Assembly (NCBI GenBank): GCA_902621205.1
Contig: CACNLH010000011.1
Span: 1 to 48,911 of the forward strand
Reading direction: 5' to 3'
Source of the DNA: an uncultured Alphaproteobacteria bacterium
GTDB lineage: Bacteria; Pseudomonadota; Alphaproteobacteria; HIMB59
Length of the DNA: 48,911 nucleotides
A model generated the notes under the pieces. It saw only the letters and a list, made by a program, of their open reading frames with translations, searched no databases and had not been told where the DNA came from. Shown here one piece after another: positions 1 to 48,911 of the stretch (positions are counted from its first letter, which is position 1; every line of letters begins with the position of its first letter). A program made the translations under genes and the position numbers.

Positions 1-1574
1 TTTTGTCTGAAAGATTAATAGATCGAGATATCATACAAAGGTTTAATATTACAACCGTATATAATTATATTAATGGTAATGAATTTATAGAACATATTTC
101 AGACGAAAAAATATTTTTATCAGATGAAAATTTAATGGATGCTGGTTCTAGAAGCGATAACGATATTACTATTTTTTTTTCTAATGATCAGCTTTTTTCC
201 AAAGTAAATTTAAGCAACTCAAATTACTTATTGTTACTAAAGAATATTGATCTAGAAACATTAAATTACTATCAGAACATTATACAATCATATGAAGCTA
301 TAAATTCTATTGATAATAATAAAAGAGACATTCAAATAACATTTTTTACAATTTATATAATTCTTTCAACAAGTTTAATTTTTATATTCATAATAATTGG
401 GACAAATTTTAGTTTTAGATTAGCGAAGCCAATAAGAGACTTAAATAATTCTATTATAGATCTTAGAAAAGGAAAATATAAACAAATTGAATATAAAAAA
501 TTGATAAATAAGGATGATATTTCAGTATTAACAAACTCCTTTCATGAGATGAGTAAAACAATAATCGATCAAAAAAATAATCTACAAGAGGTTAATGCTA
601 CTATTAACGATCAACTAAGTTTCATAAACAATATTATTGAAAATTCCCCTTATGGAATTTTTGTTTTAAAAAATAAATTAATGATTTTTGAAAATTCTGC
701 ATCTACTATATTTGGTAGTGAAAATAACACTCCATTCAATAATTTTACTAAGTTGCTTTCAAACCATTTTAACAATAGTCAAAGTCTTTATAGAAAATCA
801 TATGAAATTAATTTAGAAGTTAAATTAGAAAATATTCAAAAATATTTTTTCGTAAAATCTATTTTTATCGATAATAATTCTTTATTTGATCAAATTATAA
901 TTTTTAATGACTATACTGACTTAATATTTGCTGAAAAAAATAATGCTATTGCAGATCTTGCTAGAAAGATTTCTCATGAGATAAAAAATCCACTAACACC
1001 TATGCTTTTGTCAACAGAATTCATTGAAAGTCAACTTGAAGATGATGAATTGATTAATTCAATTAAATCTATAAAGAGGCAAATTTTTTTAATTCAAAAT
1101 CTTGTAAATGAATTTTCTACTTATGCAAGATTACCAAAAGCAAATATTACTAAATTAAATTTATCAGAAATTTGTTTAGTTTATATTGAGGAATATAAAA
1201 GAAATTATGACAAAATTGAAATAAATCATATTATTGAAGAAAATCTATTTGTTAATTTTGATCATTCATATTTGGACATAATTTTTAATAATCTTTTTAA
1301 AAATTCTATTGAAGCTTTAATATCAACAAACAATCCTACAATTGAAATATCATTAAAAAAAATAGACGAAAAGTTGATTTTAACCTTTTTTGATAATGGC
1401 CCTGGATATGACGGGGATATTGATGATCTCATTAAACCATATTTTTCAACTAAAAATTCATCTGGATTAGGATTATCCTTAATAAATAAAATAATTACTG
1501 ACAACTCCTTTAAGATGAATATAACAACGAACAGTTATTCAGGATTTAAAATTGAATTAATTTTTTATGACTAA
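1..1574 (+). CDS. ntrY: Sensor histidine kinase NtrY (5' partial)
   Basis: This is the C-terminal 523 residues of a NtrY-type membrane sensor kinase. The frame is open to the window edge, so the true start lies upstream. Counting from the first full codon in the window, it has the end of an extracytoplasmic region (1-112), a membrane helix (about 113-133), HAMP (about 134-190), a PAS-like segment (about 205-310) and a HisKA/HATPase core. The H box ISHEIKNPLTP places the phosphorylated His at 325. The N box is NLFKNSIEAL, with G-box segments DNGPGYD and SSGLGLSL. In alphaproteobacteria NtrY phosphorylates NtrX and is linked to nitrogen, redox and envelope responses. It overlaps ntrX by 8 bases, which suggests coupled translation. 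The signal sensed cannot be read from the sequence. Confidence 0.9.
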   Translation, partial: LSERLIDRDIIQRFNITTVYNYINGNEFIEHISDEKIFLSDENLMDAGSRSDNDITIFFSNDQLFSKVNLSNSNYLLLLKNIDLETLNYYQNIIQSYEAINSIDNNKRDIQITFFTIYIILSTSLIFIFIIIGTNFSFRLAKPIRDLNNSIIDLRKGKYKQIEYKKLINKDDISVLTNSFHEMSKTIIDQKNNLQEVNATINDQLSFINNIIENSPYGIFVLKNKLMIFENSASTIFGSENNTPFNNFTKLLSNHFNNSQSLYRKSYEINLEVKLENIQKYFFVKSIFIDNNSLFDQIIIFNDYTDLIFAEKNNAIADLARKISHEIKNPLTPMLLSTEFIESQLEDDELINSIKSIKRQIFLIQNLVNEFSTYARLPKANITKLNLSEICLVYIEEYKRNYDKIEINHIIEENLFVNFDHSYLDIIFNNLFKNSIEALISTNNPTIEISLKKIDEKLILTFFDNGPGYDGDIDDLIKPYFSTKNSSGLGLSLINKIITDNSFKMNITTNSYSGFKIELIFYD

Positions 1575-2814
1575 AATATTAGTAATTGATGATGAACTAG
1601 AAATTTGTAAACAAATTTCACTTATTCTTTCTAAACATGGTTATCAAGTCACTTATGCTAATTCACATAAAGAATTTGCTGATCTTGAACTACGAAATTT
1701 TAATTATGACGTTGTATTAGTTGATTTATGGCTTAAAAATAGCACTAAACAAGGGATAGATATAATTGAATATTTAAAAAATAAATATGAAAATTTAGTA
1801 ATCGTTTCTTTTAGTGGCCACGCAAATATAGACAACGCAATCGAGTCCGTAAAAGCAGGAGCAAATGATTTTATTGAAAAACCATTTGAGACTAAAAAAC
1901 TTATTCATATAGTTCAAAAAAATTTACTCGAACTAAAACAACGAGTTACAATTAATAATTACAGAAACAAAATCTCTTTTCATTCTAAGATAGACTCAAT
2001 TGGATATGGTAATTATATTGAAAATGTTTTCAAAACACTTTCTAAGATAAAAAATAATTCATCTATTTTAATAATTGGGCCTAATGGGATAGGAAAAAAC
2101 TTTCTTGCAAATACTATTCATATGAATTTATCCTCAAATAATCCTGATACATTTATTAATTTAAATGAAAATTTAATGAATGAATCTGATTTATTAAAAT
2201 TAAGTTCATTACACAATTATTTTACTATTTACTTGAATGATTATGAAAATTTTAATCAAATTGAACTTTTAAATTATTTAAATTTAGTAAAAAGTAAAAA
2301 AATAAATGCATCAATCATATTTGATAGTAAAAAAATTGATATGAAAGATCCATTTGTTAATAATGTTGACCATAGAGTTATGTTAAATCCATTGACTACA
2401 AGAAAAGATGAAATTTTTCCTCTTTTTAAACATTATTTAAATATTTTTTCACAAAAGAAATTTGATAATACGATTAAAATCGATGATGAAGTCCAGAAAT
2501 TATTATTAAACCATACCTGGCCTGGAAATATATTTGAAATAATGAATCTTTCTGAAAATATAACAGGACTTTTAACACACAATAGTTTATTTGTATCAAA
2601 AAACTTAATTGAGGATTTGATGAATAATTCTATAGATAGCACTGATCTTTATGATTTAAATTTTAGAGAAGCTAAGGATAAATTTGAAAAAGATTATCTA
2701 CTACAAAAATTAAAAATAAATAATTTCAATATGACTTTAACTGCCAAAATGCTTAAACTAGATAGAGTATCTTTATACCGCAAAGTTAAATCACTCAAAA
2801 TAAAAATAGATTAA
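1567..2814 (+). CDS. ntrX: NtrX-type response regulator with degenerate AAA+ domain
   Basis: Partner regulator of the upstream NtrY. Residues 1-120 form a receiver domain with the acidic pair D8-D9 and phospho-acceptor D53. The central region (about 145-345) is a shortened AAA+ domain. Walker A is present (GPNGIGKN, 171-178), but the GAFTGA loop that contacts sigma-54 is absent. The Walker B position reads IYLND rather than a hydrophobic run ending in DE, and the sensor II arginine in the usual WPGNVREL motif is replaced (WPGNIFEI). The C-terminus is a Fis-type helix-turn-helix (TLTAKMLKLDRVSLYRKVKS). I infer a DNA-binding regulator that works without sigma-54 activation. Its length of 415 aa is somewhat short for NtrX. 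Its stop overlaps the trkA start by one base. Confidence 0.88.
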   Translation: MTKILVIDDELEICKQISLILSKHGYQVTYANSHKEFADLELRNFNYDVVLVDLWLKNSTKQGIDIIEYLKNKYENLVIVSFSGHANIDNAIESVKAGANDFIEKPFETKKLIHIVQKNLLELKQRVTINNYRNKISFHSKIDSIGYGNYIENVFKTLSKIKNNSSILIIGPNGIGKNFLANTIHMNLSSNNPDTFINLNENLMNESDLLKLSSLHNYFTIYLNDYENFNQIELLNYLNLVKSKKINASIIFDSKKIDMKDPFVNNVDHRVMLNPLTTRKDEIFPLFKHYLNIFSQKKFDNTIKIDDEVQKLLLNHTWPGNIFEIMNLSENITGLLTHNSLFVSKNLIEDLMNNSIDSTDLYDLNFREAKDKFEKDYLLQKLKINNFNMTLTAKMLKLDRVSLYRKVKSLKIKID

Positions 2815-4142
2815 TGAATATACTTATACTTGGTTCCGGAATAGTTGGTGCAAATCTTGCAAAAAAATTATCTGAACAAGGAAAAAACGTTTTTCTTTTA
2901 GATGATGATGCCAATGAATTAAAAAATTTATCTGAGAGATATGATATTAAAACTATTTATGATGATCCTTTAAATCCATCATTTTATAAAAATTTTGACT
3001 CTAAAATTGATTGTTTTATTGCTGTTACACGAAGTGATGAAAAAAATATTATAACAAGTAAATTTGCAAAAGAATTTTTAAAAGTTGATAAATCAATTGC
3101 AAGGGTTAGGAATCAAAATTTAATTCTAGATGAAAATAAATCATTATTGATAGAGTCAAATAGTTTTCTTGATCATATAATATCTCCCGAATGGGAAGTC
3201 TCAAATAATATATTTGAAAAAATTCATTTACCTGGTGCTTTTTTTAGTGAGTCTTTAATAACACAAGATTACTTATTAATTGGAATGCAATCATCTGACT
3301 TATTTAAAAATCATACTTATGATGAAATAAAAGTTTTCTTCAAAACGAATAACCTTTGTTATTTAGGTCATAGTAAAGAGGATAAAATAAATTTTGATTT
3401 TAAAAATATATCAATCTCAGATCAACTCTACCTGTTAATAAAGAAAAAATATTTAAATAAACTTATAAAGTTCTTTGGCTTTAAGGATTATGTATTAGAT
3501 GTTCTTATTGTTGGTGGGGGAAATATTGGTCAAAATTTGTCAACTTTAATAGAACAAGACGATCAAGAAATAAACTTAAAAATTTTAGAGCTAGATAAAG
3601 AAAGGTGCAATTTTTTAGCTGGTTTACTCAAAAATACGACTATCTTTCATGGTGATGCTCTCGATCAAACTTTGTATGAAGAAATAAAACTGAACAATTC
3701 TGATTTAGTAATTACCGTCACAGATAATGATCAAATTAATACAATATTGTCAATAATTGCTAAAAAAAGGGGATCCAAATCAGTTATATCAGTAATTAAC
3801 AATGAGTCATACTCATCTTTTGCAAATGATTTAGGCATAGATGTTATAATTAACCCAAGAGAATTAACGACATCTAGAATAATTGAAAAAATTTCTAAAG
3901 GCTCTCTTTTATCTTATCATTCTATTTTTAAAGATGAGTACATAATTTATGAAATTAAATATAAAAATGAGATATTTGAAAATATAAAAAAATCAGAAGT
4001 AATAAATCACATATGTACCTTAACAAATGAAACTTTAGAGTTAAAAAATAATGATCATATTCCTTTGAATAACGATATATTAATCTTATGTGTCTTGCGA
4101 AAAGACTCTCATGTTTTAGAAAAAATCATTAATGATGATTGA
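2814..4142 (+). CDS. trkA: Trk system potassium uptake protein TrkA
   Basis: Cytoplasmic NAD(H)-binding regulatory subunit of Trk potassium channels. At 442 residues it has the usual bacterial TrkA length and duplicated layout. It has an N-terminal Rossmann fold with the glycine motif ILGSGIVGANLAKKL near residue 4, a first C-terminal lobe, a second Rossmann fold with VLIVGGGNIGQNL near residue 230, and a final lobe. In the second fold, acidic residues after the second strand (ELDKERCNFL) fit NAD binding. It follows ntrY-ntrX directly (one-base overlap), an order common in alphaproteobacteria, so co-transcription is likely. The membrane subunit TrkH/TrkG is not in this window. Confidence 0.93.
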   Translation: MNILILGSGIVGANLAKKLSEQGKNVFLLDDDANELKNLSERYDIKTIYDDPLNPSFYKNFDSKIDCFIAVTRSDEKNIITSKFAKEFLKVDKSIARVRNQNLILDENKSLLIESNSFLDHIISPEWEVSNNIFEKIHLPGAFFSESLITQDYLLIGMQSSDLFKNHTYDEIKVFFKTNNLCYLGHSKEDKINFDFKNISISDQLYLLIKKKYLNKLIKFFGFKDYVLDVLIVGGGNIGQNLSTLIEQDDQEINLKILELDKERCNFLAGLLKNTTIFHGDALDQTLYEEIKLNNSDLVITVTDNDQINTILSIIAKKRGSKSVISVINNESYSSFANDLGIDVIINPRELTTSRIIEKISKGSLLSYHSIFKDEYIIYEIKYKNEIFENIKKSEVINHICTLTNETLELKNNDHIPLNNDILILCVLRKDSHVLEKIINDD

Positions 4143-4848
4143 TAATAATTTTTTTTTAGATACCCATACCTTTTTGAAGAAAATTGCATCCGACATAATT
4201 ATTCCAAACATTGGAAAACTCACTGATAATGAGGTTTCAACTAAAGAAGATAATTCAAAAGTTACTAGTTGCGATGTGATAATAGAGAATGAATTAATTG
4301 GTTATTTTAAAAAAATTGGATTTTCAAATATCATATCTGAAGAGAGTAATTCAGAATTAATTAAAAAAAATGAATATTTAACAATAGATCCAATCGATGG
4401 AACAAGAAATTTTATCAACGGAATTAATAAAGTTGCGATAATGGTATCATTTATAAAATCTACTCAATGTGAATTTGCTATAATTTATGACCCTATTAGT
4501 GATGTTTTTTATCATACTTATAAGGACTCAATATTTAAAAACCACAAGCAAATAAAACCTCAAAATTATAGCAGTCAAATTGGTTTTTTAGGCGAACATG
4601 CCAAAGTTTATTTTAAAGATATAATTTTTTCTTACACAGAAAAAATTAGATCAAGATCAATTGGTTATGACGTTATCGAAGCTATAGAGGGTGAAAGATC
4701 TTTTTTAACTGTCTACGGATCAAAAATTTGGGATTTATTTCCAGCTATGAGTTTTTTAAAGCTATTAAATTTTGAAACAAATCTTCCAAATATGGAATTT
4801 GATTATTCAAAATTAGAAAAAAAAATAATTTTTTATGCCAACTTATAG
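4132..4848 (+). CDS. Inositol monophosphatase-family phosphatase (CysQ/HisN-like)
   Basis: Magnesium-dependent sugar-phosphate or nucleotide phosphatase of the inositol monophosphatase superfamily. Metal-binding motifs visible are the Glu pair in IISEESN (about residue 72), the signature LTIDPIDGTRNFINGI (about 88-103) and the late WD motif in SKIWDLFPAMSF. At 238 aa it is shorter than CysQ or SuhB (about 250-270), with a compressed C-terminal half. The family includes 3'-phosphoadenosine 5'-phosphate phosphatase (CysQ), inositol monophosphatase and histidinol phosphatase; the sequence alone does not decide among them. It overlaps trkA by 11 bases and the next gene by 14. A second Met at 4135 is an alternative start. 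Confidence 0.8.
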   Translation: MMIDNNFFLDTHTFLKKIASDIIIPNIGKLTDNEVSTKEDNSKVTSCDVIIENELIGYFKKIGFSNIISEESNSELIKKNEYLTIDPIDGTRNFINGINKVAIMVSFIKSTQCEFAIIYDPISDVFYHTYKDSIFKNHKQIKPQNYSSQIGFLGEHAKVYFKDIIFSYTEKIRSRSIGYDVIEAIEGERSFLTVYGSKIWDLFPAMSFLKLLNFETNLPNMEFDYSKLEKKIIFYANL

Positions 4849-5701
4849 GATTTTATTTGTTGGTCTTGGGAAAATGGGCTTCCATATGGCTGGATATTTG
4901 TCCAAAAATAAAAATTTTAAACTTTTTGTATTTAATAGAACTAAATTAGTTGAACATAAATGGAAAAAAAAATTTATAGCTGAAAGTTATAATTTTAAAA
5001 ATGATATTAAATTTGACTTTATTATTTCTTGCCTAAAAGACGATAACGCAGTTAATACTTTTTTTAATAAATTTTTAAAAACTTCAAATTTTCACAAAAA
5101 TACAATTATTATTGATCACTCAACTATATCATTAAGACAAATAGGTATACTTTCTAAGTCATTCAATCAAAGAAAAGTAAAATTTTTAGATGCTCCTATT
5201 ACAGGAGGGGAAGAGGGTGCAAAAAAAGGTTCTTTATCAGTAATGGTTGGTGGAAGTAAACCAAATTTTAATAAATCAAAAAGAATAATTTCCTCTTATT
5301 CTAAAAGTATAACGCATATGGGGAAATTAGGCTCAGGTCAGTTAACTAAATTTACTAATCAAATTTTAATTTGTGGTATTTTATACTCTATGTCAGAGGC
5401 TTATCTTTTTAGTAAAAAAAATAATCTTGATCAAAAAAAAATTTTTAATGCTATTAAAAATGGTGCAGCTAATTCTTGGCAATTTACTAATAGGTATCCA
5501 ACACTTGCTAAAAATAAATTTAATTTTGGTTTTTCTACAGAATTAATGACTAAAGATTTAAAATATGTTTTACAACAAGCAAAAAAATCTAAATTAAACT
5601 TAAATCTCACAAAAAGTGTCTTTAAAAAGTATAAAAGTTTACAAAATACAATTTATAAAAAATATGATACTTCAAGTTTAGTTAAGTCATTTAATGATTG
5701 A
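4835..5701 (+). CDS. NAD(P)-dependent beta-hydroxyacid dehydrogenase (3-hydroxyisobutyrate dehydrogenase family)
   Basis: Cytoplasmic oxidoreductase of the 3-hydroxyisobutyrate / tartronate semialdehyde / GLYR1 family. It has an N-terminal Rossmann fold (VGLGKMGFHMAGYL, near residue 9), the substrate-site segment DAPITGGEEGAKKG and the catalytic-lysine motif GQLTKFTNQIL (K in GxxTKxxNN-like context). At 288 aa it matches the family. These enzymes oxidise a 3-hydroxy acid to the semialdehyde, or reduce the semialdehyde. The substrate cannot be set from motifs; tartronate semialdehyde, succinate semialdehyde and 3-hydroxyisobutyrate are all possible. Lysine codons dominate, as in its neighbours. 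It overlaps the upstream phosphatase by 14 bases and the downstream glycosylase start by one base. Confidence 0.82.
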   Translation: MPTYRILFVGLGKMGFHMAGYLSKNKNFKLFVFNRTKLVEHKWKKKFIAESYNFKNDIKFDFIISCLKDDNAVNTFFNKFLKTSNFHKNTIIIDHSTISLRQIGILSKSFNQRKVKFLDAPITGGEEGAKKGSLSVMVGGSKPNFNKSKRIISSYSKSITHMGKLGSGQLTKFTNQILICGILYSMSEAYLFSKKNNLDQKKIFNAIKNGAANSWQFTNRYPTLAKNKFNFGFSTELMTKDLKYVLQQAKKSKLNLNLTKSVFKKYKSLQNTIYKKYDTSSLVKSFND

Positions 5702-6288
5702 TGAATTATTGGAAAAAAGGTTGTACTTATTTACTAGAGAATGACCCTGTTTTTAAACATTACTATAATCCAAATCATCAATTAAAAACAAATAAAAATA
5801 AATTTGATGTTTTATTTAAATCTATCTGTTCCCAGCAAATATCTGTTTCTGCTGCTATGTCTATTTATAAAAACTCTAAGAGTATAATCGGTCCAATAAA
5901 TTTTAAAAATTTTAAAACTAATAAAATTAAAATAAAAAATTTACCTTTAAGTAAAAATAAGAAAAAATGTTTAATATCACTTTTAAATAATTATCATTTA
6001 GTAACTGAAATAAAGTTAAGCAATAGTAATTTTGAAAAAGTAAACAATAATTTAACTCAAATTTTTGGTATTGGTAAATGGACTGCTGAAATGTTCTCTA
6101 TATTTTATTTAGGTTTGCCAAACATAATGCCATTAGGAGACCTTGGTTTTATTAATGCCTATAAGAAATTTTATAGAGATAAAAATTTATCTAAATTTTC
6201 TTTCCATTCGAACAAATGGCGAAATTATTCAACTATTGTAACATGGTATCTGTGGTCATCTTACGACTCAGAACCCTTATATTTATAA
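5701..6288 (+). CDS. DNA-3-methyladenine glycosylase II-like (HhH-GPD)
   Basis: Base-excision repair glycosylase of the HhH-GPD superfamily, closest in layout to AlkA/MAG enzymes that remove alkylated purines. Visible motifs are FKSICSQQISVSAA in the N-terminal helical domain, the helix-hairpin-helix IFGIGKWTAEMFSIF (about residues 120-134) and the catalytic Asp in MPLGDLGF. It has no N-terminal TATA-like domain as in E. coli AlkA, so it resembles the compact form of about 200 aa. I chose ATG at 5701, overlapping the previous stop by one base; TTG at 5698 would add one residue. It is the last gene of the ntrYX-trkA run, followed by a 59-base gap. Confidence 0.82.
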   Translation: MNYWKKGCTYLLENDPVFKHYYNPNHQLKTNKNKFDVLFKSICSQQISVSAAMSIYKNSKSIIGPINFKNFKTNKIKIKNLPLSKNKKKCLISLLNNYHLVTEIKLSNSNFEKVNNNLTQIFGIGKWTAEMFSIFYLGLPNIMPLGDLGFINAYKKFYRDKNLSKFSFHSNKWRNYSTIVTWYLWSSYDSEPLYL

Positions 6289-6347
6289 TTTTATCCTAAA
6301 TTAAAAAAAACAATTTAATCTTTAAAAAAAGGAATCTATTAATATTT

Positions 6348-7850
6348 ATGCAATCAATAGTTGAGTTTAAGAATATTTTTAAATCCTATCCCGGAGTTAT
6401 AGCAAATGATGATGTATCCTTTAATATCAAAGAGCAATCTATCCATGCTATCTTAGGTGAAAATGGTGCCGGAAAGTCAACATTAGTAAAAATTTTATAT
6501 GGTCATGTAAAACCTGACAGTGGTGAAATTTTAATAAATTCTGATTTAGCAATAATTAATTCACCATCTACTGCAAAGAACTTAGGTATAAATATGGTTT
6601 TTCAACATTTCAGTTTATTTGAGTCACTTACTGTTGCTGAAAATTTAATTCTTGGTATGAATGAAAATATATCTTTAACTAAATTAAAAGATAAGTCTAA
6701 GACAATTTGTGATAAGTACGGTTTTAACTTAAATTTAAATTCTCCTATTAGTTCTCTATCTGTCGGTCAGAGGCAATCTTTAGAAATTGTTAGATCATTA
6801 TTGAATAATCCAAAAATTCTTATTATGGACGAACCAACTTCTGTTCTTACACCAGACGAAATTAGTAAATTATTTAAAATTATAAAAAATTTAGTTAAAG
6901 ACGGATTAACAGTAATTTTTATATCCCATAAATTAGAAGAAATTATAAATTTGTCTGATTATGTAACAATTATGAGAAATGGAAAAGTAGTAAGCACAAT
7001 CTCGACACAAAATGAAGATCCTGAAACTTTAGGATATAAAATGTTAGGTTATAAAGTGTCGAAAGCAAAACAGGTCAGCGACATTAATTTTTCTCAGGAA
7101 ATTTTTAATATTAAAAATTTATCAACTCAATCTAAAGATCCATTTACAGTTAATTTAAATAAAATTGATTTAAATTTAAAAAAGGGACAAATTTTTGGCA
7201 TAGCTGGAGTGGCAGGAAATGGCCAGAAAGAATTAATGGAAATTTTACTAAATGAAAACGATTATGAATTTAGTGGAGATATTTTTTTCAAAGATTTAAA
7301 CATTAATAATCTATCTACATTTCAAAGAAAATCTCTATCTATTTCATATGTTACTGAAGAGAGGTTAGGCCACAGTGCTGTGCCTGAGATGTCTTTATCT
7401 GAAAATATATTTTTAAGCATGAACCATAAAAGTGAATTTAAAAAAGGTGATTTTATAAATTTTGAAAAGATTAATTCATTTGCAAGTGATGTTATAAAAA
7501 ATTTTAAAGTTGATACCCCCTCTTATAATGTCAAAGCTGGTAAACTTTCAGGTGGAAATCTTCAAAAATTTATTATTGGAAGAGAAATTATGTCAAATCC
7601 TGAGCTATTAATTTTATCTCAACCTACATGGGGCATAGATGCAGGTTCTGAAGCATTTATTAAGAAAACAATTGTAGAATTATCACAAAAAGGAGTATCT
7701 ATAATTATTATTTCACACGATTTAGATGAATTACTTGAAGTATGTCACGAAATTGCTGTTTTATATGAGGGGTCTTTATCAAAACCTTTAAATGTAGAAA
7801 ATATAAATATCACCAAATTAGGAAAGTATATGGGTGGTCTATTTGATTAG
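6348..7850 (+). CDS. BMP-type (nucleoside/simple sugar) ABC importer, ATP-binding protein
   Basis: Double ABC ATPase of 500 aa, the architecture of nucleoside and ribose/simple-sugar importers. The first nucleotide-binding domain is canonical: Walker A GENGAGKST at 37-45, signature LSVGQ at 137-141, Walker B ending in Asp161-Glu162. The second is modified: its Walker A reads GVAGNGQKEL without the GKS/T lysine, the signature is LSGGNLQKFIIGRE and Walker B reads LLILSQPTWGID with Gln in place of Glu. Degeneracy in the second half is typical for this family. It heads a four-gene set with two permeases and a BMP binding protein, which points to nucleosides or related compounds. The start follows an AAAAGGA ribosome-binding site in a 59-base intergenic region that likely holds the promoter. 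Confidence 0.9.
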   Translation: MQSIVEFKNIFKSYPGVIANDDVSFNIKEQSIHAILGENGAGKSTLVKILYGHVKPDSGEILINSDLAIINSPSTAKNLGINMVFQHFSLFESLTVAENLILGMNENISLTKLKDKSKTICDKYGFNLNLNSPISSLSVGQRQSLEIVRSLLNNPKILIMDEPTSVLTPDEISKLFKIIKNLVKDGLTVIFISHKLEEIINLSDYVTIMRNGKVVSTISTQNEDPETLGYKMLGYKVSKAKQVSDINFSQEIFNIKNLSTQSKDPFTVNLNKIDLNLKKGQIFGIAGVAGNGQKELMEILLNENDYEFSGDIFFKDLNINNLSTFQRKSLSISYVTEERLGHSAVPEMSLSENIFLSMNHKSEFKKGDFINFEKINSFASDVIKNFKVDTPSYNVKAGKLSGGNLQKFIIGREIMSNPELLILSQPTWGIDAGSEAFIKKTIVELSQKGVSIIIISHDLDELLEVCHEIAVLYEGSLSKPLNVENINITKLGKYMGGLFD

Positions 7851-8895
7851 AGTGCAATTAAGAGAGGATTACTCAAATCTAATATTTTATTTGTCACCAT
7901 TAGTTGCTGTTGCTTTAACTTTATTTTTTGGCTCTTTTATTTTTTTAATTTTGGATTTAAGTCCGATCGAGTCTTTTAAAATTTTTTTTATCAGTCCTAT
8001 TTCAAACTCTTATGGTATTTCTGAACTGTTTGTAAAAGCCACACCACTTGCAATTATAGCTTTAGGATTATCTTATTGTTTTAAAAACAATATTTACAAT
8101 ATCGGGGCTGAAGGACAGCTGACAATGGGAGCAATATTTGGTGGCGGTATCGGACTTTTATTTAATGACTCGACAAGTGTTTTTTTACTTCCTTTAATGA
8201 TTTTATTTGGTGCAATAGGAGGTGCATTCTGGGCAAGTATACCTGCTATTCTTAAAACAAAATTTAATACAAATGAAATTTTAACTAGTTTGATGTTAAC
8301 CTATGTGGCTCTTTTTATTCTAGATTATTTTGTTGTTGGTCCTTGGAAAGATCCTGAAGGATATGGTTTACCTAAATCGATGCCATTTCCTGATGCAGGA
8401 AGACTTCCTGTATTATTTGATGGCCTTCGTGTTCACATTGGTGTCTATTTTGCTACAATAATATGTTTTATAACTTATATTGTTTACAACAAAACATTAT
8501 TTGGATTTAAACTTAAAGTCTCTGGCTTAAGTTCAAAAGCATCCCAATATGCAGGTTTTAAATATAATAACTTAATTTTTTATACTTTTATTATTAGTGG
8601 TGCATGTGCAGGACTAGCTGGACTATTTGAGGTTTCAGGGCCTATAGGTTTGTTATACAGAGATATTTCTCCTAATTATGGTTTTACTGCTATCATTGTA
8701 GCATTTTTGGGAAGATTGAATCCTATTGGAATTATTTTATCCTCTTTGCTAATTGCATTAACTTATTTAGGAGCTGAGGATGCGCAATTATTTTTAAAGA
8801 TTCCCTCAGCTGTCGGTTTTGTATTTCAGGGTTTGGTTCTATTTTTTTTACTGGGCACAGATTTTTTAAATAAATATAAAGTATCAATTGAATGA
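7834..8895 (+). CDS. BMP-type ABC importer permease 1
   Basis: Integral membrane permease of the BPD_transp_2 family (as in YufP/NupB and RbsC-like proteins), 353 aa with about nine to ten hydrophobic segments starting near residue 16. The conserved cytoplasmic-facing segment KNNIYNIGAEGQLTMGAIFGG is typical of the first permease of nucleoside importers. The start is uncertain: GTG at 7834 overlaps the ATPase gene by 17 bases, and GTG at 7852 just after the ATPase stop is equally possible. Translational coupling with its neighbours is likely. It would form the channel with the next gene product. Confidence 0.9.
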   Translation: MVYLIRVQLREDYSNLIFYLSPLVAVALTLFFGSFIFLILDLSPIESFKIFFISPISNSYGISELFVKATPLAIIALGLSYCFKNNIYNIGAEGQLTMGAIFGGGIGLLFNDSTSVFLLPLMILFGAIGGAFWASIPAILKTKFNTNEILTSLMLTYVALFILDYFVVGPWKDPEGYGLPKSMPFPDAGRLPVLFDGLRVHIGVYFATIICFITYIVYNKTLFGFKLKVSGLSSKASQYAGFKYNNLIFYTFIISGACAGLAGLFEVSGPIGLLYRDISPNYGFTAIIVAFLGRLNPIGIILSSLLIALTYLGAEDAQLFLKIPSAVGFVFQGLVLFFLLGTDFLNKYKVSIE

Positions 8896-9761
8896 ATATT
8901 GAATTAATTATAGGTATTTTAAATATAGTTTTAATATCGACCACACCACTTGTCTTTGCTGGTATAGGTGAGTTAGTAACTGAAAAAAGTGGAGTTCTTA
9001 ATCTTGGACTAGAGGGTTTAATGTTAGTGGGAGCGGTAACCGGATTTATTACTTTAGTTTTAACTGGTAACTATTTCTATTCTTTGATTTTGTCAATAAT
9101 ATCAGGTGTCATCCTTTCAGGAATATTTGCTTTTTTAGTTCTAAACCTAATGACTAATCAAATAGCAACCGGATTAGCATTGACAATTTTTGGCATTGGT
9201 TTGAGTGCAATGCTTGGTAAAAAATTTAGTGGAACACCTATTGAGGGATTAAGCCCTTATTATTTTATTGTTATTTCTTTTTTGTTAGTGTTTTCAGTAG
9301 GTTATTTTTTATCAAAGACAAAATCTGGACTTATCGTAAGAGCAGTTGGCGAAAACCATAATTCAGCATATGCTTTGGGATATAACGTTATAAAAACTAG
9401 ATATTTTACGATTATATTTGGTGGTGTTATGAGTTCTCTCGCAGGTTACTACATTTCTATTTGTTATGCACCAATGTGGCAGGAGGGAATGACTGCCGGT
9501 AGGGGTTGGATAGCCCTAGCTTTAGTTGTTTTTGCAACTTGGAAACCTTGGAGATTATTGGTAGGTGCTTATATTTTTGGAGGTGTTGCAATAATGCAAA
9601 TGAACCTTCAAGCATTTGGTGTAGAACTACCTGGCCAAATTTTTAATATGATGCCCTATATTGCTACTTTAATAGTCTTAGTATTTATTTCTTCAAATAA
9701 GGTAAGATTAAAACTTAGCGCTCCATCTTGTCTGAATATACCTTATGAAAAAAATTCATAA
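8892..9761 (+). CDS. BMP-type ABC importer permease 2
   Basis: Second permease of the nucleoside-type importer, 289 aa, BPD_transp_2 family (as in YufQ/NupC of BMP systems). Hydrophobic segments run through the whole protein, and the conserved segment SGVLNLGLEGLMLVGA near residues 34-49 mirrors the NIGAEGQL motif of its partner. ATG at 8892 overlaps the previous stop (ATGA arrangement), so coupled translation is likely. It is followed by a 91-base gap before the binding-protein gene. Confidence 0.9.
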   Translation: MNIELIIGILNIVLISTTPLVFAGIGELVTEKSGVLNLGLEGLMLVGAVTGFITLVLTGNYFYSLILSIISGVILSGIFAFLVLNLMTNQIATGLALTIFGIGLSAMLGKKFSGTPIEGLSPYYFIVISFLLVFSVGYFLSKTKSGLIVRAVGENHNSAYALGYNVIKTRYFTIIFGGVMSSLAGYYISICYAPMWQEGMTAGRGWIALALVVFATWKPWRLLVGAYIFGGVAIMQMNLQAFGVELPGQIFNMMPYIATLIVLVFISSNKVRLKLSAPSCLNIPYEKNS

Positions 9762-9813
9762 GGTTATCCACTGTAATTTTTTCTAATATATAACGAATCT
9801 TTATTTTTATTAT

Positions 9814-9835
9814 ATAAATCTATAAACAGATTTAT
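9814..9835 (+). other. AT-rich stem-loop upstream of the binding-protein gene
   Basis: ATAAATCT and AGATTTAT form an 8-bp inverted repeat around a 6-base loop, 17 bases before the ATG of the BMP binding-protein gene and next to its ribosome-binding site (TTAGGGAA). It sits in the only sizeable gap of the transporter operon. It has no T-tract after it, so it is not a typical terminator. An mRNA processing or stabilising hairpin that raises binding-protein expression is possible. Pure AT stems arise easily by chance in such DNA. Confidence 0.3.
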
Positions 9836-9852
9836 TTATTAGGGAAATTAAA

Positions 9853-10959
9853 ATGAAAAAACAATCATTGGTATTAGTAGTAATTGCAGCCATTGTAGTA
9901 ATCGCAGGCATTTTTTTTATTACTAATCAAAATATACAAAAAGACGTTTCAGATGACCAAAAAAAGATAGGCTTTATTTATATCGGACCACCTGGAGATC
10001 ATGGCTGGACTTATATGCATGATGTTGGGAGACAATACTTAGAGAAAGAGCTTGGTGACTCCGTTTCAACTACTTATATAGAAAATGTACCAGAAAATGC
10101 TGATGCTGTTAGATCAATTAGAAAGCTTGCAGAGTCTGGACATGATTTAATATTTACTACTTCTTTCAACTATATGGACCAAACTTTAGAGGTAGCAAGT
10201 GAATTTCCTGATGTAAAGTTTGAACACGCCACTGGTTTTAAAAGGGCTGATAATGTTTCTACATATTCAGCAAGGTTTTATGAGGGTAGGACAGTTATAG
10301 GTCATATTGCGGGTAAAATGACAGAAACAAATACTATTGGTTATATAGTATCTTTTCCCATTCCTGAGGTTATTAGAGGAATAAATGCATTTTATTTAGC
10401 TGCCTCAAAAGTAAATCCAGATGTTAAGATAAAAATAATTTGGGTATATTCTTGGTACGACCCCGGTAAAGAGGCAGATGCAGCAAATACTCTTATCAAT
10501 CAAGGAGCTGATATTATAGTTCAACACACAGACTCGTATGCACCATGTCAGGCAGCTGAAAAAGCTGGTGTTTTGGCTTTTGGACAAGCTTCAAATCAAG
10601 AGGCATTTTGCCCAAATGCACACATGACAGCAATAGAGGATATTTGGGGCCCATACTATGCAGCTAAAGCACAAGCGGTTGTTGACGGTACATGGTCTTC
10701 CGAAGATACATGGCAAGGGTTTAAGGAAGGTATGGTAGAAATGTCACCATATAATGAAAAACTACTATCATCAGATTTAATAGCTGAAGCAAAAGCGATA
10801 GAAGAGGGAATTGAAAATGGAACTATTCACTCTTTTGAGGGACCTATTTACAATCAAGCTGGAGAGCTAGTTGTTAAAGAGGGCGAAGTTGCTGACGATG
10901 GTATGTTGGCCTCAATGATGTTCTATGTTCAAGGTATAGACGGAGAGGTACCTCAATAG
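9853..10959 (+). CDS. BMP family ABC transporter substrate-binding protein
   Basis: Periplasmic binding protein of the basic membrane protein / PnrA-like family, 368 aa. The N-terminus (MKKQSLVLVVIAAIVVIAGI) is a hydrophobic export segment. No lipobox cysteine is visible, so it may be an uncleaved anchor or a non-lipoprotein signal. The family segment KIGFIYIGPPGDHGWTYMHD follows, with GPPGDHGW marking the ligand pocket edge. Characterised relatives bind purine nucleosides; other BMP proteins bind other small molecules. The purine-type phosphoribosyltransferase directly downstream on the other strand supports nucleoside or nucleobase uptake, by inference. The ribosome-binding site is TTAGGGAAA. 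Its G+C content is slightly higher than neighbours, as is usual for highly expressed binding proteins. Confidence 0.9.
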   Translation: MKKQSLVLVVIAAIVVIAGIFFITNQNIQKDVSDDQKKIGFIYIGPPGDHGWTYMHDVGRQYLEKELGDSVSTTYIENVPENADAVRSIRKLAESGHDLIFTTSFNYMDQTLEVASEFPDVKFEHATGFKRADNVSTYSARFYEGRTVIGHIAGKMTETNTIGYIVSFPIPEVIRGINAFYLAASKVNPDVKIKIIWVYSWYDPGKEADAANTLINQGADIIVQHTDSYAPCQAAEKAGVLAFGQASNQEAFCPNAHMTAIEDIWGPYYAAKAQAVVDGTWSSEDTWQGFKEGMVEMSPYNEKLLSSDLIAEAKAIEEGIENGTIHSFEGPIYNQAGELVVKEGEVADDGMLASMMFYVQGIDGEVPQ

Positions 10960-10973
10960 AATAATATAAATAT

Positions 10974-11399
10974 TTAATCCTGTTCCCAAGGAAAAACAAG
11001 CCAGTCTTTATCTTTAAAATCATATAAATGAAGATCGGCTTGTTTTTTTCCTGAAGTCTTAGCATATAAAACAACAAACTTTGAATTTGGCATCATATCT
11101 TTAACTATTTTTGCCGTGTCACCGCTGTCAACTAAATCATCAATTACAACCAGTTTTTTTTCAGACTTAATTCTTTTAAAAATCTTAATATCGGTATTTT
11201 TTCTCCTATCTGAGTAAGTTTTAAGAGCAATAACATCAATATCCTGAATTCCTAAATAATTAGCAATAATAGATCCTGGTATTAGGCCACCCCTAGATAT
11301 GAGAATTAGTTTTTTAGGTTTATATTTTTTTTTTATTAATTTTGCTAATTTTATACAATCAGTATGTATATCGTGATAGCTTAAAAAAACCTGTTTCAT
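10974..11399 (-). CDS. Purine-type phosphoribosyltransferase (xanthine/hypoxanthine-guanine-like)
   Basis: Type I phosphoribosyltransferase, 141 aa, transferring ribose 5-phosphate from PRPP to a nucleobase. The signature KLVVIDDLVDSGDTAKIV (about residues 77-94) carries the two adjacent acidic residues and the PRPP loop. ILISRGGLIPGSIIANYLGI is the N-terminal strand-loop seen in Gpt-like xanthine-guanine enzymes. It converges with the BMP importer (15-base gap), which fits import followed by salvage. It starts 23 bases from the divergent gene at 11423, so the two promoters must overlap or lie inside coding sequence. Xanthine versus hypoxanthine/guanine specificity is not decided here. Confidence 0.82.
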   Translation of the reverse strand: MKQVFLSYHDIHTDCIKLAKLIKKKYKPKKLILISRGGLIPGSIIANYLGIQDIDVIALKTYSDRRKNTDIKIFKRIKSEKKLVVIDDLVDSGDTAKIVKDMMPNSKFVVLYAKTSGKKQADLHLYDFKDKDWLVFPWEQD

Positions 11400-11422
11400 T
11401 CAAGGATTATAATAAAATTAAA

Positions 11423-12250
11423 ATGAAAAGCAATTTAGCTATATTGAGTTCGGACCAAAAATCAATTGACTTTATAAAAAAAAATAAACTATCAAGCACA
11501 CTTAATCTATACGCTAATAGTTCAAGGAATATTGAGGTAGCACAGATATTTGCTGAGACGCATAATTTTAAAAAATATTATGGTGCTTATGAAGATCTTA
11601 TTAGAGATAAAGGCGTAGATATTGTTTTGAATTTTTTACCATCTGGCATCAAGTTTGAATATATTTATCTTTGTCTAAAAAATAATATTAAAGTTATAAC
11701 TGATTATCCAATTGTAAGTAATTCAAATGACCTGAAACATTATAATAAATTGATCAATTCAAAATTAATTAACAACCTTTTTTTAATTGACGAAACAAAT
11801 ATTAAAAAATTGTACGAGGTTTCATTAAAACAAAACATTATTAATTACACAAAATCATTTCAAAATCTTAATATACTTGAGAATAGCTTATTCAGCAGAG
11901 ATGTATTGTTTGAATTATGCCCTGATCTTTTTTATTTAATTTACAGATATCGTGAAAAAAAAATATCAATTTTTAAATATGAAAAAATTCTTGATAAGAT
12001 TACTAACAAATTATCTAACTTTAATTGCTGTATTGAGATTAATGATAATATAAAAATCAACGTTATACTAACTACTAACTTAGATAACAATTCAAACAAA
12101 TTAGACAAACAAAAGGAATTTTTGCCCAATATGCCAATATATAACCTCAAAGATCTAAATTCTTTTGTAAATTCAAAAAATTCTTTTGAAAAATTATCTA
12201 TTTTTACATATTATCCGTACAAATTATTTCAAGAGGTTCTTTATGAGTGA
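11423..12250 (+). CDS. Divergent Gfo/Idh/MocA-like Rossmann protein
   Basis: Protein of 275 aa whose first half resembles Gfo/Idh/MocA oxidoreductases: YYGAYEDLIRDKGVDIVLNF followed by LPSG and YLCLKNNIKVITDYPI matches the family pattern of a dinucleotide fold, a D-IV-N/P segment and a conserved terminal strand. The usual EKP lysine of that motif is replaced (ITDYPI), and the GxGxxG nucleotide loop is not recognisable (LAILSSDQKS). The C-terminal half is short and rich in Asn, Ile and Leu. This may be a non-catalytic or strongly drifted member. I chose ATG at 11423 because the alternative extension would run into the divergent phosphoribosyltransferase gene. It overlaps the next gene by 8 bases. 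Confidence 0.55.
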   Translation: MKSNLAILSSDQKSIDFIKKNKLSSTLNLYANSSRNIEVAQIFAETHNFKKYYGAYEDLIRDKGVDIVLNFLPSGIKFEYIYLCLKNNIKVITDYPIVSNSNDLKHYNKLINSKLINNLFLIDETNIKKLYEVSLKQNIINYTKSFQNLNILENSLFSRDVLFELCPDLFYLIYRYREKKISIFKYEKILDKITNKLSNFNCCIEINDNIKINVILTTNLDNNSNKLDKQKEFLPNMPIYNLKDLNSFVNSKNSFEKLSIFTYYPYKLFQEVLYE

Positions 12251-12545
12251 AAATATTACATTCGCAGTATCAGGTTCTGAAACTTACTATCACAAGGATT
12301 GGTTAAAATCTAAAGGTTTTAAATGGGTTGCATCATCAAAAAAATGGGAAAAACTAAATATATTAGAGATTGATGCAGATCAATTATCAGAATATTGCAG
12401 AGAGTTCGGACTCTATTATGAAAGATCAGATAAAGGTATGCCAAAATTTGACTACGAGAATTATTTATGGGATGGCAACATCCCAGATAAATCTATTTGG
12501 TATGAAGAAAAGAGTCTTCCAAATTCAACAAACAAAGAAGATTAG
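12243..12545 (+). CDS. Small DUF5710-like protein
   Basis: Hypothetical soluble protein of 100 aa. The start at 12243 is supported by an AGAGG ribosome-binding site six bases upstream. The segment YYHKDWLKSKGFKWVASSKK followed by WEKL resembles the DUF5710-type pattern in which a charged helix precedes a G-F/Y-K-W-x(5)-K-x-W turn; such modules occur in DNA-processing proteins and as stand-alone small proteins. The C-terminus is acidic and ends in a low-complexity tail. No catalytic motif is visible. It overlaps the upstream Gfo/Idh/MocA-like gene by 8 bases, and its stop overlaps the tail of a candidate small ORF on the opposite strand. Confidence 0.6.
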   Translation: MSENITFAVSGSETYYHKDWLKSKGFKWVASSKKWEKLNILEIDADQLSEYCREFGLYYERSDKGMPKFDYENYLWDGNIPDKSIWYEEKSLPNSTNKED

Positions 12546-12631
12546 TGAATTAAAACTGAAAATATCCCATAAAAAAAGAAGATCAAAGCTACTACTAAAG
12601 CAAAATAATACGGTGCTTTGTTTCTGTTCAT
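12542..12631 (-). CDS. Candidate 29-residue single-pass membrane protein
   Basis: A short ORF on the minus strand fills the gap between two + strand genes. It encodes a basic N-terminus (MNRNKAPYY), one hydrophobic helix (FALVVALIFFFYGIFSV) and ends in LIH, which is the profile of a small inner-membrane protein with N-terminus in the cytoplasm. An in-frame ATG at 12643 would add MASF. No strong ribosome-binding site is visible for either start; TTGGTAATA precedes the longer one. The gap would otherwise be unexplained (88 bases). It could be an accident of AT-rich sequence, but the charge and helix arrangement and a clean stop argue for a real gene. Confidence 0.45.
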   Translation of the reverse strand: MNRNKAPYYFALVVALIFFFYGIFSVLIH

Positions 12632-12633
12632 AA

Positions 12634-13776
12634 ATGAAGCCATTATTACCAAATACTTATGTACTTAACAATAAATATCTACAATCAATTATTTCACCTA
12701 GCACAGATATCATTGACTATAATTTTAGCTTTGATCAGATCCATAAGCTCAACCTTTTACAAATTCTAAGGCCTGATATTTATTTTAATAAGAGTCTTTC
12801 TGATAATGAATTTTTTGATTTATCAAAGAAATATTACCAAAGACTTATCGATGAAAAAATTATATATAAATCTGAAAATGAATATTTTTTATATAGAATA
12901 GACTCTGACGGTCATTCGCAAACAGGGTTAATTTCCTTGTTAAATATACAAGACTACATAAATAGAAATATAAAGCCTCATGAAAAAATTTTAGTCAGTA
13001 AAGGCAAAGAAAGAGCTGATCAATTATCTAAAGTAAAATTTCAATTGTCACCTATTTACCTTTTTTACGATGATGAAAATATAGATTTAAACCTTGATAT
13101 TCATCATGATAAAAAACCACTAATAAAGTTTAAATCTGGTAAGTACACTCACTCAATTTACAAGACTAACACCGATTTCACTGGTATTAACTTTAAGGAA
13201 CTTTTTGTTGCAGATGGCCATCATAGAATAGAGGGCTTTGCTCAATTAGATGTTAATAAAGATACTAAATTTCTATCTATTGTTTTTCCAAAATCTAAAT
13301 GTTTAAACCTAGCCTATAATAGAAGTGTTAAATTTCCAGATGCCTACAATAAGGATTCGTTCATATCTGATTTAAAAACATATTTTCATGTTGAAGAGCT
13401 AAAATATCATGAGAAGATAGACCGCTTTTTTGTAATCTATTATCAGGGTAAATTTTTTAAAATAGATTTGAAAAACGATTTCTCCACAAATGGCGCTGAC
13501 TGTATTGATTTTGGTGAGTTTGTCTTGAAGGAAATATTGAATATTCAGGACGAAACTAATGATCAAAGGGTCGAATTCGTCCCACCCTCATTAGGCACTG
13601 ATTATTTGATTAATCAAGTTGATACGGGTATAACAGATTTATCGACATTAATGAGACCAGTTAGCATGGATTTAGTGATAGAATACTCTAAAAATTTGAA
13701 ATTTATGCCACCTAAAGCTACCTGGTTTGAACCCAAACCACTAGATGGTTTATTTTTTTACAAAATTATTGAATAG
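12634..13776 (+). CDS. DUF1015 family protein (serine-operon associated)
   Basis: Protein of 380 aa matching the DUF1015 family: LQILRPDIYF near the N-terminus, SPIYLFYDD in the middle and the family hallmark FVADGHHRIEGFAQL (about residues 190-204), whose Asp-Gly-His-His-Arg is the most conserved patch. A late segment, EFVPPSLGTDYLINQVDTGI, aligns with the C-terminal half of the family. The biochemical function is unknown. Members are frequently next to serC and serA, as here (29 bases upstream of serC), which suggests a role tied to serine or phosphohydroxypyruvate metabolism. That link is inference from context. Confidence 0.82.
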   Translation: MKPLLPNTYVLNNKYLQSIISPSTDIIDYNFSFDQIHKLNLLQILRPDIYFNKSLSDNEFFDLSKKYYQRLIDEKIIYKSENEYFLYRIDSDGHSQTGLISLLNIQDYINRNIKPHEKILVSKGKERADQLSKVKFQLSPIYLFYDDENIDLNLDIHHDKKPLIKFKSGKYTHSIYKTNTDFTGINFKELFVADGHHRIEGFAQLDVNKDTKFLSIVFPKSKCLNLAYNRSVKFPDAYNKDSFISDLKTYFHVEELKYHEKIDRFFVIYYQGKFFKIDLKNDFSTNGADCIDFGEFVLKEILNIQDETNDQRVEFVPPSLGTDYLINQVDTGITDLSTLMRPVSMDLVIEYSKNLKFMPPKATWFEPKPLDGLFFYKIIE

Positions 13777-13805
13777 TTTACAAAAGCTAAGGAGAGATAT
13801 TAATT

Positions 13806-14966
13806 ATGCAAAAACCTACCATTAAACCAAATCATCCATTTTTTTCCTCGGGACCTTGTTCCAAAAGGCCTGGATGGAAGTTAGAAGCTTTAAACGATGC
13901 CGTTTTAGGTAGATCACACAGAGCAAAAAGCGGTAAGGCAAAACTCAATGAAGTAATTGTTAAATCGAAGCAAGTTTTAGAGTTACCAGATGATTATTTA
14001 GTAGGTATCGTTCCTGCCTCTGATACTGGGGCAATAGAAATGGCTATGTGGAGCCTTCTAGGTTTAAAAGATGTAGAAGTATGTGGTTGGGAAACTTTTG
14101 GTCTAACATGGGTAAAGGATATCACAAAACAGTTAAAATTAGAGAATGTAACAGTTCATAAAACTGATAACTATGGCGAACTCCCTGATTTATCAAAAGT
14201 AAATTTTGATAATGATGTTGTTTTTACATGGAATGGCACTACTTCAGGTGTATGCATTCCCAACGCAGATTGGATACCAGATAATAGATTAGGTTTGTCA
14301 ATTTGTGATGCTACATCAGCAGTTTTTGCTATGGATATGGATTTTAAAAAATTAGATGTTGTGACTTGGTCATGGCAAAAAGTTTTGGGAGGAGAGGCTG
14401 CACACGGTATGATTGCTCTATCACCAAGGGCAGTTGAAAGACTTGAAACTTATGAGCCACCTTGGCCAATGCCTAAAATTTTTCAATTAGCTAAAAACAA
14501 GAAGTTTTCCAAAGAAATTTTTGAAGGAGCTACTATAAATACTCCCTCCTTGCTCGCTGCAGAAGATGCATTGGATGCTTTGAACTGGTGTATTGAAATA
14601 GGTGGACAAAAAGAATTAATATCTAGATCAAGAAAAAATCTACAAGTCATTAAGGACTGGATTGATCAGAGAGATTGGGTAGAGTTTTTAGCTGTTGACC
14701 CACATACATATTCTTCAACTAGTATATGTTTTAAGTTTACACATCCTGACTTTGTAGCTTTAGATAGTGATAATCAAAAAAAACTTGTGAAAGAAATATG
14801 CTCTACATTAGAGAAAGAGGACGCTGGGTACGACATTAATGCATATAAAGATGCACCAGCAGGCATAAGAATTTGGGGAGGTGCAACTGTTGAAGCATCT
14901 GACATTGAAAAAGTTTTACCATGGATTGAATGGTCATTTTTTGAAACAATGGGAAGGTATAAATAA
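13806..14966 (+). CDS. serC: Phosphoserine aminotransferase SerC
   Basis: PLP enzyme converting 3-phosphohydroxypyruvate and glutamate to phosphoserine and 2-oxoglutarate, the second step of serine synthesis. At 386 aa it is of the alphaproteobacterial/archaeal-like type rather than the E. coli type. Visible features are [16 protein letters not shown] at the N-terminus, [20 protein letters not shown], and the PLP-lysine segment [20 protein letters not shown] good ribosome-binding site (AAGGAGAG) precedes ATG 13806. The stop overlaps the serA start by one base (TAATG), so the two are translationally coupled. Confidence 0.95.
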
Positions 14967-15907
14967 TGAAAATCTTAATTTCTGATAAGATGAGTGATAA
15001 GGTAGAAGATGTCTTAAAGTCAAAACAAATTGATTATGATATCAAAACTGGGATGTCTCCTGAGGAACTCAAAGTTGTGATTGATCAATATGATGGCATT
15101 TTAATAAGATCTGCAACTAAACTGTCATCTGATATTCTCGCTGATTGTAAAAACCTCAAAGTTATAGGTAGGGCTGGAGTTGGAGTTGATAACGTTGACT
15201 TAGATCAAGCAACTAAAAATCGAATTCTTGTGATGAATACACCTCTTGGAAACTTAGAGGCAACAGCAGAGTTAACTATCGGTTTAATGTTTTCAATTAT
15301 GAGAAATATTCATTTAGCTAACGACTCAACTCATCAAGGAAAGTGGGAAAAACCTAAGTTTATTGGAACTGAACTAAGAGGAAAAATACTTGGTATCGTA
15401 GGCTATGGAAACATAGGTCAAAGAGTTGCTGAAATATGCTCAACAATTGGAATGAAAATTATAACTAATTCCAAATCAGCAAGCGATGATGATTTGTCAA
15501 AATTTGATGTAAAAAAAGTTTCAACTGAACAATTAATTAAGGAGTCTGATATTATTTCTCTTCATACAAAATTAAATGATGAGACTAAATATATGATTAA
15601 CAAAGAAACCTTATCTACAATGAAACCTTCATCTGTGATTATAAATTGTGCTAGGGGTGGTCTGATTAATGAGACTGATTTAAAAGATGCACTCAATAAT
15701 GAGACTATTGCAGGTGCTGCTATTGATGTTTATGAAAATGAACCTGCAACTGATAATGTAATGTTTGGAGCTAAAAATTTACTACTCACACCTCATTTAG
15801 GAGCATCTTCGAAAGAAGCACAATCTAATGTAGCAATTGACGTAGCAAATCAAGTAGCTGATTTTTTAAAAGAAAACAAGATTGTAAATAACGTTAACTC
15901 TTTTTAA
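14966..15907 (+). CDS. serA: D-3-phosphoglycerate dehydrogenase, short ACT-less form
   Basis: NAD-dependent 2-hydroxyacid dehydrogenase, 313 aa, oxidising 3-phosphoglycerate to phosphohydroxypyruvate, the first step of serine synthesis. The nucleotide loop is GIVGYGNIGQRVAEI. Catalytic residues are the Arg in INCARGGLINE, the Glu in VYENEP and the His in LTPHLGASSKEA. The protein ends straight after the catalytic core, without the ACT and intervening domains that give E. coli (410 aa) and many alphaproteobacterial (about 525 aa) enzymes serine feedback control. Position next to serC supports the assignment over a generic 2-hydroxyacid dehydrogenase. Its 3' end overlaps the convergent Nudix gene by 14 bases. 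Confidence 0.9.
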   Translation: MKILISDKMSDKVEDVLKSKQIDYDIKTGMSPEELKVVIDQYDGILIRSATKLSSDILADCKNLKVIGRAGVGVDNVDLDQATKNRILVMNTPLGNLEATAELTIGLMFSIMRNIHLANDSTHQGKWEKPKFIGTELRGKILGIVGYGNIGQRVAEICSTIGMKIITNSKSASDDDLSKFDVKKVSTEQLIKESDIISLHTKLNDETKYMINKETLSTMKPSSVIINCARGGLINETDLKDALNNETIAGAAIDVYENEPATDNVMFGAKNLLLTPHLGASSKEAQSNVAIDVANQVADFLKENKIVNNVNSF

Positions 15908-16469
15908 ATTTTTTAAAATACTCATAAATAGAAATTTTTGTCAAGACGTTTTGTATAGATTTACTATCATTAATTTTTTTTAATTCAGCATGACTTAATT
16001 TAAAAATTTTTATTTCTTCATTTTCATTTCTATTATAAAGAGTTTTTAGCTTAATTTTCTCTACCTCTGCATAATAAACATGAACGATCTCATCTGAGTA
16101 TCCTGGTACTGGACAGTAAGAGGTTAATTTTAAAATTTTTTTTGTTTTTACTCCTATTTCTTCTTTGATTTCTCTTTTTAAAGCACTAATTAGTGACTCA
16201 CCTTTATCTACTAATCCCCCTACAATTTCATATTTTAATGTTTTATTTCTTACAAAGTAAAATGGTCTAAATTGTTTGATCAAGTAAAATTTTTTCTCTT
16301 CAGTGCTAAAACAAAGAGCAAATACTACATCTCCGACATTTAGTATTTCTCTAAAAATCTTATAAGGTTTTATTTTCTTGTTGTAACTGTGAACTAAAAA
16401 TTGATACTTCCAAAATTTGAAAAAGCTGTTTGATATAAGTAATTTTTTAATTTTAGTTACTTTTTGCAT
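15894..16469 (-). CDS. Nudix hydrolase (ADP-ribose pyrophosphatase-like)
   Basis: Hydrolase of nucleoside diphosphates linked to another moiety, 191 aa. The Nudix box is complete: GGLVDKGESLISALKREIKE then EIG, matching GX5EX7REUXEEXGU with its metal-binding glutamates. The upstream segment with FYLIKQFRPFYF resembles the RQYR-type substrate region of NudF/ADP-ribose pyrophosphatases, and PVPGYSDEIVHVYYA fits the same family. The exact substrate is unproven. It is convergent with serA and divergent from tRNA-Pro, transcribed alone. Confidence 0.82.
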   Translation of the reverse strand: MQKVTKIKKLLISNSFFKFWKYQFLVHSYNKKIKPYKIFREILNVGDVVFALCFSTEEKKFYLIKQFRPFYFVRNKTLKYEIVGGLVDKGESLISALKREIKEEIGVKTKKILKLTSYCPVPGYSDEIVHVYYAEVEKIKLKTLYNRNENEEIKIFKLSHAELKKINDSKSIQNVLTKISIYEYFKKFKKS

Positions 16470-16521
16470 AAGATTTAACTGTTTGACTATTTATAAGACA
16501 AAAGTATATATATTCAATACT

Positions 16522-16598
<77 letters not shown>

Positions 16599-16604
16599 AA
16601 AAAA

Positions 16605-16913
16605 ATGAAAAAAGTCACAATCAAGCGTCCTTCAAAAACTAATATGCAATCAGGCTTAAAAAAAACTAAGATGTGGATAATTGAGTTTGAGTTTGATCCT
16701 AGCCTTCAAAAGGATGTATTAATGGGATGGAATAGCTCAAAAAACACAACTAAACAATTAAAATTAAACTTTGACAGTCTAGATGACGCTATTTTATGGT
16801 GTCAAAAGAACTCATATCAATTCAGGGTTGTTGATCAAACTCATAAACAAGTAAAACCAAAGAGTTATGCCAGTAATTTCTCAAATACAAGAAAAACTTC
16901 TTGGACACATTAG
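16605..16913 (+). CDS. NADH dehydrogenase accessory subunit, NDUFS4-like (ETC complex I subunit)
   Basis: Protein of 102 aa matching the NDUFS4 / ETC complex I conserved-region family, an accessory subunit of respiratory complex I in mitochondria and alphaproteobacteria. Features in order: VTIKRPSKTNMQSGLKKTKM, then WIIEFEF, the core LMGWNSSKNTTKQLKLNF, a DDAILWCQKN helix and a basic C-terminus with YASNFSNTRKTSWTH. The R/K-P-x(3)-MQSG, MGWxSSxDTxxQ and FDSxxxAI pattern is diagnostic. It starts 6 bases after tRNA-Pro, an adjacency often seen in alphaproteobacteria. It acts on the cytoplasmic arm of complex I. Its presence is a strong taxonomic hint. Confidence 0.9.
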   Translation: MKKVTIKRPSKTNMQSGLKKTKMWIIEFEFDPSLQKDVLMGWNSSKNTTKQLKLNFDSLDDAILWCQKNSYQFRVVDQTHKQVKPKSYASNFSNTRKTSWTH

Positions 16914-16937
16914 TAATTAAATATTCATTTTTCTAAA

Positions 16938-16943
16938 TATAAT
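16938..16943 (+). promoter_or_regulatory. Possible -10 element for the branched-chain-type binding-protein gene
   Basis: A perfect TATAAT lies 44 bases upstream of the ATG at 16987, in the 73-base gap after the NDUFS4-like gene. No convincing -35 hexamer lies 16-18 bases upstream. The gene has a strong ribosome-binding site (AAGGGGGAAAG) and probably its own promoter, but TATAAT is common by chance in such AT-rich DNA. Confidence 0.3.
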
Positions 16944-16986
16944 ACTATTATCACAGCATAATTATTAATTAATAAGGGGGAAAGAA

Positions 16987-18162
16987 ATGATTAAGTTCAT
17001 TACTACTCTGCTTGCTTTATTTATGTTTAGCACGTCATACGCTAAAGAGGTTAAAGTTGGCATTATTTTAGGTTTTACAGGACCTATTGAATCATTAACA
17101 CCAGGTATGGCTGCAGGAGCTGAACTAGCTTTTAATGAGGCCTCAGACTCTGGTGCATTATTAGGTGGTTCAACTGTTAGTTCTATTAGAGCTGACTCTA
17201 CATGTATTGACTCAGCAGCAGCAGCATCTGCAGCTGAATTTTTAATATCACAAGGTGTAACAGCCATTATGGGCGCGGATTGTTCTGGAGTTACAGGTGC
17301 AGTGCTTTCAAATGTAGCTGTTCCAAATGGTGTACCAATGATTTCACCATCTGCTACATCACCCGCTCTAACAACAGCAGAAGATGATGGTTTGTTTTTT
17401 AGAACAGCTCCATCTGATGCCAGAGGTGGAGAAGTATTAGCTGATATTACAAGTGACAGAGGTATTTCTAGTGTTGCAATTACTTATGTTAATACAGACT
17501 ATGGTGTTGGTTTAGCTGATGTATACGAAGCAGCAGCAATTGCCAGAGGTATTGAAGTTACTGCTAAAACAGCTCACGAAGGTGATAAAGCTGACTATAG
17601 TGCTGAAGTAGGTGTTCTTTCATCTGCTGGTGGTGACGCATTAGTAGTAATTGGTTACCTAGATCAAGGTGGAAATCAAATAATTCAAGGTTCATTAGAT
17701 ACAGGAGCTTTTGATACTTTTGTTCTATCTGACGGGATGATCGGTGAATCATTAACAGACACATTTGGTTCTGACCTAGATGGTTCTTTCGGATCTATGC
17801 CTGGTTCTTTAGGAGCTGGAGCTATGAAGTTTAAAGCGTATGCTGAAGCTAATGGTGTTGACCCATCAGTCTATGTTGGAGAGTCATATGACGCTGCTGC
17901 TTTAATTATGCTTGCGATGTGTAAAGGTGGATCAGATGATAGCGCAACTGTAGCAGCAAATGTTATGGATGTAGCCAACGGCCCTGGTACAAAGATTTAT
18001 GCTGGAGAGCTAAAAAAAGGTCTTGAGCTAGCTTGTGCAGGATTTGCAGTTGACTATGACGGTGCAACTGATGTTAACTTTACAGAAGTTGGTGAAGCGT
18101 TCGGAGCATTCCTTGAAAAAGGAATTGAGGGCGGTAAGTTTACCGACGTTGCTCAAAGATAA
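16987..18162 (+). CDS. Branched-chain amino acid-type ABC transporter substrate-binding protein
   Basis: Periplasmic binding protein of the Peripla_BP_6 (LivJ/LivK-like) family, 391 aa. A cleavable signal peptide (MIKFITTLLALFMFSTSYA) precedes KEVKVGIILGFTGPIESLTP, the usual first strand and ligand loop. Further family segments include GADCSGVTGAVLSNVAVPNG and PMISPSATSPALT. The protein is rich in Ala, Gly, Ser and Asp and its codons are less AT-biased than its neighbours, as expected for an abundant periplasmic protein. A very strong ribosome-binding site (AAGGGGGAAAG) supports high expression. It converges with livGFHM across a shared terminator, so it is almost certainly the binding protein of that importer. 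The ligand could be branched-chain amino acids or another amino acid or amide. Confidence 0.9.
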   Translation: MIKFITTLLALFMFSTSYAKEVKVGIILGFTGPIESLTPGMAAGAELAFNEASDSGALLGGSTVSSIRADSTCIDSAAAASAAEFLISQGVTAIMGADCSGVTGAVLSNVAVPNGVPMISPSATSPALTTAEDDGLFFRTAPSDARGGEVLADITSDRGISSVAITYVNTDYGVGLADVYEAAAIARGIEVTAKTAHEGDKADYSAEVGVLSSAGGDALVVIGYLDQGGNQIIQGSLDTGAFDTFVLSDGMIGESLTDTFGSDLDGSFGSMPGSLGAGAMKFKAYAEANGVDPSVYVGESYDAAALIMLAMCKGGSDDSATVAANVMDVANGPGTKIYAGELKKGLELACAGFAVDYDGATDVNFTEVGEAFGAFLEKGIEGGKFTDVAQR

Positions 18163-18171
18163 TATTTTAAA

Positions 18172-18200
18172 TTTAGCCCCATCATATTGGTGGGGCTAAA
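18172..18200. terminator. Bidirectional intrinsic terminator between the binding protein and livM
   Basis: TTTAGCCCCA (18172-18181) and TGGGGCTAAA (18191-18200) form a perfect 10-bp stem around a 9-base loop in the 46-base convergent gap. It is A-rich on one side and T-rich on the other, so it can end transcription in both directions. The stem is GC-rich compared with everything around it, which makes chance unlikely. Confidence 0.8.
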
Positions 18201-18208
18201 ATTATATA

Positions 18209-19579
18209 TCAATTTTTTATAATTTTTTCTGGCAATAATCCTTTTGGCCTGTATCTCATTACCAAAAGCAAGCCGAGTCCCATCATTAAATATCTAAAGT
18301 ATGGAACACTATTTAGAAGATGTTCTTTAATATAATTTGTTTCATCTAAATGACTCGTGAGTATGTTAATTACAAGTAGTGCGAATGGAGCAGACTGTAT
18401 CCATATAAACCAAACAACAAAACCTCCCAATATAGCCCCATAATTATTACCTGTGCCTCCCAATAAGACCATGACCCATATTAAAAAAGTGTATCTTAAA
18501 GGTTGATAGCTTGATGGGGTGAAAAGACCGTCATAGGTAACTAGCATAGCCCCTGCAAATCCAATAATTGCAGAACCTAACATAAAAATAAAAAGGTGCT
18601 GCTTTACAACATTTTTACCCATGGCTTTTGCTGCCTCTTCATTATCTCTAATAGCTCTCATCATTCTACCCCATGGAGAGTTCAGGGCTTTCTCAGAGAA
18701 ATATAGAATTATTAATACAACAGCCAAAAAGATTAGACTAAAGCATAACTTTACAAATACTCCAGAAGAGGAGATTACAAGTTGATTAAGAAAAGAGGCT
18801 CTTTCATCAAAATCAAGGACATTTGATAATTTTGATGAGTTTAAAAATTCAACAAGTTTTATAAACCATTCAGAATTTTGTAAATCCACTTCATAAGGAA
18901 CTGGTCTCTTTAAACCAATAACATTCTTTACACCCCTTGATAACCACTCCTCATGTTTTACAATTGTTATAATTATTCCTGAGACTAGCAATGTTGATAT
19001 TGCTAAGTAGTCAGATCTTAATCCTAAACAAACCTTTCCTACGACAAAAGCCACTAGGGCACACAGAATTGCACCAACAAACCATGAAAATATAATTGGC
19101 AAATTAGCCCCGCCTAAAAAACCTGATGTCGCTGCATTAATTGACTCAATTCTGCTAATTGATGGACCAGCTATAAATTTAAGTAATGGTATAGATAAAA
19201 TTATGATTAAGAATATAAAATAATTTTTATATTTATGATTAGGTAGTCTTTTATTAATTATTAAAACACTAAAAACAACTGAGAATAAAAATAAACCAGA
19301 AATTAAAATTCCAATACCACCAGCACTCCAGGCTTCAGGAACAGGGGGAACTGAAATTAAAACAGTAGCTAACCCTCCTATGGCCAAAAAACCCATTACA
19401 CCAAAATTAATTAAACCAGCAAAACCCCATTGAATATTTACTCCCATCGCCATTACAGCAGAGATAAGACAGAGATTTAACATTGATAACGCAATACCCC
19501 ATGACTGAAATAAACCTACTAAAATGGTTAAAATAGTCATTACTGAGAAACAAATTTTAAAGTCAGAATTTTTGATCAT
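18209..19579 (-). CDS. livM: Branched-chain amino acid ABC transporter permease LivM
   Basis: Inner-membrane permease of 456 aa, longer than the common 320-420 aa LivM. It has about ten hydrophobic segments. Family segments include GFAGLINFGVMGFLAIGGL near the N-terminus, LRSDYLAISTLLVSGIIITI in the middle and AIRDNEEAAKAMGKNVVKQH near the C-terminal third, the cytoplasmic loop that docks the ATPase. A hydrophilic insert around residues 205-265 accounts for the extra length. It is last in the order livG-livF-livH-livM and overlaps livH by 4 bases. Confidence 0.9.
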   Translation of the reverse strand: MIKNSDFKICFSVMTILTILVGLFQSWGIALSMLNLCLISAVMAMGVNIQWGFAGLINFGVMGFLAIGGLATVLISVPPVPEAWSAGGIGILISGLFLFSVVFSVLIINKRLPNHKYKNYFIFLIIILSIPLLKFIAGPSISRIESINAATSGFLGGANLPIIFSWFVGAILCALVAFVVGKVCLGLRSDYLAISTLLVSGIIITIVKHEEWLSRGVKNVIGLKRPVPYEVDLQNSEWFIKLVEFLNSSKLSNVLDFDERASFLNQLVISSSGVFVKLCFSLIFLAVVLIILYFSEKALNSPWGRMMRAIRDNEEAAKAMGKNVVKQHLFIFMLGSAIIGFAGAMLVTYDGLFTPSSYQPLRYTFLIWVMVLLGGTGNNYGAILGGFVVWFIWIQSAPFALLVINILTSHLDETNYIKEHLLNSVPYFRYLMMGLGLLLVMRYRPKGLLPEKIIKN

Positions 19580-20586
19580 ATGACTTTTCCTTTAAAGATA
19601 CCATTTGGCCTAAATATAAGAACGACAATTAATATTGCAAAAGAGATCGCAAATTTATAATCAGTGGAGATGAATTGTATTAGTGTGCTTGGTTCTAAAG
19701 TTTCAGGCATGATGTACTTAAAAAATTTTTTATAAGCATAGGTTAGGCCTATTTCAGAGAAAGCAATTAGAAACCCCCCGTAAAATGCACCTAAAGGGTT
19801 TCCGATACCACCGACAATTGTTGCTGCGAAAATAGGAAGAAGGTTATTAAAATAAGTGAAAGGCTTAAAACTTTTATCCAATCCATACAATGTTCCAGCG
19901 ACAGTCGCTAGAATAGAAACAATTATCCAGGTCAGTAAAACAATTTTTTTAGGGTCAATACCTGATAGCAAAGCTAAATCCTCATTATTTGAATAAGCTC
20001 TCATAGATTTGCCTGTTTTTGTTTTATTTAAAAAATAGAAAAGTATAGAGCAGGTAATAATTGTTGTAATCAATGTTATCACTTGTGTTGATTTTAATGC
20101 TAGTCCCTCATTTAAACCTGTCATTTGCTTAAACTCCCTAGCTTTCATTATAAATTTATGACCATCCATAAAGTTTATATCGTTTGGGCCTATGATAATC
20201 CTAACAACTGCATTTAAGACAAACATAATCCCAAGACTAACAACTATAAATGTTACTGGATCACTTTTTTTATTCCTATAATATTCAAATACCGTTTTGT
20301 CAAAAAATAAACTCACTGCAATTGTCAATAGGATACCAACTGGTAATGCCAGTAAAGCGGTTGGAAGTAAACCAAACGTAATTCCTTTTGATTGTAAAAA
20401 CCAAGTAACAAGGATTACAATCATTGTTCCAAAAGCCATTAAATCTCCATAAGCGAAGTTTGCAAATCTTAAAACGCCATAAATTAAAGTTACCCCAATC
20501 GCACCCAAGGCCAACTGTGATCCATAAGTTATTCCGGGCACAATAATAAAATTAGTTAGAAGTATGATCGAGTTTAAAAAATCCAT
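19576..20586 (-). CDS. livH: Branched-chain amino acid ABC transporter permease LivH
   Basis: Inner-membrane permease of 336 aa with about eight membrane segments. Characteristic pieces are ALGAIGVTLIYGVLRFANFA near residue 26, the docking loop MRAYSNNEDLALLSGIDPKK and the C-terminal GGIGNPLGAFYGGFLI. It partners with LivM to make the channel. It starts directly after livF ends (adjacent, no gap) and overlaps livM by 4 bases, so the four genes are one operon. Confidence 0.92.
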   Translation of the reverse strand: MDFLNSIILLTNFIIVPGITYGSQLALGAIGVTLIYGVLRFANFAYGDLMAFGTMIVILVTWFLQSKGITFGLLPTALLALPVGILLTIAVSLFFDKTVFEYYRNKKSDPVTFIVVSLGIMFVLNAVVRIIIGPNDINFMDGHKFIMKAREFKQMTGLNEGLALKSTQVITLITTIITCSILFYFLNKTKTGKSMRAYSNNEDLALLSGIDPKKIVLLTWIIVSILATVAGTLYGLDKSFKPFTYFNNLLPIFAATIVGGIGNPLGAFYGGFLIAFSEIGLTYAYKKFFKYIMPETLEPSTLIQFISTDYKFAISFAILIVVLIFRPNGIFKGKVI

Positions 20587-21288
20587 TTACCCTCCTAAAA
20601 AAGCCTTTCTAATCTCTTTATCATTTAGAAGATAATCACCTTTGCCTTCGTAAGCATTTTTACCAGTCACTAAGATATAACCCCGGTCAGATATTTCTAA
20701 AGCCTGACGAGCATTTTGCTCAACCATTAGTATAGCTATGTTTTGTTTTTTAATATTTAATATATGCTCAAATAATTCTGTCATAATTACAGGTGAAACC
20801 CCTGCAGTTGGTTCATCTAACATTAAAACATCTGGCTCAGTCATTAAGGCTCTAGCGATTGCAACCTGCTGTCGTTGACCACCTGATAATTCACCTGCAA
20901 ATTGATCCTTTTTCTCTTTAATTATAGGAAATAAATCATACATCTCCTCTAATCTTGTTGATAAATTAATATCATTTAAAAAAGCACCCATCTCTAAGTT
21001 CTCTTTTACTGTTAATTCTGTAAAAATATTTTTAATTTGAGGTACAAAGGATATACCTAGCTTTATTCTATCTTGTGTTTTGAGTTTTGTGATATCTTTT
21101 CCATCAAGCACGACGTTTCCATTTTTTAAGTCAAGTATACCAAGCATTGCTTTCATTGCTGTTGATTTACCAGCACCATTAGGACCTAGAATGGACACTA
21201 TTTCACCTCTGTTAACGTTAAATGAACACTCTTCGATAATGTTTACACCTCCATATCCACCAGTTAAATTTGATGCAGAAAAAAACAT
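20587..21288 (-). CDS. livF: Branched-chain amino acid ABC transporter ATP-binding protein LivF
   Basis: Cytoplasmic ATPase of 233 aa. Walker A is GPNGAGKST (about residues 36-44), the signature is LSGGQRQQVAIARALM and Walker B VLMLDEPTAGVSP. The segment ISFVPQIKNIFTELTVKENL marks the LivF rather than LivG subfamily. It overlaps livG by one base. It energises uptake with LivG as a heterodimer. Confidence 0.93.
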   Translation of the reverse strand: MFFSASNLTGGYGGVNIIEECSFNVNRGEIVSILGPNGAGKSTAMKAMLGILDLKNGNVVLDGKDITKLKTQDRIKLGISFVPQIKNIFTELTVKENLEMGAFLNDINLSTRLEEMYDLFPIIKEKKDQFAGELSGGQRQQVAIARALMTEPDVLMLDEPTAGVSPVIMTELFEHILNIKKQNIAILMVEQNARQALEISDRGYILVTGKNAYEGKGDYLLNDKEIRKAFLGG

Positions 21289-22064
21289 TATTTTTTTAAT
21301 CCCTTACCTAAATAAGACTCAATAACCTGTTCATTTGACTTTACGTCCTCAGCAGAGCCTTTAAAAAGTACTGATCCCTCAGCTAAAACAATTACAGGGT
21401 CACACAGTTCACTTATAAAATTAAAATCGTGTTCAATCATACAAAATGTATAACCTTTATCTTGATTAAGTTTTAAAATTGAATCACTTATGTCTCTAAG
21501 GAGTGTTTTATTAACTCCTGCACCAACTTCATCTAAAAAAACTATTTTAGCATCTACCATCATTGTCCTTGCCAATTCTAAAAGTTTTTTTTGACCTCCA
21601 GATAGATTTCCAGCTCTCTCATTCTTAAGGTGTTCAATTTTTAAAAATTTTAATACTTCCATGGCTTTATCTTTAATTAATTCATCTTCTTTTTTAATTT
21701 TTTGACTATTCATCAGCGAATAAAGAAGCTTTTCACCTTTTTGATTACCTGGTACTACCATTAAATTCTCAATAACTGTCATATTTGAAAATTCGTGTGC
21801 AATTTGAAATGTTCTTAATACCCCTAAATGAAATAAGTCGTGCGACTCTTCATTTGTTATTTCAACACCATTATAGAAAACTTTACCAGTATCTGGTTTA
21901 AGATTACCAGTAATTACATTAAATAAAGTAGTCTTACCAGACCCATTAGGTCCAATAATTCCTGTTATTGCTTTATCCTTAATTTCTAAGGAGCAATCAT
22001 TTAGTGCAACTAATCCACCAAATGTTTTCACCAAATTTTCGACTTTTATCAAAATATTGTTCAT
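21288..22064 (-). CDS. livG: Branched-chain amino acid ABC transporter ATP-binding protein LivG
   Basis: Cytoplasmic ATPase of 258 aa. Walker A is GPNGSGKTT, the signature LSGGQKKLLELARTMM and Walker B IVFLDEVGAGVN; Val replaces the usual Pro after DE. LGVLRTFQIAHEFSNMTVIE is the LivG-type Q-loop region. It is the first gene of the livGFHM operon and lies 63 bases from the divergent tRNA-Arg, so the operon promoter must be in that gap. Confidence 0.93.
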   Translation of the reverse strand: MNNILIKVENLVKTFGGLVALNDCSLEIKDKAITGIIGPNGSGKTTLFNVITGNLKPDTGKVFYNGVEITNEESHDLFHLGVLRTFQIAHEFSNMTVIENLMVVPGNQKGEKLLYSLMNSQKIKKEDELIKDKAMEVLKFLKIEHLKNERAGNLSGGQKKLLELARTMMVDAKIVFLDEVGAGVNKTLLRDISDSILKLNQDKGYTFCMIEHDFNFISELCDPVIVLAEGSVLFKGSAEDVKSNEQVIESYLGKGLKK

Positions 22065-22127
22065 TTAAAAATTAATGCATATTAAAGTAGAAAATATAAA
22101 GTTGAAGTGGTAAATATTCCAATAAAT

Positions 22128-22204
22128 GCGCTCTTAGCTCAGCTGGATAGAGCATCTGCCTTCTAAGCAGAGGGTCGCAGGTTCGAATCCTGCAGAGCGC
22201 GCCA
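22128..22204 (+). tRNA. tRNA-Arg (UCU)
   Basis: A 77-base cloverleaf with encoded CCA. The acceptor stem is GCGCTCT (22128-22134) pairing with AGAGCGC (22194-22200), with discriminator G and CCA at 22202-22204. The anticodon stem TCTGC/GCAGA encloses CTTCTAA with anticodon TCT at 22162-22164, reading AGA and AGG. AGA is the dominant arginine codon in the genes here, so this tRNA should be heavily used. Confidence 0.97.
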
Positions 22205-22240
22205 ACAAATCAATATAATAAAGGATTAAATGTTAATTTA

Positions 22241-22894
22241 TCAATTTTCAAAAATTGAAATATCTAATTTATTTAAAAATTTTTTACAAAAACCGAAATT
22301 ATCGTCCAGATGAAACAGTCCTGGAAATGCGATACATTCTATTTTAGCTTTGTTGGCTGATAATGCACTCTCAACTGAGTCCTCTATTGCTATGCACTCA
22401 TTTTCTTTTACACTTAAATTTTTGAGGGCTTCAAAATATATATCTGGGTAAGGTTTCACTTTTTTTATTAGTTTACTGTTCCCAATAAAATTAAAATCTG
22501 TTTTTATTATTTTATCTTTAAGAGTTGTGAAAATAGCATCTATATTTTCAATTGTAGTCGTTGATGCTAGACCAATTTTAATATTGTTTAATTTAGCATA
22601 TTTAATTACCTCTAAAACACCCTCTCTCGGATTAATAATATTAGAATTTAAATATCTGTTAAAATATTGAGTTTTTAGTTCTCTAATTTTTTTTGAGTCT
22701 ACTGTGTTCTGATTAATATTAGCATAATATTCAACTCTATTTCTTCCCCCTGACTTTTTAAGTAAATTTTTGTAATTATTTTTATCCCAATACCAATCTA
22801 GTCCTATTTCCTTAAATGCATGATTAAATGACTGTCTTTGAATATCAGACGTTTCTACTAAAGTTCCTATAGATCCAAAAATTATTGCTTTCAT
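22241..22894 (-). CDS. HAD-like protein lacking the catalytic aspartates
   Basis: Protein of 217 aa with the overall pattern of CbbY/beta-phosphoglucomutase-type HAD hydrolases: a cap region after residue 16, KVKPYPDIYFEAL as the motif III lysine region and CIAIEDSVESALSANKAKIE as motif IV. Motif I is abnormal. Where active enzymes have DxDGT, this protein reads IIFGSIGTLVETS, so both the nucleophile and the acid/base aspartates are replaced (Gly and Ile). The nucleotide sequence at the start (GGATCTATA) confirms this. Either it is a non-catalytic member or its activity does not use the usual phospho-Asp. I believe similar GSIGT variants occur in other alphaproteobacteria, from memory only. 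It lies 31 bases downstream of the SDR and HpsN-like genes on the same strand. Confidence 0.75.
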   Translation of the reverse strand: MKAIIFGSIGTLVETSDIQRQSFNHAFKEIGLDWYWDKNNYKNLLKKSGGRNRVEYYANINQNTVDSKKIRELKTQYFNRYLNSNIINPREGVLEVIKYAKLNNIKIGLASTTTIENIDAIFTTLKDKIIKTDFNFIGNSKLIKKVKPYPDIYFEALKNLSVKENECIAIEDSVESALSANKAKIECIAFPGLFHLDDNFGFCKKFLNKLDISIFEN

Positions 22895-22925
22895 AACATT
22901 ATCTAATTTTTGTTAATTACTAATT

Positions 22926-23693
22926 TTATTTAGCAGTCCAACCACCGTCTACCACTATCGACGATCCTGTAATCATTGATGAACCATTTGATGCCAGATA
23001 TACAACTGCAGTAGCTACGTCACTTTCAGTAGCTAATCTACCAAGAGGTATATTTTTTAAAGTTTCTTTTTTAAATTTTTTATTAATAAAAAACTTTTTT
23101 ACCATTGGAGTTTCAACAAAAGTTGGACAAACAGAATTTACACGAATATTTTTTGAAGCTAAATCCAGAGCCATTCCTTTAGTCAACCCTTCAATGCCAA
23201 ATTTTGTCATATTGTAAGTACTTCTATTTGGTGCTCCAACTTTACCTAGCTGAGAGGACATATTAATAATACTTCCTCCATTTTTTTTTCTATTTTTAGA
23301 CTTTAACATCTTTCTGGATGCTAATTGCGCAACATGAAAAGAAGCTTTCAAATTTAAATCAACCATATAATCCATATCTTCTTTTTTAATTTTGTTAAAA
23401 AACTCAGGTATGTTTGTTCCCGCATTATTTACTAAAATATCTAATCTATTAATTTTTGAAAAAACTTCAGTTATTTGATCAAAATTAAATAAATCACAAA
23501 CATGAAAATCACATTTTCTTTTTAATTTGTTTATTTCTTTTTTAACTCTAATTAGATCTTTTTCAGTGCGACTTAAAATTATTAAGTCAGCACCTGCTTC
23601 TGCTAAAGCAATAGCTGAAGCTCTTCCAATACCTTTTCCCGCACCTGTTACAAGTGCTATTTTTTTCTTGAGACTTAAACTTTTTAAATACAT
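22926..23693 (-). CDS. SDR family oxidoreductase
   Basis: Short-chain dehydrogenase/reductase of 255 aa. The nucleotide motif is VTGAGKGIGRASAIALAEAG (about residues 15-34), followed by the NNAG motif (LVNNAGTNIPE), the catalytic Ser in NMSSQLGKVG and the YxxxK pair in STYNMTKFGIEG. The C-terminal GSSIVVDGGWTAK is the classical ending. LILSRTEKDL after the second strand, with Arg, hints at NADP preference. It is directly joined to the HpsN-like dehydrogenase (stop and start share one base), so it most likely acts on the same pathway alcohol or ketone. The substrate is unknown. Confidence 0.85.
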   Translation of the reverse strand: MYLKSLSLKKKIALVTGAGKGIGRASAIALAEAGADLIILSRTEKDLIRVKKEINKLKRKCDFHVCDLFNFDQITEVFSKINRLDILVNNAGTNIPEFFNKIKKEDMDYMVDLNLKASFHVAQLASRKMLKSKNRKKNGGSIINMSSQLGKVGAPNRSTYNMTKFGIEGLTKGMALDLASKNIRVNSVCPTFVETPMVKKFFINKKFKKETLKNIPLGRLATESDVATAVVYLASNGSSMITGSSIVVDGGWTAK

Positions 23694-25018
23694 TACTTAG
23701 GTTTTATTTTAGATACTGGTTTTCCATAGGCTACATTAATACCACCATATCTTCTTGCTCTAACATTACATTGTTCGGCATGACCTATAAAACCCTCTAA
23801 ATATGATAATCTTGATCCATATTCTGCAATTTTTGTAGCTGCTTCATCAGTTGTAATTTTTTGATAAGTATGAGTTTTTATAAATTTACCAACCCATAAA
23901 CCTCCTGTGTATCTTCCAGCTTTTTTTGTCGGTAAAGTATGGTTTGTTCCTATTACTTTATCTCCATTAGCAACATTTGTTCTTGCACCCAAAAAAAGTG
24001 CTCCATAAGATGTCATATTTTTTAAAAACCATTCATCTCTATCTGTCATAACTTGAACATGCTCTGAGGCTATTTCATTAGCTTTCATTAACATCTCATC
24101 ATAATTTTCACACAAAATTATTTCACCATAATCTTTCCAGCTAACACCAGCAGTATCTTTTGTTGGTAAAATTTTGAGCAGTCTATCTATTTCTTTCATT
24201 GTTTCTGTTGCTAAATCTCTTGAATTAGTAATCATTATTGCAGGTGAATTATAACCGTGCTCTGCTTGTCCAAGAAGATCTGTCGCACATATCTCTGCAT
24301 CTACAGTATCATCACAGATAATCATTGTTTCAGTAGGACCAGCAAATAAATCGATACCAACCTTACCAAATAATTGTCTCTTTGCTTCCGCAACGTATGC
24401 GTTTCCAGGACCAACAATCATATCTACTGGTTCTATGGTTTCAGTTCCAATAGCCATAGCTCCAACACCCTGCATTCCACCTAAAACGTATATTTCATGT
24501 GCCCCTCCCATTTTCATAGCTGTAACTACAGCAGCATTTGGTTTTCCTTGATAGGGTGGTGTTGTTGCTATTATTCTAGGAACTCCAGCAACTGAAGCAG
24601 TGACTACAGACATATGTGCTGATGCCACCATTGGAAATTTTCCAGCAGGAACATAACAGCCAACAGATTGAACAGGTATATTTTTATGTCCGAGAATTAC
24701 TCCAGGTTGAGTTTCCACTTCAATTTCACTTAAACTTTTTAATTGTGCCTCAGCAAACGATCGAACTTGTTTTTGTGCAAATCTAATATCCTCTTTGTCA
24801 TTATCAGAAACTTCATCCACTAATTTACTTATTTCATCTTCGGATAATCTAAATGAACTAGGTGAGTATTTATCAAATTTCTCTGATAATTCTCTTACAT
24901 AGCTATCTCCCTTTAATTCAATTTCTTTTAAAGTGTTCTCAACAACTGCTTTAACTTTATTGTTATCTTCGGCCCTTTGTTTTTCATTTAAGCTTTTTTT
25001 GATAAATTCAACAGACAT
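23693..25018 (-). CDS. Histidinol dehydrogenase-family enzyme, sulfopropanediol 3-dehydrogenase (HpsN)-like
   Basis: Zinc- and NAD-dependent alcohol dehydrogenase of 441 aa in the HisD superfamily. Zinc ligands are retained: Gln and His in [11 protein letters not shown], Asp in [11 protein letters not shown] and the C-terminal His in [13 protein letters not shown]. The catalytic Glu-His pair is in ASEHVQVM. Segments such as [40 protein letters not shown] and TNHTLPTKK look like the HpsN branch, which oxidises 2,3-dihydroxypropane-1-sulfonate to sulfolactate, rather than biosynthetic HisD. It lies among an SDR and SnoaL-like genes, not his genes, which also argues for a catabolic role. The substrate could be another diol. 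Two bases separate it from the upstream SnoaL-like gene. Confidence 0.8.
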
Positions 25019-25020
25019 TT

Positions 25021-26130
25021 TTATTTCTTATGAACTAATTTGAGCACATCTATACCTAATTGAAATAAAATATGGACAATATCTATTGGTACCCAATTTT
25101 CCCTAATAAGACCCTCATTATGTAAATAAAAGTCCATCACTCTCATAGTAACTAATTTATTAGTAGGTTCATATCCGAGCCAATCACTTGAACCGTGTGT
25201 TGCTTGAATACTGTGCCAACCACCTGTCATAGAGTAATTACCATCACCTATTTCAATGTAATGACCAATTTTCCAATAATTTCTCTCTTTAAACGTCAAT
25301 CTAAATGGTAGCTGATGATGCTCAATAAAACCTTTTAAACCTCTAGCAGTGCCTATACCACATGGTCCGTACCACATCATTTTCGGATGCCAATAATCTT
25401 TTTGAGGATGGTTTATTAATTTCTGTCTAACACTATCTTTAGTAGCTCCAGTCTCAGTTTCTGGTTTTATATCTAAACTTCTTTGCATCGTAAGACTCTG
25501 ATCAAGAGTTCTAGCTGATAAATCAGTATCTAGGTTTTCAAAGGTTGTTCCGTCACCAGTAATGGGTCCTGGCCACATTTCTTCTACACCTAAAGATGAA
25601 TTAATTGGCCAAAAACCTGCTTGCCTTATAAAATCCATTATATCAATTAACACATGAGAATTTATTATTTTTTCATTTTCTATTTGATGAACTTCACATA
25701 TTCGTAAATGAATAGTTTTACCATTGGAGGGAACTCCTAACCATGGATTGACAAAAGTGCCAGTCAAATGACCAACAGTTGAGACATAAACCCTATCTTG
25801 AAAACTTCCTCCAATTATTAAATTATCTCTTCTCTCTAAATCTGGAAAAGAATTCAGTAATGGTTTCCAAAGGGTATTAATTATTTCATCAATGCCTTTT
25901 ATGTGATTTACAGGGTGGAATGCATAGATTTCAGCATTTTCATGATATGCATTCTTTATATTTTGACTTAAATCAATATCTCTGGATTCAGAAATTTTTT
26001 TAAGAAGATTTCTAATTTTTTTTTTATTTAATATATTTTCTTTAGGGTCCAAATTTATAATTTTTGCCCCACTTTTAATTGGAATACCGGTATCAAAATT
26101 TTTAATTTCGCTCAAGTTATATTGCCTCAC
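25021..26130 (-). CDS. Tandem SnoaL-like protein, subfamily A, copy 1
   Basis: Protein of 369 aa with two SnoaL/NTF2-like (ester cyclase-type) domains. The first (about 40-180) carries [31 protein letters not shown] and a closing [15 protein letters not shown]. The second (about 235-365) carries the hallmark [37 protein letters not shown] and [17 protein letters not shown]. It is clearly paralogous to the gene at 29998. SnoaL-like folds serve as cyclases, isomerases, hydrolases or ligand-binding units, so no reaction can be assigned. It is first in a minus-strand set with the HpsN-like and SDR genes. The start is uncertain: GTG at 26130, or TTG at 26115 with the ribosome-binding site GGTGAGG nine bases before it. 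Confidence 0.75.
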
Positions 26131-26215
26131 CTATCTAATATAAATAAATATTACTTTGATTAACTTTATAATTTAAATAATATTTAATAAATTGAGGAAA
26201 TTTAAAATCTAATTA
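26131..26215. promoter_or_regulatory. Divergent promoter region, SnoaL-A1 / bicupin
   Basis: This 85-base AT-rich gap must hold the start signals for both the minus-strand SnoaL-A1/HpsN/SDR set and the plus-strand bicupin/SnoaL-B1/RraA/MetE-like set. A TATAAT lies at 26167-26172 without a good -35 element. No dyad operator is visible and no regulator gene lies in the cluster. Opposed transcription from one short gap suggests joint regulation of the two arms. Confidence 0.4.
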
Positions 26216-27190
26216 ATGACGCAGGATATTAACAGTCGTTTGGTAAAGTTTAATGAGCTTGTTCCTAGTAAAGTTCCGTTTGTAGAAGGGAAACTTAAAG
26301 GGCATCAAGATAGACTGAATTATTCTATAGTTGGCCCTGGAGTGAGTGAGGATACCAAGCAAAACGTCAAGATAGCTGAAGAACATGGTTTCAATATCGG
26401 TGCAGTAAGTGCCGCTCCAATGAACGGATCAGGACTCCATAGCCACACTACTGCAGAAGTATTTTTGATATTTTCAGGCTCTTGGCGCTTTTATTGGGGC
26501 ACAGATGGTAAAGAGGGCGAAGTAGTTTTAAACAAAGGAGATGTTGCTTCATTTCCCACTAATATGTTTCGAGGATTTCAAAATGTTAGTGATGAAAATG
26601 CATTAATATTTGTTGTTCTGGGAGAAAATGATCCGGGTGTGATAACGTGGACACCAAAAGTTTTAGAAAAAGCAAAAGAGTCTGGAATGGTTTTATTAAA
26701 TGATAATACCTTAGTTGATCTTGATAAGAATAAAATTCCAGATGGAAAAGTTGCCCTTGAACCTATTAAAGAAAAAGATCTAGAGTCTTTCGATCATTAC
26801 ACTTCTGAAGAGATTGAAAAATATGTAATACGTTATGAAAATAAGGACAAATATTTAAAAGATGATGAGCATTATGGCTCTAATTCAATTTTGAATTACC
26901 TTGACCATTTTAATGTTCATAACAAAGATTTTGAACCAAACATAAATCATAACACAGGTTTTGGTTTGACGATGTTAAAAGGTAATAATGCTCATATTCA
27001 TCCTTACACATTAAAAGAGTCTGAAGTTTATTTATGTTTAGAAGGTGAATGGGAAGTAACTTGCAATGATCAAAAAACCATAATTGGACCAAACGACTCT
27101 TTCTCGTCTCCCAGAGGATCAAATAGAAGTTTAAAAAATATTAGCAATCAAGAGGGAAGTATCTTTATTATACGACAAAAAAACCTCTAA
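26216..27190 (+). CDS. Bicupin protein
   Basis: Protein of 324 aa with two cupin barrels. The first (about 65-145) has the metal motif GLHSHTTAEVFLIFSG, matching G-x5-HxH-x3-E-x6-G, then PTNMFRGFQNVSDE as the second motif. The second (about 235-320) has AHIHPYTLKESEVYLCLEGE and SSPRGSNRSLKNIS. Bicupins include oxalate decarboxylases, dioxygenases and isomerases; the ligand sets look metal-competent, but the reaction is unknown. It opens the plus-strand arm and is followed 2 bases later by SnoaL-B1, so it belongs to that pathway. Confidence 0.82.
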   Translation: MTQDINSRLVKFNELVPSKVPFVEGKLKGHQDRLNYSIVGPGVSEDTKQNVKIAEEHGFNIGAVSAAPMNGSGLHSHTTAEVFLIFSGSWRFYWGTDGKEGEVVLNKGDVASFPTNMFRGFQNVSDENALIFVVLGENDPGVITWTPKVLEKAKESGMVLLNDNTLVDLDKNKIPDGKVALEPIKEKDLESFDHYTSEEIEKYVIRYENKDKYLKDDEHYGSNSILNYLDHFNVHNKDFEPNINHNTGFGLTMLKGNNAHIHPYTLKESEVYLCLEGEWEVTCNDQKTIIGPNDSFSSPRGSNRSLKNISNQEGSIFIIRQKNL

Positions 27191-27192
27191 TA

Positions 27193-28164
27193 ATGAAAGG
27201 TTTTGATAATAAATTTTTAGATCTACCAGATTATATATTTAAAATAACATATCAAATTTGGGAAAATAAGGATGTTGAGTCAATTAGAGACTATTATGCT
27301 GAGGGTATTCCAGTTAGATCTCCAGACGGTGTAATATATGGCCCTGATGCTGTAGTGAAGGCTACTTATGCCACTTTGAATGAATTTCCAGATCGACAGT
27401 TATTAGGCGAAGATGTTATTTGGATTGGTAATGAAGAACATGGATATTTATCATCACATAGAATTTTATCTAAGGCGACGCATTTAAATGATGGTATTTA
27501 TGGAAAAGCTACTGGTAAAACTCTCAAGTATCGAGTAATAGCTGATTGTGCTTGCAAGAATAACCAAGTTTATGATGAATGGCTTGTAAGAGACCAAGGT
27601 GCTATTGTGCGGCAGTTAAATATTGACCCTAAAAAACATGCAGCAAAAGTAATTGAAAACCAAGGCGGTAAAGATAAATGCCCAGCTCCCTTTAATAACA
27701 ATACCTCACATGAAGTAAAATATATTCAAATACCGATCTCAACAAATAATGCTGGAATAGATTATGCTAACATTTTAAAGGAAATATTTAATAATAATTT
27801 TAACATAATAGATAAAGTTTATGATCGATCAGTCAATCAAGAACAGCCTGGAGGCAAGAAAGCATTAGGGGTAGATGAGGTAAAGAATTTTTGGTCTTCA
27901 CTAAGATCTATGTTTCCGGTTTCAATTTTTAAAGTTGAACATGTAAGCTATTTAGAGGAAAAAAATGAGTATAAAAAGGCATCCATTAGATGGTCACTAG
28001 AGGGAATTCATTCAGGACCCGGATTATTTTCTGATCCTAGTAATGCAAATGTTCATATAATGGGCATATCTCAGGCTGAATTTGGTCCAAGAGGGATCAA
28101 AAATGAGTGGGTTCTGTTTGATGAAACAATAATTTGGAAACAAATTTTATTAAAAACTGGATAA
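27193..28164 (+). CDS. Tandem SnoaL-like protein, subfamily B, copy 1
   Basis: Protein of 323 aa with two SnoaL-like domains. The first (about 12-145) contains RSPDGVIYGPDAVVKATYAT, LNEFPDRQLLGEDVIWIG, LSSHRILSKATHLNDGIYG and IADCACKNNQVYDEWLVRDQ. The second (about 190-320) contains IRWSLEGIHSGPGLFSDP and the closing NEWVLFDETIIWKQIL. It is paralogous to the gene at 31098 (shared IADC/IANCxxKNNxxY and ITYxIWExK patterns) and only distantly similar to subfamily A. The function is unknown; it probably processes or binds a pathway intermediate. It is coupled to the bicupin upstream and to the RraA-like gene 3 bases downstream. Confidence 0.75.
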   Translation: MKGFDNKFLDLPDYIFKITYQIWENKDVESIRDYYAEGIPVRSPDGVIYGPDAVVKATYATLNEFPDRQLLGEDVIWIGNEEHGYLSSHRILSKATHLNDGIYGKATGKTLKYRVIADCACKNNQVYDEWLVRDQGAIVRQLNIDPKKHAAKVIENQGGKDKCPAPFNNNTSHEVKYIQIPISTNNAGIDYANILKEIFNNNFNIIDKVYDRSVNQEQPGGKKALGVDEVKNFWSSLRSMFPVSIFKVEHVSYLEEKNEYKKASIRWSLEGIHSGPGLFSDPSNANVHIMGISQAEFGPRGIKNEWVLFDETIIWKQILLKTG

Positions 28165-28167
28165 CAA

Positions 28168-28869
28168 TTGAAACTACTAACAAAAAGAGAAAAGAAAATT
28201 ATTGAATACATTAGAAATTTTGACACTCCAACTATTTCAAATTCGCTAGAATTATTAGATCCAACTTTAAGATCAAAAGGACACACACAAAAAACAATGC
28301 ATTGTCTAAATCCGAGTTTAAAACCAATTATTGGTTTTGCCAAAACAGCGATTATTACATCCAGAAAAAAAAAAAATACAAATATAATAAAAAATAGAGA
28401 TAAATATTATGAGTATATGTTCGAAGGAAACTACCCTAAGATTTGTGTTATCGAGGATAAGGATAAGACAAATACAATTGGTGCATGGTGGGGTGAACTT
28501 AATGCATCCATACATTTAAATTTTGGATTTGTTGGAGCTATAACAAATGGAGCAATGAGAGATTTACAGGAGATAAATAGAAAGTTTCAAATATTAAGTG
28601 GTGAAATAAGAGTTGGGCATGGATACAATCAAATTCATAAAATTAATTGTAATGTTGATATTTTTAATATGAAAGTAAGACCTGACGACCTTATTCATGC
28701 AGACATACACGGTGCTGTTATAATAAAAAGAGACTTTTTAATTGAATTACCATTGGCTATTAAAAAAATGATAAAAAAAGAAAAAATAATTTTTGATTTC
28801 TTAAGAAAAAATAAAAAATTTTCGAAAAAACAATTCTTAAATAAGTATAAACAATTTATCAATTCATAA
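28168..28869 (+). CDS. RraA family protein (class II aldolase/decarboxylase-like)
   Basis: Protein of 233 aa of the RraA / 4-hydroxy-4-methyl-2-oxoglutarate aldolase fold. The N-terminal FDTPTISNSLELL and the core WGELNASIHLNFGFVGAITN followed by GAMRDLQEI give the conserved Gly-x-x-Arg-Asp pair used for metal and oxoacid binding. IHADIHGAVII is the closing strand. Catabolic members cleave or decarboxylate 2-oxo acids, while true RraA inhibits RNase E; the gene context favours the enzymatic role. It starts at TTG 28168, since no in-frame ATG lies near and the family's N-terminus fits. It lies in the plus-strand arm between SnoaL-B1 and the MetE-like gene. Confidence 0.8.
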   Translation: MKLLTKREKKIIEYIRNFDTPTISNSLELLDPTLRSKGHTQKTMHCLNPSLKPIIGFAKTAIITSRKKKNTNIIKNRDKYYEYMFEGNYPKICVIEDKDKTNTIGAWWGELNASIHLNFGFVGAITNGAMRDLQEINRKFQILSGEIRVGHGYNQIHKINCNVDIFNMKVRPDDLIHADIHGAVIIKRDFLIELPLAIKKMIKKEKIIFDFLRKNKKFSKKQFLNKYKQFINS

Positions 28870-28874
28870 TTACT

Positions 28875-30005
28875 ATGGCATCTAAAATTTTGACAACACA
28901 CGTTGGGAGCTTACCAAGATCCAAAGAACTATCAGAATATCTCTTTGCCAAGGACAAGGGTGAAGAATACAACAAAAAATTATTTGGAAATATTTTAAGC
29001 TCAAATGTAGAACAAATTGTAAAAAGACAACTTGAAGTTGGGTTAGATTTCATAAGTGACGGTGAGATGAGCAAGATTAGTTATGCCACTTATATCAAGG
29101 ATAGAATTGATGGTTTTTCAGGAGAAAGTGAACGAAGAGCACCTGCCGATTTAGACGATTTTCCAGATTATAAGGAAAAGTTAGCTATTAGTGGTGGAAC
29201 ACCTACTTATTCAAGACCATGTTGCACCAATGAATTAAAAATAAAAGATAATTTTTCTTTGTTAAATGATATTAAAAATTTTAGCAACGCTTTAAAAAAG
29301 TATGATCATGCAAAAGCATTTATGAATGCAGCATCACCAGGTGTTATTAATGTTTTTATGCCAAATAAATTTTATGCTAGTGATGACGAATACTTAAATA
29401 AACTCTCTAGTATTATGGCAAATGAATATGAACAAATTACTAATGCAAATATTCATGTTCAGTTAGACTGTCCAGATTTAGCCCTAGCTAGGCATATGAA
29501 TTTTAAAGATCTATCTGAGGAGGATTTTTTAAAAAAAGCTGAAATGCAAATTGAGTGTTTAAATTATGCTTTAATAAATGTTGATATTGAAAAAACAAGA
29601 ATGCATATTTGTTGGGGCAATTATGAGGGACCACATACTCATGATATTGCTCTTAAAAAAATATTACCTATAATTCTAAAATCAAAAATTAAATATTTTT
29701 TAATTGAGTCATCTAATCCTCGTCACGCACATGAGTGGAAAGTCTTTGAAGAAATTAAATTACCAAAAGATAAAGTGTTAGTACCTGGTGTAATTGACTC
29801 TACATCTAATTTTGTAGAACACCCAGAAGTAGTAGCTGAAAGATTAATAAAGTATTCAACAGTAGTACCCAAAGATCAATTAATGGCTGGAACTGATTGT
29901 GGTTTTAGTACTTTTGCAGGTTTTGGAAAAATTGATGAAAATATTTGTTATGAAAAACTTATTGCATTAGTGGAGGGTACTAAACTCGCTTCTAAATTTA
30001 TTTAG
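28875..30005 (+). CDS. Cobalamin-independent methionine synthase II family protein (MetE-core / epoxyalkane:CoM transferase-like)
   Basis: Zinc-dependent thiol-transferase fold of 376 aa, corresponding to the C-terminal half of MetE. The N-terminus LTTHVGSLPRSKELSEYL is the family signature. Zinc ligands are visible: His and Cys in RMHICWGNYEG, Glu in FLIESSNPRHAHEW and Cys in AGTDCGFSTFAG. GLDFISDGEMSKISYATYIK and the length match the group that contains epoxyalkane:coenzyme M transferase and uncharacterised methyltransferases. A housekeeping MetE would be about 750 aa. It would move a methyl or alkyl group onto or off a thiol. Its 3' end overlaps the convergent SnoaL-A2 gene by 8 bases. Confidence 0.85.
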   Translation: MASKILTTHVGSLPRSKELSEYLFAKDKGEEYNKKLFGNILSSNVEQIVKRQLEVGLDFISDGEMSKISYATYIKDRIDGFSGESERRAPADLDDFPDYKEKLAISGGTPTYSRPCCTNELKIKDNFSLLNDIKNFSNALKKYDHAKAFMNAASPGVINVFMPNKFYASDDEYLNKLSSIMANEYEQITNANIHVQLDCPDLALARHMNFKDLSEEDFLKKAEMQIECLNYALINVDIEKTRMHICWGNYEGPHTHDIALKKILPIILKSKIKYFLIESSNPRHAHEWKVFEEIKLPKDKVLVPGVIDSTSNFVEHPEVVAERLIKYSTVVPKDQLMAGTDCGFSTFAGFGKIDENICYEKLIALVEGTKLASKFI

Positions 30006-31002
30006 AATTTTCATTTTTATTTCTCTCAAGTAAATCAATACCCACACATTTTAAAAAATGAAGATGATCAATTAATATCCAATTTTCTGCTATTTTATCT
30101 CCATCTCTTCTATAAAGGTCAACAACTCTCATCTCCCCAATAAGATCTGTGTCTTGTTTGAATCCCATGTAATTACCTTTTGGTTTCATTTTTAAATTTG
30201 GCCAACCAAACCATCCACCATAATTGCCCTCTGAGTTTTCAAGTATATGTCCGGAGAAATCAATAAAATCTAAATTATCTTCAAAAGGGCCTGTGTGACC
30301 TTTTAAATAACCTTCATAGGTATATGATGCACCAATACCCCCAGGTCCCCACCATATCATGTCTTCATGCCAGTCTTTATGTAGATCTTGAATTGTTGTC
30401 CTCATCCCTTCACCAATTAATCGATTTGCCATTCTCATTATAAGGTCAAGAGTTTTCTTTCCTTCTATTTCACTTTGTTTATCAAAGCATAAACCCTGAT
30501 GTGTTTTAGGTCCTGGATTAAAGCCAATCATCCCCGTTGACTCTGGGACAACTGATAAATTTAGATGTTGCATAAATTTTAAAATGTCTAAAAAAAAAGC
30601 ACCTTCTTGTATTTTGTTATCCTCTACTTTATAAAACTCGCAATACCATAACATTACAGTCTTAAAATTTGGTTGAATGTCAAAAAAAGGAAAATTAAAA
30701 CTTCCAAGCAAATGTCCCATATTCACAACCCATTTTGAAGAATGATTATCAACTAAATTTGTGCCAGCATAAAAGATATCCATTCTTCTTTGTATAGGCT
30801 TAAATGATTTTTTTATAGGAAACCAAAATTTTGTTGCAAATTCTTCAATGCCTATTATTTCGTTAAAAGGATGTGTACATTTCATATTAAAATTATTAGA
30901 TGTGTACTTAGAAATTATTTCAATTAAGTTATTTTCACTAGCATTATCAACTTCATTTATAAAATTTAATACTAATGATTTTTCTTTCTGAAAATCAGAC
31001 AT
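29998..31002 (-). CDS. Tandem SnoaL-like protein, subfamily A, copy 2
   Basis: Protein of 334 aa, a paralogue of the gene at 25021. The first SnoaL-like domain (about 10-150) has GIEEFATKFWFPIKKSFKP, GHLLGSFNFPFFDIQPN and a closing FFLDILKFMQHLNL. The second (about 190-330) carries the shared hallmark DWHEDMIWWGPGGIGASYTY, GGWFGWPNL and ILIDHLHFLKCVGIDLL. Residues between the domains include MIGFNPGPKTHQGL, matching [13 protein letters not shown] in copy 1. It is transcribed alone on the minus strand, divergent from SnoaL-B2 across 95 bases and overlapping the MetE-like gene at its end. The function is unknown. Confidence 0.75.
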   Translation of the reverse strand: MSDFQKEKSLVLNFINEVDNASENNLIEIISKYTSNNFNMKCTHPFNEIIGIEEFATKFWFPIKKSFKPIQRRMDIFYAGTNLVDNHSSKWVVNMGHLLGSFNFPFFDIQPNFKTVMLWYCEFYKVEDNKIQEGAFFLDILKFMQHLNLSVVPESTGMIGFNPGPKTHQGLCFDKQSEIEGKKTLDLIMRMANRLIGEGMRTTIQDLHKDWHEDMIWWGPGGIGASYTYEGYLKGHTGPFEDNLDFIDFSGHILENSEGNYGGWFGWPNLKMKPKGNYMGFKQDTDLIGEMRVVDLYRRDGDKIAENWILIDHLHFLKCVGIDLLERNKNENSK

Positions 31003-31097
31003 TAGTCTATTTATAATACAAAAGAAAAAATAATAATATTCATTTTATATAAAATCATTGCTTTGAATTTTATTTAATAGTATTAGTAAAATTATTT
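31003..31097. promoter_or_regulatory. Divergent promoter region, SnoaL-A2 / SnoaL-B2
   Basis: This 95-base AT-rich gap separates the divergent A2 and B2 genes, mirroring the A1/bicupin-B1 gap. I see no shared operator between the two gaps by eye. TTGCTT (31058) and TATTAG (31081) are 17 bases apart but are weak matches to promoter consensus. Confidence 0.35.
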
Positions 31098-32246
31098 ATG
31101 AAAAAAACTCTAATTAAAGATTTAAAACCAATCCCTTTAAAAGATCATCATATGCCAAAAAATTTTAATATCTCTCTTAAATCTTATGGTGGAGGTGGTA
31201 ATGCTAAATCTTTAAATCCAAATCCCAAAAATTTACCATTTCAATCAATGCGGGGATTTGAAAAACAATATAAAAATATAATTGATTATATTGTCAGAAT
31301 TACTTATAGCATATGGGAAGAAAAAAATATTGGCTATATATACGATACTTATAGTCCAAAATGTCGTGTTTGGGATGAACTTGGATTGCAATTCGGATCT
31401 GAAAAAATTGTCTCTGATACAGTTCATACTAATAACGCCTTCCCGAATATTCGATTATATGCTGATGAGGTAATATGGGCAGGAGACGACAAAACTAGTT
31501 TTCATACTTCACACAGAACTATAATTACAGGCACTAATACGGGTTATAGTAATTTTGCCAAACCAACAGGTAAATCAGTTAGGCTGTTCTGTATTGCAAA
31601 CTGTGTAGCAAAAAATAATGAAATATATTACGAAAATGTTGTTTACGATACTGCAGGTTTAATAAAACAATTAGGCTTAGACTTAAATGAAGTAGCAAAA
31701 CAAATTGCTAATAAAGGAAATATTGGTCCATTTGCTCCTGATTTCAGAAATTCAAAACCCAAAAGAAATATTAAAAAGTTAAAGCCTATAAGTTTCGCTA
31801 TACCTGATAAAATTAAAAACATTAGAGAATTTGTGCATGCAGTTTTTGATACTATTTGGAATAGAAGAAATTTTTCTGCTATTGATAGCGTTTATACAAA
31901 AAATATAAAATTCGAAGGCTCTACTAGTCGAAAATTTGTTGGAATACCTAAGCTTAAACATTTTATTATCTCATTAATTGCATCATTTCCTGATCTTGCA
32001 CTTAGTGTTGAAGATCTATATTGGATGGGAAATAGTAAAGATGGTTATTTAGTGTCAATTCGTTGGGGCGCTGTGGGAACTCATAAAGGAAATGGAATTT
32101 ATGGTAAACCATCTAATAAAGAATGTTATCTCTGGGGTATTACACAATGGGAAATTAAAAATAATAAAATTGTAAAAGAATGGACTGGTTTCAATGAATT
32201 GGCAATCTTAATACAAATTTTAGGGGAAAAAAATGAATATAAATGA
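31098..32246 (+). CDS. Tandem SnoaL-like protein, subfamily B, copy 2
   Basis: Protein of 382 aa, a paralogue of the gene at 27193 with a 50-residue basic N-terminal extension before FEKQYKNIIDYIVRITYSIW. The first SnoaL-like domain (about 55-195) shows ADEVIWAGDDKTSFHTSHRT and CIANCVAKNNEIYYENVVYD. The second (about 240-380) shows SFPDLALSVEDLYWMG, IRWGAVGTHKGNGIYG and IVKEWTGFNELAILIQILGE. The extension contains SYGGGGNAKSLNPNPKNLPF, is not hydrophobic and is not a signal peptide. It overlaps the small SnoaL gene by 14 bases. The function is unknown. Confidence 0.75.
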   Translation: MKKTLIKDLKPIPLKDHHMPKNFNISLKSYGGGGNAKSLNPNPKNLPFQSMRGFEKQYKNIIDYIVRITYSIWEEKNIGYIYDTYSPKCRVWDELGLQFGSEKIVSDTVHTNNAFPNIRLYADEVIWAGDDKTSFHTSHRTIITGTNTGYSNFAKPTGKSVRLFCIANCVAKNNEIYYENVVYDTAGLIKQLGLDLNEVAKQIANKGNIGPFAPDFRNSKPKRNIKKLKPISFAIPDKIKNIREFVHAVFDTIWNRRNFSAIDSVYTKNIKFEGSTSRKFVGIPKLKHFIISLIASFPDLALSVEDLYWMGNSKDGYLVSIRWGAVGTHKGNGIYGKPSNKECYLWGITQWEIKNNKIVKEWTGFNELAILIQILGEKNEYK

Positions 32247-32652
32247 AAATAAAATACTGTTGCAAAATATGTACGATGCTTTGAATGCACAAGATTTAGA
32301 GGCACAGCATAAATATTGGAACGATGATATGATTTGGCATGGACCTCCAGGTTTTGGCGATATTCACGGAATTGAAAATTTTAAATATAAGGTTCTCAAA
32401 CCTTTTTATGAGGCATTTCCAGACTATCATGTAAAAAATGATATTGTTGTCGCAGAAGGTGAATGGATAAGTGCGACGGGTTATTTAACTGGAACTCATA
32501 GCGGTACTTATCTAGGAGTAAAACCAACTGGAATGGCAATTAAAATGCAGTTTTCTGACTTTTGGACAATTAAAAATGGTAAATTTATGGATAATTATGT
32601 AATGGTCGATAACCATGGTGTTTTTGAACAAATGGGTCTTAGTTTTAAATAA
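32233..32652 (+). CDS. Single-domain SnoaL-like polyketide cyclase family protein
   Basis: A textbook SnoaL-like domain of 139 aa: LQNMYDALNAQDLEAQHKYW, then MIWHGPPGFGDIHGIENFK, FPDYHVKNDIVVAEGEW, LTGTHSGTYLGVKPTGM and VDNHGVFEQMGL. This is the best match to the classical family of the five in the cluster. Its DMIWHGPPGFG patch resembles DMIWWGPGGIG in the second domain of subfamily A. It overlaps SnoaL-B2 by 14 bases and lies 107 bases before the ABC binding-protein gene. The reaction is not assignable. Confidence 0.82.
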   Translation: MNINENKILLQNMYDALNAQDLEAQHKYWNDDMIWHGPPGFGDIHGIENFKYKVLKPFYEAFPDYHVKNDIVVAEGEWISATGYLTGTHSGTYLGVKPTGMAIKMQFSDFWTIKNGKFMDNYVMVDNHGVFEQMGLSFK

Positions 32653-32759
32653 AAAAGAATATGATAATAATTTCCGCGACCATTTCTCTTACATTTTAAT
32701 TTAAGTTTATTAGGTATAGTTATGATTATATTTTTACTTATAAACAGAAGAGGAAATAA

Positions 32760-33995
32760 ATGAAAAAACTAATACTAGCTTTATTGATCTCGTTTGCATC
32801 TACTAGCGTTTTTGCAGGTAGTCACTCACCTTGTGGCGTAACAAACGGATCAATAAATATTTTAGCGAACGAATTTACTACATACAGAATTTTTATGGAT
32901 GAAGTAAAAAGTTGCGCTGGTCCAGATGCAGATTTTAATGTTACGCACTCTGTTGACCATAACAAATTACAAGTAGCTGCCTTATCAGCAAATCCTGCTG
33001 AATTTTCAGCTAAATTAGTTACTAATGGCTCAATTACACCTTTAATGAATGACGGTTTAATTCGTCCACTTGATGATTTAGTTGAAAAATATGGTTCAAA
33101 CTTAAATGAAAATCAAAAGATTACAATTGATGGAAAGATTTATGCTGTAGCTTTTATGGCAAACGCACAACATCTTTGGTACAGAGAGAGTATTCTTAAC
33201 GATTTAGGAATAGCAGTTCCTTCTACTTATGAAGAGGTAATTGCTGCTGCTGAAAAAATCAAAGCAGCTGGAGTTATGGACAATCCATATGCTGGAGCTT
33301 TCAAGTCCGGATGGAATCTTGGTCAAGAATTTGTGAACATGTACCTTGGTCATGGTGGTGAATTTTTTAAATCAGGATCTGCTCAGCCTAATGTGAACAA
33401 CGAAAAAGGTGTTGCAGCTTTGAATGTTATTAAAAAATTAACTGAGTTAAGTAATCCTGATTTTTTAACACAAGATACAAATGCTGTTAAAGAAGAGTGG
33501 GAGTCCGGTAACGTTGCATTAATGCATGTTTGGAACTCAGGTGCTGCATCTTTACTTGATGATGAAGGTGATCAAGATATCAAAGCTGATACAAGATTAG
33601 CCCCATCACCAACTGTAGGTGGTGGTAGTAAACCTGCAACCACTCTTTGGTGGGATGGAATTGCAATTGCTACAAATACATCTGATGAAAATGCAGAGGC
33701 TTCATTTAGAGCTTTAGTTGGAGCTGCTTCATCAACTGATTTAGCTAATAATAATCCTAATGCAACTGTGTGGTTAATTAAAGGTTACACACCTGGTGAT
33801 ACTGCAGGGCCGGTTGTGGATGCTGCTAGTAGAGGTACAACACCTTACCCTAGTTTTCCACATATGAGCTTGATGCACGGTGCTTTGAGTACAGAACTTG
33901 TAGAATTTCTTCAAGGTAATGAATCAGCTGAAAAAGCATTAGCTGATGTTGAAGCTGCTTACATAGCCAAGGCTACTGAGCAGGGTTTTTTATAA
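32760..33995 (+). CDS. Carbohydrate-type ABC transporter substrate-binding protein
   Basis: Periplasmic binding protein of 411 aa, family 1 (MalE/SBP_bac_1-like). A signal peptide ends at STSVFAG. The mature region has HSVDHNKLQVAALSANPAEF, AVAFMANAQHLWYRESILND (the typical Y/W-Y-R/N start of lobe 2), GVMDNPYAGAFKSGWNLGQE and TTLWWDGIAIATNTSDENA. Family members bind oligosaccharides or small polyols. It follows the SnoaL cluster and precedes two permeases, separated from them by a hairpin. A good ribosome-binding site (AGAGGAAA) precedes it. The ligand may be the substrate of the SnoaL/HpsN locus or glucosylglycerate; the sequence cannot decide. Confidence 0.85.
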   Translation: MKKLILALLISFASTSVFAGSHSPCGVTNGSINILANEFTTYRIFMDEVKSCAGPDADFNVTHSVDHNKLQVAALSANPAEFSAKLVTNGSITPLMNDGLIRPLDDLVEKYGSNLNENQKITIDGKIYAVAFMANAQHLWYRESILNDLGIAVPSTYEEVIAAAEKIKAAGVMDNPYAGAFKSGWNLGQEFVNMYLGHGGEFFKSGSAQPNVNNEKGVAALNVIKKLTELSNPDFLTQDTNAVKEEWESGNVALMHVWNSGAASLLDDEGDQDIKADTRLAPSPTVGGGSKPATTLWWDGIAIATNTSDENAEASFRALVGAASSTDLANNNPNATVWLIKGYTPGDTAGPVVDAASRGTTPYPSFPHMSLMHGALSTELVEFLQGNESAEKALADVEAAYIAKATEQGFL

Positions 33996-34018
33996 AACTT
34001 AGCTATATTAAATTTGAT

Positions 34019-34053
34019 AGAGTGGTCCATAGATATGGTCCACTCTTTTTTTT
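34019..34053 (+). terminator. Intergenic hairpin with T-tract after the binding-protein gene
   Basis: AGAGTGGTCCA (34019-34029) and TGGTCCACTCT (34036-34046) pair with one T-T mismatch around a 6-base loop, followed by a run of T to 34053. It lies between the binding-protein gene and its permeases, only 10 bases before the next ATG. Partial termination here would make the binding protein more abundant than the permeases, as in mal operons. Confidence 0.7.
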
Positions 34054-34063
34054 AAGTAATTAA

Positions 34064-35092
34064 ATGCCTCATAAAACTTTCTTTTGGTTTATTCTACCCA
34101 CAGGCCTCGCTATGATTTTATTTATTGGCCTACCTATTGTATCTAGCTTTTTTCAATCATTACATATTGAAACTGAGCAGATCTTAATGGAAGTTGAAAA
34201 TTGTGATCCTTTTGGATGTAAAACAAATGTACGCGTTGATGTTGAGGCGACTGAAAAATTAAGACAGGAAAATCCTTTAGGGAGATTTAATGGGTTTGGT
34301 ACCTATACTGACAGAAATCATCTAGCATTTGATGAAATAGGGGAAGCTTGGAATACATCATCATCAATCGGTGAATTTAAAGATATTGTTTTAAATCTTC
34401 CTTTTTATAAAGCTCTTTTATTTACTCTAACTTTTTGTTTCGCTGTTACACCTCCAGTAATAATATTAGGTTTTATCGTGGCTTTGAGTGTGAACACTTT
34501 ATCTAAAATCATAAAAGGCTTCATAGTTTTTGGAACAATTCTACCTATGATTGTAACTCCCTTAATTGGATCTCTGGTTTTGTTTTGGATGATTGACTCG
34601 CAAGGTATAATTGGTGCTTCTATTCAAATTTTATTTGATGACCCCAATCTATCTTTGAAAGCATCCAGTAATTTAACATGGATTACTCTAATAATTTATG
34701 GGATATGGCATAACACTCCATTTGCTTTTGTTGTTTTTTATGCAGCGCTTCAAACAGTTCCTCAAGACCCAATAGAGGCTGCTTACATAGATGGAGCATC
34801 TAGATATCAAAGGGTGCGTTATATAGTTATTCCTCACCTTTATCCTGTAGCGACATTTATAATGTTAATATGCCTAATGGATAATTTTAGGGTTTTTGAA
34901 CCCATAATTGGATTTTCTGCAGAGGGTGTTGCTCAATCTTTATCATGGATGATTTATCAAGATTTAAGAAATGAAAATAAAATGCTCTTTGGATCTGCAG
35001 GTGCAACATCTATGCTTACCATAATTGGAATAGCCTTTTTACTTACACCAGTTTTAATAAGAACATGGAAAGAATTTAGGACTGAAAGATAA
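34064..35092 (+). CDS. Carbohydrate ABC transporter permease (MalF-like)
   Basis: Inner-membrane permease of 342 aa, BPD_transp_1 family. The first helix is FFWFILPTGLAMILFIGLPI. A periplasmic stretch of about 80 residues with two cysteines (NCDPFGCKTN) follows, then a block of five helices. The EAA loop that contacts the ATPase is DPIEAAYIDGASRYQRVRYI. It is followed immediately by the second permease with no gap. Confidence 0.9.
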   Translation: MPHKTFFWFILPTGLAMILFIGLPIVSSFFQSLHIETEQILMEVENCDPFGCKTNVRVDVEATEKLRQENPLGRFNGFGTYTDRNHLAFDEIGEAWNTSSSIGEFKDIVLNLPFYKALLFTLTFCFAVTPPVIILGFIVALSVNTLSKIIKGFIVFGTILPMIVTPLIGSLVLFWMIDSQGIIGASIQILFDDPNLSLKASSNLTWITLIIYGIWHNTPFAFVVFYAALQTVPQDPIEAAYIDGASRYQRVRYIVIPHLYPVATFIMLICLMDNFRVFEPIIGFSAEGVAQSLSWMIYQDLRNENKMLFGSAGATSMLTIIGIAFLLTPVLIRTWKEFRTER

Positions 35093-35974
35093 ATGGATAC
35101 AAAATTAAATAAGTACTCGAAGCAGCTTATTATTTTCAATGGCATTTTTATTTTATTTTGGCTCACTATCTCAATTTTCCCCTTTCTTTGGACTTTATGG
35201 GGCTCTTTTAAAGTAAAAGCAGATTTTTTTTCAAGAGCTGAGTGGACATATGCTTTAACGGGTTTCAATACATTGATTGAAACAGGTGCAACTACAACTG
35301 TAAAAGCTTATGTTGAGTCATGGTTTGAAGGTGAGTTTTGGAGAGCTTCATTGAATACAATGATTGTCACTGTATCAGTAGTATCAATCTCATTATTTCT
35401 TGGAACATTAGGTGCTTATGCTTTGTCAAGATCAACATATAAATATACCTTTTATATTTTAATAGCTGCTTTGATATTTAGAGCTATGCCTCACATTACT
35501 TTAGTCTCAGGATATTTATTTCCTTTTTTTCAATTAAATATATGGGGAATTTTGCCTACCACCATTATTGTGTTAGTTGCCATTAATCAACCTTTTACCT
35601 TGTGGCTTCTTTATTCTTTTTTTAAGACAGTTCCAAAAGAATTAGATGAAAGCGCATTAATTGATGGATGCTCTTATTTTCAAGCCTTTCGTTATATTAT
35701 TATGCCAGTCATGTGGCCCGGAGTTGTGACAGCAGGCTTGTTCAGTATGATGTTAGCATATAATGATTTTACTGTTACTGCATTATTGCTTAATCAACAG
35801 AACTATACAATGGTTCCAAAAATAAATGCATTTTTAGGAACTATTGAGCATGGTGGAAACTACATGTGGGCAGTATCTAGTGTTGTTTCTGCTACCGCCC
35901 CTTTATTTATGATTATATGGTTTTTTCAGCGTCAACTTATAAGTGGTCTTACTGCTGGAGCTGTAAAAGGCTGA
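35093..35974 (+). CDS. Carbohydrate ABC transporter permease (MalG-like)
   Basis: Inner-membrane permease of 293 aa, BPD_transp_1 family, six helices. The EAA loop is KELDESALIDGCSYFQAFRY followed by IIMP. FPFLWTLWGSFKVKADFF near residue 27 is the typical first helix-loop. The operon ends here: the next gene is a kinase after 107 bases, and no ABC ATPase is present in the operon, so this importer must borrow one encoded elsewhere. Confidence 0.9.
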   Translation: MDTKLNKYSKQLIIFNGIFILFWLTISIFPFLWTLWGSFKVKADFFSRAEWTYALTGFNTLIETGATTTVKAYVESWFEGEFWRASLNTMIVTVSVVSISLFLGTLGAYALSRSTYKYTFYILIAALIFRAMPHITLVSGYLFPFFQLNIWGILPTTIIVLVAINQPFTLWLLYSFFKTVPKELDESALIDGCSYFQAFRYIIMPVMWPGVVTAGLFSMMLAYNDFTVTALLLNQQNYTMVPKINAFLGTIEHGGNYMWAVSSVVSATAPLFMIIWFFQRQLISGLTAGAVKG

Positions 35975-36081
35975 TAAATATTTAATAAAAATATCTAAAT
36001 CTATATTATAAACCAAATTTACTTTATTTTATCTGTTGAATGAAATTTTAATAAAATCTTTTTAAATGATATTATTTAAAT

Positions 36082-36936
36082 ATGTCTGAAATTAACTCTA
36101 AATTATACTTTATCCAATATACTCTTAAAAAGTTAACTGGAAAAATGCTAAGTTTTGATGAGATTAATGATACCTACTTGAGGTTGTTTACGAAGTTACA
36201 ATATAAAAAAACAATTATGATTGCAGGATCCCAAGGGTCAGGTAAATCGACATTATCTTTAATAATTAAAAAATATTTTCAAAAATTTTATTCAAAGAAT
36301 GTTGTTATATTGAGTATTGATGATTTCTATTTATCTTCTTATCAAAGAAAAAAATTAGCTAAAAAATTTAAGACAAATTTATTCGAAACCAGAGGTGTGC
36401 CTGGTACTCATAATTTTAAATTGTTATATGAAACTATTGATCAATTGAGGAGTAAGAAATTCCCTGTATATTCACCCACATTTGACAAGGTAACTGATAA
36501 TACAAAAAAATATAAAAGAAAAATTATTAGAGCTGATTTAATCATTTTAGAAGGATGGTGTGTTGGCTCAAAAATAATTGATACTAAATATTTAAATCAA
36601 AATATTAATGAGTTAGAAATAAATAAAGACCAAAACTTAATTTGGAGAACAGCTTATAATAATTTCTTAGATGATTATCAAAAAATTTTCAATAAGTTTA
36701 ATTATTATATTTTTATTAAGTTACCAAATTGGGAAAATGTTATTAATTGGAAATATAAACAAGAGTTGGCGCTTCGCTCTTTAAGTAACGATAATAAGCT
36801 TAAAAAGAGACTTTATAAATTTATTCAATATTATGAGAAATTATCTAAATGGATGTCTATGACCACTCCCACTTATTGTAATGTTTTAATATCTTTAGAT
36901 AAAAATCAATCTATTAAGAATATTACATATAAATGA
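36082..36936 (+). CDS. D-glycerate kinase, GLYK-type P-loop kinase
   Basis: P-loop kinase of 284 aa resembling eukaryotic-type D-glycerate 3-kinase and the related YggC/UdgK-like kinases. Walker A is IAGSQGSGKSTLSLII (about residues 47-62). VVILSIDDFYLSSYQRKK gives the catalytic Asp-Asp, and FETRGVPGTHNFKLLYETID is diagnostic of the GLYK group. LIILEGWCVGSK is the Walker B-like strand. In plants the family makes 3-phosphoglycerate from D-glycerate with ATP. Position directly before glucosylglycerate genes (4-base overlap) makes D-glycerate the likely substrate here. There is no signal or membrane segment. Confidence 0.82.
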   Translation: MSEINSKLYFIQYTLKKLTGKMLSFDEINDTYLRLFTKLQYKKTIMIAGSQGSGKSTLSLIIKKYFQKFYSKNVVILSIDDFYLSSYQRKKLAKKFKTNLFETRGVPGTHNFKLLYETIDQLRSKKFPVYSPTFDKVTDNTKKYKRKIIRADLIILEGWCVGSKIIDTKYLNQNINELEINKDQNLIWRTAYNNFLDDYQKIFNKFNYYIFIKLPNWENVINWKYKQELALRSLSNDNKLKKRLYKFIQYYEKLSKWMSMTTPTYCNVLISLDKNQSIKNITYK

Positions 36937-37766
36937 AAAGATATCTTATTTTTACTGATCTTGATGGAACTCTTCTGGATCATAATAATTATTCATTTGG
37001 AAATAATAAGAAAATGATCTCTACAATTATCAATAACAAAAATGAAATTATTTTTAACACTAGTAAAACATTCAGTGAATGTAAAAAATTACTTAAAGAA
37101 TTGAAGTTATCAAATATGCCCTTTAGTACTGAAAATGGGGCAGTTTTATATTTTCCTAAAATAAGATTTAATAAAATTAAAAACTCATCTTCTTTTGAAA
37201 AATATTGGAGAGTAAGAATTGCCAAATTATCTTCAAAGGTTTGGCATCAATTTTTAAAACAGAAACAAAAAAAATATAATTTTTTAATTGCCCAAGATCT
37301 CTCACCAATTATTTTAAAAAGATACACAAATTTGAATAACACAAATATGATGTTGGATCGTGAGGCAAGTCAAATTATTCTTTGGGATGATAATCTATCA
37401 AACTTAAAATCATTTAAAAAAGAGCTTAAATTTGAAAAAGATGGAATTTTTATAAAAGGTAGTAGGTTCATGCAAATTTCTTCTATATGCAACAAAAGAA
37501 TAGCTAAAAAGCTAATATCTCATGTTTATTATGTTCAATTTCATGATAAATACTCGAGGAATACTATTGCTTTGGGTGATAGTAGAAACGATATTGACAT
37601 GTTAAATTCTTGTAAATACTCCTGCCTAATTAAAAATTCTTCCGGTGTATATCCAAAATTGCGCTCTAATAAAAAAAATATTTTTAAATCATCAAAGTTA
37701 GCACCTGACGGTTGGAGTCAAGTCCTGTATAAGTTAAATAAAACATTAGATAATAAGATTTTTTAA
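36933..37766 (+). CDS. Glucosyl/mannosyl-3-phosphoglycerate phosphatase (HAD, Cof-type)
   Basis: HAD phosphatase of 277 aa of the mannosyl-3-phosphoglycerate phosphatase family. Motif I is IFTDLDGTLLDHNNYSF with both aspartates; motif II is in IIFNTSKTFSECKKLL; FSTENGAVLYFP is the family segment; motif IV is ALGDSRNDIDML. It removes the phosphate from glucosyl- (or mannosyl-) 3-phosphoglycerate to give the compatible solute. The downstream synthase looks like the glucosyl type, so glucosylglycerate is the more likely product. It overlaps the kinase gene by 4 bases and lies 2 bases before the synthase gene. Confidence 0.85.
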   Translation: MKRYLIFTDLDGTLLDHNNYSFGNNKKMISTIINNKNEIIFNTSKTFSECKKLLKELKLSNMPFSTENGAVLYFPKIRFNKIKNSSSFEKYWRVRIAKLSSKVWHQFLKQKQKKYNFLIAQDLSPIILKRYTNLNNTNMMLDREASQIILWDDNLSNLKSFKKELKFEKDGIFIKGSRFMQISSICNKRIAKKLISHVYYVQFHDKYSRNTIALGDSRNDIDMLNSCKYSCLIKNSSGVYPKLRSNKKNIFKSSKLAPDGWSQVLYKLNKTLDNKIF

Positions 37767-37768
37767 CC

Positions 37769-38980
37769 ATGCCTGACTTTCATCAAAATGGCGTAATAGC
37801 TACTCTTCATAATTTTAATTCGAAACCCATAGAGGAGATAGAAAAAGAACTTTTAGATTTTTCAAAAGTCTCACCCATGACTTTAATTCTTCCTTCTTTG
37901 TATTCAGAATTAGAAAAGCCAGCATTAACCTATATTGTGAATACTTTAAAAAAAGTTAAATACATTAAAAATATTGTTATTGGTTTAGATCAAGCCAACA
38001 AACAAGAATTTTTAAAAGCTAAAAAATTTTTTTCAGTGCTGCCTCAAAAAATATATATTCTTTGGAACGATGGACCTAAATTAAAAAAAATAGATCAACA
38101 TTTATCTAAAATGGATCTTGCTCCTGCTCAAAAGGGAAAAGGAAGAAATATTTGGTACTGTATGGGATTTGTAATTTCTCTGAAAGAGTCGGGATCTGTT
38201 GCAATGCACGATTGTGATATAGTCACCTATGATAAAAATTTAGTAGCAAAACTATTTTACCCCGTTGCTAATCCAAAATTTTCATTTGATTTTTGTAAGG
38301 GCTTTTATCCTAGGGTTGCTCAAAAATCTATGAATGGAAGAGTGACAAGGTTATTAGTTACGCCTTTAGTTAAATCCTTACAGAAAATGGTTGGATTTAA
38401 TGAATATTTAAATTTCTTAGATATATTTAAATATCCTCTGGCTGGTGAATTTTCATTTAAATATAGTTTATTGAATGACATAAGAATTCCGCATGATTGG
38501 GGTCTTGAAATAGGAATACTCTCTGAAATGTACAGGAACTTTGCAAATAATAAAATTTGCCAAGTTGATATAGCAGATACCTATGAACATAAACACCAAG
38601 AGGTCTCTAAAAATAATCGTCAAAAGGGTTTATCTAAAATGACTATAGATATTTCTAAAGCTTTATTTAGAAAATTAGCTACACAAGGTCATGTATTTTC
38701 TAATGAGAAGTTTAGAACACTTAAAGCAACATATTATAGATTAGCCCTTGATATGGTTCAGATTTATAAAACAGATGCAGAGATGAATGGATTAAACTTT
38801 GATGTCCACAAAGAAGAGGAAATGGTTGAACTCTTTGCACAAAATATTATTGAAGCAGGAAAAATATTTCTAGATTCACCAAGTGAAAATCCAAATATAC
38901 CAACGTGGAGAAGAGTTGATAGTGCTGACCCATCTATCTTAAAATCTTTTAATGATGCCGTCATGGAAGATAACACTTAA
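37769..38980 (+). CDS. gpgS: Glucosyl-3-phosphoglycerate synthase (GT81 family)
   Basis: Retaining glycosyltransferase of 403 aa that joins NDP-glucose and 3-phosphoglycerate. Segments seen are VIATLHNFNSKPIEEIEKEL at the N-terminus, LILPSLYSELEKPAL, WNDGPKLKKI, and the metal-binding DxD in SVAMHDCDIVTYDKNLVAKL. GEFSFKYSLLNDIRIPHDWG with LEIGILSEMYR matches the acceptor-domain of GpgS/MpgS-like enzymes. Length matches non-actinobacterial GpgS (about 390-400 aa). Glucosyl versus mannosyl specificity rests on context and overall similarity. Its end overlaps the phosphorylase ORF by up to 29 bases. Confidence 0.82.
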   Translation: MPDFHQNGVIATLHNFNSKPIEEIEKELLDFSKVSPMTLILPSLYSELEKPALTYIVNTLKKVKYIKNIVIGLDQANKQEFLKAKKFFSVLPQKIYILWNDGPKLKKIDQHLSKMDLAPAQKGKGRNIWYCMGFVISLKESGSVAMHDCDIVTYDKNLVAKLFYPVANPKFSFDFCKGFYPRVAQKSMNGRVTRLLVTPLVKSLQKMVGFNEYLNFLDIFKYPLAGEFSFKYSLLNDIRIPHDWGLEIGILSEMYRNFANNKICQVDIADTYEHKHQEVSKNNRQKGLSKMTIDISKALFRKLATQGHVFSNEKFRTLKATYYRLALDMVQIYKTDAEMNGLNFDVHKEEEMVELFAQNIIEAGKIFLDSPSENPNIPTWRRVDSADPSILKSFNDAVMEDNT

Positions 38981-40706
38981 AGTGCAAGAAGAATTAAAAA
39001 ATAATCTAAACATACATTTTCAAATAATTTACAAGGATATATTAGATCAAAATGAAATTTTAAAACTAATTAATAGAGTTCTTGATTTATTTCAAAATAA
39101 AGACCTAGGTATTTCTGAACCTAATTGGTCTCAAAAAGATGTTTTCTTAATTACTTATGGTGACTCAATATATGAAGAAAAAAATAATAAATTAAAAACT
39201 CTAAGCAAGTTCTTAGATAAGTATTGTAAAAAACAATTCAACAATTTGCACATTCTGCCTTTTTTTCCTTACAGTTCAGATGATGGATTTTCTATAACTG
39301 ACTATGAAGAAGTAAGGTCTGATCTAGGTGATTGGAAAGATATTAAATCACTATCAAAAAATTTTAGGATAATGAGCGACATAGTCATTAATCATGCATC
39401 TATAGAAAGTAAATATTTTAAATCTTTTATTGAGAATAAAACTGAAACACAAAATTTTTTTATAAAACTTAAAAATAAACAAGGTTATGACCAAGTTGTT
39501 CGCCCTAGAAGCTCAGATCTTTTTAGAGAATTTGAAATTAATAAAGAAATTTATTATTTATGGTGTACTTTCAGCCACGATCAAGTTGACTTTAATTTTA
39601 AAAATCCTGAGGTTTTATTTTTCTTTATTAAGTTAATTCATTTATATCTTAAAAACGGTGTTAGAGTATTTAGGTTAGATGCCATTGCTTTTCTTTGGAA
39701 AGAACATGAAACTAACTGTCTAAATTTACCGCAGACCCATGAAGTTGTGAAATTAATGAGAACACTTTTGAATGCATTTAGTAAAAATACTTTACTTATA
39801 ACTGAAACAAACTTACCCAATTTAGAAAATCTTAGTTATTTCGGTGAAAATGATGAAGCAAATGCTGTATACAACTTTGCTCTACCACCCTTGCTACTAT
39901 GGACTCTTGTGATGGGAGATAGCACAGCTCTTCGAAAATGGTCAATGAGCATGCCTCCTGCAAAAGACCATACATCTTATTTCAATTTCATAGCCTCTCA
40001 TGATGGTATTGGCCTAAGACCGACAGAGGGAATTTTAACGGAAAAAGAAAGAAATAACTTAGTCGATATCATGACTGATTTTGGAGCAAAAACTACCAAA
40101 AGAAAAATAACAGATAAAACTGAGACTGTTTATGAAATAAATATCTCACTCATAGATGCTATGAAAGGAACATTTCAAGGAAGTGATCATTTGCAAATTG
40201 AAAGATTTATTTGTTGCCATGCAATAATGCTAGGGCTCGAGGGAATTCCAGCATTTTACATACATAGTATTTTGGGCTCTACAAATGACTATGAAAAGTT
40301 AGAGCAAACAAAAAGTAATCGATCTATAAATAGAAGATCCTGGAAGTATGATGAAATTGATGGATTACTTGCAAATACTGATACTTTTAATTCAAAAATA
40401 TATAATCAATTATCAAAATTAATTGAAATTAGAAAAAACCAATCTGCATTTCATCCAAATGCTACACAATTTACATTTAATTTAGGCAAAAACTTTTTTG
40501 GTTTTTGGAGACAGAGTCATGATAAAAGACAGTCGATATTTTGTGTAAGTAATGTAACTAATGTGTTCCAATATTTAGATTTGTCAGAATTAAATCTAAT
40601 AGCATCAAATGAATGGTGGGATTTAATCTCTAATGAGATAATTATTGATATCAAATCAACAATTACTTTAAAGGCCTATCAAACTCTATGGATTACTAAC
40701 TATTGA
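38952..40706 (+). CDS. GH13_18 phosphorylase, probably glucosylglycerate phosphorylase
   Basis: Cytoplasmic glycoside phosphorylase of up to 584 aa related to sucrose phosphorylase. GH13 catalytic residues are visible: nucleophile Asp in VRVFRLDAIAFLWKE, acid/base Glu in LLITETNLPN and the transition-state Asp in IASHDGIGLRPTEG. LHILPFFPYSSDDGFSITDY is the (beta/alpha)8 entry typical of the sucrose phosphorylase subfamily. It is longer than sucrose phosphorylases (about 490-500 aa) and closer to glucosylglycerate phosphorylase (about 555). Given the neighbours, it likely splits glucosylglycerate with phosphate into glucose 1-phosphate and D-glycerate. The start is uncertain: ATG 38952 or GTG 38982 just after the synthase stop. 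Confidence 0.8.
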   Translation: MMPSWKITLKVQEELKNNLNIHFQIIYKDILDQNEILKLINRVLDLFQNKDLGISEPNWSQKDVFLITYGDSIYEEKNNKLKTLSKFLDKYCKKQFNNLHILPFFPYSSDDGFSITDYEEVRSDLGDWKDIKSLSKNFRIMSDIVINHASIESKYFKSFIENKTETQNFFIKLKNKQGYDQVVRPRSSDLFREFEINKEIYYLWCTFSHDQVDFNFKNPEVLFFFIKLIHLYLKNGVRVFRLDAIAFLWKEHETNCLNLPQTHEVVKLMRTLLNAFSKNTLLITETNLPNLENLSYFGENDEANAVYNFALPPLLLWTLVMGDSTALRKWSMSMPPAKDHTSYFNFIASHDGIGLRPTEGILTEKERNNLVDIMTDFGAKTTKRKITDKTETVYEINISLIDAMKGTFQGSDHLQIERFICCHAIMLGLEGIPAFYIHSILGSTNDYEKLEQTKSNRSINRRSWKYDEIDGLLANTDTFNSKIYNQLSKLIEIRKNQSAFHPNATQFTFNLGKNFFGFWRQSHDKRQSIFCVSNVTNVFQYLDLSELNLIASNEWWDLISNEIIIDIKSTITLKAYQTLWITNY

Positions 40707-40740
40707 TAAACTTATTTATATCTAAGATTCTCTAATACTA

Positions 40741-42012
40741 ATGAAAAATATTTTTATCTTATTATTTTTAATACCTAGTCTTTCATTTTCTTTAACTTTC
40801 AAAGATGGAAAAATAGTTGAGGAGAATAAATTTGAATTTGATAAAAATTCTACCACCGTTATTCCAAAGTATTTTTTTGCACATGTATTGAATTCAAATA
40901 CATGCACCATAAAAGGAGTTCATGGTGATGGAAGCTATGGAGAAAAATATAGTGAATTAGATCTTGACCTTACAAACGAGAAAAATTTTAACTATTTGAT
41001 GAAGTTAACTGAATACGATTGGCAAAAAGAGCATGAAGATAGATCAAACAGCCTTTCCGTTAATCATGAAAAACATACATCAAGATTAGCCTTGTTACAC
41101 GGATCTATTATTAATGCAATTATTTCTAATAATATGGAGCTACAATCAGATTCAATTACTAAAATTATGACAGCTTGGGCAGAGTCTGGTGTTTTTTTAA
41201 ACACTATGACTTTAGAAGATATTAATAAACTCAAAGAACAAGGTAAAGCAGATAGACTTTGTTATGGGGGCTCAAAAGGAGATACAAAAGCTAAATGTTT
41301 ACCACATAAAGTTCACGAAGCCCATATATATGGTGCTAGTTTTATAATTAATGCATATCTGGTTAAAGACCAGTTCTCAAAAGAACAATTTATCTTAATT
41401 GATAAATACATTCAAAAATTATACGAAAAATATATTTTTCCTTGGGCTGATAAACATTTAAACGATGATCGTGCTTTTATCCAAATGGCAGATGGTACAA
41501 TTTCTGTTATAGCTTATCTAGCATGGAAAAATAAATTAGAAGAAGTAGATTTTTGGTTTGATAGAGGTATTAAAAAAGCTAGTAAGGTAATTTATGAAGA
41601 TGGCTATATTCATAATAATAGTTTCAGAGGTGTTCGCGATGTCTGGTATCACTCACAAGGTGTAAATAATCTTTTAGGTTTATTGGCTATGACAGAAGTA
41701 TGGAATTACAACAAGTTTCCTGCAGAGTTAAAACAAAGAATTTTTAAAACTATAGATGTTCTTAATTTAGGTCTTACAGATGTTGAAAAGTATAGAGAAC
41801 GAAAAGATCCAAGTGGTCTAAAGAATTTTTCAACTGATCAAAAAGATGCCGCTTATCATGTTCATCAAATGGCCATTTCTTTAGATTGGTTGATTGAAAA
41901 TTTTTCAGACAGAGACCCAACACATGTCAGAGAAAATTATATGTGGAAAGCAAAAAAATCTCAGTATTTTGTTGATAGAAATTTTGGTTTTGAGCCAAAG
42001 TGTATGAATTGA
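40741..42012 (+). CDS. Secreted protein of unknown function, possibly polysaccharide-lyase-like
   Basis: Protein of 423 aa with a signal peptide (MKNIFILLFLIPSLSFSLTF). The mature part is alpha-helical with conserved-looking patches: LALLHGSIINAIISNN, MTAWAESGVFLNTM, VHEAHIYGASFIINAYLVKD, DDRAFIQMADGTISVIAYLA and GYIHNNSFRGVRDVWYHSQG. Paired helices with His/Tyr/Trp/Arg-rich turns recall (alpha/alpha)-toroid enzymes such as alginate lyases (PL5), where Asn, His, Arg and Tyr do the chemistry. That is a fold-level impression, not a family assignment. Two cysteines in CYGGSKGDTKAKC could form a disulfide. It lies 34 bases after the phosphorylase and may be co-transcribed with the glucosylglycerate genes. 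Confidence 0.6.
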   Translation: MKNIFILLFLIPSLSFSLTFKDGKIVEENKFEFDKNSTTVIPKYFFAHVLNSNTCTIKGVHGDGSYGEKYSELDLDLTNEKNFNYLMKLTEYDWQKEHEDRSNSLSVNHEKHTSRLALLHGSIINAIISNNMELQSDSITKIMTAWAESGVFLNTMTLEDINKLKEQGKADRLCYGGSKGDTKAKCLPHKVHEAHIYGASFIINAYLVKDQFSKEQFILIDKYIQKLYEKYIFPWADKHLNDDRAFIQMADGTISVIAYLAWKNKLEEVDFWFDRGIKKASKVIYEDGYIHNNSFRGVRDVWYHSQGVNNLLGLLAMTEVWNYNKFPAELKQRIFKTIDVLNLGLTDVEKYRERKDPSGLKNFSTDQKDAAYHVHQMAISLDWLIENFSDRDPTHVRENYMWKAKKSQYFVDRNFGFEPKCMN

Positions 42013-42059
42013 GACTTTTTGTAATACTTACAATATAAAAATTATGATATATTTAAATT

Positions 42060-43373
42060 ATGACTGATCCAAAAACATATAAATTTAACACTAAAACCTT
42101 ACATAGTGGGCATCAGCCGGATAAAAATTTTGGCTCCCGTGCCGTTCCAATTTATCAAACAACATCATACTTGTTCCAAGACGCAGATCACGCTGCTGCT
42201 TTATTTAATCTAGAGGAGGGTGGACATATCTATAGCAGAATATCCAACCCAACTATATCTGTTCTTGAAGAAAGAGTTGCAGCTTTAGAAGGTGGTTCTG
42301 CTGCTCTAGCGACTGCCTCTGGTATGAGCGCAATGATGCTAGCTCTTCTAAATATTTGTAGTGCAGGAGATCATATTGTTTCCTCATCACAATTGTACGG
42401 AGGTTCTTTCAATTTACTGAGACTAACTTTAAAAAGATTTGGTATTGAAACAACTTTTGTTAAGCCCAGAGACACAGAGGGTTTTAAAAAAGCAATTCAA
42501 CCAAATACAAAATGTATATGGGGTGAGTTGATTGGTAATCCTGGAATTGAAATTATGGATTTACCTGAAATTTCCAAAATAGCAAAAGACGCAGGTATTC
42601 CTTTAATGGTTGATGGAACATTTAACACACCATATTTGTGTAATCTCTTTGAATTAGGTGCAGATATAATCACACACTCTCTAACAAAATGGATGGCAGG
42701 TCATGGCACTTCTATGGGTGGTATTATTGTTGAAAAGGGTGACTTTGATTGGACTAAGGGAGATAAGTTTCCAACAATGACTGAACCATATGATGGTTAT
42801 CACGGTCTTTCTTTTGCAGAAGAATTTGGTCCAGCAGCATTTACTATGAGAGCAAGGGCAGAGGGCATGAGAGACTTTGGTCCATGTATGAGTCCAACAA
42901 ATGCATTTAATATTTTAATAGGAATAGAAACTCTTTCAGTGAGAATGGAAAAGCATTTATCCAATACTAAAATAATGGTTGATTACTTAAGTAACAACCC
43001 AAGTGTTTCTTGGGTAAATCATCCAAGTTTAACGGATCACCCTGATCATAAAGTTGCAGCAAAATTAATGCCTAAGGGCGCTGGCTCAATGATAGCTTTT
43101 GGAATTAAGGGAGGCAAAGAAGCTGGTCACGCATTTATAAACTCTTTAAAACTAACTTCACATTTAGCTAACGTTGGCGACGCAAAATCACTAGTTATTC
43201 ATCCAGCATCTGCAACTCACTCTCAAATGGATAAAAAATCATTAGAGTTGGCAGGTTTAACTGAAGATATGATACGTTTTTCTGTTGGCTTGGAAGACAT
43301 GGATGACATTATTAATGACTTTGAAAATGGTTTCAGAGCATCTCAAAAGCCAAGACTTGTAGCTTCTAAATGA
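42060..43373 (+). CDS. metY: O-acetylhomoserine sulfhydrylase (MetY-type, PLP)
   Basis: PLP enzyme of the Cys/Met metabolism family, 437 aa, the length of O-acetylhomoserine sulfhydrylases. It has TLHSGHQPDKNFGSRAVPIY at the N-terminus, YSRISNPTISVLEERVAALE, SSSQLYGGSFNLL, the PLP Asp in MVDGTFNTPYLC and the Schiff-base Lys in ITHSLTKWMAGHGTSMGG. It makes homocysteine from O-acetylhomoserine and sulfide, or methionine from methanethiol. In marine bacteria that can use reduced sulfur the latter is plausible. It overlaps the alpha/beta hydrolase gene by 4 bases. Confidence 0.88.
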   Translation: MTDPKTYKFNTKTLHSGHQPDKNFGSRAVPIYQTTSYLFQDADHAAALFNLEEGGHIYSRISNPTISVLEERVAALEGGSAALATASGMSAMMLALLNICSAGDHIVSSSQLYGGSFNLLRLTLKRFGIETTFVKPRDTEGFKKAIQPNTKCIWGELIGNPGIEIMDLPEISKIAKDAGIPLMVDGTFNTPYLCNLFELGADIITHSLTKWMAGHGTSMGGIIVEKGDFDWTKGDKFPTMTEPYDGYHGLSFAEEFGPAAFTMRARAEGMRDFGPCMSPTNAFNILIGIETLSVRMEKHLSNTKIMVDYLSNNPSVSWVNHPSLTDHPDHKVAAKLMPKGAGSMIAFGIKGGKEAGHAFINSLKLTSHLANVGDAKSLVIHPASATHSQMDKKSLELAGLTEDMIRFSVGLEDMDDIINDFENGFRASQKPRLVASK

Positions 43374-44179
43374 AGCTTAAAGTTAACGGAAAAGAGGCAT
43401 ATTACACATCTAGTGGAAGAGAAATAGATAAAAATCAACCTTCGATTGTATTTGTTCATGGTAGTGGTCTGAGCCATGTCACATGGGTGCTTCAAACAAG
43501 ATACTTTGCATTTCATGGTTACAATACAATTGCAGTAGATCTACCCGGCCATGGTGACTCCGAAGGACCACCATTAAAAACGATCGAGGAGATGGCTGAT
43601 TGGGTTGCAGATTTATTAACATCTTTGGGTATTGATAAAGCCTCGTATGTAGGTCATTCACAGGGGTGTTTGGTGGGATTAGAATTTGCACAAAGACATC
43701 CTGAGAAATTAGATTTACTTGCACTAATCAATGGATCTATGTCAATGAAGATGAACACTGAACTTTTAGACTTGGCATTAAATAAAGATCAAAAAGCAGT
43801 TGATCTTATGATGGATTGGGTGCATGGACCTTTAGGCCATAAAGGTGGCCATCCTGTTCCAGGATTAAGCCATTTAGGTATGGGTGGTCAGCTAGTATCT
43901 TCAAATAATGACGGCACGCTTGGTGCAGACTTCAATGCTTGCGATAAATACACTAATGGTGAAGCTGCTGCTAAAAGTATTAAACACCCAACTTTATGTA
44001 TCGTAGGCAAACATGATAAAATGACTCCTAAAAAAGTGGGTCTAGAGTTAGCTTCAAATATAGAGGGATCAAAAACAGTCGTTTTAGAAGAGTCTGGACA
44101 TATGTCTATTTTAGAAACAGCGAGTGAAACTAAAAATATTCTAAAAAATTTCTTTAAAGAAAATAGCCGTGCTTCATAA
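43370..44179 (+). CDS. Alpha/beta hydrolase
   Basis: Alpha/beta hydrolase fold protein of 269 aa. The oxyanion segment is IVFVHGSGLSHVTWVLQT, the nucleophile elbow VGHSQGCLVG (Ser), the acid Asp in VGKHDKMTP and the base His in EESGHMSIL, so the triad is complete. PGHGDSEGPPLKTIEEMADW fits esterase/haloperoxidase-type members. The substrate is unknown. It is sandwiched between metY and a GFA-family gene with 4- and 11-base overlaps, so a shared step in sulfur or C1 metabolism is possible but unproven. Confidence 0.82.
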   Translation: MKLKVNGKEAYYTSSGREIDKNQPSIVFVHGSGLSHVTWVLQTRYFAFHGYNTIAVDLPGHGDSEGPPLKTIEEMADWVADLLTSLGIDKASYVGHSQGCLVGLEFAQRHPEKLDLLALINGSMSMKMNTELLDLALNKDQKAVDLMMDWVHGPLGHKGGHPVPGLSHLGMGGQLVSSNNDGTLGADFNACDKYTNGEAAAKSIKHPTLCIVGKHDKMTPKKVGLELASNIEGSKTVVLEESGHMSILETASETKNILKNFFKENSRAS

Positions 44180-44513
44180 AGGATCATGTCACTGTAAAGC
44201 TATTGAGTTTGAGATTGACTCTGATCTTGAAAAAATAATGCAATGCAATTGCTCCATTTGTATTAGAAAAAATGCAAAAATGATAATGGTTCCTAAATCT
44301 AATTTTAAACTTTTAAAGGGAAAAGAAGATCTATCTCTTTATCAATTTAATCTAAACTTAGCTGAACATTTTTTTTGCAAGCATTGTGGGATATACACTC
44401 ACCACAATAGAAGAACTGACCCAAATGGTATGGGCATTAATCTAGGGTGCTTAGATGATGTAGATCCATTAGACTATGAAGCTGGTCTCAATGACGGAAG
44501 AAAACTATCCTAG
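44169..44513 (+). CDS. GFA family protein (glutathione-dependent formaldehyde-activating enzyme-like)
   Basis: Small zinc protein of 114 aa of the GFA/CENP-V fold. Cysteine pairs are visible in KGSCHCKAIEFEI, MQCNCSICIRKNA and FFCKHCGIYTHH, the layout of two zinc sites. Characterised Gfa promotes the condensation of formaldehyde with glutathione, but most members have no known reaction. It starts at GTG 44169 inside the end of the hydrolase gene. It ends 40 bases before guaB. Confidence 0.85.
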   Translation: MLHKGSCHCKAIEFEIDSDLEKIMQCNCSICIRKNAKMIMVPKSNFKLLKGKEDLSLYQFNLNLAEHFFCKHCGIYTHHNRRTDPNGMGINLGCLDDVDPLDYEAGLNDGRKLS

Positions 44514-44535
44514 TCAGATCTTGATTTTAATATAA

Positions 44536-47558
<3,023 letters not shown>

Positions 47559-47610
47559 AAAAAAGAAATATTGTAATTAAATATTTAATTTTTAGTATTA
47601 TTAGAAACCT

Positions 47611-47916
47611 ATGATTACAGTTCTAGTTAAATTTAAAATATCTGATGATCTTAATTTAAAAACTCTTAAAGAAAAATTTATTGAAACTTCTGAAATGTAT
47701 ATAGATGTAGAGGGGCTTCTGAGAAAAAATTATATTGCAGATATTGAAAATGGATTTGCTGGGGGAGTCTACACTTTTTTAACAATAGAAAATGCAAAAA
47801 CATGGTTTAGTGAAGATAGAATTAAGTGGATTACAGAACGCTACTCTAAACCAGAAATTATATATTATGAGAGCCCAGTAATAGTGGATAACGAAAAAAA
47901 TAAAATAATATCCTAA
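47611..47916 (+). CDS. YdhR-like putative monooxygenase (dimeric alpha/beta barrel)
   Basis: Protein of 101 aa. ITVLVKFKISDDLNLKTLKE, GLLRKNYIADIENGFAGGVY and TFLTIENAKTWFSED follow the YdhR/antibiotic-monooxygenase-like ferredoxin fold, with a C-terminal strand IIYYESPVIVDN. Members of the fold oxidise quinone-like compounds without cofactor, but YdhR itself is uncharacterised biochemically. It stands alone between guaA and the aminotransferase gene. Confidence 0.7.
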   Translation: MITVLVKFKISDDLNLKTLKEKFIETSEMYIDVEGLLRKNYIADIENGFAGGVYTFLTIENAKTWFSEDRIKWITERYSKPEIIYYESPVIVDNEKNKIIS

Positions 47917-47989
47917 CTAATTTTTTAAATAAATGGTAATTGTAAATTTAATACTTTAGATATTTTTAAAAAAATCTATTTTAATTATT

Positions 47990-48911
47990 GTGAAGCATGA
48001 TTTTAACAGAATTGATCGTTTACCTCCCTATATATTTGGAGAGATAAATAAACTTAAAGCAAAACTTAGAAAGAATGGAAAAGATATAATTGATTTTGGT
48101 ATGGGCAACCCAGATATGCCTACACCAAAACACATTAGAGATAAATTAAAAGAAGTAACAGATAAACCTGGAACTGGAAGATATTCTGTAAGTAAAGGAA
48201 TACCTGGACTAAGAAAAGCTCAAGCGAAATATTACCAGAAAAGATTTGGTGTAAAATTAAATCCTGATAGTGAAGTTATAGTAACTTTGGGTTCAAAAGA
48301 GGGCTTAGCTAACTTAGCTCAAGCAATTTCAACACCAGGAGACATTATTATTTCTCCCAACCCCTCATACCCTATACACCCTTATGGATTTATTATTGCA
48401 GGTGCATCATTAAGACATTTACAGACAATGAAAGATGGAGTTTTTGATCCTGAAACTTACCTTGAAAGATTAGATCGATCTATAAGAAATAGTACTCCAT
48501 CTCCAGTAGCTCTGATTGTATCATTCCCATCTAATCCAACAGCTCAAGTAGTTGACTTAAATTTTTACAAAGAAATAGTTAAGATGGCCCTAAAGTATAA
48601 CGTTTATGTTTTATCAGACCTTGCTTATGCAGAGATATATTTTGATAAAAAACCACCCCCATCAATTCTTCAAGTAAATAGAGCTAAAGAAATTGCAGTT
48701 GAATTTACATCAATGTCAAAAACTTATGCTATGGCTGGTTGGAGAATAGGTTTTGCTGTTGGAAATAAAAAACTAATTGAAGCCCTTACAAAAATTAAAT
48801 CTTACCTAGACTATGGTGCTTACACGCCGGTGCAAGTAGCTGCAGCTACAGCACTAAATGGTCCTCAAACCTGTGTCTCAAGTATTCGAGCAACTTATAG
48901 GAGTAGGCGAG
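47990..48911 (+). CDS. alaC: Class I/II aminotransferase, AlaC-like (3' partial)
   Basis: First 307 residues of a fold-type I PLP aminotransferase that runs off the window. The start is GTG 47990; an in-frame stop at 47957 excludes any upstream ATG. Visible segments are DFGMGNPDMPTPKHIRDKL, RYSVSKGIPGLRKAQAKYY, TLGSKEGLANLAQA, SFPSNPTAQVVD, the PLP Asp in VLSDLAYAEIYFD and the Schiff-base Lys in TSMSKTYAMAGWRIGFAVG. The overall match is to glutamate-pyruvate aminotransferase AlaC and related LL-diaminopimelate aminotransferase-type enzymes. ATALNGPQTCVSSIRATYR at the edge fits AlaC. Confidence 0.85.
   Translation, partial: MKHDFNRIDRLPPYIFGEINKLKAKLRKNGKDIIDFGMGNPDMPTPKHIRDKLKEVTDKPGTGRYSVSKGIPGLRKAQAKYYQKRFGVKLNPDSEVIVTLGSKEGLANLAQAISTPGDIIISPNPSYPIHPYGFIIAGASLRHLQTMKDGVFDPETYLERLDRSIRNSTPSPVALIVSFPSNPTAQVVDLNFYKEIVKMALKYNVYVLSDLAYAEIYFDKKPPPSILQVNRAKEIAVEFTSMSKTYAMAGWRIGFAVGNKKLIEALTKIKSYLDYGAYTPVQVAAATALNGPQTCVSSIRATYRSRR

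Follow-up and report, generated by a model that had tools for sequence, protein, structure and literature searches.

Paired tandem SnoaL-like proteins in a conserved, probably catabolic gene cluster of marine bacteria

What are five SnoaL-like proteins doing side by side in an uncultured alphaproteobacterium of the HIMB59 lineage, and do they serve a common pathway? The question is raised by a DNA stretch of 48,911 nucleotides, here called the window, in which an earlier note had described a duplicated module of two tandem-domain families, A and B, and had proposed that they act in one pathway. We find that the fold family and the co-occurrence of A and B hold up, with a shared pathway as the best reading, whereas the duplication of the module does not. 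The note makes no mention of a larger conserved cluster, of a LacI/palindrome system or of an island next to a tRNA gene, all of which are described below.

Five SnoaL-like proteins on a genomic island

Four of the five genes encode tandem SnoaL-like proteins. A1 (25021-26130, minus strand, 369 aa, GTG start) has PF07366 domain matches at 25621-25965 (N) and 25057-25401 (C), and B1 (27193-28164, plus strand, 323 aa) has them at 27247-27618 and 27772-28146. A2 (29998-31002, minus strand, 334 aa) and B2 (31098-32246, plus strand, 382 aa) match the same profile and fall into the A2 and B2 clades of the family trees. The fifth protein, C (32233-32652, plus strand), has a single PF07366 domain, and its gene shares its first 14 bp with the end of B2. 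The positions of A1, A2, B2 and C are as first described; the "bicupin-B1" placed at 26216-28164 is not one protein but two ORFs, a bicupin at 26216-27190 followed by B1.

As whole proteins all five exceed the Pfam gathering score for PF07366. Taken singly, six of the nine domains pass the cut-off, with the B2 N-domain and both A2 domains below it. The genome to which the window belongs (1.3 Mb, 86% complete) was searched throughout and holds nine PF07366 domains (E <= 0.01), a pair in each tandem protein and a single one in C, all inside 25057-32631, which bears out the reported concentration of five proteins and nine domains in 7.6 kb. A profile search of the same genome for PF13577 (SnoaL_4) gave no match. 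By profile-profile comparison all five domain types are homologous, with E-values of 1e-16 for A_N-A_C, 1e-18 for B_N-B_C and 2e-35 for A_C-C; A-B domain pairs are weaker (5e-6 to 3e-7). The AF2 models are of high mean pLDDT (95.1 for A1, 96.2 for B1), and their single-domain structural neighbours are AclR, IdmH and ChaU, with SnoaL2 in the case of B1. Pfam, profile comparison and structural neighbours thus agree that both families are SnoaL/NTF2-like. The quoted motifs are also present in the translations: the second-domain hallmark in A1 and A2 (one form being WHEDMIWWGPGGIG), and in B1 and B2 the pairs ITYQIW / ITYSIW and IADCACKNNQVY / IANCVAKNNEIY. The divergent orientation common to A1-B1 and A2-B2 is real, and this geometry recurs at related loci.

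The cluster sits on a genomic island of about 20 kb at a tRNA site. The island (22205-42055) starts at the 3' end of tRNA-Arg(TCT) (22128-22204, plus strand), carries the SnoaL cluster together with a GH13/kinase/phosphatase block, and is missing at this site in G030, a complete genome of the same genus. The window contains no exact repeat of the tRNA's final 12 bases, and a Pfam scan of island ORFs of at least 120 aa, two of which had no Pfam match, gave no integrase.

The A and B families and their neighbours

Around the SnoaL genes lie, on the minus strand, a HAD-type hydrolase (22241-22894), an SDR oxidoreductase (22926-23693) and a HisD-superfamily dehydrogenase (23693-25018). On the plus strand are the bicupin (324 aa), whose first cupin has HxHxxxE with Arg119 at the usual second-motif His, an RraA-like aldolase family protein (28168-28869), and a MetE-C-like protein of the cobalamin-independent methionine synthase II family (28875-30005). 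The last is a putative zinc alkyl-transfer enzyme, whose His244, Cys246 and Cys342 are kept in at least 93% of 84 rows. Downstream follow a sugar-type solute-binding protein of an importer (SBP1, SBP_bac_1; 32760-33995, plus strand) and two ABC permeases (P1, 34064-35092, and P2, 35093-35974, both plus strand).

A and B are found together much more often than chance would predict. Among 385 Alphaproteobacteria, A is found in 28 genomes, B in 29 and both in 26 (386 was entered as n in the statistic); these counts omit short or weak matches, in 8 of 36 genomes for A and 1 of 30 for B. The two genes lie within 15 kb of each other in 20 of the 23 two-gene genomes checked. The locus set, the best 80 of 572 confirmed loci and therefore leaning to close relatives, contains 54 well-flanked ones, with a B gene and at least 6 kb on each side (24 have a short flank and 2 no called B). 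These 54 carry A in 53 cases, the solute-binding protein in 52, P2 and the cupin in 51 each, P1 and MetE in 50 each, HisD in 48, SDR and HAD in 36 each, LacI in 35 and RraA in 10, with gene families defined by single linkage so that some matches may be paralogues. The earlier note had named independent occurrence of A and B in unrelated contexts as evidence against its reading; given 26 genomes with both and A at 53 of 54 well-flanked B loci, such independence was not seen. Genes at fetched loci came from a longest-ORF caller that is unreliable in GC-rich loci (over-long starts, merged or missed genes) and that missed the B gene of loci L162 and L163.

The conserved cluster comprises a sugar-type ABC importer, an HpsN/HisD-like dehydrogenase, SDR, bicupin, MetE-like enzyme and HAD, with the RraA aldolase, a hydrolase and LacI as occasional members and, in some relatives, an ATPase gene adjoining the importer. 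It is carried by records labelled SAR11, roseobacter and Acidimicrobiia, the last of them MAGs, and by SAGs from the same lineage as the window. Plasmids of Vibrio and one haloarchaeon bear related clusters. Roseobacter plasmid records annotate it as a sugar importer, a regulator, hisD, cupin, MetE-II and hydrolases. Where SAR11-labelled loci have HisD, 9 of 13 carry the HpsN motif, apart from the A|Cup-B-MetE block, and SDR is found at none of the 12 well-flanked Pelagibacteraceae-labelled loci among the best 80 of 572. The dehydrogenases, untied from A and B in some lineages, may therefore not be core.

We were not able to find an open-access paper combining SnoaL, or ester cyclase, with histidinol dehydrogenase. 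Broader searches, which covered the top of long lists, had no SnoaL term among the matches listed, and the words cyclase, histidinol and cupin are absent from the main text of the three HIMB59/AEGEAN-169 papers examined. Within this scope the literature agrees that no pathway with this set has been described.

LacI and a palindrome in related clusters

In relatives the cluster often includes a regulator assigned to the LacI family by its Pfam match. When gaps were first scanned for CG-centred palindromes, matches turned up in 7 of 14 roseobacter-type loci, once in 4 window-family loci and not at all in 23 sister-family loci, and the motif was taken from the roseobacter-type loci. This 18-bp palindrome, TTTGCATACGTATGCAAA, occurs (<=2 mismatches) at 16 sites in ten whole genomes, and all 16 are at the cluster; the reversed control gave 0. 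The ten genomes were picked from the 26 with A and B, and their loci had already shown the motif, so that "ten of ten" is not independent and only the exclusiveness is. Across 123 fetched loci the same threshold gave 30 matches in 23 loci, and not one of 60 scrambled palindromes had any match; several cluster-bearing loci lack the site. At <=4 mismatches it stands out less: two Markov shuffles gave 25 and 15 matches where the loci gave 62. Many of the sites appear to lie in A or in the ATPase gene because the called starts are over-long.

These observations make the palindrome a candidate operator to which LacI may bind. Sister-family loci having LacI gave no good palindrome match. LacI was found in none of the seven genomes of the window's genus that were searched, and the palindrome is absent from the window at <=4 mismatches.

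Relatives' clusters resemble LacI-regulated catabolic operons for sugars in having LacI, SBP_bac_1, two permeases, an ATPase and dehydrogenases, and in the restriction of the palindrome to the cluster in ten genomes. They differ in that several SnoaL proteins, a bicupin and a MetE-like enzyme replace the usual sugar route.

A probable catabolic route and its alternatives

The co-occurrence of A and B, their conserved neighbours and the LacI/palindrome association are best explained if the cluster is catabolic, is induced by its substrate where LacI has been kept, and uses A and B for acid-base steps; we put the probability of this reading at about 0.6. The importer SBP1-P1-P2, of sugar/polyol type, would take up a small hydrophilic compound, probably algal or animal. 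The HpsN/HisD-like enzyme would oxidise a primary alcohol towards the carboxylate, and the SDR would convert a secondary alcohol into the ketone. The carbonyl compound so formed could next undergo isomerisation, (de)hydration or retro-aldol cleavage, acid-base chemistry that would fall to the tandem SnoaL proteins A and B. Transfer of an alkyl group, methyl or another, to a thiol may be the task of the MetE-like zinc enzyme; where a cluster also encodes alpha/beta hydrolases or aldolases of the RraA or HpcH type, these would complete the breakdown of the fragments. At the core would stand A1 with B1, while A2-B2-C and A3, a third type of A, would be accessory, probably for substrate variants or extra steps. 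What the data show directly is the gene content, the homology and conservation, the co-occurrence, the exclusiveness of the palindrome in ten genomes and the island; we infer the catabolic direction, the order of steps, each individual reaction and the binding of LacI to the palindrome. LacI regulators and importers can also serve precursor uptake, which counts against a catabolic reading.

It is possible, if unlikely, that A and B are not enzymes at all but have a ligand-binding, protective or scaffold role, perhaps as A-B hetero-oligomers around the other enzymes. Their retention as a pair would fit, as would the lack of an acid at the position of Asp121, which passages of PMC6830212 give, with His107, as the acid/base of the SnoaL polyketide cyclase. 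Direct alignment puts Val123 of C at this position, which is Thr131 in IdmH; aligned to C as profiles, the domains of the window's A1 and B1 have Val or Leu there. In A_N of the A3 clade the residue is mostly Ala or Ser. Where SnoaL has His107, A and C carry an acid and B_N carries Ala. Because the window's domains have no acidic counterpart of Asp121, even the catalytic role of A and B is one that we infer. Against a non-catalytic role, polar residues are near-invariant, as they would be in enzymes, across the A clades (Arg101, Arg143, Glu146, Asp163, Arg330, Asp333, Glu344, Asn345, Asp350) and the B clades (Glu24, His89-Arg90, Glu129, Asp134, Arg266, His273, Glu305, Gln317).

The HisD-like enzyme could suggest sulfonate catabolism, with an HpsN oxidising R-DHPS to sulfolactate. 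It scores over the TIGR00069 cut-off, but its closest solved structures are the HpsN/DHPS dehydrogenases (8v35, 8wwe; 372 bits, against 247 for histidinol dehydrogenases), whose Glu-His pair it retains, and HisD of the GRYAH type lies near the cluster in nine SAR11-labelled loci. However, the HpsN-specific motif is G-R-Y-A/S-H, of which His126 binds the sulfonate according to passages of PMC11382572, and the window's enzyme reads GKFPM there, with Met replacing that His. GKFPM recurs in 59 of the 91 HisD rows, among which are many close relatives, and a final His is found in 10. The gene neighbourhood is also other than that of HpsN, neither SnoaL nor cupin is mentioned in the main text of PMC11131964, a paper on marine DHPS, and several further cluster enzymes would be left without a role. 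We consider this reading very unlikely. The same genome carries another HisD-family gene on contig C9, with 30% identity to that of the cluster.

Within catabolism, reasoning from gene content offers at most a slim chance that A and B are the key enzymes of a so far undescribed route, present across the ocean, that degrades a cyclic, methoxylated, hydroxymethyl-bearing metabolite such as mycosporine-like amino acids, which serve algae as sunscreens. HpsN-like oxidation would act on the ring hydroxymethyl and the MetE-like enzyme would remove the O-methyl group; the tandem SnoaL proteins would hydrolyse or open a beta-diketone-type core, and an RraA-type aldol cleavage would split a tertiary hydroxy acid.

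To a biosynthetic, polyketide-like cluster with the SnoaL domains as cyclases we give hardly any weight. The domains do have the fold and family profile of the SnoaL-like polyketide cyclases or "ester cyclases" (PF07366; SnoaL, SnoaL2, AclR, IdmH, with ChaU also a structural neighbour), and the top whole-model matches are two-domain polyether epoxide hydrolases, Lsd19 for B1 and MonBI-MonBII and Lsd19 for A1. Yet these last matches have 8-13% identity, with a query TM of 0.29-0.35, and across the two domains the rmsd is 15.9-17.4 A, which means that the domains are arranged differently from those of these biosynthetic proteins. Moreover, Pfam finds no polyketide synthase in 30 window proteins, including every island ORF of at least 120 aa. 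Tandem domains stand here in a catabolic-looking neighbourhood with a sugar-type importer, and Asp121 of SnoaL has no counterpart.

Finally, the common motifs and equal orientation of the two A-B pairs could have meant a recent local duplication without deeper meaning, but this is all but ruled out, since AU tests reject single clades for A1 and A2 (p-AU 0.00013) and for B1 and B2 (p-AU 0.019, the weaker test, with a program warning of long branches) of the window's order, and identities are 31% for A1-A2 and 33% for B1-B2, against 64-82% for the best orthologues of A1 and B2 between two families. The trees, for which a length filter removed 9 of the 167 A rows and one of the 133 B rows and thinning at 85% identity left 68 A and 45 B (six further A rows were excluded from the A test tree), place A1 and A2, and likewise B1 and B2, in separate, old clades; SAR11-labelled loci, in the stretches examined, show one A and one B.

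Several marine groups have in common an importer with tandem-SnoaL enzymes, and such an importer alone would pass for a generic sugar transporter. If the catabolic reading is right, part of the dissolved organic matter would be consumed by one route common to these groups. The importer and the palindrome would then be direct handles on the compound, and tandem SnoaL domains would gain a catabolic role.

The SnoaL-like protein set

A whole-genome search of the window's source (1.30 Mb, 86% complete) with the Pfam profile PF07366 returned nine SnoaL-like domains, all nine of them within the 48,911 bases of contig C11. They belong, as an earlier note had proposed, to five open reading frames, each scoring above the gathering threshold: the tandem-domain A1 (25021–26130, minus strand) and A2 (29998–31002, minus), the tandem-domain B1 (27193–28164, plus) and B2 (31098–32246, plus), and the single-domain C (32233–32652, plus). 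The 'bicupin-B1' of that note contains both named parts but is not one unit, since the bicupin (26216–27190, plus) and B1 are two separate genes. Profile comparison found all five domain types to be mutually homologous. Confident models were predicted for A1 (pLDDT 95.1) and B1 (pLDDT 96.2), and their best whole-chain Foldseek matches are two-domain polyether epoxide hydrolases: Lsd19 for B1, and MonBI-MonBII and Lsd19 for A1. These differ from the models by an rmsd of 15.9–17.4 Å across both domains; single domains of the models fit AclR, IdmH and ChaU, and in B1 also SnoaL2 (target TM 0.64–0.82).

In our alignments to SnoaL, Val or Leu stands at the position of its Asp121 in the window's domains. 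The His107 position holds an acid in A (Glu146 and Asp333) as well as in C (Asp109), and B has Glu at that of His119 (Glu129, Glu305), the alignments of B to C being weaker here (E 4e-6 to 6e-9). These acids and the neighbouring Arg/His are nearly invariant, both within and between clades. Because of this pattern we would expect, on sequence grounds, acid-base chemistry with the base placed differently, rather than a copy of the SnoaL mechanism.

Local duplication, one sense of the earlier note's 'duplicated divergent' modules, is rejected by the trees. Three broad clades stand out in the A tree, which was built from 62 rows by a quick method: an A1 type (17 rows, support 98), an A2 type (22 rows, support 100) and an A3 type (15 rows, support 100) that is absent from the window and present in some relatives. 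When the order's A1 and A2 are constrained to group together, the tree is worse by 239 log units (p-AU 0.00013); the corresponding constraint on B1 and B2 costs 43 log units (p-AU 0.019), a value that carries a long-branch warning. The divergent A/cupin-B arrangement is common to the window and SAR11-labelled loci, and the A2/B2-C arrangement occurs, among the fetched loci listed, only in those resembling the window's order.

Conserved neighbourhood and distribution

Left of A1, on its strand, an HpsN/HisD-like dehydrogenase gene is accompanied by genes for an SDR and a HAD hydrolase; a bicupin, an RraA-like gene and a MetE-like gene stand between the SnoaL genes, and a sugar-type solute-binding protein (SBP) with two permeases (P1, P2) follows to their right. 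This gene set was found again at other loci. A search with a B1-type alignment yielded 572 loci, of which the best 80 were fetched; in 54 of these a B gene was called and each flank reaches at least 6 kb. Thirty-two of the 54 come from records under the title uncultured Alphaproteobacteria or a similar one: all 32 have A, P2 and MetE, with cupin, SBP, P1 and HisD each in 31, SDR in 30, LacI in 28, HAD in 26 and C in 18. The 12 labelled Pelagibacteraceae all have A, cupin, MetE, SBP and P2, with P1 in 11 and HisD and HAD each in 10; LacI, SDR and C were found in none of the 12. One of these 12, L119, clusters with the window's relatives in the A and B trees, apart from the other rows so labelled. 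In its genome (G087; loci L119 and L071) HisD, SBP, P1 and P2 are short ORFs and A2/B2 are uncalled; the cluster there is apparently decaying or poorly assembled.

Four of four Acidimicrobiia loci retain A, cupin and SBP. By annotation, a Ruegeria conchae plasmid carries five 'ester cyclase' genes with LacI, hisD, SDR, cupin, MetE-II, RraA, an alpha/beta hydrolase and an amidohydrolase, and related sets occur on plasmids of Deinococcus, Marinovum algicola and Vibrio pelagius (in the last, hisD and MetE are absent from the stretch examined). A Priestia filamentosa plasmid has a B homologue with LacI, SDR, cupin, hydrolase, aldolase and hisD, and one of the haloarchaeon Halobellus limi carries five successive 'ester cyclase' genes together with MetE-II (L099, 14911–21304).

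Several flanks deserve mention. The cluster on M. algicola pMaD9 (L194, 21888–28981) adjoins genes annotated for DMSP demethylation. At L161, L171, L175 and similar SAR11-labelled loci a GRYAH-type HpsN-like gene, a mannosylglycerate-hydrolase-like gene (PF22422) and genes belonging to a second ABC importer of sugar type adjoin it. On the left flank of L120–L155, cysQ-, cysD- and cysNC-like genes, judged on first residues only, often come before the HisD-like gene.

A and B also co-occur across genomes. In one draw of 385 Alphaproteobacteria the A1 query matched 36 and the B1 query 30; keeping matches judged near full length, A is in 28, B in 29 and both in 26 (Fisher 7e-35), or 24, 25 and 22 with the window's order left out (Fisher 2e-30). 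The exceptions are two genomes with A alone (G482, G509) and three with B alone (G163, G378, G394). In 20 of 23 position-checked genomes with both, the two lie at most 15 kb apart; in the other three they are on separate contigs. The SnoaL set is real, and its members belong together.

Genomic island and regulator

Aligned to G030, a complete genome of the same genus, the window stays collinear as far as the final base (22204) of a tRNA-Arg(TCT), and collinearity resumes at 42056. The 19.85 kb between (22205–42055) is an island starting at the tRNA 3' end; a search for an attachment repeat found none. The A1 query has no match in G030, where about 1.0 kb with a single 310-aa ORF, presumably resembling homocysteine S-methyltransferase, stands instead, so cassettes may be replaceable at this site within the genus. 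A second island block (36082–42012) encodes a PRK-type kinase, a sucrose-phosphatase-like HAD protein and a GH13 enzyme with a 66% relative elsewhere in G030; two of its proteins (37769–38980, 40741–42012) have no Pfam match. This block looks like glycoside metabolism, possibly of glucosylglycerate type. Of 150 genomes of the order, 104 gave a match to B2, B1-type matches included. In the genus, the A1 query matched 19 of the 36 other genomes searched, and four of the seven at least 90% complete, so the cluster seems to be accessory there.

Some relatives carry a gene of about 345 aa, without counterpart in the window, that Pfam assigns to the LacI family. It is present in 7/7 genomes searched of the sister family and in 0/7 of the window's genus. 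The window's order is probably HIMB59/AEGEAN-169, judging by the titles of close relatives and by the two families named in PMC10734472. Many roseobacter-type loci contain the palindrome TTTGCATACGTATGCAAA, often in two copies, close to the divergently oriented genes for A and for an ATPase or SBP; no good match was seen at sister-family loci. Across 123 loci it has 30 matches at up to two mismatches (in 23 loci), against 0 for each of 60 scrambled palindromes, and 45 at up to three, against a scrambled mean of 1.3 and maximum of 9; the excess is smaller at up to four, where two Markov shuffles gave 25 and 15 matches against 62. In ten whole genomes (2.0–4.6 Mb) selected as carriers, all 16 sites at up to two mismatches lie at the cluster, and the reversed control has none.

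A candidate catabolic pathway

Taken together, importer, LacI and dehydrogenases suggest that the cluster would break down an alcohol-bearing compound after its uptake. The HisD-like enzyme is nearest HpsN (372 bits, against 247 for histidinol dehydrogenases). Its Glu-His pair is intact, but the motif that contains the sulfonate-binding His in HpsN reads GKFPM here, so its substrate is probably different. Nine rows of the HisD-family alignment have GRYNN at this motif position. In the MetE-like protein, His244, Cys246 and Cys342 are retained; these are zinc-ligand positions, which makes thiol alkylation likely. The first bicupin domain retains HxHxxxE, and Arg119 substitutes for the last His normally found there. 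Conservation is lower in the second domain.

The earlier note knew of no described pathway with this set, and the open-access literature of the one collection searched agrees, as far as its coverage goes. The genes form a widespread, apparently undescribed cluster, probably for import and catabolism, whose novelty lies in the combination of its parts and in its spread, every single part coming from a known family.
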